This document shows, piece by piece, positions 1 to 64,000 of a stretch of 64,000 nt of DNA. Within the stretch, counting starts at the first letter, position 1. Each line of letters begins with the position of its first letter. A program made the position numbers and the translations under genes. The stretch lies in NCBI RefSeq assembly GCF_000024225.1, contig NC_013203.1, forward strand, positions 620,001-684,000, in the 5' to 3' direction. The notes below the pieces were generated by a model. It did no database searches, had not been told where the DNA came from, and was given only the letters and a program-made list of their open reading frames with translations. This stretch comes from Lancefieldella parvula DSM 20469 (lineage in GTDB: Bacteria; Actinomycetota; Coriobacteriia; Coriobacteriales; Atopobiaceae).

Positions 1-1
1 C

Positions 2-757
2 ATCATCATGTTTGGTTCCTACGTTGCATGGATTGCTCTTGTTCAGCTAGGACTTAATCCAGCAATCGCTGTTCTTCTCGCCATTTTTGGTTGTGTTGTA
101 TTGGGTGTCCTTATTGATAAGGTTGCATACGCACCACTCAGAGAAGCTCCAAGGCTTTCTATTCTGATTACTGCAATTGGTGTTTCTTATTTGCTCGAGA
201 ATGGCGTTCAGTTGCTTCTTGGCGCTGATGCTAAGGTTATTCCAAACATCATCGACCTGGGAACCGTTCAGGTATTTGGCTCAACGCTTTCTGGTACTGC
301 ACTTTTAACAGTTGCTGTCACTACTTTAGCAACCGTTGCCCTGACCGTTTTGGTTCAGAAGACTCGTCTTGGTAAGGCAATGCGCGCCGTTTCGGAGGAC
401 ATGGGTGCTGCTCGCCTGATGGGCGTTAATGTCAACAGTACTATCAGCTTTACCTTTGCGGTTGGTTCTGCGCTTGCAGGTATTGCTGCAATCTTGTATT
501 CAATGGCATATCAGCAGGTTTCTCCAACCATGGGCGTTATGTTGGGAACTAAGGCATTTGTTGCAGCGGTTCTCGGCGGTATTGGCTCTATTCCAGGTGC
601 TGTTATTGGTGGTCTTATTGTTGGCTTTTCCGAGGTCTTTGTTGCTGCCTTTGGCTTGTCTGTTTGGCAGGACGCAGTAGTCTTCTTACTCTTGATTCTT
701 GTTCTTGTTGTCAAACCAACTGGCTTGCTTGGTCGACCAGTTACTGAGAAAGTGTAA
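2..757 (+). CDS. livH: Branched-chain amino acid ABC transporter permease LivH (5' end outside window)
   Basis: Inner-membrane permease of the leucine/isoleucine/valine ABC importer; it pairs with LivM to form the channel. About 250 residues are visible as a series of hydrophobic segments, with the family's EDMGAARLMGVN coupling-loop motif near residue 130 facing the ATPase and the glycine-rich GGIGSIPGAVIGG stretch near residue 190. The reading frame is open to the left edge and the first visible Met (position 8) is the internal Met of the usual MxGAYVAW segment, so the true start lies upstream. Ten bases separate it from livM. The LivK binding protein is not in the window and is expected upstream. 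Confidence 0.93.
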   Translation: MIMFGSYVAWIALVQLGLNPAIAVLLAIFGCVVLGVLIDKVAYAPLREAPRLSILITAIGVSYLLENGVQLLLGADAKVIPNIIDLGTVQVFGSTLSGTALLTVAVTTLATVALTVLVQKTRLGKAMRAVSEDMGAARLMGVNVNSTISFTFAVGSALAGIAAILYSMAYQQVSPTMGVMLGTKAFVAAVLGGIGSIPGAVIGGLIVGFSEVFVAAFGLSVWQDAVVFLLLILVLVVKPTGLLGRPVTEKV

Positions 758-767
758 GGAGGCTCAC

Positions 768-1973
768 ATGACTAAAATGTATCCACGCGATAATAACCAC
801 AACCCAGTAATTGTCACTGGTTTTGGTGGAAAAGATGGTCAGCGTCGTGAGCTTACTATGCCTGCTCGCTATGCTATCAATGCAATTCTTGTTGCACTTT
901 TTGTTTTTGGTGGAAACTTCCTGGTAGGAGAGGGCCTTATTTCTCGCTATCAGACTGTTGTTTTTGAACAAATCGGCGTATATGTACTGATGACCGTTTC
1001 TCTGAATATTGTTACTGGATATTTGGGACAGCTTCCTTTAGGTCACGCTGGCTTCATGTCCATTGGTGGTTACGCCTGCGCAATTTTTATTATTCGCATG
1101 ATGCCGCTCTTTGGACTGGATGCTCAATCCATGGCTTCAGGCTCTACACCAGCAGTGATCCTCTTTGTTGTTGGTCTTTTGTTTGGTGGTATTTGCGCTG
1201 CTCTCATGGGTATGGTTATTGGTATTCCAGCACTTCGTCTTCGTGGCGATTATCTGGCCATCATTACCTTGGGCTTTGCAGAAATTATTCGTGTTGTCTT
1301 GGTGAACATTGACTCTGCTCTTGGCTTTAAACTTACTGGCGGTGCATCTGGTCTGACAGGTATTCCTGCCTATACGGGTTACCTGAATACTGCGATTGTT
1401 GTTTCACTTGCCATTTTTGCTATTCATACTCTCATGAAGTCCAGACACGGCCGCGCTATTCTCGCTATCCGCGATAACGAGATTGCAGCAGAGGCATCTG
1501 GCGTTAATACTACGTATTACAAGACTCTTGCCTTTGTTTTCTCAGCGTTCATTGCTGGTATTGCTGGCGGTCTTTACGCAGGCTGCATTGGCGTCATGGC
1601 ACCAGCAAAGTTTGGCTTCATGAAGTCTGTTGAAATTCTAGTTATGGTTGTTTTGGGTGGCATGGGTTCTATGTTTGGCTCCGTTGTGTCCGCAACTGTC
1701 CTGACCGTACTTCCAGAGGCTTTACGTGCCTTTGCAGACTACCGCATGGTTGCTTACGCAATCGTGTTGATTCTGGTCATGATTTTTAGGCCAGAGGGCC
1801 TGTTTGGCTCATATGACTTCTCGCTGTCTCGCATCATAGAGCGAATCATGAACAGGGATTTCCCTTGGAATAAAGATGACTCGGATGAGCAGGCGGGCGT
1901 ACAGGTCAACGCGCAGGCGGGTGTCCAGGCAGATACGCAGGCAGAGGTCTCAACTGATTCGAAGGAGGTGTAA
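768..1973 (+). CDS. livM: Branched-chain amino acid ABC transporter permease LivM
   Basis: Second membrane subunit of the Liv importer. The start at 768 is chosen because an AAGGAGG site ends 6-7 bases before it; an in-frame start at 699 would overlap livH. The 401-residue product has a roughly 45-residue hydrophilic N-terminal lead, then about ten membrane segments, the family motifs LGHAGFMSIGGYA near residue 87 and IRDNEIAAEASGVN near residue 240 (EAA coupling loop), and a C-terminal cytoplasmic tail. The tail holds an imperfect Q-A-G-V repeat (about bases 1888-1945) that is not part of the conserved fold. It is followed six bases later by livG. Confidence 0.93.
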   Translation: MTKMYPRDNNHNPVIVTGFGGKDGQRRELTMPARYAINAILVALFVFGGNFLVGEGLISRYQTVVFEQIGVYVLMTVSLNIVTGYLGQLPLGHAGFMSIGGYACAIFIIRMMPLFGLDAQSMASGSTPAVILFVVGLLFGGICAALMGMVIGIPALRLRGDYLAIITLGFAEIIRVVLVNIDSALGFKLTGGASGLTGIPAYTGYLNTAIVVSLAIFAIHTLMKSRHGRAILAIRDNEIAAEASGVNTTYYKTLAFVFSAFIAGIAGGLYAGCIGVMAPAKFGFMKSVEILVMVVLGGMGSMFGSVVSATVLTVLPEALRAFADYRMVAYAIVLILVMIFRPEGLFGSYDFSLSRIIERIMNRDFPWNKDDSDEQAGVQVNAQAGVQADTQAEVSTDSKEV

Positions 1974-1978
1974 GAGCG

Positions 1979-2824
1979 ATGGCCACTAAAAATCCTACAA
2001 AACTTATTAGACAAGAATCGCCCAACCTCATTCCTGAGCGAGACCTTGGCGCAATTCCAGTTCTTCAGGCTGAGCACTTAGGCATTGACTTTGGCGGCTT
2101 GACTGCTGTTAATGACTTCAATATTGCTCTTGGTCCTACTGAGATTTCTGGCATCATTGGTCCTAACGGTGCAGGTAAAACGACTGTCTTTAACTTGCTT
2201 ACGAGCGTCTACAAGCCAACGCGTGGTTCTGTCATGATTGATGGTTATGACCTTGCTGGTAAGAGTGTTGTTGAAACAAACCATATGGGTATTGCTCGAA
2301 CCTTCCAGAATATTCGTCTGTTCAATAACATGACTGTTATGGAGAACATCCAGGTTGGTCAGGGAAGTCACATGACATCTCACTTCTTCGAGGACGTTTT
2401 TCGTCTTCCAGCTCACTGGAAACAGGAGAAGGAGAGCGCTGATAACGCTTGTGAGTTACTACGTATTTTTGGCATGGAGAATCTTGCAAATACGCTTGCA
2501 GGCAACCTGCCATATGGCGCTCAGCGCAAGCTTGAGATTCTTCGTGCTCTGGCAACTCAGCCAAAGATTCTGCTTCTTGACGAGCCAGCTGCAGGTATGA
2601 ACCCAGCAGAGACTGATGAGCTTATGGAGAACGTCCTTAAGATTCGTGACGACTTCAAGATTGCCGTTCTTCTCATTGAGCATGACATGAAATTTGTTAT
2701 GGGTATCTGTGAGGGACTGGCTGTTCTGGACCACGGCAATATCATCGCAAAAGGTACCCCAGAAGAGGTTCAGAACAATCCTCGTGTTATTGAGGCCTAT
2801 CTTGGAAAGCAGGAGGTGCGTTAA
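1979..2824 (+). CDS. livG: Branched-chain amino acid ABC transporter ATPase LivG
   Basis: ATP-binding subunit of the Liv importer, on the cytoplasmic face of LivHM. The 281-residue protein has a Walker A GPNGAGKT near residue 61, the Q-loop FQNIRLF motif typical of LivG, a signature variant LPYGAQRKLEI, Walker B LLLDEPAAGMNP and a switch His (IEHDMKFVM). It has about 25 extra residues before the first beta strand. The stop codon overlaps the livF start by one base (TAATG), so the two ATPases are translationally coupled. Confidence 0.95.
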   Translation: MATKNPTKLIRQESPNLIPERDLGAIPVLQAEHLGIDFGGLTAVNDFNIALGPTEISGIIGPNGAGKTTVFNLLTSVYKPTRGSVMIDGYDLAGKSVVETNHMGIARTFQNIRLFNNMTVMENIQVGQGSHMTSHFFEDVFRLPAHWKQEKESADNACELLRIFGMENLANTLAGNLPYGAQRKLEILRALATQPKILLLDEPAAGMNPAETDELMENVLKIRDDFKIAVLLIEHDMKFVMGICEGLAVLDHGNIIAKGTPEEVQNNPRVIEAYLGKQEVR

Positions 2825-3573
2825 TGGCCACTGAAAATATAAATACTCAGGCAGCTGGTGTTGAAAAAGCTCTGCTGTCTGTTAAGGATCTTAATGTTTC
2901 TTATGGTGCCATTCACGCAGTTCAGGGTATCTCTTTTGATATCCACGAGGGTGAGATTGTCACCCTTATTGGTGCTAATGGTGCAGGAAAATCAACTACA
3001 CTGAATACCATTGCTGGCCTGGTAAAGCCTGATTCTGGCACCATTACTCTTGACGAGAAAAACCTTGTAGGTCAACGCGCCCACAAGATTGTTGAGGCTG
3101 GCCTGGCGCTGTGCCCTGAGGGTCGCCGTGTGTTTTCTCGCATGAGTGTTGCTGAAAATCTTGAGATGGGTGGCTATACACAGCCCGATTCCAAGAATGC
3201 CAAGACCGTCAAAATGGTTTACGAGCACTTTCCACGCCTTCGTGAGCGTAAGAATCAGCTGGCAGGAACGCTCTCTGGTGGCGAGCAACAGATGCTTGCT
3301 ATGGGTCGTGCTTTGATGAGCAGACCTAAGCTACTGATGCTCGACGAGCCTTCCATGGGCCTAGCGCCCATTCTGATTGAGGAGATCTTCCAGATCATTC
3401 GTCAGCTTGGTGATGCAGGGACCACTATTTTACTGGTCGAGCAGAACGCTAACATGGCACTTAAGGTTGCTGATCGTGCGTATGTTCTTGAGCTTGGTAA
3501 GGTAGCTAAGCATGGAACTGGCCAAGAGCTCCTGCATGACGATGACGTACGCAAGGCTTATCTCGGTGCGTAA
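2824..3573 (+). CDS. livF: Branched-chain amino acid ABC transporter ATPase LivF
   Basis: Second ATP-binding subunit of the Liv importer, pairing with LivG. The 249-residue product shows Walker A GANGAGKST, the LivF-typical CPEGRRVFSRMSVAENL segment, signature LSGGEQQMLAMGRALM, Walker B LLMLDEPSMGLAP and switch LVEQNANMAL. It is the last gene of the operon: a strong hairpin with a short T run follows at 3613-3650, and the next gene is on the other strand. Confidence 0.95.
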   Translation: MATENINTQAAGVEKALLSVKDLNVSYGAIHAVQGISFDIHEGEIVTLIGANGAGKSTTLNTIAGLVKPDSGTITLDEKNLVGQRAHKIVEAGLALCPEGRRVFSRMSVAENLEMGGYTQPDSKNAKTVKMVYEHFPRLRERKNQLAGTLSGGEQQMLAMGRALMSRPKLLMLDEPSMGLAPILIEEIFQIIRQLGDAGTTILLVEQNANMALKVADRAYVLELGKVAKHGTGQELLHDDDVRKAYLGA

Positions 3574-3612
3574 CGTTTTATTTCATAGCATATTAAACGT
3601 GTCTTAAATATC

Positions 3613-3650
3613 AGCCCCGGTTCCTATGCAACATAGAAGCCGGGGCTTTG
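3613..3650 (+). terminator. Rho-independent terminator after livF
   Basis: Perfect 8-bp stem AGCCCCGG / CCGGGGCT with a 19-base loop, followed by TTTG. It lies between the convergent livF and thrB genes and could serve as the end of both transcripts. Confidence 0.8.
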
Positions 3651-3684
3651 TCATATCTGAGTAAAGTGCCTAATAAAAGATATG

Positions 3685-4614
3685 TTAGATTTCGTCGAAA
3701 GTACTGTGGTGTTGTTGGCCGTCATCCAGAGTAAGGACGGTACCCAGAAGCGCCGGCTCAAGAATCTGAATCCAGAGATCGCCTCTGACTTGCTTGGCGT
3801 TTTCTGCAACAGCACGAGCGGTAACAGGGGAGTCGCAGATGGCAATCATGGTGGCACCCGATCCGGAAATGACAAATGCGCATGCTCTAGCAAGCTTAGA
3901 CACTTGTTTGAGTTCTTCGTAATCGGGAATGAGCTCTTTGCGATACGGCTCATGGAGCTTGTCATTACAAGCGGCCATTAAAAGACCACCGTTGCCTGTT
4001 TCAAGGGCATGAGTAACGGCAACGGTGCGTCCCATCTGATAAACAGCCGTTTCAAGAGAGACTTCTTGTGGAACTACTTTACGAGCGTCTTCGGTGTTGA
4101 CTGTATAAGGCGGTGCAATCGCGACAAAAGAAAGTCCACGCGCCACAAGTCTTCTGGTGCATACGGTATGACCGCCGTCAACAAATGACGAGGTCAAGCC
4201 ACCATAGATGGCAGGAGCAACATTATCGGGATGACCCTCAAAATTGCAGGCAAAATCAAGCGCACGTTCAGGATCCCAGCCGCCATGAGATTCAGTCATT
4301 GCAGCCGCAATACCCGCAACAACACAGGTTGAACTTGAGCCAAGTCCGCCAGAAAGCGGAATTGGCGAGTTGATGGTGATGTGCTTAGGTGTAGGTTCTT
4401 CACCCAGCTTTTCGCAGGCACGAACATATGACGTCCATACAAGGTTGTTTTCGTTTCTGAATTGCTCGGGACAGCCATCAATGATAAGCGCAGGAGATTC
4501 TCTAAACGCAATTTTTGCTCGCAGGTTAAATGCAAGACCTAGCGTATCGTAACCGACGCCGATATTTGCTGAGGTAGCAGGTACAGAAATGGTTAAGATG
4601 GTGTTGTCGAGCAT
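3685..4614 (-). CDS. thrB: Homoserine kinase
   Basis: GHMP-family kinase that phosphorylates L-homoserine to O-phosphohomoserine, the substrate of the threonine synthase encoded just upstream. The 309-residue product has the N-terminal VPATSANIGVGYDTLGLA motif, the ATP-binding SPIPLSGGLGSSS loop near residue 85-97 and the C-terminal SGSGATMIA motif. The start ATG at 4614 is preceded by a weak GCAGG site. It lies 22 bases downstream of thrC on the same strand, so thrC-thrB is one transcription unit. Confidence 0.95.
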   Translation of the reverse strand: MLDNTILTISVPATSANIGVGYDTLGLAFNLRAKIAFRESPALIIDGCPEQFRNENNLVWTSYVRACEKLGEEPTPKHITINSPIPLSGGLGSSSTCVVAGIAAAMTESHGGWDPERALDFACNFEGHPDNVAPAIYGGLTSSFVDGGHTVCTRRLVARGLSFVAIAPPYTVNTEDARKVVPQEVSLETAVYQMGRTVAVTHALETGNGGLLMAACNDKLHEPYRKELIPDYEELKQVSKLARACAFVISGSGATMIAICDSPVTARAVAENAKQVRGDLWIQILEPALLGTVLTLDDGQQHHSTFDEI

Positions 4615-4636
4615 GTAGAACCTGCTTTCTCAGAGT

Positions 4637-6145
4637 CTAACAAGCAAAAATACGTTCGCATGCCTCAAAAACGTACGAAGCAAGTTCTTCCTTCTCGCGA
4701 ACGTCAGTATGAATGATAACGTTATCATTCAGCGATGAAAGCTGGATTGGCGGATTAGTGCCTGTGATTTCGGCGAGCGTATGCATGCACGCAAAGTCAT
4801 TCAGGTCAGCGGTCGAGTGACCCAGCGCGGCAAGCACGTCGGACGAAAACTTGTATGGACTTGCAGTGGACAGACATATGCGCACGTCGTTTGTTTGGCG
4901 AGAAACCCTGTCAAGTACGTGTTTTGCAACAGCTGTGTGAGGATCAATCAGCATACGACAATTCTCCCAGGTAGAACGAATGGTTTCTCGCGTCTGGTCG
5001 TCGGTGGCAAAGCCAGCGTCAAAGGTTTCACGGATGGTGTCCATCACCTGAGCAGGCACTGTGTAGATACCCTTAGTTACCAGCTGGTTCATCAGATAGC
5101 TGACAAGCTCGGTGTCTTTGCCGGATGCAAGATAGAGAAGTCGTTCAAGATTTGATGAAACTAGAATATCCATTGATGGAGAGATGGTTTTTTCAAATGC
5201 ACGTCTACGGTCATAGGTGCCTGTTGTTAAGAAATCAGTTAGCACTTTATTGCTGTTAGAAGCCACGATAAGGCGATCAACAGGTAATCCCATCTCTTTT
5301 GCAAAGTATCCAGCAAGGACATCGCCAAAGTTGCCAGTTGGAACGCAGAAGGTAATCTTTTGACCCAGCGTAATAGTGCCCTTGGCAACTAGTTGAGCAT
5401 ATGCGTCAAAGTAGTAGGTTACCTGTGGAGCTAAACGACCAATATTAATTGAGTTTGCGCTGGAAAGTACAGTATTTTTGCCGGCTAATTCCTGAGCTAA
5501 TTTTTTGTTAGCAAAGATTGCTTTAGCGGCATTTTGTGCATCATCAAAGTTGCCATTAACAGCACAAACAGCAATGTTTGAGCCTTTTTGGGTCACCATC
5601 TGTAGGCGTTGAATATCCGAGACTTTACCCTCTGGATAAAAAACGGTAATACCCATACCTGGTACATCTTTGAAGCCTTCAAGTGCAGCTTTACCAGTGT
5701 CTCCAGAAGTAGCGGTGACAATCATAATATTCTGACCGCTAGTACTAGCTGCATTTGTGTCTTCGCGAGCAACGCTCATCAAGCGAGGGAGCATCTGAAG
5801 TGCAACGTCTTTGAAGGCAGATGTCGGACCATGGAAGAGCTCAAGCAGCCAATCATCTCCGATAGCAGAAACAGGAGTAATGGTCTTGGTGTCCCACTGA
5901 GTGCCATATGCACCTTCAATACAGCGATTCAACTCCTCAGGCAAGTAGTCATCAAGCAGAGTAGAAAGTACGTCATAAGCTGTAGACTTAAAGTCCTGGG
6001 AGCAAACCTTTACAAGATCAAGGGGTTTCTCGCCAATAGAATCTTGGATGTAGAGGCCGCTATCGGGAGCAATTCCCTGCAAAATGGCCTGTTTAGCCGA
6101 GACGGTATGATCAAAGCTTCTTGTGCTGTGATATGCGACGGCCAT
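4637..6145 (-). CDS. thrC: Threonine synthase
   Basis: PLP enzyme converting O-phosphohomoserine to threonine and phosphate. The product (502 residues from the chosen start) has the N-terminal STRSFDHTVSAKQAILQG and the PLP lysine in the FHGPTSAFKDVALQ motif near residue 103, plus the SGDTGKAALEGF phosphate-binding loop, typical of the long bacterial/yeast-type ThrC. The start at 6145 (MAVAYHSTR) has a GGTGG site four to five bases upstream and fits the family N-terminus; an in-frame ATG at 6175 would add ten residues. It is divergent from hom. Confidence 0.95.
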   Translation of the reverse strand: MAVAYHSTRSFDHTVSAKQAILQGIAPDSGLYIQDSIGEKPLDLVKVCSQDFKSTAYDVLSTLLDDYLPEELNRCIEGAYGTQWDTKTITPVSAIGDDWLLELFHGPTSAFKDVALQMLPRLMSVAREDTNAASTSGQNIMIVTATSGDTGKAALEGFKDVPGMGITVFYPEGKVSDIQRLQMVTQKGSNIAVCAVNGNFDDAQNAAKAIFANKKLAQELAGKNTVLSSANSINIGRLAPQVTYYFDAYAQLVAKGTITLGQKITFCVPTGNFGDVLAGYFAKEMGLPVDRLIVASNSNKVLTDFLTTGTYDRRRAFEKTISPSMDILVSSNLERLLYLASGKDTELVSYLMNQLVTKGIYTVPAQVMDTIRETFDAGFATDDQTRETIRSTWENCRMLIDPHTAVAKHVLDRVSRQTNDVRICLSTASPYKFSSDVLAALGHSTADLNDFACMHTLAEITGTNPPIQLSSLNDNVIIHTDVREKEELASYVFEACERIFAC

Positions 6146-6309
6146 GAAACCACCAATCTTTAGAATGTGCGGCATGTTGCGTTTCTATTATTTTAACAGT
6201 GAGAAGTAAATGTCGCTTGTAGCATAGAATTGTTCATAGCATTATGAAGACGAGAAAAACTGTCAATAAGATCTTGCCATGTTTTTGGTAGTTTTTGTCT
6301 ATGAGATTG

Positions 6310-6361
6310 TGACCAGTGTGGTCATCTTTGCGAGCAATCGACCTTGTTGCACAAAGATGAC
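6310..6361 (+). promoter_or_regulatory. Overlapping inverted repeats in the hom leader
   Basis: Two dyads share bases: TGACC-N5-GGTCA at 6310-6324, and a perfect 10-bp repeat GTCATCTTTG / CAAAGATGAC at 6321-6330 and 6352-6361. Because the GTCA half is common to both, the two hairpins cannot form together in RNA. They end 18 bases before the hom start. Either an operator for a dimeric regulator or an attenuator-like switch would fit; no T-box or riboswitch signature is seen. Confidence 0.45.
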
Positions 6362-6379
6362 TGCTAGATTTGGAGCTAT

Positions 6380-7519
6380 ATGCAAAACGTTGCCCTACTT
6401 GGATTTGGAACGGTTGGTGCTTCAGTCGCGCGCATTCTTGATGAGCGTATTTCTGACGTTAACCTGACCTCCATCTTAGTTAGAGCTGGTAAAGAGCACG
6501 TTGACCCTCGTGCAACGTCTAATTTTGATGCGATATTGTCTGATTCTGCACTCGATACTGTTGTTGAGTGTATGGGTGGTCTCTCGCCAGCTTATGAGTA
6601 CATTAAGGCAGCACTGATTGCTAAGAAAAATGTAGTCACTTCAAATAAAGCTGTGGTATCAGCTCATTTTGAGGAATTCATGACCCTTGCTGCTGAAGCA
6701 GGCGTCAACTTAAAGATTGAAGCATGCGTGTGTGGCGGTATTCCTTGGATTGCAGGAATTCAAAAAGTACGTCGTATTGATGAGATTTCTGCGTTCTGGG
6801 GAATCATGAATGGAACCACCAACTACATTGTTTATTCTATGCTCAAAGACGGAACGGATTTTGCCGAGGTTTTGAGCAAGGCTCAGGAGTTGGGTTATGC
6901 CGAGCGAGACCCGTCAAGTGATATCGACGGTATTGACGTTCGTTCCAAAACTATGATTTCTGCATCTATTGCTTTTGATGTGATTTGCACTAATCAGATC
7001 CCTATGTCCGGTATCAGAAACTTAACTAAGCGTGATCTTGCCATGTTTGGTAGCCACGATATGACTATCAAGCTTTTTGGACGAGGTGTTTCCAACGGCT
7101 CATCCTACGCTGTTGTTGTTGAGCCGGTTGCTGTTCCACTTTCAGCTATTGAGGCTCACGTTCCTACCAACTTTAATGTTGCTACTGTGGTAGGAGATAC
7201 CATTGGGGAGCTAAAGTTCTATGGTCAAGGTGCCGGTGGTAATCCAACGGCAAACGCTGTTGTACAAGATATTATTGACTGTGCAGATGCTCCTATTGAG
7301 GGCCAGCAGAACTTCTCGGCAAATCTTTTATATAATCCTGAGCTGTTTGTTTCCGATTATGTGTTTAGGACGCAAGCTGATATTCCGGGCGGCTCGTTCT
7401 GGGAGCCAGGCGCTCAATTGGTCAAGAATTTGAGTGCCGAGAAGGCCCGTGAGCTTCTTACTAGCGCGCTTACGCAAGACCCTACAACCTTTATGGCTGC
7501 ACTTGAAAAGAGGAATTAG
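6380..7519 (+). CDS. hom: Homoserine dehydrogenase
   Basis: NAD(P)H-dependent reduction of aspartate semialdehyde to homoserine. The 379-residue product starts with the Rossmann motif LGFGTVGASVARIL, has the NKAVVSAHF segment, the catalytic-domain motif GIMNGTTNYI near residue 140 and AERDPSSDIDGIDVRSK. It is shorter than the roughly 430-residue enzymes with a C-terminal ACT domain, and no ACT-like region is apparent, so threonine feedback on this enzyme is uncertain. The start at 6380 follows a GGAG site at 6-7 bases. Two bases separate it from lysC. Confidence 0.95.
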   Translation: MQNVALLGFGTVGASVARILDERISDVNLTSILVRAGKEHVDPRATSNFDAILSDSALDTVVECMGGLSPAYEYIKAALIAKKNVVTSNKAVVSAHFEEFMTLAAEAGVNLKIEACVCGGIPWIAGIQKVRRIDEISAFWGIMNGTTNYIVYSMLKDGTDFAEVLSKAQELGYAERDPSSDIDGIDVRSKTMISASIAFDVICTNQIPMSGIRNLTKRDLAMFGSHDMTIKLFGRGVSNGSSYAVVVEPVAVPLSAIEAHVPTNFNVATVVGDTIGELKFYGQGAGGNPTANAVVQDIIDCADAPIEGQQNFSANLLYNPELFVSDYVFRTQADIPGGSFWEPGAQLVKNLSAEKARELLTSALTQDPTTFMAALEKRN

Positions 7520-7521
7520 AA

Positions 7522-8850
7522 ATGATTAAAATTGCAAAATTTGGTGGCTCAAGTGTTGCCTCCGCAGAGCAGTTTAAAAAAGTTAAGGCTATTGTTGAGG
7601 CTGACCCTGATAGATGCTTTATTGTTTCGTCTGCAGCAGGAAAGCGTCATTCAACTGATAATAAGATTACTGACCTTTTATTGCTGGTAAATGCTCATAT
7701 TGAGTATCACGTTGACTGCACTTCTTTGCTTGCAGATATTGAGGCTCGCTTTGTAGAGATTGCTGACGAATTGGGAGTTACATGGCCTGTTGCTAAGGAA
7801 TTTAAGAAGTTTGCTACAAACATCAAGTCCTTCTCGCCAGAGTATGTAGTGAGTAGGGGTGAGTGGTTTACCTGCCAGATTCTTGCTGAGTATCTGGGAT
7901 TGCCATTTGTTGATGCTGCCGACGTCATGCTGTTTCATCATGATGGCACCATCGATATGGAGCGCACTGCTTCTAGAATTAAAGGAGTAGTTGCTCGTAG
8001 TGGTTCTTTTGTACTGCCTGGTTTCTACGGCGCTACAGTTGACGGTGCAATTAAGCTGTTCCAGCGCGGTGGCGGCGATATTACCGGTGCCATTGTGGCT
8101 CGCTGCTTAGACGCGGACTTGTACGAGAACTGGACTGACGTGTCCGGCTTCCTTTCTGCTGATCCTCGCATTGTGCAGAATCCGCGTGCCATCGGCCGTA
8201 TTACCTTTGACGAGATGCGCGAGCTTTCTTACATGGGTGCTTCCGTTCTTCAGGAGGAGGCAATTTTCCCTGTTCGAGAGGCAAACATTCCAATCCAGAT
8301 TAAGAATACGAACCGTCCAGAAGATACAGGTACTGTGATTCGTGAAACCGCTGATGGTGATGTGAGCGAGCATCTTATTACCGGCATTGCAGGTAAAAAA
8401 GACTTTTTAGCAATTCATGTTAAAAAAGCACACATGTCCAACGAGGTTGGCGTAATTAGTCGTGCACTCAATATTGTTGAACGCTATGGTGTTTCTGTTG
8501 AGCATATTCCAACAGGCGTTGATTCATTTGGTATTGTGGTCAATGCTTCTGACGTAAAAGATACGGTTTATTCCATCATCAGCGATATTCGTCGCGAGAT
8601 TGAACCTGATGATATTACGATGGTAGACCGTCTAGCTCTCGTCTCTGTTGTTGGCCGTAATATGTCTAGGCGCTCCGGTACCTCTGGCAAGATTTTTGGT
8701 GCGCTGGGTAATGCGGGCGTCAACATTCGTATGATTACGCAGAGTTCTGAAGAGATTAGCATTATCGTGGGAGTCGATAATACCGACTTTGATCGCACAA
8801 TTGGCGTCATTTACAACGGATTTGTTCGTGACGAAATGGTTTCGAGGTAA
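7522..8850 (+). CDS. lysC: Aspartate kinase
   Basis: Phosphorylates aspartate in the first step of the aspartate family pathway. The 442-residue product has the N-terminal KFGGSSVA motif at residue 5, the substrate-binding VSRGEWFT segment near residue 114, RGGGDITGA and a C-terminal pair of ACT-like regulatory repeats (about residues 290-440, with VGRNMSRRSGTSGKIF and NIRMITQSSEE). Length and motifs fit the single-chain class rather than the alpha/beta type with an internal start. It sits between hom and asd with two-base gaps on both sides. Confidence 0.93.
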   Translation: MIKIAKFGGSSVASAEQFKKVKAIVEADPDRCFIVSSAAGKRHSTDNKITDLLLLVNAHIEYHVDCTSLLADIEARFVEIADELGVTWPVAKEFKKFATNIKSFSPEYVVSRGEWFTCQILAEYLGLPFVDAADVMLFHHDGTIDMERTASRIKGVVARSGSFVLPGFYGATVDGAIKLFQRGGGDITGAIVARCLDADLYENWTDVSGFLSADPRIVQNPRAIGRITFDEMRELSYMGASVLQEEAIFPVREANIPIQIKNTNRPEDTGTVIRETADGDVSEHLITGIAGKKDFLAIHVKKAHMSNEVGVISRALNIVERYGVSVEHIPTGVDSFGIVVNASDVKDTVYSIISDIRREIEPDDITMVDRLALVSVVGRNMSRRSGTSGKIFGALGNAGVNIRMITQSSEEISIIVGVDNTDFDRTIGVIYNGFVRDEMVSR

Positions 8851-8852
8851 TT

Positions 8853-9875
8853 ATGGCTTTTGATCCCAACGGTAAGGTTGTTGCAATTCTTGGTGCTACT
8901 GGTGTTGTTGGCGCTCAGATGATGCAGTGCCTTGAAGAGCGTAATTTTCCTATTAAGGAGCTGGTGCTCTTAGCGTCTGCTCGAAGTGCAGGCAAAACTA
9001 TCAACTTTATTGGTCAGCAGATTGTTATCCGTGAGGCAACTCCCGAGGCTTTTGAGGGAGTTGACATTGTTCTTGGAGCGGCCGGTGACGAGCAGGCAAA
9101 AGAGTTGCTCCCTGAAGCAGTTAAGCGCGGGTGCGTCTGTGTTGACAATTCCCATGCGTTCAGAATGGATCCCGATGTTCCGCTGGTAATTCCAGAGATT
9201 AATGCCGAAGACATCAAGGGACATAACGGCATCATTTCTAATCCAAATTGTGCAACCATTATTGGCCTGGTACCTCTGTATCCTCTACATAAAGTAGCAG
9301 GTGCTAAACGTATTATTGCTTCTACATATCAAGCTGCATCAGGTGCCGGTCTTCCTGGTCTTACTAGCTTGAAGAACCAGATGGCTGACGTTGTTGCAGG
9401 CAGGAAAGTAACCGAGACCACTCCTTTTGCATACCAGCTGGCAGTCAACCTGATTCCACAGATTGGTGGCTTTGATGAGGTTGGCTACACCTCCGAGGAA
9501 ATGAAGATGCAAAACGAGGGACGTAAGATTATGCATCTTCCTGAACTGCGCGTTAATTGTACTTGCGTCCGCGTTCCAATAATGCGCTCTCACTCCGAAT
9601 CCATCACTGTTGAGTTTGAGCGTCCTTTGAGCCCAAATGAAGCTCGAGCTATTCTTGAGGATGCACCGGGTATCAAGGTTGTGGACAATCCTGCAGAGCT
9701 TCAGTACCCGATGCCTCTTGATACCTCCGATCAAGATCTTATTTATGTTGGACGTATTCGAGAGGACCTCTCTGCTGATAAGAACACCAATGCATTGACG
9801 TTTTTCTGCTGCGGTGACCAGATTAGAAAGGGCGCCGCAACTAATGCTGTCCAGATTGCAGAGTATCTGCTGTAA
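8853..9875 (+). CDS. asd: Aspartate-semialdehyde dehydrogenase
   Basis: Reduces aspartyl phosphate to aspartate semialdehyde. The 340-residue product has the N-terminal ILGATGVVGAQM NADP-binding motif, the catalytic Cys in NPNCATI near residue 130, the ASGAGLPG loop and the substrate-binding RVPIMRSHSESI motif near residue 245. It is the last gene of hom-lysC-asd and is followed by a strong terminator at 9933-9974. Confidence 0.95.
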   Translation: MAFDPNGKVVAILGATGVVGAQMMQCLEERNFPIKELVLLASARSAGKTINFIGQQIVIREATPEAFEGVDIVLGAAGDEQAKELLPEAVKRGCVCVDNSHAFRMDPDVPLVIPEINAEDIKGHNGIISNPNCATIIGLVPLYPLHKVAGAKRIIASTYQAASGAGLPGLTSLKNQMADVVAGRKVTETTPFAYQLAVNLIPQIGGFDEVGYTSEEMKMQNEGRKIMHLPELRVNCTCVRVPIMRSHSESITVEFERPLSPNEARAILEDAPGIKVVDNPAELQYPMPLDTSDQDLIYVGRIREDLSADKNTNALTFFCCGDQIRKGAATNAVQIAEYLL

Positions 9876-9932
9876 TACGTGGCATATAAGGATGTGTTAA
9901 ACGTAAGTGCGCTTAGGTTTTTGTTGATCCAG

Positions 9933-9974
9933 TACCCGTTCAATCCCATTTTGTGGAATTGAACGGGTATTTTG
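9933..9974 (+). terminator. Rho-independent terminator after asd
   Basis: Perfect 12-bp stem starting TACCCGTTCAAT and closing ATTGAACGGGTA, with a 13-base loop and a TTTT tract. Ends the hom-lysC-asd unit. Confidence 0.88.
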
Positions 9975-9991
9975 TGCTTATGTTGGATTTT

Positions 9992-10059
9992 GTTTAATTG
10001 GTCATTTATAAAACTGATTTTAATCCCTCTATTTTCTATGGTATTTCAATACGGTTAAA
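9992..10059. repeat. Attachment-region repeat, block A, left copy
   Basis: A 68-base stretch aligns without gaps to 45126-45193 at the right end of the prophage; the last 19 bases (GTATTTCAATACGGTTAAA) are identical. In the right copy it is 36 bases from block B; here 1.6 kb separates the two blocks. See the finding on a nested attachment scar. Confidence 0.7.
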
Positions 10060-10082
10060 AATGGAAATCAGAACTTGCCACT

Positions 10083-10232
10083 ATGAAGAAAGAGAAAAAG
10101 AGCCTTTACAATCAAATATTAGAGATAAGAGAAGAAGTAGAACAGGCAGAAAAAGTTAAGACCTGTATAGAGCAGTTACAGGAACAAAAAAAGCAACTAT
10201 TACAGGTAAAGCGGAACGAGTTAGACCTATAA
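10083..10232 (+). CDS. Small charged coiled-coil protein (49 aa), unknown
   Basis: Forty-nine codons starting MKKEKKSLYNQ, almost entirely Lys, Glu and Gln with Leu/Ile heptads (LEIREEVEQAEKV, IEQLQEQKKQLLQ), so probably a coiled coil. It is at the left end of the AT-rich remnant. There is no convincing ribosome binding site immediately upstream, so this may be the tail of a truncated larger gene of the mobile element. Confidence 0.4.
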   Translation: MKKEKKSLYNQILEIREEVEQAEKVKTCIEQLQEQKKQLLQVKRNELDL

Positions 10233-10293
10233 AACTAAGCGAAAAAATGGTATAAATATAAATAATTATTTGATTTTGGAGGAGCTTAAATTT

Positions 10294-10713
10294 ATGAATG
10301 AAAGAGAGAAAATCATTCGTTTATGGTTTGATATGTGGCTTACACAACAAGACTTAGGGATAGATGAAATTTTTTCTGATGATGTAATTTATATTGAGAG
10401 TTGGTGTCCTAAGTATGAAAACCGTCAAACAGTAAAGCACTGGTTTAACGAGTGGAATACAAGAGGAATAGTGCTTGCGTGGGATATAAAGCAATTTTTT
10501 CATAAGGATAATCAAACTATTGTAGAATGGCACTTCAAAAATAAAATGAATGAGGGGGAAGTTGAAGAATTTGACGGTATTTCTTTGATTGTTTGGACAG
10601 CCGATAATAAGATAAAAGCATTAAAAGAGTTTGGCTGTAATTGCAATAACTACAATCCTTATAAAGAGAGTGAAACACCCTTATTTAGAGATGAAAAAGC
10701 AAATTGGTTTTGA
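10294..10713 (+). CDS. NTF2-like / SnoaL-like family protein
   Basis: A 139-residue protein with an NTF2-like pattern: N-terminal helix with EKIIRLWFDMWL, DDVIYIESW, then alternating strands with WDIKQFFHKDN and VEWHFKNKM. Such folds bind small ligands or are enzymes; no active site can be named. The start at 10294 has AGGAGC eight bases before it. It is AT-rich compared with the neighbouring host genes and is followed 12 bases later by the SAP-like gene. From memory, very similar proteins occur as cargo of streptococcal and clostridial mobile elements. Confidence 0.7.
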   Translation: MNEREKIIRLWFDMWLTQQDLGIDEIFSDDVIYIESWCPKYENRQTVKHWFNEWNTRGIVLAWDIKQFFHKDNQTIVEWHFKNKMNEGEVEEFDGISLIVWTADNKIKALKEFGCNCNNYNPYKESETPLFRDEKANWF

Positions 10714-10725
10714 GGAGATAAAATA

Positions 10726-11343
10726 TTGATAGAAAGTAGACCTGAGTTTGATAAAATTACATCGTTTGATGAATTTAGTAAATACTATTGGTATCGTGAA
10801 GAACTTTCACAGATATGCAAGTCATTAGGATTAGAATATAGAGGTATAAAACAAGAACTCAATTATATTATTGAGCAGTATTTTAAGGGTAATTTGATTA
10901 AAAAGTCATCAATAAAAAATGAAAAGAAAAAAGTGGAAACTATTACCTTAGATATGCCATTACTTGAATGTGGGTTCTCCTTTAACACACAATTTAGAGA
11001 ATATTTCTCAATTTTAACAGATGTTTCACCATTTAAATTTACTGCTGATATGGCTACTGCTTGGAGAAAAGTAAAAAGCGAAAATGATTTGAGTTTTACA
11101 ATTCAAGATATGCTGAAAGTTTATTATGGAAAATCAGATTATGCCAAGTATGATAATTCGGTTTGTCAATGGAATCAATTTTTAAAGGATTTCTGTGCAG
11201 ATGAAAATAGTTGCAACTATTCAAATAAATTAAAAGTAGCTTCCATTCTTTGGAAAGAAGTTAGAAATTCAAGAAATGAAAAAATTTATTCAAAGAATCT
11301 TTTGACTGAATATGCTTATAAAATAAAAGAGTATTGCAAGTAG
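10726..11343 (+). CDS. SAP-domain protein (DUF6434-like)
   Basis: A 205-residue protein, TTG start at 10726 with GAGGAG eight to twelve bases upstream. Residues about 12-50 (SFDEFSKYYWYREELSQICKS and the following LGLEYRGIKQELNYIIEQYF) match a SAP-like helix-turn-helix seen in DNA-binding proteins, followed by a basic linker (KKSSIKNEKKK) and a conserved C-terminal region with FKFTADMATAWRKVK. The family is recalled as DUF6434; its function is unknown. AT-rich and Firmicutes-like. Confidence 0.65.
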   Translation: MIESRPEFDKITSFDEFSKYYWYREELSQICKSLGLEYRGIKQELNYIIEQYFKGNLIKKSSIKNEKKKVETITLDMPLLECGFSFNTQFREYFSILTDVSPFKFTADMATAWRKVKSENDLSFTIQDMLKVYYGKSDYAKYDNSVCQWNQFLKDFCADENSCNYSNKLKVASILWKEVRNSRNEKIYSKNLLTEYAYKIKEYCK

Positions 11344-11451
11344 GATATTTTCAGTTTGCTAAACTAACAATTTAATAAAAGCTAACACGAAAACAGCAAA
11401 TCAAAAAAGGTTTACTGTTTTTTCTTTGCTTAAAAACGGAAAGGAGGACAC

Positions 11452-11616
11452 ATGGAAGAAGAAAAAAGAGAAATAAAAGCACCACCTAATAAACAGTTAA
11501 TTATGGATATTGGAAAGACAAAATACACTGTAAACCTACATTTCAAGCAAGGAACAGTCGAAACATACAAAGATAAAATACTAAAGCTAATTAAGAGAGA
11601 AACAGAGAAGATATAA
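11452..11616 (+). CDS. TnpW-like transposon-encoded protein (54 aa)
   Basis: Fifty-four codons with an excellent AAGGAGG site six bases before the ATG. The sequence has the TnpW pattern: a polar N-terminus, IGKTKYTVNLHF, then a charged helix ending in ILKLIKRETEK. TnpW proteins are encoded in Tn4451/Tn4453-class integrative elements; their role is not established. This gene is the best evidence that the AT-rich segment is transposon-derived. Confidence 0.65.
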   Translation: MEEEKREIKAPPNKQLIMDIGKTKYTVNLHFKQGTVETYKDKILKLIKRETEKI

Positions 11617-11696
11617 ATTTGTCAAAGAAATTTTGTTTATGTCCTTGACAAATCTTCCCAAATGACTCTGTAAGCATCGATATTTGTTTTTAGATT

Positions 11697-11751
11697 TATC
11701 GAGGTAAATGGCCTATCTAAATAGTTAAAACTTTTATTCGAACAGGTATTC
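11697..11751. repeat. Attachment-region repeat, block B, left copy
   Basis: Fifty-five bases identical at 54 positions to 45230-45284 inside the right end of the prophage. It lies outside attL, so the similarity cannot be explained by the 51-bp core duplication alone. Confidence 0.85.
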
Positions 11752-11810
11752 TACTTTTACAGTAGCCATACAGTTTGGAGGCAAAATGGAGGCAGAAAAT
11801 AAAAAATTTA

Positions 11811-11840
11811 ACAAAAAAGGTAGACGGCAAGCCGCCTACC
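11811..11840 (-). terminator. Terminator of the truncated tRNA-Arg copy
   Basis: On the minus strand a GGTAGGCGGC / GCCGTCTACC stem with a two-base loop is followed by six T residues. It would terminate a tRNA-Arg transcript reading leftwards. A diverged copy exists downstream of the intact tRNA at 45343-45373. Confidence 0.65.
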
Positions 11841-11844
11841 TGGT

Positions 11845-11895
11845 GTTTTTGGTGCCTCCTGCGCGATTCGAACGCGCGACCTGCGGTTTAGAAGA
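11845..11895 (-). pseudogene. attL: 3' half of tRNA-Arg (truncated tRNA)
   Basis: Fifty-one bases are identical to 45377-45427. They comprise the anticodon-loop-to-CCA half of tRNA-Arg on the minus strand (tRNA part 11850-11895) plus five downstream bases. To the right the sequence becomes phage DNA, so the 5' half of the tRNA is missing and this copy is not functional. This defines the left attachment site; crossover lies within this block. Confidence 0.9.
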
Positions 11896-12002
11896 TATAT
11901 CATCAACCGCTCATTAAATTCCGTTACGCTCAATAAATGCCGTTACGACCTGCTAAAACGAGTTTTTGTCCGGTGTGTATAGTAAAACTGTCCATACAGT
12001 TT

Positions 12003-12020
12003 GGGTGCAAAAAGGGTGCA
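12003..12020 (+). repeat. Candidate integrase arm-type site, left
   Basis: The 18-mer GGGTGCAAAAAGGGTGCA, itself a tandem GGGTGCA pair, occurs here 108 bases inside attL and again at 45309-45326, 51 bases inside attR, in the same orientation. A diverged GGAGGCAAAATGGAGGCA form lies outside attL near 11777. Placement on both arms of the reconstructed attP suits an integrase or excisionase binding site. Confidence 0.5.
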
Positions 12021-12059
12021 CTGCACCCCTTTAAGCGTTTGCACGTTAAGGAGAACGGC

Positions 12060-13271
12060 ATGAATATTGCAGTCAAAAGACATGGAACTTTCTGGCAAGC
12101 TCGTGTACGTTTTCGTGGAGCTGATGGAACCATCCAAGAAAAAAGTAAATCTCTCGGAATTCCCTGTGCGGCTGGAAGGGGCAAAAAAGTTGCTCGAGCA
12201 GCTGCTGAGAAATGGGTTCAAGATGCAGGGTTTGTTGAGGTTGTCGAACAGAATCAAGCAACAAGGCTTGATTGTTCGGCATATACGTATTGTCTTAATT
12301 ACTTTAAGAGCCTTGTTGCCACACAACAAATTGAACGTCGTACTTATACGTCTTATAAGAATAACGTCCGATATATTGATTTGTTCTTTGGAGAAAAGCG
12401 ACTACAAGAGATTACTGTCACGGATGTCGAGTTATATGTGTCTTGGCTTTATGATTCTGGCTATGCAGCTAATACGGTTAAGAAAGCATTTAACTCCTTC
12501 CGTGCTTGTACGCGCCATGCTGTAGCAATTAGAGATCTGCAATACGATCCATGTGCGGCAATTAAAGCGCCAAAAGGTTATCTTGCACCGCCAAATCCGC
12601 TAAACGAACCTTCACGCAAGAAGCTTCAAGTCATGCTTTCTGCTCTTGAGCTTTCTCCGATGGTACTTGCGACATACCTGGCATATTACACAGGTATGAG
12701 ACGTGAGGAGTGTTGTGGACTTCAATGGAAGGACGTGAAGTTTAAAGCTGAAGATGTCACAGCACATCTCTGTCGAGCCATCTCATACGATGGCGGCAAA
12801 ACCTACATTAAGGGTTTAAAAAATGGTAAAGATAGAACGGTACCTATTCCAGCTCCGCTTGTAGACATTCTTAAGCAGTGGCGTTCTAAATACATTGAAG
12901 ATTGTATGTTGATGGGAATTGCGTTTAGTGAAGAGATGTACGTTCTAGGTGACTTCTCTGGCGAATATCTTAGACCAGAGCGAGCGACTGCATGGTGGAA
13001 GAGTCACTCTGAGGAGTGGGGTCTTCTTGGAACGCAGGGGAGAAGACCAGTCTTTCATGATCTGCGACACACATATGCAACGATTGCAGTTAGAACTATG
13101 GACATTAAGAGCGCACAAGACATTCTTGGACACAGCGATATTAATATGACAATGCGTTATGCAGATACAGACTTGGAGCAAATTCAAAAGGCAGGGAAAA
13201 TTATTGGAGAGGCTCTTAACGATGCTCACAAAGACGGTGCAGAAGTACTACAACTTAGGCGAGCGATATAA
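12060..13271 (+). CDS. int: Phage tyrosine integrase
   Basis: Site-specific recombinase expected to integrate the phage into tRNA-Arg. The 403-residue product has a short N-terminal arm-binding region (VKRHGTFWQARVRF), a SAM-like core-binding domain around residues 75-165, and the catalytic domain with Arg (TGMRREE, about 214), H-L-R (FHDLRHTY, about 333-336), His (LGHSDI, about 358) and the nucleophile Tyr (MRYADTD, about 367). The start at 12060 is supported by AAGGAG six bases upstream; an in-frame start at 11937 would extend into the attachment region without a binding site. It reads away from attL and ends at a bidirectional terminator. Confidence 0.95.
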   Translation: MNIAVKRHGTFWQARVRFRGADGTIQEKSKSLGIPCAAGRGKKVARAAAEKWVQDAGFVEVVEQNQATRLDCSAYTYCLNYFKSLVATQQIERRTYTSYKNNVRYIDLFFGEKRLQEITVTDVELYVSWLYDSGYAANTVKKAFNSFRACTRHAVAIRDLQYDPCAAIKAPKGYLAPPNPLNEPSRKKLQVMLSALELSPMVLATYLAYYTGMRREECCGLQWKDVKFKAEDVTAHLCRAISYDGGKTYIKGLKNGKDRTVPIPAPLVDILKQWRSKYIEDCMLMGIAFSEEMYVLGDFSGEYLRPERATAWWKSHSEEWGLLGTQGRRPVFHDLRHTYATIAVRTMDIKSAQDILGHSDINMTMRYADTDLEQIQKAGKIIGEALNDAHKDGAEVLQLRRAI

Positions 13272-13299
13272 AAAGAGGAGCTTATTGCTCCTCTTTTTT
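13271..13299. terminator. Bidirectional terminator between int and the lysogeny operon
   Basis: AAAGAGGAGC / GCTCCTCTTT stem with a five-base loop, flanked by an A run on the left and a T run on the right, so it works for both the integrase and the convergent leftward genes. Confidence 0.85.
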
Positions 13300-13824
13300 A
13301 CTCCAACGTTTTGAAATTACCTCGTAGGTTATTCCAATTCGTTTTATTGTCATACAAGTTACAAGAACAAGATTTAATGAAAAGGCAATTGCTAAACCTG
13401 CAAATAGATTTCCTATCAATGTGCTGTATGTTGCTACAAGTGGTTTTACAACTATAAATGCCGCTGAAGTAAAACCTGCGACGACAGCCCAAAGAGTACA
13501 ATAAAAAATCTCATCGATTACTCTTAGTTCATTTCCTTCATGCTTAATGTCTTTCTGAGAGATTAGTTGCATCCTAAGCTGGTAAATCATAACAACAACG
13601 GCAAAAATTAACGAAGAGGTAATTGCTACCCATGTTAGGAGTCCCTGAAGAGCTTCATCGAGAGAGTCATGGAATTTATCTGCGTTGATGATAATTACAA
13701 CAGCAATGATAAGCGGTGTAATAATCTGACAAAAAACGTCAAATTTAGATATCTTCTTTTCGTAACCTTGGTGGAGTGATGCAATATAGTTTTTGACCAC
13801 ATAACATAAACTAATTTTGCTCAT
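13282..13824 (-). CDS. Four-helix membrane protein, RexB-like candidate
   Basis: A 180-residue protein with four predicted membrane segments at about residues 30-48, 60-81, 106-131 and 136-160, and charged cytoplasmic ends (KRWSKKEEQ at the C-terminus). No sequence family is recognised. It is the last gene of the leftward lysogeny operon, directly after a soluble 305-residue protein. In phage lambda the order repressor, RexA (soluble, 279 aa), RexB (four-helix channel, 144 aa) is the same. The RexB assignment rests on position, size and topology, not on residue identity. The start ATG is preceded by AAGGAGGAG. Confidence 0.45.
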   Translation of the reverse strand: MSKISLCYVVKNYIASLHQGYEKKISKFDVFCQIITPLIIAVVIIINADKFHDSLDEALQGLLTWVAITSSLIFAVVVMIYQLRMQLISQKDIKHEGNELRVIDEIFYCTLWAVVAGFTSAAFIVVKPLVATYSTLIGNLFAGLAIAFSLNLVLVTCMTIKRIGITYEVISKRWSKKEEQ

Positions 13825-13867
13825 TTCTCCTCCTTATGTCGAACATTCGTTCTTTGTTGTTATTATT

Positions 13868-14785
13868 CTACAATATTGAGCGTCCTAATCTGTTTGAAAT
13901 GTCTTCTACCTTTTCTGCACATCTTTTAACAAACTCATTATCGCTTAAAGGTTTGTCTCCATTACAGTTTAATAACTCTACAATTCTCATATCAAAATCA
14001 TCATTCAGTTTGAACTTCTTTGTTCGTCCAACGTTATTTTTCATTTGAACTTCGACAACAGCGTCATCGCCGTCAAAAATACTCTTTTCATATCCGACTA
14101 AGGTTTTTCTTCTCGCGTCTTTAGATCTAATTGCATCGAGTATCTTCGTTGGAAATGGTCTGTTCTTTTTATGCCCATACGTCAACATGACATAGTCGCT
14201 TTCTTTAATTAGGCTTTCAGATATGTCATTTTGTTTGATGTAGTGTTTGATAGAAATTTGCTCGACAGATTTAAATGTGTCTTCTGCTTCTTTTTCTGTA
14301 ACTGCTTCATATTTCATAGTTACGTGTGGAGCGGCTTGTCTCAGGTAGTTTGCAAATTCTTTTGGAACAATAGTATCTCCAGCAAATGATAAAGCATGCT
14401 CAACGCAAAGGATTGCATATGTATCGCCTGTGTTTTCAACAGATAAATAAACGCGTGTTCCAACTAATGCAGCTTGTTCTGCATTAATATTTCCTACATT
14501 TTTATTAGTAGATGGCTCATAGATAACACGGTCTTCACCGGCTAGACCAGATTCAATTGATGCGAGAATACTTTTTTCTGAGATGGTATCAATCTTGTGA
14601 AATCTTAGAATTTTGACGTTTTCATTTTCTAATTTTGGGATGACCCTAGAATTGAGAAATTTCGAGAAGTGTGTAAGTATGCTTTCTCCATCTAAATCAT
14701 ATATGCTACACACTTCATCAGGGTGTCTTCTTTTGTTGAACATGAATTTGTAAACAACAAGAGTTCTTTCAGCATAAACAACCAT
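13868..14785 (-). CDS. Soluble lysogeny-operon protein, RexA-like candidate
   Basis: A 305-residue soluble protein with no recognised catalytic motif. The layout recalls lambda RexA: an early ILRFHKID strand (RexA has YLYIHKID), a central strand pair reading VYLSVENTGDTYAILCVEH, and a C-terminal half with strands and a final helix ending in a Cys-containing amphipathic segment. In lambda, RexA senses an invading phage and gates RexB. The start at 14785 has AAAGGG eight bases upstream, and that site is part of an 87-base repeat shared with the 16181 gene. Alternatives are an unrelated abortive-infection protein or a nucleoid-associated protein. Confidence in expression is high, in function modest. 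Confidence 0.45.
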   Translation of the reverse strand: MVVYAERTLVVYKFMFNKRRHPDEVCSIYDLDGESILTHFSKFLNSRVIPKLENENVKILRFHKIDTISEKSILASIESGLAGEDRVIYEPSTNKNVGNINAEQAALVGTRVYLSVENTGDTYAILCVEHALSFAGDTIVPKEFANYLRQAAPHVTMKYEAVTEKEAEDTFKSVEQISIKHYIKQNDISESLIKESDYVMLTYGHKKNRPFPTKILDAIRSKDARRKTLVGYEKSIFDGDDAVVEVQMKNNVGRTKKFKLNDDFDMRIVELLNCNGDKPLSDNEFVKRCAEKVEDISNRLGRSIL

Positions 14786-14793
14786 CTCTCAAA

Positions 14794-14880
14794 CCCTTTC
14801 ACAATTCTTTCAAGCTTTTATAAATCGGATTTACTTTTTATTCATTGCTACCACTAAGAGGAAACGTACGCTTTAAGAAA
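14794..14880 (-). repeat. Duplicated promoter/leader segment, copy 1
   Basis: About 87 bases that match 16189-16275 closely: the 37-base part next to the start codons differs at only one position, and the ACCACTA block is also shared. Both copies end with the AAAGGG ribosome binding site of the gene they precede. On the minus strand both contain TCCGATTTATAAAAGC, with TATAAA a possible -10. The 14786-14906 gap holds nothing else. Confidence 0.75.
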
Positions 14881-14906
14881 CAAATAATTAGCAATAAAGC
14901 GACATC

Positions 14907-15935
14907 TTAGCTTTGTTTTAACATTTCGAGCATTTGTTGCTCACTTATAATTTTGATGCCAGTTCGGTCGGCATACTTCCTAGCTGTTTTAATTTTTGTG
15001 GTTTCGTCTCCAGAGCAATCAATCAAATAATTAGTTTTGAGAGTTACTCTTTCGCTCAAGGTTGCCCCATTTGTAATTAGCATTTTTAGAAAATCGCTTT
15101 TAGGCATACAGCACGGAACACCTGTCAAGCAAAAGACGGTTCCAGAAAGCTTTGTGCTTTCAGTGTTTTTATCGGTGTATTTCTCAATACATTTTACGTT
15201 TTCCGTTGTTGCTATAGAAATTTCTCTCATCTTTTCGTAGATGCCATAAGTCATATAACAGTCCGCGAGAGCCCTGTGAGCTTTGCCATGTTGTTTAACG
15301 TTAAGTCTTTTGGCAATATTTATCAGTTTGTATGGTGGCTCTAAGATTTGTCTAGCCAATTTGTATGTGTCATACCAAACATAATCGCATAAAAAGTCGC
15401 GTCTAAAGAAATTCTCCTCGAGAACAATCGCGTCATATCTAAGAGAGTTATGACCGATTAGAGGAAATCCTTTAACGAACGTATCAAATTGCGGGATAAC
15501 TTTATCGAGCGTTGGCGCATTCTTTACCATGTGATTAGTTATATGGTTGATTGCAGTTGCGCCAGATGGTATCTCTCTTGGAGGATGAATGAGCGAACTA
15601 AATTCTTCTGTAATTTTTCCGTCTACTACTTTAAGAGCGGCAATTTCAATGATTTCGCAGTAATGGACGTCTAGCCCTGTTGTTTCAAGATCTACTACTA
15701 CATATGATTCAGGATATTTTGAGACATCAAAATCTGCCCAGCGCGTTCTTTTTAAAGGAACATTACTTGGTTTAGTTTTAACTTTTGGTGCTTGAGGGGA
15801 TACAGGCAATGGGATATTTTGTGCACCAGCAGGAGGTGTTGGGTAAAAACCATTTGTCGAATTTTGTTTTTTATTGCGCCGCTTTTTGAAAAGTAGGAAC
15901 ACAACTACGAGAAACACTAGATACCAGAAAGCCAT
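14907..15935 (-). CDS. Membrane-anchored DEDDh exonuclease with C-terminal BRCT domain
   Basis: A 342-residue protein. Residues 2-16 form a membrane anchor followed by a Lys/Arg stop-transfer (KKRRNKK) and a Pro-rich linker to about 62. Residues about 78-235 form a DNA polymerase III epsilon-like exonuclease with all motifs: DLETTG at 82-87, HNSLRYD with Asp168, and HRALADC with His220 and Asp225. Residues about 262-341 form a BRCT domain (LSGTVFCLTGVP, TNYLIDC). The nuclease and BRCT should lie in the cytoplasm at the membrane. Soluble epsilon-BRCT proteins are common; the membrane anchor plus location in a lysogeny operon is unusual and suggests action on incoming DNA. Alternatively a repair nuclease. 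Confidence 0.85.
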   Translation of the reverse strand: MAFWYLVFLVVVFLLFKKRRNKKQNSTNGFYPTPPAGAQNIPLPVSPQAPKVKTKPSNVPLKRTRWADFDVSKYPESYVVVDLETTGLDVHYCEIIEIAALKVVDGKITEEFSSLIHPPREIPSGATAINHITNHMVKNAPTLDKVIPQFDTFVKGFPLIGHNSLRYDAIVLEENFFRRDFLCDYVWYDTYKLARQILEPPYKLINIAKRLNVKQHGKAHRALADCYMTYGIYEKMREISIATTENVKCIEKYTDKNTESTKLSGTVFCLTGVPCCMPKSDFLKMLITNGATLSERVTLKTNYLIDCSGDETTKIKTARKYADRTGIKIISEQQMLEMLKQS

Positions 15936-15980
15936 ACATTCTCCTAAATGGTTTACCGCTAACTCTCGTAATGACTAGTT

Positions 15981-16181
15981 TTACTTGAATAAATCGAAGA
16001 TACTAAATGTAAGTTTGTTATAAGCCTTGTTGTAGAGAGCTTTTTTAGGGTCTTTGAAAATACCTGTACCTTTCTTCTCATATCCAGGAATAATGGCTTT
16101 TTTGATACTTCGTTTTAGCTTTCCTGTTGTACGAGCTGATATAGAGCGCTTAAGACTTGGCTTTCGCATTCCGAACTTCAT
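15981..16181 (-). CDS. Small basic phage protein (66 aa)
   Basis: A 66-residue, strongly basic protein (RKPSLKRSISARTTGKLKR, GYEKKGTGIFKDPKKA). Similar short basic proteins are recalled beside CI-type repressors in phages of Firmicutes; their function is unknown. The ATG at 16181 lies a few bases after the AAAGGG site at the end of duplicated leader copy 2. The 45-base gap to the exonuclease gene has no terminator, so co-transcription leftwards is likely. Confidence 0.65.
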   Translation of the reverse strand: MKFGMRKPSLKRSISARTTGKLKRSIKKAIIPGYEKKGTGIFKDPKKALYNKAYNKLTFSIFDLFK

Positions 16182-16188
16182 GTTCTTT

Positions 16189-16275
16189 ACCCTTTCACAA
16201 TTCCTTCAAGCTTTTATAAATCGGACTCAATTTTTGTCCGGTGTTACCACTAGAGTAGAACGCATGTTCTTTGAG
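16189..16275 (-). repeat. Duplicated promoter/leader segment, copy 2
   Basis: Partner of 14794-14880. This copy additionally holds a CGGAC-N9-GTCCG dyad just upstream of the shared TATAAA box, which is absent from copy 1. It would provide a repressor-independent or separately controlled start for the genes downstream of the repressor. Confidence 0.7.
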
Positions 16276-16289
16276 AATTAAACATTTCT

Positions 16290-16922
16290 TTAGATTTCAA
16301 ATCCGAATGGAACTAAATACCAAATAACTTCACCAATAATCGAAATTGGCTGCGTGTCAATCTCATTAAAGTCAAATATTTGTGGTCTAAATGTAGGATC
16401 TATGCTGTCTGGGATTAGCTCATAGCCATTCGATAGAGGCTTTACTCGTTTAATAGTTGCATCAAAGCCATTCACACACACTGCATATGCCTTCATAGGC
16501 TTAATTTCTTCTTTACATGGGTTAATAAGTGCATAACAACCATTAGGAAGAACACGGTTCATGGACTCACCGACAACTTTTAAAAGAAAAGCTTGCGGAT
16601 ATCTCTCATGAATGTCTGCTGGGATGTCATAAGTCTCATCAACGCTAATCATTTCAATAGGGGTGCCCGCAGCTATTGAGCCTAAGAGTGGAACAGGTGC
16701 CATATCAGAAACTTCTGATATCTCTGGACTACTAGACATTCCAAGAAGGTATGCCAGGCTCACATTCAAGATTTCGGACATTTCAATCATCTTATCCATG
16801 CGGATGTTAACTTGGTTAGTCTCATATCTTTGAACTGTCTGCTGAGTGGTTCCCATTTTCTCAGCTAATTCAGCTTGCGTAATATTTCTAAGCTTACGTG
16901 CTTCAGCAATTTGGTATTTCAT
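16290..16922 (-). CDS. CI/LexA-type prophage repressor (HTH + S24 peptidase)
   Basis: Maintains lysogeny by binding the operators at 16972-17040. The 210-residue product has an XRE helix-turn-helix at about 14-35 (TQAELAEKMGTTQQTVQRYE) and a C-terminal S24 self-cleavage domain: cleavage site Ala85-Gly86 in LLGSIAAGTP, nucleophile Ser120 in VVGESM, general base Lys158 in DATIKRV. All residues for RecA-stimulated self-cleavage are present, so SOS induction is expected. The start at 16922 has GAAGGTGAG upstream. It is divergent from the Cro-like gene. Confidence 0.95.
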   Translation of the reverse strand: MKYQIAEARKLRNITQAELAEKMGTTQQTVQRYETNQVNIRMDKMIEMSEILNVSLAYLLGMSSSPEISEVSDMAPVPLLGSIAAGTPIEMISVDETYDIPADIHERYPQAFLLKVVGESMNRVLPNGCYALINPCKEEIKPMKAYAVCVNGFDATIKRVKPLSNGYELIPDSIDPTFRPQIFDFNEIDTQPISIIGEVIWYLVPFGFEI

Positions 16923-16946
16923 TACCGCTCACCTTCAGTTACACGC

Positions 16947-16952
16947 ATTATA
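16947..16952 (-). promoter_or_regulatory. Candidate PRM -10 box for the repressor
   Basis: A consensus TATAAT on the minus strand, 25 bases before the repressor start. Seventeen bases upstream lies GTGTGT, a poor -35 that overlaps operator 1, as expected for a maintenance promoter that depends on bound repressor. Confidence 0.5.
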
Positions 16953-16971
16953 TTGTCTTCATAATAATTAC

Positions 16972-17040
16972 ACACTTTTTGTGTTGTATCAAACACATTT
17001 TGTGTGTATTATCAACATCGTTAACACACAGAATATGTGT
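16972..17040. promoter_or_regulatory. Operator region with three ACAC/GTGT dyads
   Basis: Three palindromic sites in the repressor-Cro intergenic region: ACACTTTTTGTGT at 16972-16984, ACACATTTTGTGT at 16993-17005 and ACACAGAATATGTGT at 17026-17040. Sites 1 and 2 are 21 bases apart centre to centre, sites 2 and 3 are 34 apart. The half-site ACAC(A) is constant. This is the classic three-operator layout of a temperate switch. Confidence 0.8.
16984..17012 (+). promoter_or_regulatory. Rightward early promoter (PR)
   Basis: TTGTAT at 16984-16989, a 17-base spacer and TATTAT at 17007-17012. The middle operator lies entirely within the spacer, so repressor binding would block it. It drives the Cro-like gene and the early operon. 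Confidence 0.75.
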
Positions 17041-17061
17041 ATTTGAAAGGAGGTGCTTACT

Positions 17062-17277
17062 ATGAGAATGAACATGAAAGCTGAAAGAGCAAGGTGTGGA
17101 CTGTCTGCAAGTGAAGCTGCTAAAAGAATTGGCGTTTCAACGAACACACTTTTACGCTGGGAGTCTGGCAAGAATACCCCTCTTTCAGAAAATCTTATGA
17201 AGCTGGCAAGGCTTTATAACTGCACTCCTGATTACTTACTTGGCATAGGTAATTACCGTACACGAATCACATGTTAA
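17062..17277 (+). CDS. Cro-like HTH regulator
   Basis: A 71-residue single-domain XRE protein with helix-turn-helix at about residues 14-40 (LSASEAAKRIGVSTNTLLRWE) and the LYNCTPDYLLG ending common to phage Cro/CI-family proteins. ATG at 17062 has GGAGG eight bases upstream; a GTG at 17053 is in frame but less likely. As first gene of the rightward operon under PR it should be the lytic-side competitor of the repressor. Confidence 0.85.
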   Translation: MRMNMKAERARCGLSASEAAKRIGVSTNTLLRWESGKNTPLSENLMKLARLYNCTPDYLLGIGNYRTRITC

Positions 17278-17424
17278 GTAACTAAGCACTTTCACGCACT
17301 ATGTACCTTGTAAACAAGATAGACGCAAAACGTCCTAGGGAAACTTACAAAAGCTTACTCAAACTTTAAGTTTTACGAGTACCTGGAGAAATAAAGCTTA
17401 GCCGTGAATAGTAGCGGTAAAAAC

Positions 17425-17580
17425 GTTGCATGGTCATCGCGTTAACCATGTAGAGTCTTGTGACTCGCTACGTCAAGGGACTTCAGACGTACAGAGCGGG
17501 CGTAGACGCTTTGATTCTATGTAAAGTCCTGCAGAAGTTTTGCTCTTTCGTTATTAAAACAAAGAGCTCTATTTTCTATG
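17425..17580 (+). ncRNA. Candidate structured early non-coding RNA
   Basis: The 318-base gap after the Cro-like gene has no credible gene but holds consecutive hairpins: CATGGT/ACCATG at 17429-17450, GAGTC-TTGT-GACTC at 17453-17466, CGCTACGTC/GACGT..AGCG at 17466-17498, and GCTCTTT/AAAGAGC at 17542-17567 followed by TCTATTTTCT, which looks like a weak terminator. It could be a small regulatory RNA or an attenuating leader at the start of the early operon. Confidence 0.4.
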
Positions 17581-17595
17581 GAGATCTGAGAAAAA

Positions 17596-17850
17596 ATGCC
17601 AATTCCTCAAAATACTGGCTCAGCGTGGTCATACTACTGGGAGCCTAAAGCCACGCATAAGCTCGAACCAGAAAAGGCTAAACCGCCTCACACAACAATA
17701 TCGCGCATTAAGAAAGCATCACTTATAAAGAGTTGTTTTAACGATGCTTATTACGCCAGGGAAGACAGTGGAAATCTTTGGTTTCTTGGTAGTTTTGAAA
17801 CGGATCAAGAAGCAAATGAAGCCTTAAAAAGGTGGGCAAAATGTCATTAG
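17596..17850 (+). CDS. Small phage protein, unknown (84 aa)
   Basis: Eighty-four residues; the N-terminal half is polar and Pro-rich (EPKATHKLEPEKAKPPHT), the C-terminal half has alternating aromatic strands and a helix (LWFLGSFETDQEANEALKRW) that resembles small substrate- or DNA-mimic folds only loosely. It overlaps the next gene by ten bases. No family recognised. Confidence 0.6.
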   Translation: MPIPQNTGSAWSYYWEPKATHKLEPEKAKPPHTTISRIKKASLIKSCFNDAYYAREDSGNLWFLGSFETDQEANEALKRWAKCH

Positions 17851-18044
17851 AAAAAGTAGCTGCTTTTTGTATAGAACTTAAGTTATCAATTAGAAAACAT
17901 CCAATCCGTATGCTTTCGTGTTTGGTATCTGTTCTATCACTTATGTTTTCAGTTTATTGTATTTTTGCCTGCTCAAAGATGACAAGCGTCGTTGGCTTGT
18001 GCATCGCAGTGTTTGCCCTTTGTTTCGCAGGTCTTATTTATTAA
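17841..18044 (+). CDS. Small two-helix membrane protein, unknown
   Basis: Sixty-seven residues, ATG at 17841 with GGTGGG just upstream (an in-frame GTG at 17832 is possible). A charged N-terminus (SLEKVAAFCIELKLSIRKH) precedes two membrane segments (about residues 25-43 and 47-66). It overlaps the upstream gene, so it is translated with it. Function unknown. Confidence 0.6.
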   Translation: MSLEKVAAFCIELKLSIRKHPIRMLSCLVSVLSLMFSVYCIFACSKMTSVVGLCIAVFALCFAGLIY

Positions 18045-18112
18045 CAAGATAAAAGTGCCCTCCTCACGGGGCAACGTGGGAGAGCGTGTCCAAAAAACTT
18101 TAAGGAGTTGAA

Positions 18113-18922
18113 ATGGACGATACAAGTATACAGGTTTTTAGTTCGCAACAATTTGGTGAGCTAAGAGCCCTCAAAGATCTTGACGGTGAACCATGGTTTA
18201 TTGCTCAAGATGTGTGTAGAGCTCTTGGGACTGATGTTAAAGATGTTCGGTCAGTTCTTGAATGTGATGAAGTTTCAAACCTCGATACTATCGAGGTTTA
18301 TAAAAAGCCTGGACGATCTCCGCTCATTGTGTCTGAAGCTGGTTTATATAATCTTGTGCTCAGAAGTCGTAAGCCAGAAGCAAAGCCTTTTCGGCGCTGG
18401 GTCACGCATGAAGTACTTCCGTCAATTCGGCGCTCTGGCGGCTACATCGCCACAGATGGATCAGAAAGCAATGAAGACCTTCTCGCTCGTGCGGTTCTAG
18501 TCGCAAATGAAGCAATCCAGCGCAAGGATGCACAACTTAAAGAGCAGCAACGTCAGCTCTATGAGAAGGATACAACCATCATCGAGCAAGGCGCCAAGAT
18601 TGACGAGCTCGCTCCAAAAGCTGGTATGTATGACACAGTTATTAACGTCAAAGGCACGATGACGATTACAGATGCTGCTCGCTATCTTTCGCAGTATGAC
18701 CCTCAAATAACCCGCAAACGCCTCTTTGCCCTTCTTCGCGCTGATGGTTTGATTTGCCGTGTTGGCAAAGCTCCAACAAAGAAGGGAATTGAGACGGGAA
18801 GATTCGTACAGATCATGAGCACCCGTCGAGATGGTAAGTCTAATGAGCCTTATGCCAGGATGACGCAAAAAGGCTTTGACTGGTGCGTTACCGCTTACTG
18901 TACAGCTCCGCTCATTAATTAG
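18113..18922 (+). CDS. Phage antirepressor (BRO-N + KilAC)
   Basis: A 269-residue two-domain antirepressor. Residues about 5-110 form a BRO-N domain (GEPWFIAQDVCRALG, SEAGLYNLVLRSRKPEAKPF, RRWVTHEVLPSIRRSGGY); residues about 120-160 are a charged coiled coil; residues about 165-265 form the KilAC domain (TITDAARYLSQYDPQ, KRLFALLRADGLICR, RMTQKGFDWCV). Such proteins counter the repressor or regulate early genes. RBS AAGGAG. Six bases separate it from the excisionase-like gene. Confidence 0.93.
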   Translation: MDDTSIQVFSSQQFGELRALKDLDGEPWFIAQDVCRALGTDVKDVRSVLECDEVSNLDTIEVYKKPGRSPLIVSEAGLYNLVLRSRKPEAKPFRRWVTHEVLPSIRRSGGYIATDGSESNEDLLARAVLVANEAIQRKDAQLKEQQRQLYEKDTTIIEQGAKIDELAPKAGMYDTVINVKGTMTITDAARYLSQYDPQITRKRLFALLRADGLICRVGKAPTKKGIETGRFVQIMSTRRDGKSNEPYARMTQKGFDWCVTAYCTAPLIN

Positions 18923-18927
18923 CTCTT

Positions 18928-19113
18928 ATGGAGAGCTTGCGAAACACCGAGCTTATAACCGTTGAACAGGCTTCTCAACTATTAGGCATACCAGTTTCCA
19001 CGATGCGCAAGATGTGCGCAAGAGGGGAGGTGTATGCCAAGAAAGCCGGTAAACGGTGGCTCATTAATAAACGGATTCTCTTAAGCCTCTACGGCTTGCA
19101 TTCTAAGGAATAA
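18928..19113 (+). CDS. Excisionase-like winged HTH protein
   Basis: A 61-residue single-domain protein with the MerR/HTH_17 excisionase pattern: LITVEQASQLLGIPVSTMRKM, then RGEVYAKKAGKRWLINKRIL. This shape is typical of Xis and related DNA-binding adaptors. As the only excisionase-like gene here it is the best candidate for directing excision with Int, though it is 5.7 kb away from int and on the early transcript, which fits expression after induction. Confidence 0.7.
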   Translation: MESLRNTELITVEQASQLLGIPVSTMRKMCARGEVYAKKAGKRWLINKRILLSLYGLHSKE

Positions 19114-19116
19114 CAA

Positions 19117-19311
19117 ATGGACAAAAGAATATTTTTTGTGGCTTTACTGCCTTTGCTTGTGTATTTCACAGCGGACTGCTTGGGCATTTTTGAGCCACAT
19201 AACGTGGCATATTTAATGGCTTTTAGATATGCCATAGCTGCGTATGGACTTGTTGGAGCTTTAGTCGCATGGCTCAAAGACAAAGAGAAAGAGGTGTGTG
19301 ATGCTAACTAA
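19117..19311 (+). CDS. Small two-helix membrane protein, unknown
   Basis: Sixty-four residues with two membrane segments (FFVALLPLLVYFTADCL and the segment around residues 35-52) and a charged C-terminus (LKDKEKEVCDAN). It overlaps the next gene by 11 bases. No family recognised. Confidence 0.6.
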   Translation: MDKRIFFVALLPLLVYFTADCLGIFEPHNVAYLMAFRYAIAAYGLVGALVAWLKDKEKEVCDAN

Positions 19312-19669
19312 ACAGGAACGCCGAGAGATTGCAGAGAGAGCTAAAGAGTATAAGAAAGAAGAAGAACAGCTTAGCTGGGACCAATTTTCATACGTTCTTC
19401 TAGGCATTCAGAGCTGGAGAAGTGACGATGAGCTTTTAGACCGCATTGTTGAGCTTTGTGAGGCAGTTAATGTTGACGAGCTGGCATTTAGGCCATCAGC
19501 GGACGAAATGTACCTGCAGGCTTTGAACGTCAAGCATGAGCGTATTGCTGCATATGTCGAAGCTGATTCGTACGTAAACATAAAACACATTATTAGCTGT
19601 ATCGAAGACTTTGACGCAGCGATTTCTCACTACAAGCGACTGGTCGAAAGGAGTAACAATGCTAACTAA
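19301..19669 (+). CDS. Phage protein of the LTKxERxxIAER family, member 1
   Basis: A 122-residue, mostly helical protein starting MLTKQERREIAERAKEYKK. The start is repeated almost exactly in the next gene (MLTKEEREKIAERFKNH), and a related start occurs in the two genes after that (TNREEVAKKW, SDRKETAARLRSK). The DELLDRIVELCEAVNVDEL segment matches the ISRLIDLCDTSNMIEL segment of member 2. Function unknown; overlaps member 2 by 11 bases. Confidence 0.65.
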   Translation: MLTKQERREIAERAKEYKKEEEQLSWDQFSYVLLGIQSWRSDDELLDRIVELCEAVNVDELAFRPSADEMYLQALNVKHERIAAYVEADSYVNIKHIISCIEDFDAAISHYKRLVERSNNAN

Positions 19670-20159
19670 AGAAGAACGCGAGAAAATCGCTGAAAGGTTT
19701 AAGAACCACGATGAAAAATACATTGTTGATTTTTATAGATGCTTATTTGGCACAAACCCTCCAAATGGCGTACCACTTGAGAAAAGTCGTAGAAATACCA
19801 TAAGCCGTCTAATCGACCTTTGCGACACGTCAAACATGATTGAACTACCGCTCGATAAAGACGGTGAGGTTACCCATATCGGCGATATCGTATATGACGA
19901 AAACAACAAAAGATATGAGGTCCGACAACTTACCTTAGACGGCAACAAATGGTTCGTTCTGGCTTTTAGTGGAGATTCATGTGGCGATGGTTATTCTTTC
20001 CCAGTAAAATTTACCCACAAAAAACCAGCAACAGTTGCGTTGCTTGCTAGGCAGATTAAAGATGTCTTATACGCTGACGATGATATATCTTACTGTACTT
20101 CTTCTGAATTGTTAGATATCGCCGACCAGCTCGAGAGCTTAGGTGATAGCGATGACTAA
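19659..20159 (+). CDS. Phage protein of the LTKxERxxIAER family, member 2
   Basis: A 166-residue protein. The ATG at 19659 has AAGGAG six bases upstream; an open frame continues upstream to 19611 but inside the preceding gene. After the shared N-terminal region (residues 1-60) it has a beta-rich domain (GEVTHIGDIVYDENNKRYEV, KWFVLAFSGDSCGDGYSF). The C-terminal SSELLDIADQLESLGD is helical. It overlaps member 3 by eight bases. Confidence 0.65.
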   Translation: MLTKEEREKIAERFKNHDEKYIVDFYRCLFGTNPPNGVPLEKSRRNTISRLIDLCDTSNMIELPLDKDGEVTHIGDIVYDENNKRYEVRQLTLDGNKWFVLAFSGDSCGDGYSFPVKFTHKKPATVALLARQIKDVLYADDDISYCTSSELLDIADQLESLGDSDD

Positions 20160-20481
20160 TCGTGAAGAGGTAGCGAAGAAGTGGCGAAAAGTCGGCGAGA
20201 GGTTAGACAAAGAACCTCCGATAAGTCTTACGGGTACAGCATGTATAACGCTTTTTGAGCTTTTGGAATCTGCTGGCATACGTGATAACAATTCTTACAG
20301 TGATGTGTTTAACCGTCTAGCCAACCTTATCGACCCTACATGTCACGATTTCGGCAGTGAAGAAGGCACTAATGGCGAGAGCTACGACTTTGCATGCTCT
20401 GCCTGTGGCTGGTGCGGAGATGTGACTAAGCCTAATTACTGCCCTCACTGTGGCGCAAGGGTGGTGAGTGAGAATGCCTAG
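20152..20481 (+). CDS. Phage protein with C-terminal zinc ribbon, family member 3
   Basis: A 109-residue protein: helical N-terminus (TNREEVAKKWRKVGERL), a central helix ending NLIDPTCHDF, and a C-terminal treble-Cys zinc ribbon (CSACGWCGD then CPHCGARVV). It is a clear paralogue of the next gene, which has the same order of parts. Overlaps it by eight bases. No known function. Confidence 0.7.
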   Translation: MTNREEVAKKWRKVGERLDKEPPISLTGTACITLFELLESAGIRDNNSYSDVFNRLANLIDPTCHDFGSEEGTNGESYDFACSACGWCGDVTKPNYCPHCGARVVSENA

Positions 20482-20803
20482 CTTAAGCGATCGCAAAGAG
20501 ACAGCTGCGAGGTTGCGCAGTAAGTTCGCATGTGGTCTAGGTATAACGCCTGGCTCGATAGCATATGTCCTTGGGTATACCGCACCAAAAGGAGCCACAT
20601 ATGACGACGCCGTTCGCGAACTTTTTGAACTTCTCGCCGACCTTGTAAACCCGACATGCGAGCTAAAAATTCAAGATGGTCATGCCTGCTGTGGCAACTG
20701 CGGCCATATACTCGCAGGTGAGTACGAGGCGGAAGAAGATTACTGGTATTTCCGCCCGTACTGCCCCGACTGTGGTGCAAAGGTGGTGGGTGAAGATGAC
20801 TAG
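20474..20803 (+). CDS. Phage protein with C-terminal zinc ribbon, family member 4
   Basis: A 109-residue paralogue of the previous gene: SDRKETAARLRSK start, DLVNPTC central segment, CCGNCGHI and CPDCGAKVV zinc-binding pairs. The zinc ribbon suggests nucleic-acid or protein binding. ATG at 20474 is chosen because it lies on the stop overlap; the GTG at 20468 is also in frame. Overlaps the methyltransferase gene by eight bases. Confidence 0.7.
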   Translation: MPSLSDRKETAARLRSKFACGLGITPGSIAYVLGYTAPKGATYDDAVRELFELLADLVNPTCELKIQDGHACCGNCGHILAGEYEAEEDYWYFRPYCPDCGAKVVGEDD

Positions 20804-21338
20804 CCTACCACCAGCCCTAGACGTGGCCTGCGGGGCACGGAGCTTTTACTTCGACAAGCAAGACGAGCGAGTACTTAAGTGCGACGCAAACCCAAGACAT
20901 CTCACGCTGTGTGATGGACGCACGCTCGATGTCAGCCCCGATAAGGTTGCCGACTTCCGGAAGCTACCTTTCTCGGATAAAAGCTTCAACCTCGTCATCT
21001 TTGATCCGCCGCATTTAGACGTTGGAGCAGGTTGGCAAGTCGATAAGTACGGCAAACTTGATTCCGACAGCTGGCATGAGGACTTAGCCAAAGGCTTTAG
21101 CGAGTGTCTACGTGTACTCAAACCATACGGTGTCCTTGTTTTTAAGTGGTACGAGTATCACATTCCGCTCAAGGATGTACTGGCACTTTGTCCGGCAAAG
21201 CCAATTATCGGCAACCGCCGCCCTAAAGCGTCTAAGACGCATTGGGTGTTGTTTATGAGAGAACCAGAGACGCAAAAGCAAGCCGCTCTACCGGCAGATG
21301 ACTATATCGACAATCAAACACTTGCCCTGGCAACGTAA
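20796..21338 (+). CDS. SAM-dependent methyltransferase (DPPH type)
   Basis: A 180-residue class I methyltransferase. Motif I is shortened (LDVACGARSFYFD), an acidic VLKCDANPRHL follows, and the catalytic-type motif is FNLVIFDPPHLD near residue 68. DPPH is a variant of the DPPY motif of N6-adenine or N4-cytosine methylases, so DNA modification is possible, perhaps to evade host restriction; an RNA or protein substrate is not excluded. No target-recognition domain is apparent. ATG at 20796 overlaps the upstream stop region. Confidence 0.8.
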   Translation: MTSLPPALDVACGARSFYFDKQDERVLKCDANPRHLTLCDGRTLDVSPDKVADFRKLPFSDKSFNLVIFDPPHLDVGAGWQVDKYGKLDSDSWHEDLAKGFSECLRVLKPYGVLVFKWYEYHIPLKDVLALCPAKPIIGNRRPKASKTHWVLFMREPETQKQAALPADDYIDNQTLALAT

Positions 21339-21348
21339 AGGAGGAGTG

Positions 21349-21540
21349 ATGAAAGAGAACGAATACGTCGGTGGTACTAACGGTATCAGTAAGTTTTGGC
21401 TCACAAATAAGCCAATCGTTAGATGTCGAGATTGCAAGTTTTGGGCAACAGAACATCACTTTTTCGGCGGTTGCGTTGGCAAAGAATTTAACCCAGACGG
21501 CTTTTGTTCATGGGGTGAGAGGAAGAAAGACGATGCGTAG
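21349..21540 (+). CDS. Small Cys-rich phage protein (63 aa)
   Basis: Sixty-three residues with CRDCKFW, GGCVG and GFCSW; four Cys plus His could bind zinc. This pattern is shared by many short phage proteins of unknown function. Excellent RBS (AAAGGAGGAG). Overlaps the next gene by eight bases. Confidence 0.65.
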   Translation: MKENEYVGGTNGISKFWLTNKPIVRCRDCKFWATEHHFFGGCVGKEFNPDGFCSWGERKKDDA

Positions 21541-21706
21541 ATGTGAAAACTGCGTACATGCAAGATGTCTTATTGCACCCGCTCCAAACATGCCAGATGT
21601 ATGGGAGTGCAAGGTACGGAATGGCTATATACCGTTGCACCCCGTCTTGCATGCGCTTACATGTCGAGCATATGAAAACAGATACAAACTAAGAATTAAG
21701 GAGTAG
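21533..21706 (+). CDS. Small Cys-rich phage protein (57 aa)
   Basis: Fifty-seven residues starting MRRCENCVHARC, with further Cys in WECKV and LTCRAYE. Same general class as the previous gene (CxxC plus distal Cys), probably a zinc-binding knuckle. Start ATG lies in the stop region of the upstream gene. Confidence 0.6.
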   Translation: MRRCENCVHARCLIAPAPNMPDVWECKVRNGYIPLHPVLHALTCRAYENRYKLRIKE

Positions 21707-21708
21707 TA

Positions 21709-22149
21709 GTGGACAGTGTAGATACAGCTCTTAACCTTATTGAACGTTATGCAAAGTTGGCATATCTGAGTAATGGCGAATTTCTCGGTACTGACATTAG
21801 AGATAAGCAAGTGTACTTATCCGGTCCAATTACAGGCGAAAAGAATTATAAAGGCTTGTTCTCATTTGCTAGAGATCTTGTTGAATTTGGTGGTGCTGCG
21901 AAGATTTATAGCCCCGCTGTACGGATTCCAGCAAGATTTAGCTGGGAACAGGCAATGAAGCACTGCTTGTCAGAAATTACTGGTTATGACACGGTGGTAA
22001 TGTTGCCTGAGTGGGAAGCTTCAGATGGTGCTCGACTTGAACATGATGTTGCGCTTGCCTGTGGAATACACGTTGTTGATTTTACCAACAACAAGATTAT
22101 TTACGGTTTGTACTACGCACTTAAAGAGACCCTTGAAAAATGCTTATAG
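21709..22149 (+). CDS. DUF4406 nucleoside deoxyribosyltransferase-like protein
   Basis: A 146-residue protein with VYLSGPITGEKNY near residue 35, a central segment ending SPAVRIPARFSWEQAMKHCL, then TVVMLPEWEASDGARLEHDVALACG. This is the DUF4406 pattern, a Rossmann-like fold related to nucleoside 2-deoxyribosyltransferases and MazG-associated phage proteins. A role in nucleotide metabolism is an inference. GTG start at 21709 with AAGGAG five bases upstream. Confidence 0.82.
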   Translation: MDSVDTALNLIERYAKLAYLSNGEFLGTDIRDKQVYLSGPITGEKNYKGLFSFARDLVEFGGAAKIYSPAVRIPARFSWEQAMKHCLSEITGYDTVVMLPEWEASDGARLEHDVALACGIHVVDFTNNKIIYGLYYALKETLEKCL

Positions 22150-22177
22150 AAGCTTTGTTAACAGGAAGGAGGCTCAT

Positions 22178-22249
22178 ATGAGCACGGTAGATATTATTGT
22201 TCTAGTTTTCTGCATTCTCGCTGGTATAGCTTTTGTAATTAGCGATTAA
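22178..22249 (+). CDS. Tiny membrane peptide (23 aa)
   Basis: MSTVDIIVLVFCILAGIAF is a single membrane helix, followed by VISD. It has a very strong RBS (GGAAGGAGG) six to seven bases upstream, which is why it is called despite its size. No family recognised. Confidence 0.5.
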   Translation: MSTVDIIVLVFCILAGIAFVISD

Positions 22250-22307
22250 ATTACTTATTTATTTTTTAATTCCCTGTTTTTAACAACCAAATAGAAAGGC
22301 TTTAACC

Positions 22308-22499
22308 ATGAAGAAGATTCTTCAATGGCTGGGTGTTGCTGTCTTTGCAGTGCTGGTCTTTGTTCCAGGCATCGCACAAGCGCAACCAACCTCAACGCCA
22401 GCAACAGATTATTACGGCGCACTGGACAGGTTCCTTGGAGTACTTATTGGCGGTTTTCTTGCGTTCAGCGGAATGTATCTAAACAGAAAGAGGGACTAA
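22308..22499 (+). CDS. Small secreted/membrane protein with signal peptide (63 aa)
   Basis: Residues 1-25 are a classical signal peptide (KK, hydrophobic core, AQA cleavage site), then a short polar stretch, a second membrane segment (about 43-57) and a basic tail (NRKRD). Single-pass or processed membrane peptide of unknown role. The stop overlaps the next ATG (TAATG). Confidence 0.6.
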   Translation: MKKILQWLGVAVFAVLVFVPGIAQAQPTSTPATDYYGALDRFLGVLIGGFLAFSGMYLNRKRD

Positions 22500-22675
22500 T
22501 GACAACCGAAGCAGAAGATAGAAAGCGTCTCGAAAAGATGACGATGAAGGAAATCAAGGCAGTCGCAAAAGACGAGGGTATTACTCTCGGATACGACGGT
22601 TCAAGAAAGGCTAATGCGATTGGCTTAATCCTTGAGTGGAGACGCTTCAAAGGCGTGTATATGAAGAGGTACTAA
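22499..22675 (+). CDS. Small SAP-like phage protein (58 aa)
   Basis: Fifty-eight residues; LEKMTMKEIKAVAKDEGITLGY with the following GSRKANAIGLILEWRR resembles a SAP-type DNA-binding helix pair. Coupled to both neighbours by one-base start/stop overlaps. Confidence 0.55.
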   Translation: MTTEAEDRKRLEKMTMKEIKAVAKDEGITLGYDGSRKANAIGLILEWRRFKGVYMKRY

Positions 22676-22902
22676 TGAAAAATCGACTACGTATTGCAGA
22701 CATAAAATTTATTCGTGGCCTGGTTTGTGAGGTATGGCACAGTCAGAGCGATATGCAGCGAGCTCTCATGAACAACGATTTAGCTGCCGTTCTAAAAGAA
22801 ATTAGCTTTTCAGATAAGCAATTAATAACATTGGTATGCACTCTTAACAAGCTAGTCGAAGACTTCAAAAATGACGAAGAACTGCAAGGCGGTAAACAAT
22901 GA
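22675..22902 (+). CDS. Small phage protein, unknown (75 aa)
   Basis: Seventy-five residues, helical, starting MKNRLRIADIKFIRGLVCEVW. No motif recognised. ATG overlaps the upstream stop by one base, and its stop overlaps the second recombinase by four bases (ATGA), so these small genes and the recombinase form one translational block. Confidence 0.55.
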   Translation: MKNRLRIADIKFIRGLVCEVWHSQSDMQRALMNNDLAAVLKEISFSDKQLITLVCTLNKLVEDFKNDEELQGGKQ

Positions 22903-24074
22903 ACCGCTCAATAAAAGTTCGATTGAATTCGAACGGCATTTGGTGCTGTAGGCTTTACTTAGGAAGAAATCTTAACGGCAAAATCATTCAGCCTTATGCA
23001 AGCTTTCCTACGGCAAAGACGCAGAAAGAAGCTGAAGAATTAGCCACTATGTGGGCGTCTCATATTACGTCTGACGGCAAAGTTAAAAGCACACAGCTTA
23101 CCGATTTACTTCTCGAGTATGTTTCTATTAAACGCAGGAATGGCGCGAGCCCTAACACTACAAGGCAGCATGAAGGCTTCATTAGAAACCATATCAATGG
23201 AAGGCTTGGTAAAGAGGATGTAAGAAGTATTACATCCTCTTTATTCACTTCATTTGAGCAGGATTTATTGAAGAAGGGTTTGTCTCGAAACAGTGTAATT
23301 AACCTGCATCAATTCTTGAGAGGTGCATACAATTACTTTGTTTCAGCTGGCATATGCGACTATAACCCGCTTATTAACGTGGCTAAGCCGTCCAGGGAAG
23401 TCCATGAAGCTGTATCCATTGAAGAATGGGGTTTTGCTGGGATAAGTACCCTTATTAATTCCAGGATTACTACAGCCATTCAAGAGGATGAGTTTAATTC
23501 CCGTGTTGTTTGTGCCTTTGCTGCTTGGCTGTCTTTAGTAACTGGTATGCGCTGCGGTGAAGTTTGTGCTATTAGATACAGTGATGTAAACATGCTATAT
23601 AAGCATATCCACGTATCTGGTACCGTCATTGAAGAGTCTTACAGAAAGCCTTATAGACGAGAATCAACCAAGGGTAAGAGATCTAGAAACATAGCCATTA
23701 CAGACTCGGACATCAGTTTTATTAGTGACTACATGAAGCTTCAGCAAGCTCATATTGCCTTTGTGGAGTCTTCTACACCGTTAATTAGCCTTGATGGCTC
23801 TTACATGCGTCCAACGAGCGTTTCGAGGTCATTTACACGCATGAGACGCACTCTCCAGCTACCTCAAGGCATTACCTTCCACTCACTCAGACATACTCAC
23901 GCGTCTTGGTGTTTGGCAAGTGGCGTTGACTTAAAGACTCTTTCAGAGCGTCTTGGCCACGCAGACCCAGCAACAACTTTGAGGATTTATTCTCATTTGC
24001 TGCCTGGACGTGACCGGGGAGCGGCAGAAGCGTTTGGAGACGCGCTTAGGACCATTGAACAAGGAGCGTTCTAA
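22899..24074 (+). CDS. Second tyrosine recombinase
   Basis: A 391-residue integrase-family protein with all catalytic residues: Arg218 (TGMRCGE), His328-Arg331 (FHSLRHTH), His354 (LGHADP) and Tyr364 (LRIYSH), an N-terminal arm domain and a SAM-like core-binding domain at about residues 65-165. It is only distantly like the attL integrase. It is embedded in the early operon and coupled by ATGA overlap to the preceding gene, so it is phage-controlled rather than a nested element. Possible roles are dimer resolution, an alternative attachment site or a DNA switch; the inverted repeat at 24129-24164 is a candidate site. Confidence 0.92.
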   Translation: MNRSIKVRLNSNGIWCCRLYLGRNLNGKIIQPYASFPTAKTQKEAEELATMWASHITSDGKVKSTQLTDLLLEYVSIKRRNGASPNTTRQHEGFIRNHINGRLGKEDVRSITSSLFTSFEQDLLKKGLSRNSVINLHQFLRGAYNYFVSAGICDYNPLINVAKPSREVHEAVSIEEWGFAGISTLINSRITTAIQEDEFNSRVVCAFAAWLSLVTGMRCGEVCAIRYSDVNMLYKHIHVSGTVIEESYRKPYRRESTKGKRSRNIAITDSDISFISDYMKLQQAHIAFVESSTPLISLDGSYMRPTSVSRSFTRMRRTLQLPQGITFHSLRHTHASWCLASGVDLKTLSERLGHADPATTLRIYSHLLPGRDRGAAEAFGDALRTIEQGAF

Positions 24075-24128
24075 GCGTTCCATGCCTTAAATGCTTGTTG
24101 CAATTTGTTGCAATTAGCAATTTTCAAT

Positions 24129-24164
24129 CAAGTTGAATTCGACAAAAAACGTTCATTCAACTTG
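24129..24164. repeat. Perfect 10-bp inverted repeat after the second recombinase
   Basis: CAAGTTGAAT and ATTCAACTTG separated by 16 bases, in the 165-base gap downstream of the recombinase. Two tandem TTGTTGCAAT-like repeats lie just before it. It could be a recombinase target or an operator; as a terminator it is weak because the T-rich tract starts nine bases after the stem. Confidence 0.5.
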
Positions 24165-24239
24165 GAAATTCTTTTTATCCCTTAGTGAGTGCTAGATAAG
24201 AAGTAATTATCAGACAATTAGAGAAAGGAAGACCTTAGC

Positions 24240-24545
24240 ATGGCTATTTCTAAAGTCACAAAGGATCTACGCAGGCTTCTTGATGCTCAAAATATTTCTT
24301 GGGAAGACCATTCTGGGTTTAGCACTGAACGGACTTGGATTCCGCTAGATAATGGCTTAGTGCTTTGTTGTATGTGCTCTTACTACATCACATCAGATGG
24401 TGTTGAACATGGCGTCACATCAGGATTCCCGTTAAAGCTTGAGGTTTCTATTATTTATTCGATAGATGACTATGCGTTCGGTCCTGGAGCGGCTAAAACA
24501 CCTGAAGAGATTTTGGAGGTGTTGGGCAGATATGGAGAGAAGTAA
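24240..24545 (+). CDS. Phage protein, unknown (101 aa), paralogue A
   Basis: A 101-residue alpha/beta protein: N-terminal helix (TKDLRRLLDAQNISWED), strand-rich centre, then FPLKLEVSII and a C-terminal helix (TPEEILEVLGRY). It shares this order and several residues with the next gene, so the two are paralogues. RBS AAAGGAAG. Overlaps the next gene by 14 bases. No known family. Confidence 0.6.
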   Translation: MAISKVTKDLRRLLDAQNISWEDHSGFSTERTWIPLDNGLVLCCMCSYYITSDGVEHGVTSGFPLKLEVSIIYSIDDYAFGPGAAKTPEEILEVLGRYGEK

Positions 24546-24777
24546 GTACTGCCAAGAACTGTGTGACGCTTTAGAGCGTTATGGTAAGACCTGGACTGAC
24601 CGCAGCAACGCTTGTGTTGAGCACATTTATTTCAAGTCTCGTGGTAACTGGGTTTCAGTTCTATACGGTGACGATATTAGAGGCTTCCCGCAGAAGTTTC
24701 TTGTATGGGAAATGTCTAATTACTCGTATTCACCTCGTGTGATGGACGTTGAAAAAATCATCGATAAGTATTTTTAG
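24532..24777 (+). CDS. Phage protein, unknown (81 aa), paralogue B
   Basis: An 81-residue relative of the previous gene: LCDALERYGKTWTDRS, FPQKFLVWEMS and a closing helix (DVEKIIDKYF). ATG at 24532 is placed at the overlap with GGAGG-like sequence upstream. It sits directly before ssb. Confidence 0.6.
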   Translation: MERSKYCQELCDALERYGKTWTDRSNACVEHIYFKSRGNWVSVLYGDDIRGFPQKFLVWEMSNYSYSPRVMDVEKIIDKYF

Positions 24778-24786
24778 GAGTTCAAT

Positions 24787-25209
24787 ATGTCAATTAATCA
24801 CGTTAATATCTCTGGAAACCTTACAAGAGATCCGGAGCTCCGTTCTACAGCAGGAGGAACAAATATCCTTTCGTTTGGTGTAGCTGTTAATGACCGACGC
24901 AAGAATCCGCAAACAGGCAAATGGCAAGATGTTCCTAACTTCATTGACTGCATTGTCTTTGGTCAACGTGCTGAAGCTCTCTCACGCTTTATTTCTAAGG
25001 GCGCAAAGGTCTCTATTGATGGCAAACTGCATTACAGCTCTTGGGAAACAAAGGACGGCCAGCATCGTAGCAAACTAGAGGTTGTTGTAGGGGAGATTGA
25101 GTTTCTATCCAAGACTCAAACAACAGCTGCCACAGCGCAGGGCCAACCTTCATTCACAGCACCACAGGCGCCAGAAGAAGAGTTTTACGATGCTGACATT
25201 CCGTTCTAA
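24787..25209 (+). CDS. ssb: Single-stranded DNA-binding protein
   Basis: A 140-residue SSB with an OB fold: INHVNISGNLTRDPELRST at the start, FGVAVNDRR, NFIDCIVFGQRAEALSRFISKG, SSWETKDGQHRSKLEVVV, a short disordered linker (TQTTAATAQGQPS) and the acidic tip FYDADIPF used to recruit partner proteins. It is phage-encoded and is the only clear DNA-replication protein in the early module. RBS GGAG. Confidence 0.96.
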   Translation: MSINHVNISGNLTRDPELRSTAGGTNILSFGVAVNDRRKNPQTGKWQDVPNFIDCIVFGQRAEALSRFISKGAKVSIDGKLHYSSWETKDGQHRSKLEVVVGEIEFLSKTQTTAATAQGQPSFTAPQAPEEEFYDADIPF

Positions 25210-25660
25210 AGAATAATTTAATTATTTATTAGTTGAGTAGAGCCTATGCAAAGGGGTCTTGGAGTCATCTGAGACCCCTAAATTAAGAAAACTAGGCTAA
25301 AAATTATGTAGATTTTGTTGGTAGCGCTCATTAAAGTTCGTTACGCTCGATACGCTCATTATGAGATTTTCGATGTGCTATACTTACTTCGCTTTTCTAT
25401 CTAAAAGCGTAACGGTATAGCAGAAAGCAGCTTGCGAATTGCACGCAAAGCAATTTCGCAAAGCGGCGGAGAAAGGCTCGCAAGCGTACCGGTTGCGCAC
25501 CCTCCTATAAAAATTTAGAGGTTATTCCGCTCAACAATACAATAATGTTTATAAGTTGTAGAAAACTTGTATACATAATGTTGAAAACTCTCTATCAAGC
25601 CAGCTAAATCATATAATTTAAATAACTACTCTAACTAAACGTATCTACGTTTGGAGAATT
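25210..25660. other. Structured non-coding region between early and late genes
   Basis: No gene in 450 bases. It holds: nested stems AGCCTA/TAGGCT enclosing AGGGGTCT/AGACCCCT (25252-25279), a long hairpin at 25377-25421 with GCTATAC/GTATAGC outside and CGCTTTT/AAAAGCG inside, a near-perfect TTGCGAA..TTCGCAA repeat around 25434-25477, and an AT-rich stretch ending in TATAAT at 25612-25617. Position next to ssb and the early/late boundary suits a replication origin or a regulatory RNA. Confidence 0.5.
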
Positions 25661-26140
25661 ATGGATTACAGTGGTTTGACCGCGTCAGAGTTCTTTCATG
25701 GTGTAGCAGAAGCATCAAGAGAAAATACCAGGGCATTACAGCAAATTATGAGCCTTCAAGAGACAGAGGGGGCAAAAGCTCAGTCATATTCAGCTGGTGG
25801 AAGTAAAGGCTCTAATCAAGACACGATGGCAAAAGTGGATAAGCGCATAGATCTAGAAGCTCTACTGTCTAAAAGAATGAATGACAATTATGACTATATC
25901 AATGATGCTTATACGTTGCTTTATGGTGCGAGCCAGCTTGGTGATGGTGGAATTTGTCAGTTAATGAGTAGCTCTATTTATGCTGACTTACTTCAATGGC
26001 GTTATCTTCAATGCCTTACTTGGAGCGATGTCTCTGAAAGACTTCTTACTCCTGTGCGAACGCTACAACAGTTAGAACGTGAAGTCTTTGAGACAATTGA
26101 TGAGGAGAATTACATCGAGAAATTCTTGAAAAATAAATAA
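25661..26140 (+). CDS. Late-gene regulator candidate (ArpU/RinA-like sigma-type HTH)
   Basis: A 159-residue protein. The C-terminal part (about residues 115-148: LLQWRYLQCLTWSDVSERL then PVRTLQQLEREVFETID) has the spacing of a sigma region 4-type helix-turn-helix as in ArpU/RinA/DUF1492 late transcription activators of Gram-positive phages. The N-terminus is polar and Ser/Gly-rich in the middle. Its place just before the packaging genes supports a role as late activator. RBS TTGGAG. Confidence 0.6.
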   Translation: MDYSGLTASEFFHGVAEASRENTRALQQIMSLQETEGAKAQSYSAGGSKGSNQDTMAKVDKRIDLEALLSKRMNDNYDYINDAYTLLYGASQLGDGGICQLMSSSIYADLLQWRYLQCLTWSDVSERLLTPVRTLQQLEREVFETIDEENYIEKFLKNK

Positions 26141-26218
26141 TATTTTTTGCCTATTATGCTTGCAATATATATAGTATGTACTATAATAATAGATAGCAAC
26201 AAGGGGAAAGGAGGTAAG

Positions 26219-26335
26219 TTGTTTGAAGCATTCCTTGTTACTGTCTTAGCAAACGTAATAAGTCATTTTATTATTCAAAGTTTGCAAAGAAAAAGGACTT
26301 CTCAAAGGCCAGGTAAGCATTTTAAGAAGTCCTAG
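26219..26335 (+). CDS. Small hydrophobic peptide with basic tail (38 aa)
   Basis: TTG start at 26219 with a perfect AAAGGAGG site; an in-frame upstream ATG at 26156 has none. The product is one membrane helix (FEAFLVTVLANVISHFIIQ) plus a basic tail (SLQRKRTSQRPGKHFKKS). A perfect 9-bp stem AGGACTTCT/AGAAGTCCT (26294-26333) overlaps the end of the gene. The layout resembles type I toxin or small holin-like peptides; no antitoxin RNA has been identified. Confidence 0.5.
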   Translation: MFEAFLVTVLANVISHFIIQSLQRKRTSQRPGKHFKKS

Positions 26336-26346
26336 ACAGTCTCAAA

Positions 26347-26368
26347 GGGGGTTACGAAAGTAATCCCC
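26347..26368 (+). other. GAAA-capped hairpin between two hydrophobic peptides
   Basis: GGGGGTTAC-GAAA-GTAATCCCC stem-loop with one G.U pair, no T tract after it. Probably an mRNA structure rather than a terminator. Confidence 0.5.
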
Positions 26369-26403
26369 TGCGAGAGATGTATCTAGTATAGAGGGAGGTC
26401 AAG

Positions 26404-26511
26404 ATGATTACAATTAGTTTTGTTGGTCTTCTTGTAGCGATTGTTGCTGGTACGATTGTCGGTCAGTTAATAATCTCTTTAATTGAAAAGAGACAGCATG
26501 GCAGTAAGTAA
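26404..26511 (+). CDS. Small hydrophobic peptide (35 aa)
   Basis: ATG at 26404 with GAGGGAGG seven bases upstream. A single membrane helix (SFVGLLVAIVAGTIVGQLII) is followed by a charged tail (IEKRQHGSK). It is the second peptide of this shape within 200 bases and overlaps the next gene by 14 bases. Toxin-like or regulatory peptide; function not known. Confidence 0.5.
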   Translation: MITISFVGLLVAIVAGTIVGQLIISLIEKRQHGSK

Positions 26512-26680
26512 AGCTCAAAAGAAAGCTACTGCTGCATACATCAAGCGCTCAGTAAAGATTAAACAGCTTAGGTTTTATCCTGGTGAGTATGAGCTTTATG
26601 AGTGGGTTAATAAGCAAGAGAAACAAAATGCTTACATCAAAGAACTCATTCGTAAAGATATGGAGAACTCAAGAAAATAA
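26498..26680 (+). CDS. Small ribbon-helix-helix-like phage protein (60 aa)
   Basis: MAVSKAQKKATAAYIKRSVK is a start shared by many small phage and conjugative-element regulators with a ribbon-helix-helix fold; KIKQLRFYPGEYELYEWV would be the strand and first helix, KQNAYIKELIRKDM the second. A DNA-binding role near the packaging genes is likely but not proven. Confidence 0.65.
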   Translation: MAVSKAQKKATAAYIKRSVKIKQLRFYPGEYELYEWVNKQEKQNAYIKELIRKDMENSRK

Positions 26681-26761
26681 GTTCTGCATACTCTTGCGTA
26701 CTCTTGCGCGGTGTTTTGTGATATTATGTACAGTAGCGATTTACGCAACAAAGGAACTAAT

Positions 26762-26794
26762 AAGCGTTCTGGTTATGAGCCAGGGCGCTTTTTT
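26762..26794 (+). terminator. Hairpin with T tract before the HNH gene
   Basis: AAGCGTTCTGG and CCAGGGCGCTT form an imperfect stem followed by six T residues. The HNH ATG follows 18 bases later. A hairpin of this kind ahead of the HNH/terminase genes is common in Gram-positive phages and may limit read-through until late expression. Confidence 0.6.
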
Positions 26795-26811
26795 GTTAGG
26801 CAGGTGAGCTA

Positions 26812-27120
26812 ATGAGCTACAACATCAGACGCTCATATGCTAGAGATCAGTTGCGAAAGCAGATGATTGCACGAGAAGAACCGTGTCATATTTGCGGTAT
26901 GCCAATTGATTACTCGCTTCCTGCTGGTGACCCGATGAGCTTTGAGATGGATGAGGTCGTACCTGTCTCAAGGCTGCCTCTTGAACAAAGACGAGCTGCC
27001 GCATGCGACCCAGAGAATGTCAAAGCGGCGCACCGCATATGCAACCAGAAGCGCGGTAATCGAATGATGGACGAGCTTAAGGGTAATGCACTACCTATTG
27101 TAAGAACGCGTCTGTGGTAG
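26812..27120 (+). CDS. HNH endonuclease
   Basis: A 102-residue HNH protein: CHICGMPIDY zinc pair, the FEMDEVVPVSRL beta strand with the catalytic Asp/Glu in the position usually held by DH, then AAHRICNQKRGNR with the second Cys. Phage HNH proteins next to terminase assist DNA packaging and cos cleavage. The first His of the HNH motif appears replaced (DEV rather than DHI/DHV), which may affect activity. RBS AGGTGAG. Confidence 0.85.
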   Translation: MSYNIRRSYARDQLRKQMIAREEPCHICGMPIDYSLPAGDPMSFEMDEVVPVSRLPLEQRRAAACDPENVKAAHRICNQKRGNRMMDELKGNALPIVRTRLW

Positions 27121-27225
27121 GGGGGTATACCCTCCCACAGCCCCAAAAAGACGCCCCTTGGCATAGTCAGAATATAGCGAACCCTCAAATTTTCCACAGT
27201 GAAATAAGCCTGAAAGGAGGTCTCG

Positions 27226-27471
27226 ATGGCCAAAAAACTAGTCACTGTTTGCAGAAAAGGTAGCCGATACGATATCTACAAAGCACTACAGATATCTATG
27301 GCAAAGAAGTTAGATGATTGTGAATCTGGTCGTGATTTTGCAGCCATTGTAAAGACATTCGTACAGGTAGTTGACGAAGTCGACGCAATGGAAAAAGAGA
27401 AATTATTTGCTGTTAAAAAACCGAGCCCCGTTAAACGAGCTAGAAAGACTTACCTCAAAGAGGTCTCTTAA
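27226..27471 (+). CDS. terS: Probable terminase small subunit
   Basis: An 81-residue helical protein (ALQISMAKKLDDCESGRDFAAIVKTF) with a basic C-terminus (VKRARKTYLKEV), encoded one base overlap ahead of the large terminase and after an AAAGGAGG site. The identification rests on size and position; small terminases are poorly conserved. The 105-base gap before it has a GGGGGTATACCCTCC palindrome at 27120-27134. Confidence 0.6.
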   Translation: MAKKLVTVCRKGSRYDIYKALQISMAKKLDDCESGRDFAAIVKTFVQVVDEVDAMEKEKLFAVKKPSPVKRARKTYLKEVS

Positions 27472-28961
27472 TGCCAAGGCGTAAAAAACGTGTTGGAAAT
27501 CAAAAACCGACCTTTGAGCGCATTGGAAAATATCATCATTCTGATGCAAAAGCTTGCATAAATATGTTTTCGCATTATGGTTTCAAGCTTGATGAGGCTC
27601 AAAAACATGAACTTGAGCTGTATATGGCCAAGGACGCTAAAGGTTCTCCAGCCGCTGAAACTATTGGTGCAGCCAAGCCGCGTCAAAATGGCAAATCGTT
27701 TGCTGCCCGACTCTATGGCATTTGGTGTGCGGCCATTTGTGGAATGGATGTTGTCTATTCCGCTCACAACGCTGATACCGTTGATGAGTTCTTTGATATG
27801 ATCGTGAACCTTTTTACGGACGATGAGACATATCCAGACTTGGCGGAACTTCTCCTCAAGGCTTATAGACAACCTGGAAAGCAGTACTTGCTTTTTGATT
27901 GCGGATGTTATAAAAGTGGCAAACGCGCAATTGGAAGGCTAAAGTTTTCAACCCGCACGACCTCAAAGGCACGAGGAGGTACACGCTCACTCATTATTAT
28001 TGACGAGGCACAGGAGCTTACAGATGCTCAGCTTAATGCAATTTTGCCAACAGTTTCTGCATCTAAAGACGGCTCTCCTCAAGTCATTTACATTGGAACG
28101 CCACCAGACCCAACCTGCAGGGGAACAGTATTTAAGCGAATGCATGATACAGCGCATTCTGATGACCCAGGTGAGGCTTGGTGGCTTGAGTGGGCCGCAA
28201 AATCGGTTCCGAAAGAGGATACCAGCGATGAAGAAGCACTCGACTTTGCTTATGAGACCAACCCGGCTCTTGGCTCTCGTATTACAGAGCGAGCAGTACT
28301 TAATGAATGGCATCAGATGACAAGAGACGGCTTTGCGCGTGAGCGTCTTGGCTGGTGGTCAACACTTGATACATCAGTTGAGTACATCGTTAACGCGAAT
28401 GACTGGAATGAGTGCATAACAGAAGAGCCTTATGACGATGGTCTTCTCGCTTTTGGAATCAAATATTCACTTGATGGAAAGAAAGTGGCTGTTTCTGCAG
28501 CTCTTAAACAGCAAGATATTCCAACGGCTTATGTTGAGCTTGTTGACATTGCAGACGCATACGGCGCTGGTCAAAACCTCGCTCAATGGATCAAGGAACG
28601 AGAGAGTCGCATTGCGTGTGTGGTTATTGATGGTCGCTCTGGTGCAACTCAGCTAGCTGAACGCTTGCAAGAGTTGCATTTTCCAAAGCGTGGCATTGTT
28701 CTTTGCGATACAAAACAAGCTGTAGCTGCAGCTTCGAGATTTGTTGATGAAGTTGGAGCACATAGCATATGTCACGTCTCCTCTCCAGCACTGGACGAGT
28801 CTGTTACGGGCTCGTCCAGGCGTGCAATTGGAAATAACGGTGGTTTTGGATTTGGGGATTCTCCAAAAGCGACGTGTACCGCTGCTGAATCTGCCGCTCT
28901 TGCGCTTTATGGCGTTAGGACCACTAAACGAAACCCAGCTAGAAAGCAGGTAGTCTGGTGA
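27471..28961 (+). CDS. terL: Terminase large subunit
   Basis: DNA-packaging motor and nuclease, 496 residues. Walker A variant AAKPRQNGKS at about 67-76, Walker B SLIIIDEAQEL at about 173-182, coupling-type SASKDGSPQVIYIGTPPDP segment, and a C-terminal RNase H-like nuclease region (CVVIDGRSGATQLAERL). Resembles phage terminases of the Terminase_1/lambdoid Gram-positive class. The stop overlaps the portal start by four bases (GTGA). Confidence 0.93.
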   Translation: MPRRKKRVGNQKPTFERIGKYHHSDAKACINMFSHYGFKLDEAQKHELELYMAKDAKGSPAAETIGAAKPRQNGKSFAARLYGIWCAAICGMDVVYSAHNADTVDEFFDMIVNLFTDDETYPDLAELLLKAYRQPGKQYLLFDCGCYKSGKRAIGRLKFSTRTTSKARGGTRSLIIIDEAQELTDAQLNAILPTVSASKDGSPQVIYIGTPPDPTCRGTVFKRMHDTAHSDDPGEAWWLEWAAKSVPKEDTSDEEALDFAYETNPALGSRITERAVLNEWHQMTRDGFARERLGWWSTLDTSVEYIVNANDWNECITEEPYDDGLLAFGIKYSLDGKKVAVSAALKQQDIPTAYVELVDIADAYGAGQNLAQWIKERESRIACVVIDGRSGATQLAERLQELHFPKRGIVLCDTKQAVAAASRFVDEVGAHSICHVSSPALDESVTGSSRRAIGNNGGFGFGDSPKATCTAAESAALALYGVRTTKRNPARKQVVW

Positions 28962-30424
28962 CGATTGGAATTATTCCTGTCTCAACCGCAACGGCGGTTG
29001 GACTGAGAAAAGAAGATAGACAGATAATTTTAGATCTCTGTACTGTTTATTCGAACACTCTTGCACGTAATCGTCTTCGCGATGGATATTACAAGATGCA
29101 TACCAAGCTAAAACAGCTTGGTATTTCTGTACCGGATAGTTTAAGAAATCTTAAGCAAGCGATTTCATGGCCAGCAAAGGCAGTTGATACACTTGCAAAT
29201 CGCTCACAGTTTGACGGTTTTACTTGTACAGATGAAGAGGTTTCTAAAGAACTTCAGACCATTGTTCGACAGAATTCTCTTAAGCGTTGTTATCGTAAGG
29301 CAGTTAAAGAGCAACTTAAAAGTTCATGTGCCTTTTTGACGGTCACTGCTGGAGATGTTGACGCTGGAGAACCTGCGGTTATCATTTCAGCGTATTCTGC
29401 AGTGTCCGCTGCGGCTCTTTGGGACGAACGACTGCATAGAATTCAAGCTGGCATTGTCGTAGTTGATCGTGATAATCGACCGAATCACAGAAATGCTCCA
29501 ACTTGGATTAATGTCTTTACCGATACCGATATTATTCGTATCCGTAGACCGCTCGACTCAACTCGCTGGGTTGCTGAGTATATCCCACACGGAATGGGTC
29601 GCTGTCTTATGGAGCCTTTGGTTTATGAGGCTACGCTTGACCGTCCATTTGGCAAGTCACGTATTACACAAGCTGTTATGGATCTGACTGATGATGCCAT
29701 GCGCTCGAGTGTACGAGCTGAAGTTGCAGCTGAGTTTATGACGGCACCACAAAAGTATCTCGTTGGTGCTGACCCAGACGCTCTTAATAAGCTTTCAAAA
29801 TGGGATGCTTATATTGGCTCGATTTTTGCGGTTTCAAAAGACGCTGACGGTGATACTCCAACATTTGGACAGTTGCAACAAGGTTCAATGCAGCCACATA
29901 TTGACTATATGCGCTCGCTTGCCGCTCGTTTTTCTGCTGAGACAAACGTTCCTATTTCTGAACTCGGAATCATTTCTGATAATCCTAGTTCCGCAGAAGC
30001 TATTTATGTAGCAAAGGAACCCTTGGTTATTGACGCACAAAATCTCAATGCCGATAACGGGGATGCTCTTTGTAATGTTGCTCTCATGTCACTTGCAGTA
30101 AAGAGAAACGTTTCGTTTGCAGAAGTGTTGACGATTGAGTCAGCGGTTACGGCAAAATGGCACAATCCCGCAATGCCTTCTATTGTTTCCCAAGCTGATT
30201 CAATGCTTAAGATTGTCCAAGCGGCCCCTTGGATTGCTAACTCTGACATCTTGCTTGAGGAGCTTGGTTTTACTGATGATCAGATACAGAGGCTTGAAAG
30301 TGATAGGGATAGAGCAACAGCTCAAGAGCTTCTTAAGGCACGTTTCGCGGCAAAAGCTACAAAGACTCCAGTTGATAATCAAGACTTACTGGACGGTGTA
30401 ATTGATGAGGGTAAACAAGGATAG
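28958..30424 (+). CDS. Phage portal protein (SPP1 gp6-like)
   Basis: A 488-residue portal that forms the dodecameric DNA entry ring. GTG start at 28958 in the ATGA-like overlap. The conserved clip and stem regions are seen as SWPAKAVDTLANRSQFDGF, PLDSTRWVAEYIPHGMG and the helix-rich AETNVPISELGIISDNPSSAEAIY segment typical of Gram-positive siphovirus portals. The C-terminus is charged (AKATKTPVDNQDLL). It overlaps the MuF gene. Confidence 0.92.
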   Translation: MTIGIIPVSTATAVGLRKEDRQIILDLCTVYSNTLARNRLRDGYYKMHTKLKQLGISVPDSLRNLKQAISWPAKAVDTLANRSQFDGFTCTDEEVSKELQTIVRQNSLKRCYRKAVKEQLKSSCAFLTVTAGDVDAGEPAVIISAYSAVSAAALWDERLHRIQAGIVVVDRDNRPNHRNAPTWINVFTDTDIIRIRRPLDSTRWVAEYIPHGMGRCLMEPLVYEATLDRPFGKSRITQAVMDLTDDAMRSSVRAEVAAEFMTAPQKYLVGADPDALNKLSKWDAYIGSIFAVSKDADGDTPTFGQLQQGSMQPHIDYMRSLAARFSAETNVPISELGIISDNPSSAEAIYVAKEPLVIDAQNLNADNGDALCNVALMSLAVKRNVSFAEVLTIESAVTAKWHNPAMPSIVSQADSMLKIVQAAPWIANSDILLEELGFTDDQIQRLESDRDRATAQELLKARFAAKATKTPVDNQDLLDGVIDEGKQG

Positions 30425-31589
30425 GCTTACTCGATACAGAAAAGAACTTGATTCAGCCGCAGATGATGCGGCTGAATTTATGTATGACTATTACGATGCG
30501 CTGAGAGCTGCTAACCCAAACTCTTCGGTTGCAGAGCTTCGCAACATGGCCATTAAGTCAATCAAACAAGCTCTCAATGCGTTCTCGCCTCAAGCGGGAG
30601 AGCTGGCAGGAGAGCTTTTTGATGAGATAGTCAGAGCAGAAGGTGTTAAGGCAAAGTTTCGCTATCAACAAACTATTGAGTGTGGTTTAGTTGAGAAAAA
30701 AGTTCACTACCTTGCGAAAGATTTAGTTGACGGTAACAACCAGAAGTTTATCGACGCCTGCACTGCACTTACTCGTTTTTATGTTAAGCGTGAAGCGAAC
30801 ATCAATATGCATAGAAGCGCGCTTAGGTCAAAAATTTGGTGGGCGAGAGTTCCATCTGGCGCGGAAACCTGTGGTTTTTGTTTCATGCTTTCAACACGTG
30901 GTTTTGATTATGAATCTGAGTTTAGCGCAGGCGGAGCTGGTCATAAGTTTCATCTGCATTGCGATTGCATAATCGTTCCAGGCACAAAGAAAACCACCAT
31001 CGAAGGATATGATCCTGATGAGATGTACGCTCGCTGGGTTGAGTGTGCTAATACAGTTGGTCTTGAGCCTATTTGGAAGAATCGCTCAGCGATTATTGCT
31101 GAATGTGAGACACGAGATTTTAGGTGGCTAAATAGTGGCACAAAGCCAGATATCCACTATATTGAGAATTATGGAGAGAAAAACGAGGTAGTTAGGGATT
31201 ATAAATTTGCACGAAATAAAGTGGCTTCCCATGAGTACGTAACTGCTCAAAGAATGAGACAGCTTGGGCTTACAGTGGATTTTATCAAGGACCATTATTC
31301 AGTGGATTTACCTGATGGGTCACGGGTTATAGTCGGCAGGTGTGATATGACAAACGGGTATGAATTAAAAGCACCAAGAGAGTCTATCTCAGCAAAAAAT
31401 CTAGTTAGCAACTCTATTGAAAATTCAAGAAACAAAGAAGGTATAAAAAGACTCATTATTGATGTGACTGATAACCCACACGTGTCTATTAATGAAGTCA
31501 TTCCAATAGCTGTTGATTATTGTAATAAGCACAAAGTGAAATTTACAGTATCAGTACTCGAAGGAAGTACGTTAAAAAATGCTAATTAA
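30405..31589 (+). CDS. MuF-type minor head protein with possible C-terminal toxin domain
   Basis: A 394-residue protein. Residues 1-195 are a minor capsid protein: helical N-terminus, then AETCGFC (about 154-159) and HLHCDCII (184-190), a metal-binding pair typical of MuF/minor capsid 2 proteins. Residues about 196-270 are a linker. Residues about 275-394 are not needed for capsids and look like a CdiA-type or PD-(D/E)xK nuclease tail: Asp301 in SVDLPDG, Asp314 with E320-L-K322 in DMTNGYELKAP, a helix with NLVSNSIENSRNK, and the strand KRLIIDVTDNP. MuF-toxin fusions are known in temperate phages. No immunity gene is evident. A terminator follows at once. Confidence 0.75.
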   Translation: MRVNKDRLTRYRKELDSAADDAAEFMYDYYDALRAANPNSSVAELRNMAIKSIKQALNAFSPQAGELAGELFDEIVRAEGVKAKFRYQQTIECGLVEKKVHYLAKDLVDGNNQKFIDACTALTRFYVKREANINMHRSALRSKIWWARVPSGAETCGFCFMLSTRGFDYESEFSAGGAGHKFHLHCDCIIVPGTKKTTIEGYDPDEMYARWVECANTVGLEPIWKNRSAIIAECETRDFRWLNSGTKPDIHYIENYGEKNEVVRDYKFARNKVASHEYVTAQRMRQLGLTVDFIKDHYSVDLPDGSRVIVGRCDMTNGYELKAPRESISAKNLVSNSIENSRNKEGIKRLIIDVTDNPHVSINEVIPIAVDYCNKHKVKFTVSVLEGSTLKNAN

Positions 31590-31632
31590 AAACTCGCTTA
31601 ATCCATATCAAATAGAATAAGCGAGTTTTCTT
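31590..31632 (+). terminator. Terminator after the MuF gene
   Basis: AAAACTCGCTT / AAGCGAGTTTT perfect 11-bp stem around a 19-base loop, starting directly after the MuF stop. A strong terminator in the middle of the late operon. Confidence 0.8.
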
Positions 31633-31661
31633 AGTTCAATTATACCCAATTTTATTGATTT

Positions 31662-31784
31662 AAGCCGCTGAAAAGTGGCTTTTTTCATATACGCAGCCGT
31701 TGCGGTAAAGCGGTATTTACCTCGTGACAAGGGAAATGTCACTCGTACACATCCGAGCGGATGGAATCTGTTGAAAGGAAAGAA
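31662..31784 (+). promoter_or_regulatory. Structured leader of the scaffold/capsid genes
   Basis: A second hairpin with T6 (AGCCGC/GTGGCT, 31662-31688) is followed by a leader with GTGAC/GTCAC around 31724-31742 and the perfect CATCCG-AG-CGGATG stem around 31750-31763, then the AAAGGAAAG ribosome binding site. A new transcript, or controlled read-through, must supply the capsid genes. Similar leaders are recalled upstream of scaffold genes in other Gram-positive siphophages. Confidence 0.5.
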
Positions 31785-32237
31785 ATGGATTTGAAGGAAC
31801 CTGTAACCACTCAAGAGCAGCTCGACAAGATCGTAAAAGACAGGCTAGAAAGAGAGCGTGAAAAAGTACGCTCTGAGTTCTCTGATTATGAGGACTTGAA
31901 AGCCAGGTCTTTGAAGCTTGATGAGCTCGAAAAGAATGGCTCCGAGGAGCTTAAAAAGGCGCTCGCTGAGGTTGACAACCTTAAAGGTGAATTGCAGACA
32001 CGCGATAAGGACGCTGAATTGCAGAAGATGCGCAAGCAAGTCGCTAAAGACACAGGGGTACCAGAGGACCTCATTCAAGGCGCAGATGAAGAGAGCATGA
32101 AAACGTTTGCAGAAGCAGTAGCTGCGTTCGCCAAAAAGCCTTCTGCTCCAATTATTCCTGAATCAGGTAAACACACACAAGCTGGAGAAACTTCAGCACA
32201 GAAATTTGGGCAATTTATGTCTGAAACATTTAACTAA
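31785..32237 (+). CDS. Capsid scaffolding protein (DUF4355-like)
   Basis: A 150-residue, highly charged coiled-coil protein (KIVKDRLEREREKVRSEF, then DELEKNGSEELKKALAEVDN) ending in a Gly/Ser-poor tail with KFGQFMSETF. This is the typical pattern of GPO/DUF4355 scaffolds that guide HK97-fold capsid assembly. ATG at 31785 with a good AAAGGAAAG site. It is directly upstream of the major capsid gene. Confidence 0.85.
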   Translation: MDLKEPVTTQEQLDKIVKDRLEREREKVRSEFSDYEDLKARSLKLDELEKNGSEELKKALAEVDNLKGELQTRDKDAELQKMRKQVAKDTGVPEDLIQGADEESMKTFAEAVAAFAKKPSAPIIPESGKHTQAGETSAQKFGQFMSETFN

Positions 32238-32252
32238 TCGAAAGGATTCAAT

Positions 32253-33137
32253 ATGGCAAACGGTATTTTAACTACTTCTGCAACGCTCCCAGGAGACCTC
32301 TCTTCAGAGATTTTTGCAAATGTCCAGGAGCAGTCTGCTGTTATGCAGCTTGCAACTCCAATTGAGCTTCCTGGACGAGGCATGACAGTTCCAGTTGTAA
32401 CTGGTGACCCAGAGGCATCTTTTGTCAATGAGGGCGAAGAGATTAAAGTCTCTAATTCCACTCTCGCAGTTAAGGAAATGAAGCCTTATAAGCTCTCTGT
32501 TATTGAGCTCTTCTCTAATGAGTTCAAGGACAATTATGAGGCTATCTTCGCAGAGCTTCAGAACCGTCTTCCAGGTGCTATTGGTCGTAAAGTTGACTCC
32601 ACTATCCTCTATGGCACTACTCCAGGCACTGGCTTTGATACTCTTGCAGATACTGATTCAGTAGACCTTTCTGCTAAGGCTTACGACGGCTTTGTAGATG
32701 CACTTGAGAAAGTAGCAACAGCCAACGGCGATCTTAACGGTTGGATTTTGTCCCCTAAGGCACGCACTCTGCTCCTTAAGGCAAAAGACAACCAACAGCG
32801 TCCTCTCTTTATTACTAACCCTGCTGTAGAGGGTAAGGATGGCGGTTCTTCTGTTCTCGCTATTCCATCTCTCTTCTCTCGTGCGGCTTACCAGGCAAAG
32901 AACCAGGGTAAGACACCTGAGCTTGTCGGTGCTGGTGGAGACTGGACTGGTGCTCGTTTTGGTCTTGTCAAAGACATTACTGTTTCTTTGGCTGATCAGG
33001 CGACTATCAATGCTGGTGGTACTCAGATGAACCTCTATCAGCGTGATATGTTTGCTCTGAAGTGCACCTTTATGTTTGGCTTTGTCGTACGTGATAAAAA
33101 GCAATTCGTCCGTCTTGCAAACGGTACAGCTGCTTAA
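32253..33137 (+). CDS. Major capsid protein (HK97 fold)
   Basis: A 294-residue HK97-fold capsid protein. Features include the N-terminal arm (SSEIFANVQEQSAVMQLATP), the E-loop/P-domain region (VPVVTGDPEASFVNEGEE), the spine helix (EAIFAELQNRLPGAIGRKVD) and the C-terminal VRDKKQFVRL segment common to this family. There is no obvious N-terminal delta domain, in agreement with a separate scaffold. Confidence 0.92.
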   Translation: MANGILTTSATLPGDLSSEIFANVQEQSAVMQLATPIELPGRGMTVPVVTGDPEASFVNEGEEIKVSNSTLAVKEMKPYKLSVIELFSNEFKDNYEAIFAELQNRLPGAIGRKVDSTILYGTTPGTGFDTLADTDSVDLSAKAYDGFVDALEKVATANGDLNGWILSPKARTLLLKAKDNQQRPLFITNPAVEGKDGGSSVLAIPSLFSRAAYQAKNQGKTPELVGAGGDWTGARFGLVKDITVSLADQATINAGGTQMNLYQRDMFALKCTFMFGFVVRDKKQFVRLANGTAA

Positions 33138-33152
33138 GCATAGGAGGCTTAT

Positions 33153-33572
33153 ATGGCAGAGACACAAACCTTTGCCACTAAGGCAGACTATGAGGATCGC
33201 TATGGGTCTGGTGCTCCAGAGAGGGTTGAGGTTCTTTTGCAAGATGCCTCAGCCCTCTTGCGCTCTAATTTCATTGCATACCACCAGACAGCTTATAAGG
33301 CGGGTCTAAACCCTCGCTTTGATGAAAATGTCTGTGCTGTTACTTGCGCCATTGTTGCTCGAGCTATAAATGTTCCTTCTGGTTTTGAGGGAGCTTCTCA
33401 GTACAGCCAACAAGCTGGTGTTTATCAATCAACGCTTACCTTTGCTAACCCAACCGCTGACCTCTACATTACACGCTCAGAGCGAGCTCGACTTGGTCTA
33501 AGTGGTATCCGTATTGGTTCAATTCAGCCTATGGGTAAGCAGGAGCACGAGGTGGCAGATGGCTCTTATTAA
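33153..33572 (+). CDS. Head-tail connector / adaptor protein
   Basis: A 139-residue protein following the capsid gene: KADYEDRYGSGAPERVEVLLQ then DASALLRSNF, a conserved helix pair of Gp6/gp15-like head completion proteins, and a C-terminal region ending in SGIRIGSIQPMG. It forms the ring between portal and neck. It overlaps the next gene by 14 bases. Confidence 0.75.
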   Translation: MAETQTFATKADYEDRYGSGAPERVEVLLQDASALLRSNFIAYHQTAYKAGLNPRFDENVCAVTCAIVARAINVPSGFEGASQYSQQAGVYQSTLTFANPTADLYITRSERARLGLSGIRIGSIQPMGKQEHEVADGSY

Positions 33573-33897
33573 AGGTATTCAAGTTAAGGTTATAAGAACT
33601 TCTGTAATTACCGATGACCATGGCAATGAGATTCCTGGTGTTGAAACTTATGAGCAGGTAGACAATGTGCTTCCTGCTCCTGTCTCAACCGCTGACCTCT
33701 CAGAGAGCCGTCCAAACGGTGACAAAGTGGATATGATGTTTCATTTCCCAAAGACCTATAAACGTAGTCTTAGAGGAGCGTTTATTGAGCATAGCGGCGT
33801 GCGTTTTTCAGTTATTGGAGACCCTCAACCTTATCTTGATAGCTTGACGCCTCTTGATTGGGATAGACCTGTTGAAGCGGTGGTAGTCGATGGCTAA
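33559..33897 (+). CDS. Head closure / minor capsid-like protein
   Basis: A 112-residue beta-rich protein (IKGIQVKVIRTSVITDDHG, VLPAPVSTADLSESRP, FHFPKTYKRSLRGAF). Position two after capsid and strand pattern fit a head-tail joining (stopper) protein of the SPP1 gp16 / PF05521-like type. ATG at 33559 lies inside the previous gene; next gene overlaps by eight bases. Confidence 0.7.
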   Translation: MALIKGIQVKVIRTSVITDDHGNEIPGVETYEQVDNVLPAPVSTADLSESRPNGDKVDMMFHFPKTYKRSLRGAFIEHSGVRFSVIGDPQPYLDSLTPLDWDRPVEAVVVDG

Positions 33898-34186
33898 TGA
33901 TTTTGTGGTTACTGATTTAAAGCCTGACTTGGTAGGCATCCGTGAAGTGTTACATACAGCTCCTGTAGCTGAAATGTGTCGTGAAGCGGCTCATATTTGT
34001 GCAGCAAAATGTAATGCTTTACTGCCAGAAAAATACCTTAAGCATGGTGCTCGCTTTGACGCTAAATGGGTTAATCGCGAGTACACAGCAGCTGGTCTTG
34101 TGTACTGTTCTGGTTCTGAGAATGGTAAATGGGCAGGTCGAGCAAATGCAAAACTTAATATTCTTAAGAAAGGATGTAATGGATGA
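33890..34186 (+). CDS. Neck protein (HK97 gp10-like)
   Basis: A 98-residue protein with the gp10-type order: N-terminal helix (REVLHTAPVAEMCREAAHICA) followed by AGLVYCSGSENGKWAGRANAK. HK97 gp10-like proteins sit between head closure and tail terminator. Identification is mainly by position. Overlaps the next gene by four bases. Confidence 0.65.
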   Translation: MANDFVVTDLKPDLVGIREVLHTAPVAEMCREAAHICAAKCNALLPEKYLKHGARFDAKWVNREYTAAGLVYCSGSENGKWAGRANAKLNILKKGCNG

Positions 34187-34533
34187 ATTACGACGTCCTT
34201 TCTGAGCTTACTAAGTATATAAGTCAAAAGCTCAACGTTCCCGCTTCAACAAGAGTTCCTGCTCGTGAGCCGAAAGAGTTTGTTACCGTTACACGAACTG
34301 GAGGAAGCGCGACGATTGGTTGGGATACGGCTAATCTTGCAGTGCAAGCTTGGAGTACCACAGACGCTGCTGCTTATAAGCTCGCTTTGGCAGTGAGGCT
34401 TCTTTTGTTTGAGTGTTGGCAAGAGCTTGATAAGGTTATCAAGGTTGAGATTCAAAGTATTTATGACTTCCCAGACCCGGATTCAAAGAAATATCGATAC
34501 CAATTAGACGTGTATGTGACTACACGTCTTTAG
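34183..34533 (+). CDS. Tail terminator protein
   Basis: A 116-residue alpha/beta protein (SELTKYISQKLNVPASTRVP, PKEFVTVTRTGG, VQAWSTTDAAAYKLALAVR) with the strand-helix-strand plan of tail terminator proteins (DUF3168 / gpU-like), which cap the tail tube. Order and size fit; sequence similarity is weak. Confidence 0.7.
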   Translation: MNYDVLSELTKYISQKLNVPASTRVPAREPKEFVTVTRTGGSATIGWDTANLAVQAWSTTDAAAYKLALAVRLLLFECWQELDKVIKVEIQSIYDFPDPDSKKYRYQLDVYVTTRL

Positions 34534-34541
34534 GAGGAATT

Positions 34542-35183
34542 ATGGCTGATACAAATGCTATTTATAATTCAAACTACGTTGGCGCTGCAAAAGGCCGCCC
34601 TGGTGGCTATGCAGCTGTAGTTGATGCAAGTGTTGACATTAAATCTCTTCTTGATGTCAAGAAAACCATTAAGGATTTGATTGCTGCTAATCCTGGCAAG
34701 ATTAAGTCTTTAGGCTATATCTCAGAAGACGGCGTTGAGTTCTCTCTCGACCTCTCTTCAGAGGATAAGAACGACTGGGGCGGAAATGCCATTAGCTCCT
34801 CAATTTCAAAGTATTCAGAGGCAGCAAAGGTTACATTCCTTGAGTCTGCTGAGACTGTTTTGAGGGTTATTTACGGTGATGACAACGTCAAGGTTGAGAC
34901 AGACGGTTCTATTACCGTTCGTCATAATCCACGCTTTACCGCTCCTCGCATCTACATTTTTGACGCTGTCATTAATGAGACTACGGTAAAGCGTTCAATT
35001 ATTCCTATTGGACGCATTTTTGAGCGCGATACCGTAAAGCAGAACAGCTCTGACTTCCTTGGATACACTCCAACTATTAAGTGCATGCCAGCTGAAGTCT
35101 TTGACGGTGATACCTACCGCGATGTCTTCTATGACACTACTAAGGCTGCTGTAACTCCTGCAGCACCAAGTCAACAGCACTAA
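34542..35183 (+). CDS. Major tail protein
   Basis: A 213-residue tail tube protein. It begins with YVGAAKGRPGGYAAVV and contains SLGYISEDGVEFSLDLSSED, then a strand-rich core and RIYIFDAVINETTVKRSIIP. The Ala/Pro-rich C-terminus (AAVTPAAPSQQ) is unstructured. It is the usual gene after the tail terminator in Gram-positive siphophages. Confidence 0.85.
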   Translation: MADTNAIYNSNYVGAAKGRPGGYAAVVDASVDIKSLLDVKKTIKDLIAANPGKIKSLGYISEDGVEFSLDLSSEDKNDWGGNAISSSISKYSEAAKVTFLESAETVLRVIYGDDNVKVETDGSITVRHNPRFTAPRIYIFDAVINETTVKRSIIPIGRIFERDTVKQNSSDFLGYTPTIKCMPAEVFDGDTYRDVFYDTTKAAVTPAAPSQQH

Positions 35184-35205
35184 TTAGGTCTTGAAAGGAT
35201 TCAAT

Positions 35206-35607
35206 ATGGATGTATCTAATATGTCTGCTGAACAGCTTAGAGAGCTGGCTGAACAAAAGGAAAAATCACGTGCAAATCTTGAGGCGAAGTATCTTGACTT
35301 TGTTCCTGGAAAAATAGAACGCGCTCCTTATGAACGTGTAATTGAATTTGAGGATGAAGAGTATGTCGTTGATATGCGTCGTACTAAGTCTCGTGAGTTT
35401 ATGCGCCACATGGCTCGTGTTAGTGACGCAGAGCAAAATAGCCCAGAAGCACTTTCTCCTGTACTTGCTCTCTACGACTATCTTTTTGGTGGTGATTGTG
35501 ACAATCATGTTGTTGATGTTGTAACTAAAAAGCTTGGTTACGATGACGCAGAAGAGATCTTGCGTATTGAGTCCGCTTTATTGGAGAAACTTGACGCAAA
35601 AAACTAG
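35206..35607 (+). CDS. Tail assembly chaperone, zero-frame product (gpG-like)
   Basis: A 133-residue helical protein ending in EEILRIESALLEKLDAKN. ATG at 35206 has GAAAGGA six to seven bases upstream. It binds the tape measure during tail assembly. Its last codons contain a slippery heptamer that permits synthesis of a longer form (see next entry). This G/GT arrangement is conserved across long-tailed phages. Confidence 0.88.
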   Translation: MDVSNMSAEQLRELAEQKEKSRANLEAKYLDFVPGKIERAPYERVIEFEDEEYVVDMRRTKSREFMRHMARVSDAEQNSPEALSPVLALYDYLFGGDCDNHVVDVVTKKLGYDDAEEILRIESALLEKLDAKN

Positions 35608-35981
35608 CACCGCTTGCCCCCATTCTTTGTGATGACGAAAAGAGGGGCAAGCTAGAGGCTGATTTCCAACAGTACTATCAACTTAAGGTACAGACGCTCA
35701 TTGATTCTTACGAGTTTGAGCGTCTGTATTTCTTAGTCATGAACCTTCCTAGAGGTTCAAGGACAGTTCGTGATACAGATCCAAGAAACGACTGGTCTAA
35801 TAGCGATTATTTACTTGCTTTGGCAGTCGACAATCTCTCATATCTAAGGTATGAGCAAGCTGGTGGCAAAGGAAGAAAGCCTGACGCAGTTAAGCGTCCA
35901 GAACCTAAGACAGAAGTACATAAAAAGCACCTCAATGTCTCTGAAAAGCGCATTGAGGAGCTTTTATTTAATTCACGTTAG
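35206..35981 (+). CDS. Tail assembly chaperone, -1 frameshift product (gpGT-like)
   Basis: The sequence GC AAAAAAC TAG ends the first frame; A-AAA-AAC (35598-35604) is in the exact X-XXY-YYZ register. A -1 slip moves into a frame open without stops from 35604 to 35981, reading LAPLAPILCDDEKRGKLEAD and on through RGSRTVRDTDPRNDWSNSDY to EELLFNSR. The fusion is about 258 residues. The downstream part has its own internal Met (35739) but no binding site, which supports frameshifting. A small fraction of ribosomes is expected to make it. Confidence 0.85.
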
Positions 35982-35991
35982 GAGGTGAGAA

Positions 35992-38871
35992 ATGGCTGGA
36001 ACAGTAGTAAGAGGCTCTGTTCTGCTTACTCCTAAGTTCGACAACCTCGGAGCTAATGTAAAGCGTGCTTTAGGTAGTGGCTATAAGTCAGCGGTATCTG
36101 TGCATACAAATGCTGGACGGCAAGCGGCGCAAAACTATGCAGGCGGCTTTGGTGGTGCAACCGGAGCCATTATGGGAGTCGTTTCGAGCATTACTACACG
36201 CGCCCTAGATGCTATTTCTGGCTCAATTGCATCAGCAGTAAATCGTGTAGATACGATTGCAAACTTTCCAAAAATTATGTCATCTATTGGCTACTCAGCT
36301 GATGATGCGCGAGCAACTATTCAGCGTCTTTCAGACGGTATTGATGGACTTCCGACATCTCTTGATGCCATTGTTGGCTCTGTACAGAAGATTGCTCCTG
36401 TATCTGGCTCGCTTGCTACGGCAACAGATGTTGCTTTGGCATTTAACAACGCTCTTTTGGCTGGTGGCAAGAGTCAAGAGGTAATGAATTCTGCTTTTGA
36501 GCAGTATTCTCAGATGCTTTCAACTGGCAGAGTTGACATGCAGTCATGGAAGATTCTCGCGCAAGCCATGCCAGGACAGCTGAATCAAATTGCCAAAGCT
36601 CTATTAGGCGCTAATGCAAATCAAGCAGACCTCTACAAGGCTATGCAAAGCGGCACAATTACATTTGACCAATTCAACGCTGCAATTGTAAGCCTTAACA
36701 ATGAGGGTCTTCCTGGGTATGCCTCATTTGCGGAACAAGCAAAAATCTCAACAGAATCAATTGGCACTGCCTGGACAAATGTACAGAACCGCATTAATAA
36801 GGCAGTTGCAAAAATCATTGATCACATTGGTCAAGCTAACATTGCCGGCGCAATCAACAACTTCTCAAGTAGTTTTTCTGGCATCGCTGATACGATAATT
36901 ACCTATCTTGATCCTGTCATTTCCACTGTTGGTTCGTTTATGAACCAGCTTCAAAATAACGGGGCAATCACATCGTTTGGCAATACTTTAAATGCTCTAA
37001 AAGACGTATTTGATAGCACTATCGGACTTATTGGCGACCTCGTAACAACGTTTACTGGTCTCGATAACTCAGAGAATGCTTCACGTAGCGCAGCAGATTT
37101 GCTTAAGGCCGCTGTTGATGGTGTTAAATCTGCCATAGAGTTTGCACGAGACGCAGTTCAAGGCTTAAGAGACAATCTTACGGTTGTGGCGCCTGTCATC
37201 GTTGCTGTAGCCACCGCCTTGATTGCTTATGAGACGATTAAAGCGGTACGCTCAATAGCAGATGACTTTGGACTTTTAAAAAGTGCTGCTTCACTTGCCT
37301 TTGATGCTATCAAGGGCGGAGAAGGCGCCCTATCAACGCTTTCTATTTTTGGTGAACTTGCCGGCGAAGGCGGAGTACTTGCAAGTATCTTCGGAACGAT
37401 TTCAACAGCTATTAGTGGTGTTGGAACAAGCCTTCTTGCACTCGTAGGATCTATCCCTGTTATTGGTTGGATTGTTATTGCAATTACCGCGGTTGTTGCG
37501 GTTATAACGTGGCTTTGGAATACAAATGAGGACTTCAGAAACGCTGTAATCAACATCTGGAACACTATTTGTAGTGCTGTTAGTGGTGCTGTAAGTGCTA
37601 TTGGAGAGTTCTTAGGTGGTGTTTTAGGCGGCATTGTTGAGGGAGCTAAGGCTGTTTGGAGCGGTCTTTCTGGTGCCGTTATAAGTGCCTGGGATGGCAT
37701 AGTTACTTTCTTTACTGTCGACTTACCTAATACGTTTAATCAGTTTGTGTCATTTTTATCTGGTATTCCTGCTGCAATCGGAGCATTTTTTGAGGCATTG
37801 CCAGGACGTATTTTGTATGGATTGACGTTTGCGATTGTTTTTGTTGTTGCGTTTTTTGCGAGTGTCGGCGCCAAGATTAGTGAATTTGGAGCAACTGTTA
37901 TTCAGCGGCTTATTTCATTCTTTACCGTTGATATTCCAAACGCAATTTTAAGCTTTGTACAGTCTGTTACAACGTTTTTTACGGTCGATGTACCTAATGC
38001 CTTTAATCAATTTGTGACATTTGTGCAAGAGTTACCTGGAAGAATTCAAGAAGCACTCGCCGAAATGCTCGTTAATGTTGTCTTATGGGCGCTCGACGTG
38101 TATACGCAAGCTTGTGAGGCTGGCTCTAATTTCTTAAGTGGTGTTAGTCAATTCTTCTCGCAACTACCAGGTCAGATTTGGTCGTGGCTTATGGGAGCTA
38201 TAGCGTCTGTTTCAAGCTTTGTCTCAAATATTGCTTCACAGGCGGTATCAGCTGGTAATGGCTTTTTAAATGGAATCTCTAGTGGCTTTAATTCAGCAAT
38301 AAGCTTTATCAGTAGTATTCCAGGACAAATTACTAGCTTTTTTGCTGGCTGTGGAAGCTGGCTTATTAACTCTGGTCGTGCACTTCTAGATGGTTTTGCA
38401 CAAGGTATTAGAAACGCTGTAAGTACTGTTACAAACGCTGCGTCCGATGCACTTAGTGCCGTTCGTAAGCTTTTTCCATTCTCGCCTGCGAAGAAGGGAC
38501 CATTCTCAGGTCATGGCTACACGACATATTCTGGTCGTGCTCTTATGCGTGACTTCGCAAAGGGAATCAAGGGAAGTTCATCGCTTGCTGAGACAGAGGC
38601 AATGAGTGCACTGTCAAGTGTGCATGACGTCTTTAACAACGCTCGTCCTTTGAGCTTTTCAGCAGTTGCTGACGCTAATACAAACGGTATTTATCGTGCG
38701 GCTTTTGAGCTTGACTCAAGGCAGCAACGTGCTAATGCAACAACACTTGCAGACATCTATGACTTTATGCGCAACGGTGAGCTTGGACAGGTTATTGATG
38801 AGAATTCTAATAACATCGGTGACCGAGACTTTGCGAGAGCGGTTCAAAAGGCGGTGAGAACAAATGCATAA
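35992..38871 (+). CDS. Tape measure protein
   Basis: A 959-residue tail length determinant. N-terminal region with RGSVLLTPKFDNLGANVKRAL, then the conserved tape measure domain (about 85-280: FPKIMSSIGYSADDARATIQ, QYSQMLSTGRVDMQSWKILAQ, MPGQLNQIAKALLG). The middle has repeated hydrophobic segments with FFTVDxPNxFNQFVxF, found three times between about residues 575 and 685, and the C-terminus has RKLFPFSPAKKGPFS. Length implies a tail of roughly 140 nm, using about 0.15 nm per residue. The final bases overlap the Dit gene. Confidence 0.93.
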   Translation: MAGTVVRGSVLLTPKFDNLGANVKRALGSGYKSAVSVHTNAGRQAAQNYAGGFGGATGAIMGVVSSITTRALDAISGSIASAVNRVDTIANFPKIMSSIGYSADDARATIQRLSDGIDGLPTSLDAIVGSVQKIAPVSGSLATATDVALAFNNALLAGGKSQEVMNSAFEQYSQMLSTGRVDMQSWKILAQAMPGQLNQIAKALLGANANQADLYKAMQSGTITFDQFNAAIVSLNNEGLPGYASFAEQAKISTESIGTAWTNVQNRINKAVAKIIDHIGQANIAGAINNFSSSFSGIADTIITYLDPVISTVGSFMNQLQNNGAITSFGNTLNALKDVFDSTIGLIGDLVTTFTGLDNSENASRSAADLLKAAVDGVKSAIEFARDAVQGLRDNLTVVAPVIVAVATALIAYETIKAVRSIADDFGLLKSAASLAFDAIKGGEGALSTLSIFGELAGEGGVLASIFGTISTAISGVGTSLLALVGSIPVIGWIVIAITAVVAVITWLWNTNEDFRNAVINIWNTICSAVSGAVSAIGEFLGGVLGGIVEGAKAVWSGLSGAVISAWDGIVTFFTVDLPNTFNQFVSFLSGIPAAIGAFFEALPGRILYGLTFAIVFVVAFFASVGAKISEFGATVIQRLISFFTVDIPNAILSFVQSVTTFFTVDVPNAFNQFVTFVQELPGRIQEALAEMLVNVVLWALDVYTQACEAGSNFLSGVSQFFSQLPGQIWSWLMGAIASVSSFVSNIASQAVSAGNGFLNGISSGFNSAISFISSIPGQITSFFAGCGSWLINSGRALLDGFAQGIRNAVSTVTNAASDALSAVRKLFPFSPAKKGPFSGHGYTTYSGRALMRDFAKGIKGSSSLAETEAMSALSSVHDVFNNARPLSFSAVADANTNGIYRAAFELDSRQQRANATTLADIYDFMRNGELGQVIDENSNNIGDRDFARAVQKAVRTNA

Positions 38872-39694
38872 GCTGAAATACGTTTCTTCCCGCGGTAATA
38901 TCTTTGAGCTTGATGTGCCAGAAGCCTCAATTGGTACTGGCACATCTCTTCGAGGTTATAAACCTGGTTACACACTAGGGACGCGTTCTGTCTCTGGCAT
39001 TTCGTCAAATGCTCAAGAAGTTCCGTTAGACCTCTTTGTAGAGGGTTTTGAGCTAGCAGAAAAAATGTCTCAAGAGTTTGAGTTTGACTTCAATAAACAG
39101 CAACCTGGTGAGCTTGTATTCAACAATGAATGGCGGCAAAGAGCTTACATTGCTAAGAGTGATGTTCAATCAGTCTTTCATGATCAAGCAAGCGTTGCTC
39201 TAACCGCTATATTGCTCGATGGAGCCTGGCATAAAAGCCATGTAAAAAGTTTTGACATTGTGCGAGATGAGGCTCAAAGCGACTGGCTTAACCTGCCAAC
39301 AAATACACCTTATAACTTAGGTATCACAAGACCTCCTAAGCAACTTGAGATACAGGCACTCTCAGAGTGTCCCGTCAAGTTGGTTATCTACGGTGCAGCA
39401 CTTCAGCCACGTATTGTGATTGGTGATAATACCTATTCATTTACGCTTACTGTTCCTGCTGGAGGCCGTCTTGTTGTTGACGGAACAAAAGCGAGAAAAG
39501 CAATCACACTTGTAACCGAAACGGGAGATGTCTCAGACCGCTTTGACGTGGGAAATCGCGGAAGCGGTAAAGGTAGCGGTAATTATTGCTTTGAACCACT
39601 TAAAACTGGCTATCAAAACATCTCATGGGACGGCACTTTTGGCTTTGATATTGAGTGGTGGGAAACAAGAGGAGGTCTTCCATGGAACTCCTAA
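38864..39694 (+). CDS. Distal tail protein (Dit)
   Basis: A 276-residue siphovirus tail protein. The N-terminal half forms the Dit ring (KLKYVSSRGNIFELD, then YKPGYTLGTRSVSG), the C-terminal half a galectin-like domain (VIGDNTYSFTLTVPAGGR, WDGTFGFDIEWWETRGGLPW). It forms the hub at the tail tip. Overlaps the tape measure gene by eight bases and the next gene by 13. Confidence 0.85.
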   Translation: MHKLKYVSSRGNIFELDVPEASIGTGTSLRGYKPGYTLGTRSVSGISSNAQEVPLDLFVEGFELAEKMSQEFEFDFNKQQPGELVFNNEWRQRAYIAKSDVQSVFHDQASVALTAILLDGAWHKSHVKSFDIVRDEAQSDWLNLPTNTPYNLGITRPPKQLEIQALSECPVKLVIYGAALQPRIVIGDNTYSFTLTVPAGGRLVVDGTKARKAITLVTETGDVSDRFDVGNRGSGKGSGNYCFEPLKTGYQNISWDGTFGFDIEWWETRGGLPWNS

Positions 39695-41247
39695 CCGTTT
39701 CTCAACCAGATGGCACAGATATTGGCGGTACGGAAGACTACGTACTTGATTTGTCGTTCGGTGATACAGGCAACACGCTTGAAGTGTTTGCTCCTTCAAT
39801 GCCAATTAAAGATGGTTGTTTAGTGTCTATTGATGGCACTGAATATGGCGGCATTATTGATATTGCCTCTGATTCTTTAGACGGTGGCATTGCAACGACT
39901 ACCTGGAGCGGGCGTACCTGGCACGGTATGCTCGCTTCTAAAATTTTGGTACCGAGCACTGATTACATCAATATCTCAGATAAAGCACAAACGGCAATTG
40001 AGAGCATTATTGCTTTAGCAGATCTAGCGACAGTATTTGAAGCTAAATCTGGTCAGTCAGAGGCAATTATTAAGTGCCAGCTACCTCGTTTTTGTGACGC
40101 TTACACAGCACTAAGACATCTTGCGAGTGCCGCTGGCTCACGTCTTAGAGTTCAACGTACAGACGGAAAAACGCTCATTTGGTTAGAGCCTCTTACAGAC
40201 AATAGACTCGATTCTGACGCTCTGGATTACAAATCTAAGACGTCATATCATCCTGTAAACCACTTAGTGTGTGCTGGTAAAGGTGAGCTTGCAAACCGTA
40301 CGGTAATTCATCTTTATGCTGACAAAGCTGGTCGCATTTCAAAGACACAAAGTTTGTTTGGCCAAGATGAAGTGTCAATGCTCTATAACTATAACAATAT
40401 TGAAGATGACGAACTTGAGAAAGAGGGAACGAAGAAGCTTAAAGAGCTGCAAGATCAATCATCTATTGATGTAACTGTTCATGATGGATTGAATCTCTTT
40501 ATTGATGATGTAGTCGTTGCTGAAAATCAAGACACGGGAAGGCGAACACAAGCAACCATTGGTAAAAAGATTGTCAAGGCTGCAAGTGGAGTTTTAAGTG
40601 TTAGCTATGAGGTAACCGATCCAAATCAAACAAACGGCTCTCAAGGCGTTTCTTTTGAATCTTCTGGCGTTTCACAAAGCGGCGGTACTACTTATGTTGC
40701 TGGCTCTGGCATTCGCATTGTTGGCAATCGCATTTCGGCGGTTATGTCCGATGAGAAAATTGTCGATATGGAAGCGCATATTGCAGTTGCTCAAACTGCT
40801 GCAGTCACCGCTCAAGGTGAGGCTCACGAGGCACGAGCAATTGGCAATGATGCTCTTACTTCTGCTAATTCGAGCGTTAAATACGTTACTTCTACTAGTC
40901 CAATTGTGGTGTCTAAGACAGGATCTAATGTTTCTTTAAGTCTACAGGACTCTGGCGCTAAGGCTGGCTCATATGGTCTATCTGAATCAATTATGGCTGG
41001 TAATAACGCTAATTTTGCAATTCCATATTTTACTGTTGATGAATTTGGACGCATTACCTCGATTTCTCAATCAGTGGTGACACTTCAAATTAGCGGTGGC
41101 GGAGCAAATCAAGGTGGAGGATTCTTAGCGGCCCACCCAATCGGCACAATCTATGAAACAACTAAATCATTTAATCCCTCGAGCCTTGGCGGTACATGGA
41201 AACGTTTGCCGTCACTTGACGGTTTTAAGTGGGAAAGGACGGCGTAA
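39682..41247 (+). CDS. Tail tip protein (Tal-like, ReqiPepy6 gp37-type)
   Basis: A 521-residue tail protein. ATG at 39682 has AGGAGG seven bases upstream, while an open frame back to 39655 is inside Dit. Residues about 1-330 match a siphovirus ReqiPepy6 gp37-type Tal hub (LEVFAPSMPIKDG, YINISDKAQTAIESIIALA, VAENQDTGRRTQATIGKK). Residues about 400-450 are a tail-fibre-like linker, and the end has HPIGTIYETTKSFNPSSLGGTW, the baseplate/fibre tip motif. No peptidase motif is seen. Confidence 0.8.
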   Translation: MELLTVSQPDGTDIGGTEDYVLDLSFGDTGNTLEVFAPSMPIKDGCLVSIDGTEYGGIIDIASDSLDGGIATTTWSGRTWHGMLASKILVPSTDYINISDKAQTAIESIIALADLATVFEAKSGQSEAIIKCQLPRFCDAYTALRHLASAAGSRLRVQRTDGKTLIWLEPLTDNRLDSDALDYKSKTSYHPVNHLVCAGKGELANRTVIHLYADKAGRISKTQSLFGQDEVSMLYNYNNIEDDELEKEGTKKLKELQDQSSIDVTVHDGLNLFIDDVVVAENQDTGRRTQATIGKKIVKAASGVLSVSYEVTDPNQTNGSQGVSFESSGVSQSGGTTYVAGSGIRIVGNRISAVMSDEKIVDMEAHIAVAQTAAVTAQGEAHEARAIGNDALTSANSSVKYVTSTSPIVVSKTGSNVSLSLQDSGAKAGSYGLSESIMAGNNANFAIPYFTVDEFGRITSISQSVVTLQISGGGANQGGGFLAAHPIGTIYETTKSFNPSSLGGTWKRLPSLDGFKWERTA

Positions 41248-41471
41248 TGGCTAAAGAACAAGGTGCTAGATATACCTGTGATAGATGCGGCAAATCTGAG
41301 TTTGTCATTCCAAGTAATACTTACTCAACCTCTCAATGGCATGACATTAAGAGGCAATCACAGCGAGGAGAGGAAAGCCGTACGTATTGTGATACGTGCT
41401 ACAAAGCTTATTTAGAGCTCCTTGCAAAGCATGATGCCTCATTCAAAGAGTTTGAAAGCAAGGTGAGCTGA
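41247..41471 (+). CDS. Small zinc-binding protein in the tail module (74 aa)
   Basis: Seventy-four residues: CDRCGKSEF near residue 11 and YCDTCYKAYLELLAKH near residue 50, two CxxC pairs that would bind one zinc, and a helical C-terminus. ATG overlaps the upstream stop (TAATGG). Placement among tail fibre genes is unusual for a Cys4 protein; the function is unknown. Confidence 0.65.
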   Translation: MAKEQGARYTCDRCGKSEFVIPSNTYSTSQWHDIKRQSQRGEESRTYCDTCYKAYLELLAKHDASFKEFESKVS

Positions 41472-41472
41472 T

Positions 41473-42279
41473 ATGGCAGTTACATGTGTTGATGGTCAAG
41501 GTACAGCACCTCACATTACTGGTGCAGATAAAGGACGTTTGCACGCTGGTGTTTTTGGTGAGAAGAGTGTCGTTCTTGCGGTTGGTAAGCGCTTAGAAGC
41601 AACACAAGAAGGCGCCAACCGAGTAACTATTGCGACAGGTGATGCCATTATTCATGGAAGACAGGTAAGTGTAACTGCTCCAGAGCAAATCACGATCACT
41701 TCAGGTACACAAGGACAGAATCGTAACGATTTTATTTGTCTTAAGTATGAACGTGATTTACATGGTATTGAGTCAGCAAAACTTGAGGTGTTACGAGGTA
41801 TTCCAACAACAGGTGAAGCCAAAGACCCGCTTGTACCCGCTGGAAACGTTTTAAGTGGTGACGCTCAAGATTACTTTCCAATCTACCGAGTAAAGCTAAA
41901 TGGTGTTGTAGCGTCTAAGCCAGAACAACTTTTTATAGTTGCTGACACGCTTTATCAAGAGAATAGCGATCTTAAGCATTGGACTACTTTGCAGGATGAC
42001 GGAACGTGTCGTGTTCGTTACTGCATCCGCAGCGGAGTGATGTATCTCGATTGTTACCTTGTAGCGGGCATGGCTACATATAAATCCACGGAACAAATGC
42101 CAGACAATCTTTTACCTGCAATCGAGGGGTATTACCCTCTAGGCACACAGACAGGCAATAACACGGCAAAGATTTGGGTCGGTGCGGCTGGTGGCGGTGA
42201 CGGTCATATTTACTTCTATAACTGGTCTAGCGGTTATGCGACTGGAATAATTCCACTTTTACCCAAGAGCATGGAGTAG
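41473..42279 (+). CDS. Tail fibre / baseplate receptor-binding protein candidate
   Basis: A 268-residue protein. Its N-terminal half has the upper baseplate pattern with a short hinge (GDAIIHGRQVSVTAPEQITI, RNDFICLKYERDLHG), the C-terminal half is a strand-rich head (TWTLQ-type repeats, IPLLPKSME end). Position after Tal and before the coiled-coil/holin genes makes it the best candidate receptor-binding protein. Confidence 0.7.
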   Translation: MAVTCVDGQGTAPHITGADKGRLHAGVFGEKSVVLAVGKRLEATQEGANRVTIATGDAIIHGRQVSVTAPEQITITSGTQGQNRNDFICLKYERDLHGIESAKLEVLRGIPTTGEAKDPLVPAGNVLSGDAQDYFPIYRVKLNGVVASKPEQLFIVADTLYQENSDLKHWTTLQDDGTCRVRYCIRSGVMYLDCYLVAGMATYKSTEQMPDNLLPAIEGYYPLGTQTGNNTAKIWVGAAGGGDGHIYFYNWSSGYATGIIPLLPKSME

Positions 42280-42290
42280 AAGGTGACAGC

Positions 42291-42620
42291 ATGAACCCAC
42301 TAACATTCGAGCAAATAATCGCTATTGTCTCATTTCTTGGAATGATGGTTTCGCTCATCAATGGTGCACGTGCAATGACCAGAGCAAGCAACGAAGACGC
42401 TATGCGACTTGTGCGCATTGAAGAAGGCATCAAGCAGCTCAAGGGGGACGCAGAAGACAATCAGAAAGCGTTCGCTGCGTACATGGCTCGCACCGATGAA
42501 GTCATCTCTAGTGTCAAAGATACGATCGCTCAACATGATACCCGTCTAGCCGTGGTTGAGGATGTGACCCGCACACAGGCGGGGAGGCTCGAGCGTCTGG
42601 AGAAGGCGCATACCCATTAG
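42291..42620 (+). CDS. Coiled-coil membrane protein (XhlA/DUF2746-like)
   Basis: A 109-residue protein with an N-terminal membrane segment (FEQIIAIVSFLGMMVSL) followed by a long coiled coil (VRIEEGIKQLKGDAEDNQKA, DTIAQHDTRLAVVEDV, AGRLERLEKAH). Such proteins precede holins in many Gram-positive phages and can help lysis or tail attachment. It has no recognised enzymatic part. Confidence 0.75.
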   Translation: MNPLTFEQIIAIVSFLGMMVSLINGARAMTRASNEDAMRLVRIEEGIKQLKGDAEDNQKAFAAYMARTDEVISSVKDTIAQHDTRLAVVEDVTRTQAGRLERLEKAHTH

Positions 42621-42660
42621 GTAATTATTGGAAGTTAAAAATCGTTTAAGGAGAAAAGCA

Positions 42661-42963
42661 ATGATTAACTGGAAAGTACGTCTACACAATCCCGCTTGGT
42701 GGTTGGGAATGGCAGGTATTGTTATGAGTCCAATCCTGGCATATCTTGGACTGGCTTATTCTGACTTGACTACATGGGGCAGTCTTGCTGATGTGTTCGT
42801 GAAGTTCATCAGCAACCCTTATCTCATCGGTACTGTGGTTGTAGCGGTCCTTGGTGCTATCGGCGTCACGGTTGACCCAACAACCAAGGGACTAAGCGAT
42901 TCTGCACGTGCAATGACATACGAAAAACCAAGCACGAGCCCTTTAGACACCGAGGAGAAATAA
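42661..42963 (+). CDS. Holin, phi LC3 family
   Basis: A 100-residue class I/II-type holin with MINWKVRLHNPAWWLGMAG, two to three membrane segments, and the family's diagnostic GAIGVTVDPTTKGLSDSARAM ending. ATG at 42661 has AAGGAG eight bases upstream; an earlier in-frame start at 42628 lacks one. It permits release of the adjacent amidase. Confidence 0.92.
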   Translation: MINWKVRLHNPAWWLGMAGIVMSPILAYLGLAYSDLTTWGSLADVFVKFISNPYLIGTVVVAVLGAIGVTVDPTTKGLSDSARAMTYEKPSTSPLDTEEK

Positions 42964-42965
42964 CA

Positions 42966-44018
42966 ATGGCTGACTTTTCAGGCGAGATTACCGCTGACGC
43001 GTATATTCCAACGTCAGCTTATTCAGCTGGGCGAGACGGTCATTTCGTGCAGTATATCGTGGTACATCATGAAGCTGCCATAGGCTTAGACGGTGCGGCC
43101 ATTACTGCCATGTGGGACAGGATGCAGGCACAGTCTGCGCACTATTCTGTGGATGGTGCAGGCACTATCACTCAGCACGTACTGGAGAGCAATACCGCAT
43201 GGGCGTGTGGTCGTTGGACTGCTAATTGCGAGAGCATCTCGATTGAGCACGCGAACAACTCCTCATCGCCCTGGACTGTCTCTGAAGCTACCTTAGAGAG
43301 CGGTGCGCACCTTGTTGCTGCGTTGCTCATTAAGTACGGGCTCGGATACCCGCGTTGGGGTGGCAATGTTCGTCCACACAAACAGATCGTGGCAACCGCT
43401 TGTCCTGGCGAGCTTGCTGGCTCTCAGAACACTCACTATATGGAGCGTGTATGTTACTGGTACGAGGTCATGACAGGCAAACGATCAACTTCTGAGATTG
43501 GTTGGCATACCGACGGCAAGGGCAGCTGGTGGTATCAGACGGGCGAGTCATCGAGTGAATACGCGGTCGGCTGGTACCGTGTGGGTATGAAGTGGTATTA
43601 CTTCAATGAGAAAGGCTGGATGTTAACCGGTTGGGTTCACACCGATGACGGACACGGTTCAGACAAGCTTTGGTGGTACTTCAATGACGACGGTTCGCTT
43701 TTTTCCGATGACTGGTTGGAGTACAACGGCAACTGGTATTTGCTAGCGTCTGATGGTCACATGGCTACCGGCTGGGTAGAAGATAAAGATAGAGATAAGT
43801 GGTACTATCTTGACGAAACAGGGCGCATGATTACTGGCTGGTTGAAGCTCGACAATGACTGGTTCTATCTGCGTTCCGATGGCTCACGAGTTGAGGACTG
43901 CTTGTATGAAGTCGGAGCAGATAACATCTGTGCCTTCGATAAGAAAGGTAAGCTTCTCACAGGCGACATTACAGTCACAACCAACGACGACGGTTACATC
44001 GCAGGAATTAAGGCTTAG
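42966..44018 (+). CDS. Endolysin: N-acetylmuramoyl-L-alanine amidase with cell-wall-binding repeats
   Basis: A 350-residue lysin. Residues about 20-165 form an Amidase_2/PGRP-type domain with zinc ligands in IVVHHEA (His38), RPHKQIVATACPG and a catalytic HxxxC arrangement. Residues about 180-330 form four to five aromatic repeats of the choline-binding/cell-wall-binding type (GWYRVGMKWYYFNEKGWM, GWVHTDDGHGSDKLWWYFND, NWYLLASDGHMATGWV). The repeat design is common for lysins of Coriobacteriia and Firmicutes phages. Signal peptide absent, as expected with a holin. Confidence 0.92.
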   Translation: MADFSGEITADAYIPTSAYSAGRDGHFVQYIVVHHEAAIGLDGAAITAMWDRMQAQSAHYSVDGAGTITQHVLESNTAWACGRWTANCESISIEHANNSSSPWTVSEATLESGAHLVAALLIKYGLGYPRWGGNVRPHKQIVATACPGELAGSQNTHYMERVCYWYEVMTGKRSTSEIGWHTDGKGSWWYQTGESSSEYAVGWYRVGMKWYYFNEKGWMLTGWVHTDDGHGSDKLWWYFNDDGSLFSDDWLEYNGNWYLLASDGHMATGWVEDKDRDKWYYLDETGRMITGWLKLDNDWFYLRSDGSRVEDCLYEVGADNICAFDKKGKLLTGDITVTTNDDGYIAGIKA

Positions 44019-44069
44019 TGTTATACTGTAACTGTTGATTTTTGGGAGCAAGCTCTCCTTCCTCAAACA

Positions 44070-44105
44070 AACCCCTCTCGCTGCAACGAGAGGGGTTCTT
44101 TTTTA
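44070..44105 (+). terminator. Terminator of the late operon
   Basis: AACCCCTCTCG / CGAGAGGGGTT perfect 11-bp stem with a six-base loop and TCTTTTTT. Ends the late transcript after the lysis genes. Confidence 0.9.
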
Positions 44106-44148
44106 TGTGTATCGAATTGTGATGGAATTATGAAGAGGTATTTCTATC

Positions 44149-44177
44149 TTGCATTAGTCCTATAACAGGACTATGTT
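44149..44177 (+). promoter_or_regulatory. Promoter with embedded operator dyad for the terminal cassette
   Basis: TTGCAT at 44149-44154, a 17-base spacer, TATGTT at 44172-44177. The spacer is filled by a perfect dyad TAGTCC-N7-GGACTA (44155-44173). A bound dimeric HTH protein, likely the product of 44596, would shut this promoter. Confidence 0.6.
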
Positions 44178-44232
44178 ATATATCAACAGAGGGGGACACA
44201 AGGTCGAACCTCAACCCAGAAAGGGGAATGAA

Positions 44233-44544
44233 ATGAAATTCACTAAGACTTCCGCAAAGCAGCTTACCGAATTCATGGCAATCATGGACAAGGATGGATG
44301 CGTTCCATCCAGTGAGTGGGTCAGCGGCAACTATGCAACCAAGCACGCAAAGGCACTCCCACCATTTGTTACAAGGTTTGAGCGCAAAGAGTATAGCAAG
44401 ACCAACCTTCCAAAGAATGGCACACCAGAGCGTACCGCTTACTGGTACTTCAAAGAGAACACTCGCCGTCGTGTGGTTCTTGTACTCGATAAAGAAGCAG
44501 CGATGAACTTCTTCTTTGAAGCAGCAAAGGGCAAGGAGTTCTAA
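44233..44544 (+). CDS. Small unknown protein of the terminal cassette (possible anti-defence protein)
   Basis: A 103-residue basic protein (KFTKTSAKQLTEFMAIMDK, CVPSSEWVSGNYATKHA, RVVLVLDKEAAMNFF) with no recognised family. It has its own promoter, downstream hairpin and an HTH protein gene, and lies between the lysis genes and attR, where phages place accessory genes. The pair resembles anti-CRISPR/aca operons in layout. Whether it blocks CRISPR, restriction or something else cannot be read from sequence. Alternative: a lysogenic-conversion protein. RBS AGAAAGGGG. Confidence 0.5.
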   Translation: MKFTKTSAKQLTEFMAIMDKDGCVPSSEWVSGNYATKHAKALPPFVTRFERKEYSKTNLPKNGTPERTAYWYFKENTRRRVVLVLDKEAAMNFFFEAAKGKEF

Positions 44545-44555
44545 GAAAGCAAGAC

Positions 44556-44575
44556 AGCCCCTCGAAAGAGGGGCT
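44556..44575 (+). other. GAAA-tetraloop hairpin between the two cassette genes
   Basis: Perfect AGCCCCTC-GAAA-GAGGGGCT stem, not followed by a T tract. It separates the small gene from the HTH gene and could reduce transcription or stabilise the first mRNA half, making the small protein more abundant than the regulator. Confidence 0.6.
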
Positions 44576-44595
44576 TACTCTTAGAGAGGATACAC

Positions 44596-45024
44596 ATGAG
44601 AACAAAGCAAGAATTCAAGGCTTTACGAGAACAGACAGGAATCACGCAGGACTATCTGGCACAAGCTCTTGGAGTTCGTGAGAGGTCTGTAAGACGCTGG
44701 GAAAGCATCACAGAGGAAGGTTACAACGCTCCACAAGACGCGTGGGACATTCTTGATGATGCTTTGAAGTTGCAGCGTCAAGTAGTCTCTGCAGCCTTAG
44801 GGCAGGTTGAGGAAGCTGCTCAAGAGGTTGGCAGCTATCCAGCCAGTGTGAAGCTGGTCTACTGGTCTACCCAAGTAGAATACGATGAGCACCATTGCAT
44901 AGACGATGGCGGAGACTGGCGACAGGCTAACGCAACCGCACGCATTGTCTCGTATGCGCTCCATGAACGAGGAATCGAGACTGATTGGATCAGCGGAGCG
45001 GACAACTTAGTTCCAAAGCAATAA
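44596..45024 (+). CDS. HTH regulator with C-terminal extension (possible Aca-type)
   Basis: A 142-residue protein. Residues about 4-36 form an XRE-like helix-turn-helix (TKQEFKALREQTGITQDY, LAQALGVRERSVRRWE). Residues about 50-75 form a helix, and residues 80-142 a separate domain containing SVKLVYWSTQVEYDEHHCID and ATARIVSYALHERGIETDWI. It probably represses the cassette promoter through the TAGTCC dyad. Such two-gene layouts with an HTH partner are typical of anti-CRISPR operons, but the C-terminal domain is not recalled from a known Aca family. RBS AGAGAGG. Confidence 0.6.
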   Translation: MRTKQEFKALREQTGITQDYLAQALGVRERSVRRWESITEEGYNAPQDAWDILDDALKLQRQVVSAALGQVEEAAQEVGSYPASVKLVYWSTQVEYDEHHCIDDGGDWRQANATARIVSYALHERGIETDWISGADNLVPKQ

Positions 45025-45035
45025 ATGCAACAATT

Positions 45036-45070
45036 CGCCCTCATCTAGTGGTAGATGAGGGCGTTTTTTA
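45036..45070 (+). terminator. Terminator of the terminal cassette
   Basis: CGCCCTCATCTA-GTGG-TAGATGAGGGCG, a perfect 12-bp stem, followed by TTTTTT. Confidence 0.92.
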
Positions 45071-45125
45071 TGGGTAAATACTCCAGCTTGCAATTTGCGT
45101 GGCTTAAAACGCCTTACAACAAGCC

Positions 45126-45193
45126 GTTTAACTGGTTATTTGTAAAGCTGATTTTTACCGGTTTAATCTTTGAAGTATTTCAATACGGTTAAA
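45126..45193. repeat. Attachment-region repeat, block A, right copy
   Basis: Gap-free partner of 9992-10059, with the last 19 bases identical. In this copy blocks A and B are separated by just 36 bases. The region 45071-45380 has no gene. Confidence 0.7.
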
Positions 45194-45229
45194 TGTACCG
45201 TTTTTCTATCTAATATCATTATTTGAATA

Positions 45230-45284
45230 TATCGAGGTAAATGGCCTGTCTAAATAGTTAAAACTTTTATTCGAACAGGTATTC
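45230..45284. repeat. Attachment-region repeat, block B, right copy
   Basis: Matches 11697-11751 at 54 of 55 positions. Lies within the prophage, 93 bases left of the attR core. Confidence 0.85.
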
Positions 45285-45308
45285 GTTTTTTAATTTGGTT
45301 TGCAGAGG

Positions 45309-45326
45309 GGGTGCAAAAAGGGTGCA
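45309..45326 (+). repeat. Candidate integrase arm-type site, right
   Basis: Second copy of GGGTGCAAAAAGGGTGCA, same orientation as 12003-12020, 51 bases from the attR core. Confidence 0.5.
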
Positions 45327-45342
45327 CTTGTAAAAAAATTTA

Positions 45343-45373
45343 ACAAAAAAGGTAGACGGCAAGCCATCTACCT
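45343..45373 (-). terminator. Terminator of the intact tRNA-Arg
   Basis: On the minus strand GGTAGATGGC / GCCGTCTACC (one G.U pair) followed by six T residues, just after the tRNA 3' end. Phage-borne counterpart of 11811-11840, so integration replaces tRNA 3' half and terminator together. Confidence 0.65.
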
Positions 45374-45376
45374 TGG

Positions 45377-45427
45377 GTTTTTGGTGCCTCCTGCGCGATT
45401 CGAACGCGCGACCTGCGGTTTAGAAGA
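45377..45427. repeat. attR core repeat
   Basis: Exact 51-bp copy of 11845-11895, reaching from just outside the tRNA 3' CCA to the anticodon loop. The identity stops at ...TTTAGAAGA, where the host 5' half of the tRNA begins. Confidence 0.93.
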
Positions 45428-45458
45428 CCGACGCTCTATCCAGCTGAGCTAAGGAGAC
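45382..45458 (-). tRNA. tRNA-Arg (anticodon TCT)
   Basis: A 77-nt cloverleaf on the minus strand: acceptor GTCTCCT / AGGAGGC, D-arm GCTC..GAGC, anticodon loop CTTCTAA (TCT), T-arm GCGCG-TTCGAAT-CGCGC, encoded CCA. The 27-43 base pair (T with C) does not form, while the other four anticodon-stem pairs do. Reconstituted by phage integration. Confidence 0.95.
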
Positions 45459-45603
45459 GTATTGCGTCGTTCATTATAGCAATAAGGATTGCAAATTCAT
45501 TGCGCTATCAAAGATTTTCTCGTCAGAGAATAACAAATGAAATGAAAAGTAGTTACACTAAAAGCGGCTACACTGATTATGGGCTTACGGAAACGGAGAC
45601 AGT

Positions 45604-46794
45604 ATGTCTTACGATTTTGAATCTCGCGTTAATCGAGCTGGTACTGGTTCTAGAAAATGGAACGTCATGTATGACGTTAATCCAGATGTAGCTCCTGGTA
45701 TTCCACCTTTTTCTGTTGCTGATATGGAATACCATACAGCTCCAGAGATTGTTGAGGGCCTTAAGGAATATATCAACGATGCAATTCTTGGTTATTCCAC
45801 GCCAACTAATCAGATGAAGCAGGCTGTGTGCAAGTGGATGAAGACTCGTCATGACTGGGATGTAAAGCCAGAGTGGCTGCTCAACTCTTCTGGCGTGGTG
45901 CCTGCGCTTTTTGCATCTGTTACTGAGTTTACCAAGCCAGATGAGGGTGTCATTTTGTTCACGCCTGTCTATCGTCCATTCTACATGGCAGTAGAGGAGA
46001 ATAACCGTGCGCTGGTAGAGTGTCCGCTCGTCTTGTCAGAGGGTCCTCACTACGATATTGACTTTGATTTGTTTGAGAAGCTTGCTGCTGAGCCAAAGAA
46101 TACCATGGTCATTTTGTGTTCACCTCACAATCCAAGTGGCCGTGTGTGGACCAAAGAGGAGCTTACGCGTATTGCAGAGATTGCGGTTAAGCATAACCTC
46201 ATTGTGGTTGCCGACGAGATCCATCATGACCTTATCATGCCAGGCTCCTCGCATAGCGTTTTTGAAACGCTCTCTGATGCGGTTGCAGCACGTACTATTA
46301 CCTGCACGTCTCCATCAAAGAGTTTCAACCTGGCCGGCACACAGTTCAGCAACATTATTGTGAGCAACCCAGAACTGCGTGAGCGCCTTGAGAAGCGCTT
46401 GCAGGCCCGAGAGACTACTTCATGCAATCCAATCAGCTTCAAGGCCTGTGAGCTGGCTTACAGTAAGGGCGGAGCATGGCTGGACGCATGTATCAAGGCC
46501 GTTGATGCCAACCAGAGGCTGCTCCTGGACTTCTTTACCACTAAGCATCCTCGCGTGAAGCTTGCGCCAATCACGGGAACCTACCTTCAGTGGCTCGACT
46601 TCAGAGATCTTGGCCTTACGTCAGAAGAGCTTAATCACCTCTTGCAGTTTGAGGCCCAGGTATTTTTCACCGACGGCGTCTTCTTCGGCGAGGCCGCCCA
46701 GGGTTTCAAGCGCTGGAATTTGGCAGCCCCTCGCGTCGAGATTGAAGAGGCGTTGGATCGCCTGGACGTAGCGCTCACGGCTCACGGATTCTAA
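45604..46794 (+). CDS. patB: MalY/PatB-type PLP-dependent C-S lyase / aminotransferase
   Basis: A 396-residue fold-type I PLP enzyme of the MalY/PatB group, usually a cystathionine beta-lyase or cysteine desulfhydrase. Motifs: FSVADMEYHTAPEIVEGL near residue 37, YSTPTNQMKQAVCKWM, CSPHNPSGRVWTKEEL near residue 176, DEIHHDLI near 204, and the PLP lysine in SPSKSFNLAGTQFSN near residue 238. ATG at 45604; upstream start codons lack a site. It is alone on its transcript between tRNA genes. Confidence 0.9.
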   Translation: MSYDFESRVNRAGTGSRKWNVMYDVNPDVAPGIPPFSVADMEYHTAPEIVEGLKEYINDAILGYSTPTNQMKQAVCKWMKTRHDWDVKPEWLLNSSGVVPALFASVTEFTKPDEGVILFTPVYRPFYMAVEENNRALVECPLVLSEGPHYDIDFDLFEKLAAEPKNTMVILCSPHNPSGRVWTKEELTRIAEIAVKHNLIVVADEIHHDLIMPGSSHSVFETLSDAVAARTITCTSPSKSFNLAGTQFSNIIVSNPELRERLEKRLQARETTSCNPISFKACELAYSKGGAWLDACIKAVDANQRLLLDFFTTKHPRVKLAPITGTYLQWLDFRDLGLTSEELNHLLQFEAQVFFTDGVFFGEAAQGFKRWNLAAPRVEIEEALDRLDVALTAHGF

Positions 46795-46966
46795 GTGAGG
46801 TCTGCGCTTTCTGACTCTTCATATCTTCATATAGCTGACCTTATGGCACATATACTCAGGTGTCGAGAAGCTCGTTTTTCTCCGCATTTTGTTTGGCGAG
46901 AAGTCCGTCGAGCTGGAAAATTTCAAAGAAAATCAAAAAAAGAGTTTGAAAATCTGCGTTTCTCAC

Positions 46967-46994
46967 TTGCATCTTTTTCTGATTCTGTAATAAT
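46967..46994 (+). promoter_or_regulatory. Candidate promoter of the tRNA-His/tRNA-Lys unit
   Basis: TTGCAT (46967-46972), 16-base spacer, AATAAT (46989-46994), 31 bases before tRNA-His. The remaining 46795-46966 stretch holds no credible gene. Confidence 0.45.
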
Positions 46995-47025
46995 GATTTA
47001 GCCGCGTTTCATGAGGTGGCTAAAT

Positions 47026-47102
47026 GGTGGGAGTAGCTCAGTTGGCAGAGCGACGGACTGTGGCTCCGTAGGTCGAGGGTTCGAGCCCCTTTTCCCACCC
47101 CA
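47026..47102 (+). tRNA. tRNA-His (anticodon GTG)
   Basis: Acceptor GTGGGAG / TTCCCAC with the His-specific extra G at 47026 opposite C73, anticodon stem ACGGA/TCCGT with loop CTGTGGC, T-arm GAGGG-TTCGAGC-CCCTT, encoded CCA. Confidence 0.95.
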
Positions 47103-47117
47103 TTTGAAACGTTAATT

Positions 47118-47193
47118 GGATCGTTAGCTCAGCTGGTAGAGCAGGGGACTCTTAATCCCAAGGTCCAGGGTTCGAACCCCTGACGATCCACCA
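47118..47193 (+). tRNA. tRNA-Lys (anticodon CTT)
   Basis: Acceptor GGATCGT / ACGATCC, D-arm GCTC..GAGC, anticodon loop CTCTTAA, T-arm CAGGG-TTCGAAC-CCCTG, discriminator A and encoded CCA. 15 bases after tRNA-His, probably co-transcribed. Confidence 0.95.
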
Positions 47194-47205
47194 TTTGAAT
47201 TTCAG

Positions 47206-47238
47206 ACCTCGACTCGTGTCGGGGTTTTTATTTTTTGT
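47206..47238 (+). terminator. Terminator of the tRNA-His/tRNA-Lys unit
   Basis: ACCTCGAC-TCGT-GTCGGGGT stem with one G.U pair, followed by TTTTATTTTTT. Confidence 0.85.
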
Positions 47239-47323
47239 GTGTCGCTAGTTTCTAATTGTTTGTTGTGAGTGATTGCGTCATACTAAAGTCTCCATGATTA
47301 TATTGTAGTTCGGAGGACTTGCC

Positions 47324-48340
47324 GTGATTTACACAATGACGCTTAATCCCGCGCTTGACTATGTCATGCATCCAAACACATTGGACATGGGCTTTACCAA
47401 CCGTTCTTCGTCAGAAGAGTTGCACTGCGGTGGTAATGGAATTAACGTCTCTACACTCTTAAAAGAGCTTGACAAGGTCACCGTTGCCATGGGCATTGTT
47501 GGTGGCTTTACTGGTGAATACCTGCTAAGCGATTTGCAGAGACAGGGAATTCCAAGTAACTTTGTTAAGTTGGATTCTGGTTTTACTCGTATTAATGTCA
47601 AACTTAACGGCATTGTTATGACTATGGTCAACGGCAATGGTCCACGCATTCCAGAAAAAAAGGTTGATGAGCTTCTGGAGCGTATGGATGTTGTTGGCTC
47701 AGGTGACACTCTAGTTCTTACCGGATCTATTCCAAGCTCGCTTCCAGAAGATATCTATACTCGTCTTATGGCTCAGCTTGCAGGTCGCGGTATTCAGTTT
47801 GTTGTTGACGCTCCTGGTCAGCTGCTTATGGAGGCCATTAAGGCTCAGCCATTCTTGATTAAGCCTAACAATCATGAGGTTGGCCGTATCTTTGACGCTA
47901 ATCCAGAGACTCCAGAAGAGTGCATTCCATTTGCTAAGAAGCTTCAGGATGGCGGTGCTCGTAACGTTATCGTTTCTTGTGGTGGTGCAGGTTCTTTGCT
48001 TCTGGACGAGTACGGTGCTGAGCATATTGTTCCAACTGCTAAGATTCGCCTTGTTAACGCAACTGGTGCTGGTGACTCTATGGTAGCTGGCTTCTTGGCA
48101 AAGACCACTGCTGGCTACGATTATGACACTGCGCTTATTTACGCTTCTGCCTGCGGTACTGCAACTGCTGCAAGTAAGGGAATTGCAAAACGCGCAACCA
48201 TCGATCGTGTTGTCACTGCTCTCTACAAGAAGATGGGTCGAGAAATGCCTGCATCTATTGCTGAAGAGATTCAGCTTGCTCGTCATAAAGAGGAGGCTCG
48301 CGAAGGTAAGTCTTCTTGGCTTGCAGATTCTGACCAGTAA
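47324..48340 (+). CDS. fruK: 1-phosphofructokinase (PfkB family)
   Basis: Phosphorylates fructose 1-phosphate to the 1,6-bisphosphate, or a related hexose phosphate. A 338-residue PfkB/ribokinase-type protein: N-terminal TLNPALDYVMHPNTLDMGFT, the substrate loop ELHCGGNGINVSTLLKEL, TRINVKLNG, and the ATP/anion-hole motif NATGAGDSMVAGFLA near residue 245 with catalytic Asp. GTG start with CGGAGGA upstream. The tagatose-6-phosphate kinase LacC is a possible alternative. The fructose PTS permease is not adjacent. Confidence 0.85.
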   Translation: MIYTMTLNPALDYVMHPNTLDMGFTNRSSSEELHCGGNGINVSTLLKELDKVTVAMGIVGGFTGEYLLSDLQRQGIPSNFVKLDSGFTRINVKLNGIVMTMVNGNGPRIPEKKVDELLERMDVVGSGDTLVLTGSIPSSLPEDIYTRLMAQLAGRGIQFVVDAPGQLLMEAIKAQPFLIKPNNHEVGRIFDANPETPEECIPFAKKLQDGGARNVIVSCGGAGSLLLDEYGAEHIVPTAKIRLVNATGAGDSMVAGFLAKTTAGYDYDTALIYASACGTATAASKGIAKRATIDRVVTALYKKMGREMPASIAEEIQLARHKEEAREGKSSWLADSDQ

Positions 48341-48440
48341 TCACAGATAGAACGTGTAGTTTTCTTGATAAGAAAACCTCAGATGATGCACTCGTACTGC
48401 GAGAAACGTACATAATATTTTTACTATTGTGAACCTATAA

Positions 48441-48480
48441 ACACTTGGCAGAAAAGATTTTTTTGCCAAGTGTTTTTTAT
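48441..48480 (+). terminator. Terminator after the PfkB-family kinase
   Basis: ACACTTGGCA / TGCCAAGTGT perfect 10-bp stem with a T-rich loop, followed by TTTTTTATT. The other parts of 48341-48625 show no gene. Confidence 0.9.
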
Positions 48481-48625
48481 TGAAATTTATTTAAAGATAC
48501 TCGTAACGTAACAGGTTAAAAAAATGTTACTCTGTAAAAAGATAGTTTGTTTCTGTGACTGTTGTCCTATTTGGATAGGCTTGCAGAATTTATACACCGC
48601 TAAGCGGACAATGATAGGAGCAAGT

Positions 48626-50329
48626 ATGTTTGAGGGAGTCAATGCGTCTAACGGAATCGGCATCGGTGCTGCTCAGGTTGCTGTAGATCCAGATCTTACT
48701 TTTACTCCGCACACTGTTGAAGACACTGCTGCAGAGAAGGCTCGTTACGCAGAGGCTGTAACTAAGTTCATCGCACAGACTAATGCGCAAATTGAGCGTA
48801 TGACTAAGACGGTGGGTGAGGAAGCTGCTGCAATTATGGGTGCTCACATTGAGTTTGCAGAGGATGAGGGCATCAAAGAGGCCGTTAACAGCGCTATTGA
48901 CGGTGGTACCTGTGTTGAGCAGGCTGTAAGCGACGCATATGACATGTATTACAACATGTTCCTTGGCATGGAGGATGAACTCTTCCGTGAGCGCGCAGCA
49001 GACGTTGCAGACGTAAAGACTGGTCTTCTCGCTGATCTTCTTGGCAAAGAGGTTGTTGACCTCTCTACGCTTCCAGAGAACTCCGTCATTGTCTGCCGTG
49101 AGCTGACTCCTTCAATGACCGCAGATATTGATAAGGACCACGTTGCAGGTATTGTTACCGAGACTGGTGGTCGTACTTCTCACTCCGCAATCATTGCTCG
49201 TGCTCTTGAGATCCCTGCAGTTCTTTCTGTTCCTAACATCACTTCTGAGGTTGCAACTGGCAACGCTATTGTTGTCGACGGCACTAACGGCAAGGTTGTT
49301 GTTAATCCTTCTGAGGCTGAGCTTGCTGAGTACAAGGCTCAGGCTGAGGCTTACGCTGCAGAGAAGGCTGCTCTTGAGGCTTATCGCGGTAAGGAGACCG
49401 TAACTGCTGACGGCATTAAGGTTCTGCTTGTTGCTAATATCGGTAATCCAGATGACGCTAACGGCGCAGTTGACGCTGATGCTGAGGGTATCGGTCTTTT
49501 CCGCTCCGAGTTCCTGTTCATGGATGCAAAGGAGCTGCCAAGCGAGGAAGAGCAGTTTGCTGCTTATCAGAAGGTTGCTCTGCGCATGAAGGATAAGCCA
49601 GTCATCATCCGTACTCTTGATGTCGGTGGTGATAAAGAGATTCCTTATCTCAACATGAAGGCTGAGGAGAATCCATTCATGGGCTTCCGCGCTATTCGCT
49701 ACTGCCTTAACAATGCTGAGCAGTACAAGGTTCAGCTCCGCGCCCTTCTCCGTGCATCTGCATTTGGTGACATCAAGATTATGCTTCCTCTTGTCACTAC
49801 TGTTGACGAGGTTCGTCAGGCAAAAGCTCTTGTTGAGGAGTGCAAGGGTGAGCTTGACGCTAAGGGTGTAGCATACAACAAAGATATTGAGGTAGGCACC
49901 ATGATCGAGACTCCATCTGCATCTCTGATTGCAGATAAGCTGGCTCGTGAGTGCGATTTCTTCTCCATTGGTACCAATGACCTTATTGGCTACACCATGT
50001 GCGCCGACCGTGGCAATGATCGCGTTGCATATCTCTACGAGGTCTATCAGCCATCCGTCCTCCGTTCCCTCAAGTACCTCATTGGTGAGGGTAACAAAAA
50101 GAAGATTATGGTTGGCATGTGCGGTGAGGCAGCTGCAGATCCACTGCTCATCCCAGTCCTTCTTTCCTTTGGCCTGGATGAGTTCTCCGTCTCTGCTCCA
50201 TCTGTCCTGCGTACCCGCAAGACCATTGCAGCTTGGACAAAGGCTGAGGCAGACGAGCTTACTGCTCGTGTCATGGAGCTTGATACCGCAGCTGAGGTTA
50301 AGGCTCTGCTTGAGCGTGAAGCTCGCTAA
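48626..50329 (+). CDS. ptsI: PTS enzyme I (phosphoenolpyruvate-protein phosphotransferase)
   Basis: First general enzyme of the PTS: takes phosphate from PEP to its active His and passes it to HPr. A 567-residue protein with GIGIGAAQV start, the active-site His in TGGRTSHSAIIARAL near residue 188, the PEP site motif EGIGLFRSEFLFMD, DVGGDKEIPYL, the MIETPSA and FFSIGTNDLIGYTMCADR motifs and catalytic Cys in GMCGEAAADP. ATG at 48626 has AGGAG eight bases before it; upstream in-frame Met codons are ignored. HPr (ptsH) is not next to it. Confidence 0.95.
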   Translation: MFEGVNASNGIGIGAAQVAVDPDLTFTPHTVEDTAAEKARYAEAVTKFIAQTNAQIERMTKTVGEEAAAIMGAHIEFAEDEGIKEAVNSAIDGGTCVEQAVSDAYDMYYNMFLGMEDELFRERAADVADVKTGLLADLLGKEVVDLSTLPENSVIVCRELTPSMTADIDKDHVAGIVTETGGRTSHSAIIARALEIPAVLSVPNITSEVATGNAIVVDGTNGKVVVNPSEAELAEYKAQAEAYAAEKAALEAYRGKETVTADGIKVLLVANIGNPDDANGAVDADAEGIGLFRSEFLFMDAKELPSEEEQFAAYQKVALRMKDKPVIIRTLDVGGDKEIPYLNMKAEENPFMGFRAIRYCLNNAEQYKVQLRALLRASAFGDIKIMLPLVTTVDEVRQAKALVEECKGELDAKGVAYNKDIEVGTMIETPSASLIADKLARECDFFSIGTNDLIGYTMCADRGNDRVAYLYEVYQPSVLRSLKYLIGEGNKKKIMVGMCGEAAADPLLIPVLLSFGLDEFSVSAPSVLRTRKTIAAWTKAEADELTARVMELDTAAEVKALLEREAR

Positions 50330-50355
50330 GTTTTTAGTTCATATAATACAAATTC

Positions 50356-50389
50356 AAGGGCATCTACATTGGCAGGTGCCCTTGTTTTA
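50356..50389 (+). terminator. Terminator after ptsI
   Basis: AAGGGCA..GGTGCCCTT imperfect stem followed by GTTTTAT. Confidence 0.75.
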
Positions 50390-50462
50390 TGTGCGTTAAA
50401 CCTTTTGTCGAGAAGATCGGTCTTCTCGCAATATAACGCGCGTCATGCGAGCACGTTACGCA

Positions 50463-51392
50463 CTAGGGAACAACCACGGAAAGCGCGTCGGGGATGACCT
50501 CAATGACAAATTGCTCTGCAAAAGGAAGTTCTTCGCCATCAACCTGAACAGGAACCGGCTTGTGGAAAGTTACCACTGCTTGTTTGAGATGACGTTCTTC
50601 AATGATACGGGAGTTGATGTGTTTGCCAGACTTTGCTAGACCAAACAAGGCTAGCAGGTGGGGGATATTAGGGACTTTGGTGTTATAACAAACGGTGAGC
50701 AGACCATCATCTGGCTGGGCATGTGGGCAAACTTTAAAGCCACCGCCGTATGTAGGTCCAACTTGGAAGGCCATGATAAGAGCTTGGAGGTCAATGTCCT
50801 TCTCGCCATCAAACGAGACGGTGCAGGGATAACCCTTGCTACCTGCAGACATGAACTTAAGGCCCGAGGTAAAGAAGAGTGCTTCGCCTTCAGTTGATGA
50901 GTTGTTTGCACGTCGCTTTGTGGTATCGATTGCAATAGCTGCGTCAAGTCCAAATGACATAGTTTCCATAAAGTAGACGTCGTTGATGCGACCAATCTCT
51001 AGTTGCTTAATCTTGCCGCGAACTAGCTGCGCAAAAGCGCCTTCTGGATCGTTGATTTTCATGCCCAGTGTGCGCGCATAATCGTTTCCAGAGCCCATAG
51101 GGATAATGCCAAGCGCTGGGCGTGTTTCTGGCGATAAGGTCATGAGACCATTAACCACCTCATGGATAACGCCATCTCCGCCAAGTGTGACAACCGTGTC
51201 AAAATCTGCAGCTTCTGAGGCCATAACACGAGCGTCTCCCATAGCTGTGGTGAGCTTGAGCTCGTATCCATCCGTTGCGGCTGAATAGCTGGTAAGGAAG
51301 TGTCGAGCAAATTCCGCACCTGCAGCGCCTTTACCACTATGAGCAGCGGGATTAGCTATGATAAGTGTGCGTCCAAGAGGGGATTGAGACAT
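50463..51392 (-). CDS. Diacylglycerol/lipid kinase (YegS/DgkB family)
   Basis: A 309-residue DAGK-catalytic family protein: IANPAAHSGKGAA at residue 13, the GGDGVIHEVVNGLM nucleotide motif near residue 73, MGSGNDYARTLGM near residue 100, and the C-terminal VQVDGEELPF. It phosphorylates diacylglycerol or a related lipid, probably recycling it into phospholipid synthesis. The gene faces ptsI, sharing the terminator region. Confidence 0.9.
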   Translation of the reverse strand: MSQSPLGRTLIIANPAAHSGKGAAGAEFARHFLTSYSAATDGYELKLTTAMGDARVMASEAADFDTVVTLGGDGVIHEVVNGLMTLSPETRPALGIIPMGSGNDYARTLGMKINDPEGAFAQLVRGKIKQLEIGRINDVYFMETMSFGLDAAIAIDTTKRRANNSSTEGEALFFTSGLKFMSAGSKGYPCTVSFDGEKDIDLQALIMAFQVGPTYGGGFKVCPHAQPDDGLLTVCYNTKVPNIPHLLALFGLAKSGKHINSRIIEERHLKQAVVTFHKPVPVQVDGEELPFAEQFVIEVIPDALSVVVP

Positions 51393-51564
51393 TTTGCACC
51401 ATTTCTATAAGTACTGCCGTTGAGCGGTTGTTACTAAGTAGTTCTGCCACTATACATATAAACAAAATAGTGGAGAAAACAGTTCAACAACGTTTCAAGT
51501 TTAAACGGCTTTGTCTGTCTGTGCTAGGATAAACCATACAGAAATTGGTAGAAAAGGATAGCGC

Positions 51565-52419
51565 GTGAGCGAGTCTTCAACACAAACTAATAATGCGCAG
51601 GGTGCAAGTACAAGTCTCGTGGCTGTTTCTGCTCGAGATGCATGGTACCCAACGCATCAGCGTGATCAGTTCATTTTGCGTCAGCTGGTAAGTAAAGACT
51701 TCAAACTCAAGTATCGCCGTTCTATCTTGGGTGTTGTATGGTCGGTTTTAAACCCACTTTTGATGATGGCAGTTATGGCAGTTGTCTTTTCTACTTTTTT
51801 GGGAAACCGCGCTGAAGATGTTGTGAACTATCCTCTGTATCTAATTCTTGGTAATACGGCATTTCAGCTGATGAATGATGCGACTACTATGGGAATGCGC
51901 TCAATTATTGATGCATCCAGCCTGCTGAAGAAAGTTCGCATCAATCGCGTTGTTTTTCCTGTTCAGAAAGTACTTTTTGCAGTTGTAAACTATCTTTTCT
52001 CGCTTATTGCTGTTGGCATTGTTATGCTTGTCTTCCGTATCCCACTGACGATCTACGCACTGCTGACACCTGTTGCTTTGCTGCTCTTGACTGGTTTTTG
52101 TATTGGCCTTGCAATGCTTCTTTCGGCTCTTGCGGTCTTTTTTAGAGATGTCATTCATTTGTGGAGTGTTGTGACTACCGCATGGATGTATGGCACACCA
52201 TTGTTTTACTCCGTTAACATTATGTCACCTTGGATGCTTCAGATTGAGCGCTTTAATCCAATGTTCCACTTTGTGACATTTATTAGAGACTGTCTCCTTT
52301 TTCAGAAGTTCCCTGCAACAAGCACAATTTTAGGTTGTCTTGTTTCTGCAGTTCTTGCCTTAGTTATCGGCTACACTGTTTTCCACAAACTAGAGAAGAA
52401 ATTTATTCTGCACATTTAA
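51565..52419 (+). CDS. ABC-2 type permease of the polysaccharide/teichoic acid export type, orphan
   Basis: A 284-residue Wzm/TagG-like permease: cytoplasmic lead (QFILRQLVSKDFKLKYRRSILGVVWS), six membrane segments, and the typical PMFHFVTFIRDCLLF near residue 235. Its partner ATPase (Wzt/TagH), normally the next gene, is missing: the following gene is a convergent GntR regulator. It must use an ATPase from elsewhere or be a remnant of a larger locus. GTG start at 51565; the RBS is weak (AAGGATAG). Confidence 0.85.
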   Translation: MSESSTQTNNAQGASTSLVAVSARDAWYPTHQRDQFILRQLVSKDFKLKYRRSILGVVWSVLNPLLMMAVMAVVFSTFLGNRAEDVVNYPLYLILGNTAFQLMNDATTMGMRSIIDASSLLKKVRINRVVFPVQKVLFAVVNYLFSLIAVGIVMLVFRIPLTIYALLTPVALLLLTGFCIGLAMLLSALAVFFRDVIHLWSVVTTAWMYGTPLFYSVNIMSPWMLQIERFNPMFHFVTFIRDCLLFQKFPATSTILGCLVSAVLALVIGYTVFHKLEKKFILHI

Positions 52420-52426
52420 CGCCAGG

Positions 52427-53146
52427 TTATCTTTTTGAAATAACCTTATAGCAGAATGTTTCTGGGTGACTGCGAGTTTGCGTAAAGCCAAACATAACGC
52501 CTCTTGAGTTAAAAGAATGACTTTCTACCACTGCAACGCAATTAAAAGATCCAAGTTCCAAATGTTGGCGGTCTTCTTCAGTTGCCAGCTCAACACTGAT
52601 TGTTCTTTTGCTTTTTAAAATTTTCATATGAAGTGTGTTTTCTAGATAAGCAAAAATAGATGTTGCTGCATCTTCAATGGTTAAATTCCCTGCAGCAGAC
52701 GCCAAAAGGTAGTCGTTATCTATCTGGCGAGAAGATCCATTGAGCTTGCGGATTCGAACTATATGTATAAGTTCTTCGCCCGCTTTAAAACCAGTTTGAT
52801 GAGAAATATCGTCTGTACACGGTATATGCTCAAAGACAATGACGTTTGTATCAGGTACAAGATTATTTCTATGGGCATATTCTTGAAAGGACTCGAGTCC
52901 TTCTAGTGAGCCAATAACCTCACTTGGTTTTTTCTGCCAAATAACGCGGACACCTCTACCATGAATTGGTTGAAGGAAGGCTTCGTCTGATAGGAGAGTA
53001 AGCGCCCGTCGGACGGTGTTTCTAGAGCAGGAATATATTTTGGTGAGCTCCATTTCAGTAGGTAAAAAGGACTCATATGCGTATGTTCCGTCTAAGATCT
53101 TATTTTTCAAATTTTGATAAATCGTATCAAACCGTACACTTGGCAT
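52427..53146 (-). CDS. GntR-family regulator (HutC/UTRA type)
   Basis: A 239-residue regulator from the chosen start. Residues about 5-70 are the winged helix (YQNLKNKILDGTYAYESFLP, YSCSRNTVRRALTLLSDEAF, PIHGRGVRV); residues about 90-235 are a UTRA sugar-binding domain. The start at 53146 has AAGGA five bases upstream; a TTG at 53161 is in frame. It is divergent from the maltodextrin transport operon and is presumably its regulator, sensing a sugar or sugar phosphate (TreR-like). Confidence 0.85.
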   Translation of the reverse strand: MPSVRFDTIYQNLKNKILDGTYAYESFLPTEMELTKIYSCSRNTVRRALTLLSDEAFLQPIHGRGVRVIWQKKPSEVIGSLEGLESFQEYAHRNNLVPDTNVIVFEHIPCTDDISHQTGFKAGEELIHIVRIRKLNGSSRQIDNDYLLASAAGNLTIEDAATSIFAYLENTLHMKILKSKRTISVELATEEDRQHLELGSFNCVAVVESHSFNSRGVMFGFTQTRSHPETFCYKVISKR

Positions 53147-53224
53147 ATTTTTCCTTAACAAACTACTGAAGGTTAGAGTTATGTGTTCAAATCACTCTTG
53201 ATTAGATAGTATCTTTATAAAAAT

Positions 53225-53380
53225 GGAACGAACATAAAATAGTTCCCTTCATACCATTTACCGATATTTTTATACCGTTCAGAAGTGAGTTGTTCAAACA
53301 ACTTGATAGTACAAATATACTTTTCTTTGTTAGACATAAGCTAAATTGTTTTGACAGTGTATCAAAGCAGAGCTTATGAG
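53225..53380 (+). promoter_or_regulatory. Promoter and operator-like dyads before the maltodextrin operon
   Basis: TTGACA at 53351-53356 with TTATGA 17 bases later is a good promoter for the binding-protein gene. Upstream lie two dyads: AGTTGTT-CA-AACAACT at 53288-53303 (perfect) and GGAAC-N12-GTTCC at 53225-53246. Either suits a GntR-type dimer. A short TACCG direct repeat lies between them. Confidence 0.55.
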
Positions 53381-53441
53381 AATCATGAGAAGAGACGTCA
53401 ACCTAGCAAAGAGTTAGGAGCGCTCTCTAAGGAGGAGTCTT

Positions 53442-54752
53442 ATGTCCGGTATCAATCGTAGGCAGTTTGTCACCTTAAGTGCATCAGCTCTTTGCTCACT
53501 GGGTCTTGTTGCTTGTGGAGGAAATAACAACCAAAAGCAGGGAGGATCTGATTCAGCAAAAGGTTCAGTTTATTTTCTAAACTTCAAGCCTGAGGCTGAT
53601 CAGCAGTGGAAAGATCTTGCAGCTAAGTATACTGAGGAAACTAAGGTTCCAGTAAAGGTAGTAACTGCTGCTTCTGATACCTATGCACAGACATTCCAGT
53701 CTGAGATTAACAAGGACGCTTCTGTAGCACCAACACTGTTCCAGACAAATGGACCTTCCGGTCTTATTGGTGTAAAGGATTACTGTATTGATCTTAAGGG
53801 CGCCAAGATTCTAGATGAGCTCACAAATGATGCTCTTAAGCTTCAGGAGGATGGCGTTGTCTATGGCGTTGACTATGTAGAGGAAGACTACGGCATTATC
53901 TACAACAAGAAGTTGCTTGAGAAGGCAGGCTATAAGGGAGATGACATCAAGGACTTTGCTTCTCTGAAGAAGGTTGTTGAGGATATTCAGTCTCGCAAAG
54001 CAGAACTTGGTGTAAAGGGAGCATTTACCAGTGCTGGTCTTGATTCAAGTTCCGACTGGCGCTTTACCACTCACTTGGCTAACCTCCCTCTTTACTATGA
54101 GTTCAAAGACACTGGAAAGCCAGATGCTAAAGAGATTAAAGGAACCTATTTGCCTAACTACAAGCAAATTTTTGATCTCTATATTAACAATGCTACTTGT
54201 AGTCCTACTGAGCTTGCTGGTAAAACGGGCGATGACGCTGTTGCAGAGTTTGTTAACGGCGAGGCTGTCTTCTATCAGAATGGTACTTGGGCATACAATG
54301 ACATCAAGGGACTTGGTGACGATGCTCTTGGCATGATTCCAATTTATATTGGTGTTAAGGGTGAAGAGAAGCAGGGTATGTGCTCTGGCGGTGAGAATTA
54401 TTGGTGCGTTAGCTCAAAGGCGGACGACGCTTCCCAGAAGGCAACACTTGATTTTATGTACTGGTGTGTAACTTCTGATACTGCTACTACAGCAATTGCA
54501 GAAGATATGGGCCTTACTATTCCATTCAAGAATGCAAAAGCAACTAAGAATGCTCTTGCAAACATTGCAGCTGAGTACGCAAAGAAGGGCAATGAGTCCG
54601 TAGCTTGGGACTTCATTTACATTCCTTCACAGGAGTGGAAGAACAACGTTTCCAGCGCACTTAAGGGTTATGCAGCAGGAACAGAGGACTGGGATGCCGT
54701 AAAGTCTGCATTCGTTGATGGTTGGAAGACTGAAAAAGAGGCCAACGCATAG
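53442..54752 (+). CDS. Maltodextrin-type ABC transporter solute-binding lipoprotein
   Basis: A 436-residue binding protein. It starts with NRRQFVTL, close to a Tat signal, then a hydrophobic core and the lipobox LVAC with Cys at about residue 25, so it is lipid-anchored outside the membrane. The mature part is a family 1 (MalE/UgpB-like) solute-binding protein with FLNFKPEADQQWKDL, VDYVEEDYGIIYNKKLLEK and a C-terminal YCSSALKGYAAG-type segment. RBS AAGGAGGAG. The malQ and glgP genes downstream indicate a maltodextrin or glucan ligand. Confidence 0.88.
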   Translation: MSGINRRQFVTLSASALCSLGLVACGGNNNQKQGGSDSAKGSVYFLNFKPEADQQWKDLAAKYTEETKVPVKVVTAASDTYAQTFQSEINKDASVAPTLFQTNGPSGLIGVKDYCIDLKGAKILDELTNDALKLQEDGVVYGVDYVEEDYGIIYNKKLLEKAGYKGDDIKDFASLKKVVEDIQSRKAELGVKGAFTSAGLDSSSDWRFTTHLANLPLYYEFKDTGKPDAKEIKGTYLPNYKQIFDLYINNATCSPTELAGKTGDDAVAEFVNGEAVFYQNGTWAYNDIKGLGDDALGMIPIYIGVKGEEKQGMCSGGENYWCVSSKADDASQKATLDFMYWCVTSDTATTAIAEDMGLTIPFKNAKATKNALANIAAEYAKKGNESVAWDFIYIPSQEWKNNVSSALKGYAAGTEDWDAVKSAFVDGWKTEKEANA

Positions 54753-54781
54753 TGGCCCTTCTAGTAATGCTTTGATTGGTG

Positions 54782-54815
54782 AGAGACGAGAAGAGAGATC
54801 TCTCTTCTCGTCTCT
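54782..54815. repeat. 34-bp perfect palindrome between binding protein and permease genes
   Basis: A 17-bp perfect inverted repeat with no loop bases (AGAGACGAGAAGAGAGA and its complement). It lies 29 bases after the binding-protein stop and 20 before the permease start. Such intercistronic palindromes usually protect the upstream mRNA and lower downstream expression. Confidence 0.85.
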
Positions 54816-54835
54816 TGTTATAGGAGGGTATTTCT

Positions 54836-55690
54836 ATGGCAAAGATGTTGAAGCGGTGGTGGCCATTATTTGTTCTGCCTACAGCGCTATCTTTTTTGTT
54901 TGGCTTTCTGATTCCGTTTGTACAGGGATTTTATCTTTCATTTTGTAAATTTATTACCATTAGCGATGCTAAACCAGTTGGTCTAGATAATTATGTGGCA
55001 GCTTTTTCTGATCCACAGTTTGCCCATGCTTTTTTGTATACCGCATTATTTGCACTAGTCTCAACAGTTCTTATTAATGTGTTGGCGCTTGCAATTGCAC
55101 TTGCCTTAACTAGAAAGAATCTTAAGGGCACCAATTCATTTAGGACTGTCTTTTTTATGCCAAACCTTATTGGCGGCATTGTCTTGGGTTATATCTGGAA
55201 TATTTTGATTAACTGTATACTCTCTATTGTAGGTGAGCAGCTTCTTGCACTTAATAGTACTGCTGGATTCTGGGGAATGATTATTCTTACCCTGTGGCAG
55301 CAAGTTGGTTACATGATGATTATTTATATTGCTGGCTTGCAGTCTATTCCAAGTGATTATCTTGAAGCAGCACGAGTTGATGGAGCAAATGCTTGGCAGA
55401 CGCTTTGGAAGGTAAAAATTCCAAACCTTATGTCTACCATTACTATTTGTCTTTTTTTGACGGTAACAAATGGCTTTAAATTATTTGATCAGAACTTGGC
55501 GCTTACTGCAGGTGAGCCTAAGCATACAACTGAAATGCTTGCCCTTAATATTTACAATACCTTCTATGCTCGACAGGGAGCAAAGTGGATGGGTATTGGT
55601 CAGGCTAAAGCTGTTATTTTCTGCATTTTAGTTATTTGTATAGTCATGATTCAGCTGAGAGCCACCAGGTCAAAGGAGGTGCAGCAATAA
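54836..55690 (+). CDS. ABC transporter permease (MalF-like)
   Basis: A 284-residue inner-membrane permease with six hydrophobic segments. The coupling loop EAA motif is YLEAARVDGANAWQTLWKVKIPN near residue 180. N-terminal KRWWPLFVLPTALSFLFGF is typical of sugar permease subunit 1. AGGAGGG site precedes it. The stop overlaps the start of the next permease by one base. Confidence 0.93.
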   Translation: MAKMLKRWWPLFVLPTALSFLFGFLIPFVQGFYLSFCKFITISDAKPVGLDNYVAAFSDPQFAHAFLYTALFALVSTVLINVLALAIALALTRKNLKGTNSFRTVFFMPNLIGGIVLGYIWNILINCILSIVGEQLLALNSTAGFWGMIILTLWQQVGYMMIIYIAGLQSIPSDYLEAARVDGANAWQTLWKVKIPNLMSTITICLFLTVTNGFKLFDQNLALTAGEPKHTTEMLALNIYNTFYARQGAKWMGIGQAKAVIFCILVICIVMIQLRATRSKEVQQ

Positions 55691-56529
55691 TGAAACGCGA
55701 AAAAATTATTAATAGAGTTTTAGCCGTATTTTTTACCATTCTTTCTCTTGCATGGATTTATCCAATGGTTATGATTTTGATGAATTCATTTAAGCAAGAA
55801 ACAACTATTACTACATCTACAGCGTTTGATTTAGTAACTTCAGAAAACTCTGCAGGTTTTGCTAACTACATTGCTGCTTTAGAGAAGCAAGGCTTTTTAG
55901 CGGCCTTTGGCTATTCCTTGGTAATTACCGTTACATCTGTAGTACTGATTTTGGTTTGCTGCTCAATGTGTGCATGGTTTATTGTTCGTGTAAAAGATCG
56001 CATGAGCAACATTCTGTATTACCTGTTTGTTTTCTCGATGGTAGTGCCTTTCCAGATGCTTATGTTTACGCTATCCAATATGGCAAATACGCTTGGATTT
56101 AATACTCCTTTCAATATTTGCTTCATTTACTTGGGTTTTGGTGCTGGATTAGCAGTATTTATGTTTGCTGGATTTGTTAAGACTATTCCGCTTGAGATTG
56201 AGGAAGCCGCTACTATTGATGGCTGTAATCCACTCCAGACGTTCTTCCATGTTGTCTTGCCTATTATGAAACCAACATACATTTCTGTTGGTATTCTCGA
56301 AACCATGTGGGTTTGGAATGACTATTTGCTTCCATATCTTGTATTGGATAGAACCAAATATCAAACCATTCCAATTTTGATTCAGTACTTTAGAGGTGGA
56401 TATGGACACGTAGAGATGGGTCCAATGTTTGCCTGCATCATGATGGTTATTATCCCAATCGTCATTATGTATTTGTTGTGCCAGCGTTACATCATTAATG
56501 GTGTTATTTCTGGTGCTGTAAAAGGCTAA
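55690..56529 (+). CDS. ABC transporter permease (MalG-like)
   Basis: A 279-residue second permease, ATG at 55690 in a TAATG overlap and with AAAGGAGG upstream in the previous gene. Coupling loop IEEAATIDGCNPLQTFFHVVLP near residue 190 and the MalG-type ending (QRYIINGVISGAVKG) are clear. Forms the channel with the upstream permease. Confidence 0.93.
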   Translation: MKREKIINRVLAVFFTILSLAWIYPMVMILMNSFKQETTITTSTAFDLVTSENSAGFANYIAALEKQGFLAAFGYSLVITVTSVVLILVCCSMCAWFIVRVKDRMSNILYYLFVFSMVVPFQMLMFTLSNMANTLGFNTPFNICFIYLGFGAGLAVFMFAGFVKTIPLEIEEAATIDGCNPLQTFFHVVLPIMKPTYISVGILETMWVWNDYLLPYLVLDRTKYQTIPILIQYFRGGYGHVEMGPMFACIMMVIIPIVIMYLLCQRYIINGVISGAVKG

Positions 56530-56576
56530 ATCTCAATTTATTGCACAAGCTATAGGCATTTCTGAAAGGTTTTATC

Positions 56577-57770
56577 ATGGCAGAAATCGTTTTAAAGAAT
56601 ATAAAAAAGATTTACCCAAATGAGAAAAAGCGCAAGTCTCTCTTTGGTAAGAAAACTGAGCAGAAAAAGAGCAATCTTGAGGTGACTGAAGAAGGCGTTG
56701 TTGCCGTTCAAGATTTCAATCTCACTATTAAGGAGCACGAGTTTGTAGTGCTCGTTGGCCCTTCAGGTTGTGGCAAATCTACTACGTTGCGTATGATTGC
56801 AGGTCTAGAAGATATTTCTGCCGGTGAGCTTTATATTGATGGAAAGCTTGTTAATGACGTTGCGCCAAAAGATCGAGATATTGCAATGGTCTTCCAAAGC
56901 TATGCTTTGTATCCAAATATGACCGTTTATGACAACATGGCGTTTACTCTTAAGCTTAAAAAGGTTGACCCACAAGTTATTGACGAGAAGGTCCGTGCAG
57001 CTGCAGAGACATTAGGCATTACGGCATATCTTGATCGTAAGCCAAAGGCTCTTTCTGGTGGTCAGCGTCAGCGTGTTGCAATTGGTCGCGCAATTGTCCG
57101 CGATCCAAAAGTCTTTTTGATGGATGAGCCGCTCTCAAATCTTGACGCAAAACTGAGAAATCAGATGCGTACAGAGATTATTAAGCTTCGTCAGAAAGTT
57201 AATGGAACCTTTGTCTATGTTACACACGATCAAACAGAGGCAATGACCTTAGGTGACCGTATTGTTATCATGAAGGATGGTTTTGTCCAGCAAATCGGAA
57301 CTCCACAAGAAGTGTTTAACAGACCTGCAAATCTGTTTGTTGCTGGTTTTATTGGTATGCCGCAAATGAATTTCTTTGACGCGCACCTTATTCGCGTGGA
57401 CAATGAGTTCCATGTAGAGACTGAAAACATGTCATTTGAAATTTCTCCTGAGATGGCCAATTTGTTAGCACAGTCTTGGGTTGCTTCACCAGCAACAGAC
57501 GTTATTGTTGGCATCAGACCTGAGCAGATTTATCTGACTGAACCAAATCAAATTGGTGCCTTTAAGGGAAATCTTGAGGTAAGCGAACTTATGGGCTCTA
57601 CAGTTCACCTTCATGTTCACACTGATGATGGTAACTTTGTCCTTATCGTGCCAGCAACTGAACTTGCAAAACGTAACCTCAAAATTGGTGATGAGATGTG
57701 GTTTAAATTTGAAGATAATGCTGTTCATCTCTTTGACAAGAATACGCAAGATAATCTAGTTAAGTATTAA
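56577..57770 (+). CDS. Sugar ABC transporter ATPase (MsmK/UgpC/MalK type)
   Basis: A 397-residue ATPase. After a strand start there is a lysine-rich insertion (residues about 15-35, NEKKRKSLFGKKTEQKKS) not usual in MsmK. Then Walker A GPSGCGKST near residue 63, LSGGQRQRVAIGRA signature, Walker B VFLMDEPLSNLDAK, switch THDQTEAM, and a C-terminal OB-fold (TOBE) regulatory domain (VIVGIRPEQIYL). It energises the two permeases upstream. Separated from malQ by a terminator. Confidence 0.93.
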   Translation: MAEIVLKNIKKIYPNEKKRKSLFGKKTEQKKSNLEVTEEGVVAVQDFNLTIKEHEFVVLVGPSGCGKSTTLRMIAGLEDISAGELYIDGKLVNDVAPKDRDIAMVFQSYALYPNMTVYDNMAFTLKLKKVDPQVIDEKVRAAAETLGITAYLDRKPKALSGGQRQRVAIGRAIVRDPKVFLMDEPLSNLDAKLRNQMRTEIIKLRQKVNGTFVYVTHDQTEAMTLGDRIVIMKDGFVQQIGTPQEVFNRPANLFVAGFIGMPQMNFFDAHLIRVDNEFHVETENMSFEISPEMANLLAQSWVASPATDVIVGIRPEQIYLTEPNQIGAFKGNLEVSELMGSTVHLHVHTDDGNFVLIVPATELAKRNLKIGDEMWFKFEDNAVHLFDKNTQDNLVKY

Positions 57771-57780
57771 AGTTTGTTGT

Positions 57781-57820
57781 ACTGGCTTATCTTGAAAGAG
57801 ATAAGCCAGTACTCTTTTTT
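57781..57820 (+). terminator. Terminator between the ABC ATPase and malQ
   Basis: ACTGGCTTATCT / AGATAAGCCAGT, a perfect 12-bp stem with a six-base loop, then ACTCTTTTTT. malQ starts 16 bases later with no obvious separate promoter, so partial read-through is expected. Confidence 0.9.
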
Positions 57821-57835
57821 GTGAAAGAGGCAATT

Positions 57836-59329
57836 ATGGGACGAGCAAGCGGAGTACTTATGGCCGTTTCTTCTCTTCCAAATTCATATGGGATTGGTAC
57901 GTTTGGCAAAGAAGCTTACGATTTTATTGATTTTCTCGTTAGGACAAAACAAAGGTATTGGCAAGTTTTACCTCTTACCACTACAAGTTATGGTGACTCT
58001 CCTTATCAGTCTTTCTCTGCAGCAGCAGGAAGCCCTTACTATATTGATTTAAAAGATCTTGAGAGACTTGGCTATTTAAAGTCGGATGACTTTGAAGATA
58101 TTTTCTTTGGAACAAGCAAGACTTGTGTTGATTATGGAGCACTTTTTGTAAACCATCGTCGCTTACTTAATCGTGCGTTTGATAGGTTTATGCAGGATAT
58201 ACCTAATGATTTTGAAAAGTTCTGTCGTGATCAGGCGGAGTGGCTTGATCCTTATGCGGAGTTCATGTCATTAAAGGAAGAATTTGGACACAAAGCTTAT
58301 TGGGAGTGGCCAAATCTTTACCAACAAAGAAATGAAACTACTGCAAAAGAAATTAAGAAACTTCAGAAGTCAGTTTTGTACCACAAGATGACTCAGTATT
58401 TCTTTTTTACTCAATGGGCAAAGGTTAAGTCTTACGCCAATAAAAGGGGAGTGCTCATAATTGGTGATCTTCCCATTTATGTTTCACGAGATTCTGTTGA
58501 GATGTGGGCACAGCCAGAACTGTTTAAGATAAATGAAACAGGACGACCTATTGCAGTCGCAGGGACTCCTCCTGATCACTTTTCTTCTACCGGTCAATAT
58601 TGGGGAAATCCCATTTATAACTGGGAGTATATGAAGAAGTCTCACTATTCATGGTGGGTTTGGCGAGTGAAGACAAATCTTGAAATGTTTGATGTACTTC
58701 GAATCGATCATTTTAGAGGCTTTGAGGCGTATTGGGAAATTCCTTACGGAGCTACAGATGCTCGAGAAGGCAAATGGATGAAAGGTCCAGATTTGGAGCT
58801 GTTTAAGGAGCTAGAAAAGCAGCTTGGGAAGCTTCCGATTATTGCGGAGGATCTGGGTCTGTTTACACCAGAGCTTATTGCCATGCGAGAAAAAACTGGT
58901 TTCCCAGGAATGAAAATCCTGCAATACGGATTTGACGGAAAGTATGATTCTAGAGATCTTCCTCATAACTACACCGCAAATACCATTGCTTACGTGGGAA
59001 CGCATGATAATCCAACTGCTCGCGGTTGGTACGAGACGCTGGCTACCGATAGAGAGCGTGAACAGGCAGATATCTACCTTCACCGTTCAAAAGATGAGCC
59101 GATTGGAGAGGCGCTTTCACGTGGAATTGCAGCTTCTGTGAGCGATACTTGTATTCACACCATGCAAGATCTTCTTGGCTTAGATGATTCGGCACGTATG
59201 AATGTCCCGGCTACGGTCGGTGGTAACTGGTGCTGGCGCATGAAGCAGGGGGCAATTACGCGTCATACAGAGGATTTCTTAAGAACTATTACTGAGATGT
59301 ATTTCAGGGTGTATATAGAGGAGAAGTAA
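57836..59329 (+). CDS. malQ: 4-alpha-glucanotransferase (amylomaltase)
   Basis: GH77 enzyme that shuffles maltooligosaccharides, releasing glucose and longer chains. The 497-residue product starts GRASGVLMAVSSLPNSYGIG and has the family motifs QVLPL, SPYQSFSAAAGSPYYIDL, FDVLRIDHFRGFEAYW (catalytic nucleophile Asp), IAEDLGLFTPEL (catalytic Glu) and VGTHDNPTARGW. The ATG at 57836 has AAAGAGG upstream. It overlaps the glgP start by one base. Confidence 0.95.
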   Translation: MGRASGVLMAVSSLPNSYGIGTFGKEAYDFIDFLVRTKQRYWQVLPLTTTSYGDSPYQSFSAAAGSPYYIDLKDLERLGYLKSDDFEDIFFGTSKTCVDYGALFVNHRRLLNRAFDRFMQDIPNDFEKFCRDQAEWLDPYAEFMSLKEEFGHKAYWEWPNLYQQRNETTAKEIKKLQKSVLYHKMTQYFFFTQWAKVKSYANKRGVLIIGDLPIYVSRDSVEMWAQPELFKINETGRPIAVAGTPPDHFSSTGQYWGNPIYNWEYMKKSHYSWWVWRVKTNLEMFDVLRIDHFRGFEAYWEIPYGATDAREGKWMKGPDLELFKELEKQLGKLPIIAEDLGLFTPELIAMREKTGFPGMKILQYGFDGKYDSRDLPHNYTANTIAYVGTHDNPTARGWYETLATDREREQADIYLHRSKDEPIGEALSRGIAASVSDTCIHTMQDLLGLDDSARMNVPATVGGNWCWRMKQGAITRHTEDFLRTITEMYFRVYIEEK

Positions 59330-61593
59330 TGAACTTAGACACCTTATCTCTTCAACAATTTGGTCAACCACTGTCTGATATTACTGACAGTCAAGTTTTT
59401 GAATTACTGCTTCAAGTGGTTAAGAGTAAGTCAGACGCTCTACCGTTAAACAATGGTAAGAAGAGACTTTATTACATTTCTGCAGAGTTTCTCATTGGAA
59501 AACTGCTTTCAAACAATCTCATTAATTTGGGTATTTATAACGACGTAAAAGAGCAGCTTTCTAAAGCTGGTCATTCGCTAGAAGACGTCGAAGAGCTTGA
59601 AGTTGAGCCTTCACTCGGAAACGGCGGCCTTGGTCGATTGGCAGCATGTTTCATTGACTCTATGTCAACACTTGGTTTACCAGGTGATGGTGTAGGGCTT
59701 ATGTATCATTTTGGCCTCTTTCATCAGAAGTTTTTAAATAGGCAACAAACTACTGTTCCGGATGCTTGGGTTTCTGATGATAAATGGCTTGAAGATGAAA
59801 AAACGTCATTTACCGTGGAATTTAGGGATTTTTCAGTAACGTCTGAACTTTATTCCATTGATGTATTGGGATATTGTCGAGAAAAGAAAAACAGACTTCG
59901 TTTGTTTGATCTGCAAACTATTGATGAATCATTAGTTTCTGATGACGCAATTGATTTTGATAAGACTGCCTTAAAAAAGAATCTAACGTTATTTTTGTAT
60001 CCTGACGACTCAGATGAAGATGGTCAGCTTCTTCGCGTGTATCAGCAATATTTTATGGTTTCTAATGCTGCGCAGCTGATTGTTAAAGAGGCAGTTGAGC
60101 GCGGTAGCAATGTTCATGATCTGGCTGATTATGTTGTTATTCAGATTAACGACACGCATCCTACAATGGTAATTCCAGAGCTCATTCGTATTTTGACCGA
60201 GAAATACGGGATTTCGTTTGAAGAGTCTGTAGATATTGTTTCTTCACTTGTCGCATACACAAATCATACGATTTTGGCTGAGGCTCTTGAGAAGTGGCCT
60301 CTTAAATTTATCGAGAAAGTTTCTCCAAAGATTGCTTCGATTATTAAAAAGCTTGATGAACATATTCGTAGTACTATCTCTGATCCAAGTGTACAAATCA
60401 TCATTGATAATAAAGTTCACATGGCTAACCTTGCCATTCATTACGGTTTTAGTATCAATGGTGTTGCGGCACTTCATACTAAGATTTTGGAGGAGACAGA
60501 GCTTAAACCGTTCTTTGATTTGTATCCAGAAAAGTTCTCTAATAAGACCAATGGAATTACCTTCCGTCGCTGGTTAATGGGTTGTAACCCTGAACTTGCC
60601 GAGTATCTTGATGTGTTGTTAGGTGATAGTTGGAGAGCATCTGCTCATCTTGAAGAACTTTTAGCATATCGAGATAACGATGAGGTCCTTAATAAACTTC
60701 AGGAGATAAAACAAGCGGCTAAAGATAGAATGAGCAGGTTTTTGCAGGATAATCAAAATGCAAAAGTTATCAATGATTCCATTATTGATGTTCAGGTAAA
60801 GCGTTTCCACGAATATAAACGTCAGCAAATGCTATTGCTTTATTTGATTTGGAAATATTTCGATATCAAGTCCGGCCATTTACCAAAGCATCCTATTACT
60901 GTCATTTTTGGTGGAAAGGCTGCACCGGCATACGTAGCCGCTCAAGATATCATTCATGCGATTCTTGTTCTTTCATCTTTGATTGCTAACGATGCAGATG
61001 TTTCACCATATCTTCAGGTGATAATGATTGAAAACTACAACGTTACTGCCGCTGAACACGTTATTCCGGCAGCTGAAATTTCAGAGCAGATTTCACTGGC
61101 TTCTAAGGAAGCTTCTGGAACTTCCAACATGAAGTTCATGCTTAACGGTGCTGTTACCGTTTGTACAGTTGACGGCGCCAATGTAGAGATTGCCGATTTG
61201 GTAGGCGAGAAAAACATTTACACGTTTGGTGCATCAAGTGATGAGGTTGTAAATCTCTACGAGTGCAAGGGTTACAAAGTACAAGAGTTTTATGAGAAAC
61301 CTGAGATTAAACCGCTTGTTGATTTCTTAATAAGTCCAGAGTTTATTTCTCTTGGAAATGAGGAACGCCTAGAGCGTCTTCACAAAAATTTGTGTTCAGA
61401 AGACTGGTTTATGACGCTTCTTGATTTGGAAGTATATATTGCAACAAAAGAGCGCGTGTTCGATGATTACGAGGATAGAAGAAGCTGGCTTCAGAAATCT
61501 CTTGTAAATATTGCCATGGCGGGAACGTTCTCGTCGGATAGAACCATTGCTGAATACAATGATGAGATTTGGCATCTCACTCCTGACAAGTAA
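59329..61593 (+). CDS. glgP: Glycogen/maltodextrin phosphorylase
   Basis: GT35 phosphorylase releasing glucose 1-phosphate from alpha-1,4-glucans. The 754-residue product has YISAEFLIGKLLSNNLINLG, LEVEPSLGNGGLGRLAACF, the VQIK-like VKRFHEYKRQQMLLLYLI and the PLP-binding EASGTSNMKFMLNGA with the Schiff-base lysine near residue 603. It is about 60-80 residues shorter than the E. coli MalP. The starting TAATG overlap with malQ couples uptake, transglycosylation and phosphorolysis in one operon. Confidence 0.95.
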   Translation: MNLDTLSLQQFGQPLSDITDSQVFELLLQVVKSKSDALPLNNGKKRLYYISAEFLIGKLLSNNLINLGIYNDVKEQLSKAGHSLEDVEELEVEPSLGNGGLGRLAACFIDSMSTLGLPGDGVGLMYHFGLFHQKFLNRQQTTVPDAWVSDDKWLEDEKTSFTVEFRDFSVTSELYSIDVLGYCREKKNRLRLFDLQTIDESLVSDDAIDFDKTALKKNLTLFLYPDDSDEDGQLLRVYQQYFMVSNAAQLIVKEAVERGSNVHDLADYVVIQINDTHPTMVIPELIRILTEKYGISFEESVDIVSSLVAYTNHTILAEALEKWPLKFIEKVSPKIASIIKKLDEHIRSTISDPSVQIIIDNKVHMANLAIHYGFSINGVAALHTKILEETELKPFFDLYPEKFSNKTNGITFRRWLMGCNPELAEYLDVLLGDSWRASAHLEELLAYRDNDEVLNKLQEIKQAAKDRMSRFLQDNQNAKVINDSIIDVQVKRFHEYKRQQMLLLYLIWKYFDIKSGHLPKHPITVIFGGKAAPAYVAAQDIIHAILVLSSLIANDADVSPYLQVIMIENYNVTAAEHVIPAAEISEQISLASKEASGTSNMKFMLNGAVTVCTVDGANVEIADLVGEKNIYTFGASSDEVVNLYECKGYKVQEFYEKPEIKPLVDFLISPEFISLGNEERLERLHKNLCSEDWFMTLLDLEVYIATKERVFDDYEDRRSWLQKSLVNIAMAGTFSSDRTIAEYNDEIWHLTPDK

Positions 61594-61807
61594 AACAAGT
61601 AATCTAAATGCGTTTTAATTTGTTTTGGCGCCACGGTTTGTGTTTCGTTTGATAGAACACAGACCGTGGCAATTCGTTTTTTGATTTCATTTTTGATGTT
61701 GAAATTTAGATTCAGATTACCGCTTAGGTAGTAAAGCCACGAGAAAATCGTACGTGTATCATCGCACGTTATATGAAAATAGAAAAGTAATGAAACTAGG
61801 GAATTAA

Positions 61808-61883
61808 TGGAGCGGCGGACGGGACTCGAACCCGCAACAGTCAGCTTGGAAGGCTGATGCTCTACCAATTGAACTACCGCCGC
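61808..61883 (-). tRNA. tRNA-Gly (anticodon TCC)
   Basis: Acceptor GCGGCGG / CCGCCGC, anticodon stem CAGCC/... with loop TTCCAAG containing TCC, T-arm GCGGG-TTCGAGT-CCCGT, discriminator T, encoded CCA. On the minus strand, 23 bases from tRNA-Pro. The preceding 61594-61807 stretch holds no gene. Confidence 0.95.
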
Positions 61884-61906
61884 AAGGGTAAAGCAAAAAG
61901 AAAAAA

Positions 61907-61983
61907 TGGTCGGGGTGACTGGATTCGAACCAGCGACCCACTGCTCCCAAAGCAGTTGCGCTACCAAGCTGCGCTACACCCCG
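61907..61983 (-). tRNA. tRNA-Pro (anticodon TGG)
   Basis: Acceptor CGGGGTG / CACCCCG, D-arm GCGC..GCGC, anticodon stem ACTGC/GCAGT with loop TTTGGGA (TGG), T-arm GCTGG-TTCGAAT-CCAGT, discriminator A, encoded CCA. Probably transcribed ahead of tRNA-Gly. Confidence 0.95.
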
Positions 61984-62051
61984 AGCCGAAAGAAAAGTAT
62001 AGGTGACAAATAGCCTAAGAGCAAGAAGAAATTGTAATCTTTTTGAACTAA

Positions 62052-63470
<1,419 letters not shown>

Positions 63471-63556
63471 TTCATATATCACTTGGCGAGAAACCCGATG
63501 TTGCAGCACTCGATTGAGTCAACTGCACTGTCGGTTTAGTTTCACCTTAAGATTCA

Positions 63557-63596
63557 AAAGGGTCTTGGTCTCCCAAGGCCCTTTTTGGTCGTTTAT
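63557..63596 (+). terminator. Terminator after gdhA
   Basis: AAGGGTCTTGG / CCAAGGCCCTT (one mismatch) followed by TTTTGG. Confidence 0.8.
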
Positions 63597-63699
63597 TGTG
63601 TTGCCTATTAATTGCGCTTTTCTGTGCGCCCTGTGTATCCTACGTGCTTTACGTGTCTGTCACATCTGATGCGCTTTACGTACTTGACGCAATTGTGCT

Positions 63700-64000
63700 T
63701 TACGACTTTGAAACAAACGTATTGCCCTCGATGAAAAAGCGCTTCAGAGCATCAGCGTTTTTGCTGATGCCTACGCGAGGTGAGCGATCAATTGTTTCAC
63801 CTGGTAACAGGGGAGCAAAGTCCAGAATAAGCGGCTCAACCTTTAGGTCATGCCTGTATAACCCCTTGTCAACGCCAAGCGCCGCACATACTTTACCTGG
63901 TCCGTTAGTGAGGTCGCGCAGCTTGAGCGGGTGCTTATGCGCATGACCCGCTTCGCGGAGTATGCGCATAACCTCAATACCCTCAAGAGGCTCAACAGCA
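63700..64000 (-). CDS. mpg: 3-methyladenine DNA glycosylase (N-terminal part outside window)
   Basis: C-terminal part of an AAG/MPG-type glycosylase that removes alkylated purines. Visible: VEPLEGIEVMRILREAG from the right edge, LTNGPGKVCAALGVDKGLYRHDL, PRVGISKNA. These match the family's AVEPLEGI, GPGKLCQALGI and PRIGI motifs. The frame runs off the right edge, so the N-terminal half lies beyond the window. It ends 104 bases from the gdhA terminator. Confidence 0.9.
   Translation of the reverse strand, partial: AVEPLEGIEVMRILREAGHAHKHPLKLRDLTNGPGKVCAALGVDKGLYRHDLKVEPLILDFAPLLPGETIDRSPRVGISKNADALKRFFIEGNTFVSKS

What the first reader, a model, noticed from the sequence alone, without database searches (positions are those of the whole stretch)
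13282..16181. RexAB-like two-gene pair in the lysogeny operon together with a membrane nuclease
Seen: repressor, small basic protein, membrane exonuclease-BRCT, a soluble 305-aa protein and a 180-aa protein with four membrane segments lie in this order on one strand, as lambda cI-rexA-rexB do. Known: RexA (279 aa, soluble) activates RexB (144 aa, four-helix channel) in abortive infection; distantly related Rex-like pairs occur in actinobacteriophages. Inferred: this is a prophage defence module, possibly two-tiered (membrane nuclease against entering DNA, RexAB-like depolarisation later). The residue-level match to RexA is limited to a few segments, so homology is uncertain.
Basis: partly seen in the sequence, partly recalled or inferred. 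Interest (0 to 1): 0.8.

Follow-up and report, generated by a model that had tools for sequence, protein, structure and literature searches.

The report
RexAB-like defence pair in a prophage
A dormant virus in an oral bacterium carries, next to its own 'stay dormant' switch, a two-gene pair that is a distant but real relative of proven 'shut the cell down when another virus invades' systems, and relatives of the pair also sit beside ordinary bacterial virus-defence genes where current search models do not see them.

Summary
The prophage is bounded by att repeats (11801-11895/45333-45427).

Single-sequence searches find nothing, but a chain of relatives gives 13 loci (Coriobacteriia, Micrococcales, one phage). 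In all 13, A is followed directly by B on the same strand. The 13-row A profile matches the experimentally proven RexA-like proteins CarolAnn gp44/Sbash gp30 (plus Sejanus gp46) over full length: hhalign score 89.7, best of 200 shuffled controls 37.6. B matches CarolAnn gp43/Sbash gp31 (38.5 versus 24.7), and the B model's top viral structure hit is Sbash gp31. Similarity to lambda RexA is structural only (Z 7.2, weak); lambda RexA/RexB sequence models do not match.

Verdict: a new RexAB-like abortive-infection pair of the CarolAnn/Sbash branch. Five relatives neighbour restriction-modification genes outside recognised prophages, which supports defence. The 'two-tiered' idea with the nuclease is weak: 11 of 13 pairs have no such nuclease directly upstream, and a related prophage carries an Abi_2 gene in that slot instead. 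No function was tested.

The parts
13282..13824 (-). B: RexB-like four-helix membrane protein (180 aa), predicted N-in/C-in, conserved central cytoplasmic loop (FQxR ... DE)
   Evidence: in 13/13 homologous loci directly after A; profile match to CarolAnn gp43/Sbash gp31 and Butters gp31; top BFVD hit Sbash gp31
13868..14785 (-). A: RexA-like soluble protein (305 aa), predicted sensor/activator
   Evidence: full-length profile match to CarolAnn gp44/Sbash gp30/Sejanus gp46 (score 89.7, controls at most 37.6)
14793..14856 (.). 64-bp direct repeat, copy 1, just upstream of A
   Evidence: 86% identical to 16189-16252; core motif found only twice in this genome and in none of 139 other family genomes
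14907..15935 (-). DEDDh exonuclease-BRCT protein (342 aa) with N-terminal hydrophobic anchor; neighbouring cargo, not shown to belong to the pair
   Evidence: protein of the same domain make-up after the repressor in G671 and G027
15981..16181 (-). 66-aa basic phage protein (pI 10.7) of unknown function
   Evidence: phrog_10934/3374/29766/4721
16189..16252 (.). 64-bp direct repeat, copy 2, upstream of the 66-aa gene
16290..16922 (-). CI-type repressor (HTH + S24 peptidase), first gene of the operon
17053..17277 (+). divergent Cro-like HTH gene (assignment by sequence reading and position)
   Evidence: (translation)
11937..13271 (+). att-proximal tyrosine integrase, converging with B
11801..11895 (.). 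left att repeat
45333..45427 (.). right att repeat, overlapping tRNA-Arg 45382-45458

Best explanation
The 305-aa (A) and 180-aa (B) genes are a RexAB-like abortive-infection pair of the branch known from actinophages CarolAnn and Sbash. Shown here by computation: homology of both proteins to those pairs, strict pairing, position in the repressor operon of a prophage, B as a four-helix membrane bundle, and restriction-modification or other defence neighbours for relatives outside recognised prophages. Inferred: both genes are expressed in the lysogen with the repressor. A dimer of A, probably DNA-binding like lambda RexA and Sbash gp30, recognises a product or nucleoprotein structure made by an invading phage. 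A then acts on B through B's conserved central cytoplasmic loop, and oligomeric B makes the membrane leak, so the cell stops growing and the infection fails.
For: Pairing on the same strand, at most 43 nt apart or overlapping, in 13/13 loci. A profile versus CarolAnn gp44/Sbash gp30/Sejanus gp46: probability 97.6, score 89.7, 299 columns collinear; 100 column shuffles reach at most 26.0, 100 block shuffles 37.6, reversed 13.6; without the window sequence still 86.8. B profile versus CarolAnn gp43/Sbash gp31/Sejanus gp45: 38.5 versus control maximum 24.7; versus Butters gp31 34.5 versus 26.1. B model top BFVD hit is Sbash gp31, TM 0.71/0.76, rmsd 3.4. A model: lambda RexA 8twq Z 7.2, RdgC 6.9, Iml3 7.2, CENP-N 7.2; PMC11077077 reports RdgC, IML3 and CHL4 as RexA relatives (CENP-N as the human counterpart of Chl4 is from memory). 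B topology (charged N-terminus, C-terminus and loop 2-3; conserved R84, D104, E105) fits Sbash gp31, whose inactivating substitutions lie in that loop (PMC6426596). Restriction-modification neighbours in 5/13 loci and an AbiLi-like gene near a sixth. Function of the homologues: PMC6426596, PMC6426606, PMC12894663.
Against: No experiment on this locus. No sequence match to lambda RexA/RexB (PF15969, PF15968, PDLC02339). The window A protein alone does not match the actinophage profile (score 19.3); the link runs through the family. The A model is mediocre (pLDDT 65, pTM 0.69) and its RexA match is within the range of chance folds (Z below 8, no significant Foldseek hit in the PDB). Sbash gp31 was one of six rows in the alignment used to model B, and the B match is the weaker of the two sequence links.
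Confidence: 0.77

Rival explanations
1. Reversed roles as in mycobacteriophage Butters: the soluble protein is the toxic or antiviral effector and the four-helix protein holds it at the membrane in check.
For: B also matches Butters gp31 (score 34.5 against control maximum 26.1). PMC7542560 shows that arrangement is possible with the same gene layout.
Against: A matches CarolAnn/Sbash, not Butters gp30, and in those two systems B is the proposed membrane effector (PMC6426596, PMC6426606).
Confidence: 0.1
2. The pair mainly tunes the lysogeny switch (as lambda RexA biases CI-Cro) and any exclusion is a by-product.
For: It lies in the repressor operon; lambda RexA has such an activity (PMC11077077).
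Against: Most relatives lie outside any repressor operon seen here, including plasmid and restriction-linked copies, where there is no switch to tune.
Confidence: 0.08
3. One reading: the anchored DEDDh-BRCT nuclease attacks entering phage DNA first, the Rex pair acts if that fails.
For: Repressor / DEDDh-BRCT / A / B / integrase order is also found in the G671 prophage, in another family.
Against: 11 of 13 pairs have no such nuclease directly upstream. In G027 the repressor and nuclease come with Abi_2 instead. The two prophage nucleases share little sequence (25% over 48 residues). A 64-bp repeat brackets the 66-aa + nuclease genes, as if they were separate cargo. The G671 nuclease has no evident anchor.
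Confidence: 0.06
4. A Kiwa-type system (KwaA four-helix membrane protein + KwaB DNA-binding protein).
For: Same size classes: a four-helix membrane protein with a soluble protein of about 300 aa.
Against: No KwaB (PF16162) or PADLOC Kwa match. hhalign of the A family against a Coriobacteriia KwaB gives nothing (score 13.8). Gene order is reversed (that KwaB follows its 4-TM partner).
Confidence: 0.02

Closest known systems
CarolAnn gp44/gp43 (Gordonia phage) and Sbash gp30/gp31 (Mycobacterium phage)
   Same: Soluble A then four-helix B, overlapping or adjacent; full-length profile homology of A, weaker of B; CarolAnn's pair is co-expressed with the repressor, as the position here suggests.
   Different: Very divergent (15-20% identity to the window proteins); host Coriobacteriia; two genes between repressor and pair; relatives in restriction-linked islands and plasmids.
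Lambda RexA/RexB
   Same: cI-rexA-rexB order in the lysogeny operon; soluble + four-helix membrane protein; the A model resembles 8TWQ (Z 7.2, rmsd 4.2 over 139 residues).
   Different: No sequence match to PF15969/PF15968 or to lambda RexA/RexB themselves; extra genes between repressor and pair; RexB is 144 aa.
RexABpp of Pseudomonas putida prophage P1 (PMC12894663)
   Same: Distant RexA-fold protein + four-helix protein, two genes downstream of a CI-like repressor; BLAST alone did not find RexA.
   Different: Proteobacterial; not compared by sequence here.
Butters gp30/gp31
   Same: B shows weak profile similarity to gp31.
   Different: A shows no match to gp30; reported roles are reversed.

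Membership tests
RexAB-like pairs, CarolAnn/Sbash branch | Soluble partner homologous to CarolAnn gp44/Sbash gp30 | tested here: met
   hhalign score 89.7, probability 97.6, 299 columns; controls at most 37.6
RexAB-like pairs, CarolAnn/Sbash branch | Four-helix membrane partner homologous to gp43/gp31 | tested here: met
   score 38.5 versus control maximum 24.7; top BFVD hit Sbash gp31; weaker than for A
RexAB-like pairs, CarolAnn/Sbash branch | Two genes adjacent on one strand, soluble first | tested here: met
   13/13 loci
RexAB-like pairs, CarolAnn/Sbash branch | Expressed in the lysogen | not testable with these tools
   same strand as and downstream of the repressor; no RNA data
RexAB-like pairs, CarolAnn/Sbash branch | Both genes needed to exclude heterologous phages | not testable with these tools
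   needs plaque assays
RexAB-like pairs, CarolAnn/Sbash branch | Soluble partner dimerises and binds DNA non-specifically | not testable with these tools
Lambda RexA (PF15969) / RexB (PF15968) sequence families | Match to the family models or to lambda RexA/RexB | tested here: not met
   the same Pfam models also miss CarolAnn, Sbash and Butters
RexA/RdgC fold | Split globular domain + dimerisation domain with RexA topology | tested here: inconclusive
   model with seven N-terminal strands, a second alpha/beta part and a C-terminal helix; 8twq Z 7.2, RdgC 2owl Z 6.9, Iml3 7.2; below the safe threshold
Kiwa (KwaA/KwaB) | KwaB domain PF16162 in the soluble partner | tested here: not met

The most novel reading that the evidence does not exclude
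RexAB-like pairs are not a phage peculiarity: an unrecognised, highly diverged branch is carried on bacterial chromosomes and plasmids as a standing defence next to restriction-modification systems, and prophages use the same cassette in a cargo slot of the repressor operon that in other prophages holds other abortive-infection genes (Abi_2).
Probability: 0.5. Interest if true: 0.65.

Novelty: new member of a known kind. Interest (0 to 1): 0.52.

Why it matters
What triggers RexAB is a roughly 70-year-old question, and only five RexAB-like systems are described (PMC12894663). DefenseFinder's RexAB models report it only in Proteobacteria and mostly in prophages (PMC9090908). Here a diverged branch appears in about 3% of sampled Coriobacteriia genomes and in some Micrococcales, strictly paired, and partly beside restriction-modification systems. 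That gives many new pairs for tracing the sensor-channel interface, and a profile that would find them. If the restriction link is functional, DNA cut by restriction could be a natural trigger for a DNA-binding RexA-like sensor, which is testable.

Tried and rejected
Single-sequence searches with A or B against Pfam, PHROGs, PADLOC, NCBIfam, phages, viral contigs, GTDB contigs and 139 other family genomes gave no informative match; the one weak plasmid hit opened the family. Weak hits such as ChpXY, PelG and histone H2B were rejected as chance. Direct comparison with lambda RexA/RexB by sequence: nothing. The first alignments that mixed lambda and Butters into the actinophage set were replaced by cleaner ones. 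Kiwa tested and rejected. Structure comparison of B with the PDB gives only generic helical bundles. Foldseek of A against the PDB had no significant hit and 8twq was not among the 50 rows shown; KwaB was not listed for A, which proves nothing. No RexA-like solved structure by profile. Promoter/terminator scans found no more than shuffles. The phylum-wide search with the 13-row profile found no further genome among 395. The restriction-modification adjacency probability uses an assumed background of 2-5% and is only indicative.

Full report
Setting. The window is bases 620001-684000 of a 1,543,805-bp single-contig genome. A 95-bp repeat (95.8% identical) at 11801-11895 and 45333-45427, the right copy inside tRNA-Arg, bounds a prophage of about 33.5 kb. 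By sequence reading of its translated genes it has head, tail and lysis regions. The operon studied runs on the minus strand away from a divergent Cro-like gene towards the att-proximal integrase.

Observation. The five genes exist as described. The repressor has HTH and S24 peptidase domains. The 342-aa protein has RNase_T and BRCT domains and an N-terminal hydrophobic segment. The 180-aa protein has four hydrophobic segments.

Finding the family. Alone, A and B are orphans: no Pfam, PHROG, PADLOC or NCBIfam match worth the name, and no tblastn match in 50,697 phages. A weak plasmid match (24.6% over 97%, E 4e-8) in Microbacterium proved real because the next gene there is homologous to B (26%, pairwise E 1e-15). 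From it came a Glutamicibacter plasmid and Dulem virus 32, then an Arthrobacter contig, then, with a four-row profile, eight further Coriobacteriia genomes of 297 others sampled. In all 13 loci A is followed by a small, mostly four-segment membrane protein on the same strand, overlapping or at most 43 nt away. Conserved positions: in A, G83, R111, E129 and C289 (13/13); in B, P37, R84, G117 and R162 (13/13) and D104/E105 (12/13).

Link to proven defence pairs. The 13-row A profile against CarolAnn gp44 + Sbash gp30 + Sejanus gp46 (the last annotated 'RexA family abortive infection protein') gave probability 97.6 and score 89.7 over 299 collinear columns. One hundred column-shuffled profiles reached at most 26.0, one hundred block-shuffled 37.6, the reversed profile 13.6. 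Leaving the window sequence out gives 86.8; the subset nearest the window gives 46.5; the window alone is too weak (19.3). B against CarolAnn gp43/Sbash gp31/Sejanus gp45 gave 38.5 versus a control maximum of 24.7, and against Butters gp31 34.5 versus 26.1. Neither reaches lambda RexA or RexB by sequence. This is no argument against membership in the actinophage branch, since the Pfam RexA/RexB models and the PADLOC RexA model recognise lambda while Pfam misses CarolAnn, Sbash and Butters and PADLOC misses CarolAnn.

Structure. The A model (six-row alignment, pLDDT 65, pTM 0.69) has seven N-terminal strands with helices, a second alpha/beta part and a C-terminal helix, the order described for lambda RexA in PMC11077077. 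Among A's best solved-structure matches are lambda RexA 8twq (Z 7.2, rmsd 4.2, 139 residues spread over nearly the whole length of both), RdgC (Z 6.9, 193 residues), Iml3 (Z 7.2) and CENP-N (Z 7.2). PMC11077077 names RdgC, IML3 and CHL4 as RexA's structural relatives. Z below 8 is within the range of unrelated folds, unrelated proteins score as high, and Foldseek found nothing significant in the PDB, so this is supporting only. The B model (pLDDT 82) is four long helices. Its first viral-library match is Sbash gp31 (TM 0.71/0.76, rmsd 3.4), far ahead of the second; Sbash gp31 was one row of its alignment. Charge distribution predicts both termini and the loop between helices 2 and 3 inside, as proposed for Sbash gp31, where inactivating substitutions fall in that loop (PMC6426596).

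Neighbourhoods. Three loci are phage lysogeny regions: the window, the G671 prophage (repressor, 218-aa protein, DEDDh-BRCT, A, B, integrase) and Dulem virus 32 (HTH protein, A, B, then genes up to the integrase). Five others have restriction-modification genes close by: Microbacterium (annotated type I system, with a TIR protein further on), G688 (HsdR by PADLOC, HsdM and HsdS by reading, directly upstream on the same strand), Arthrobacter (HsdR-like, by reading), G715 (MT-A70 methylase and BglII-like endonuclease) and G585 (N6_Mtase with HSDR_N). G581 has an AbiLi-like ATPase nearby. This defence-island pattern is the best evidence of role that is independent of homology.

The nuclease. DEDDh-BRCT proteins follow the repressor in the window, G671 and G027 prophages, but in G027 the recognisable cargo before the integrase is Abi_2, not the pair, and 11 of 13 pairs have no such nuclease directly upstream. 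The 64-bp repeat that brackets the 66-aa + nuclease genes suggests exchangeable cassettes. So the slot between repressor and integrase looks like a cargo site for anti-phage genes; a joint nuclease-Rex mechanism is not supported.

Mechanism. Shown by computation: homology, pairing, place, membrane topology. From the literature on homologues: in CarolAnn and Sbash both genes are needed, B is the proposed membrane effector and specific products of the attacking phage trigger the system (PMC6426606, PMC6426596); in RexABpp, overexpressed RexA activates RexB and damages membranes (PMC12894663). Inferred: the same here. The trigger is unknown. The roles could be reversed as in Butters (PMC7542560), though A resembles CarolAnn/Sbash and not Butters.

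Novelty. The window pair is a new member of a known kind. What is new around it is the breadth: a branch not detected by the Pfam and PADLOC RexA models, in Coriobacteriia and Micrococcales, partly outside recognised prophages and beside restriction systems. The DefenseFinder survey reported RexAB only in Proteobacteria and mostly in prophages (PMC9090908).

Noticed in passing
window 14793-14856 and 16189-16252: 64-bp direct repeat (86%) in front of both the 66-aa gene and A, bracketing the 66-aa + nuclease genes; its core occurs only twice in this genome and in none of 139 other family genomes. Possible cassette boundary or shared leader.
   Followed up: partly
window 22899-24074; L043 607-1761: A second tyrosine recombinase near an SSB gene inside the prophage, besides the att-proximal integrase; the G671 prophage (L043) has the same two-recombinase arrangement.
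   Followed up: partly
L069 (G027 prophage) 1830-8316: Repressor operon with DEDDh-BRCT and an Abi_2 gene in the place where the window has the RexAB-like pair: the slot before the integrase seems to hold abortive-infection cargo.
   Followed up: partly
window 16970-17041: Three ACACA...TGTGT inverted sites between the repressor and the Cro-like gene, likely operators (read from the sequence, not tested).
   Followed up: no
window 15981-16181: 66-aa basic protein matches the N-terminal 66 positions of several longer PHROG families of unknown function (phrog_10934, 3374, 29766, 4721), as if it were a detached shared N-terminal domain.
   Followed up: no
L016 18026-34009: In the Microbacterium plasmid the pair, a type I restriction system and a TIR-domain gene lie between two pieces annotated as ComEC/Rec2 and DUF4131, as if an island had split comEC.
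   Followed up: no
L037 8435-8902 and L039 4205-4672: Two pair-bearing Coriobacteriia genomes (G639, G638) share a similar 155-aa gene upstream of the pair (transglutaminase-like in G639); link unknown.
   Followed up: no
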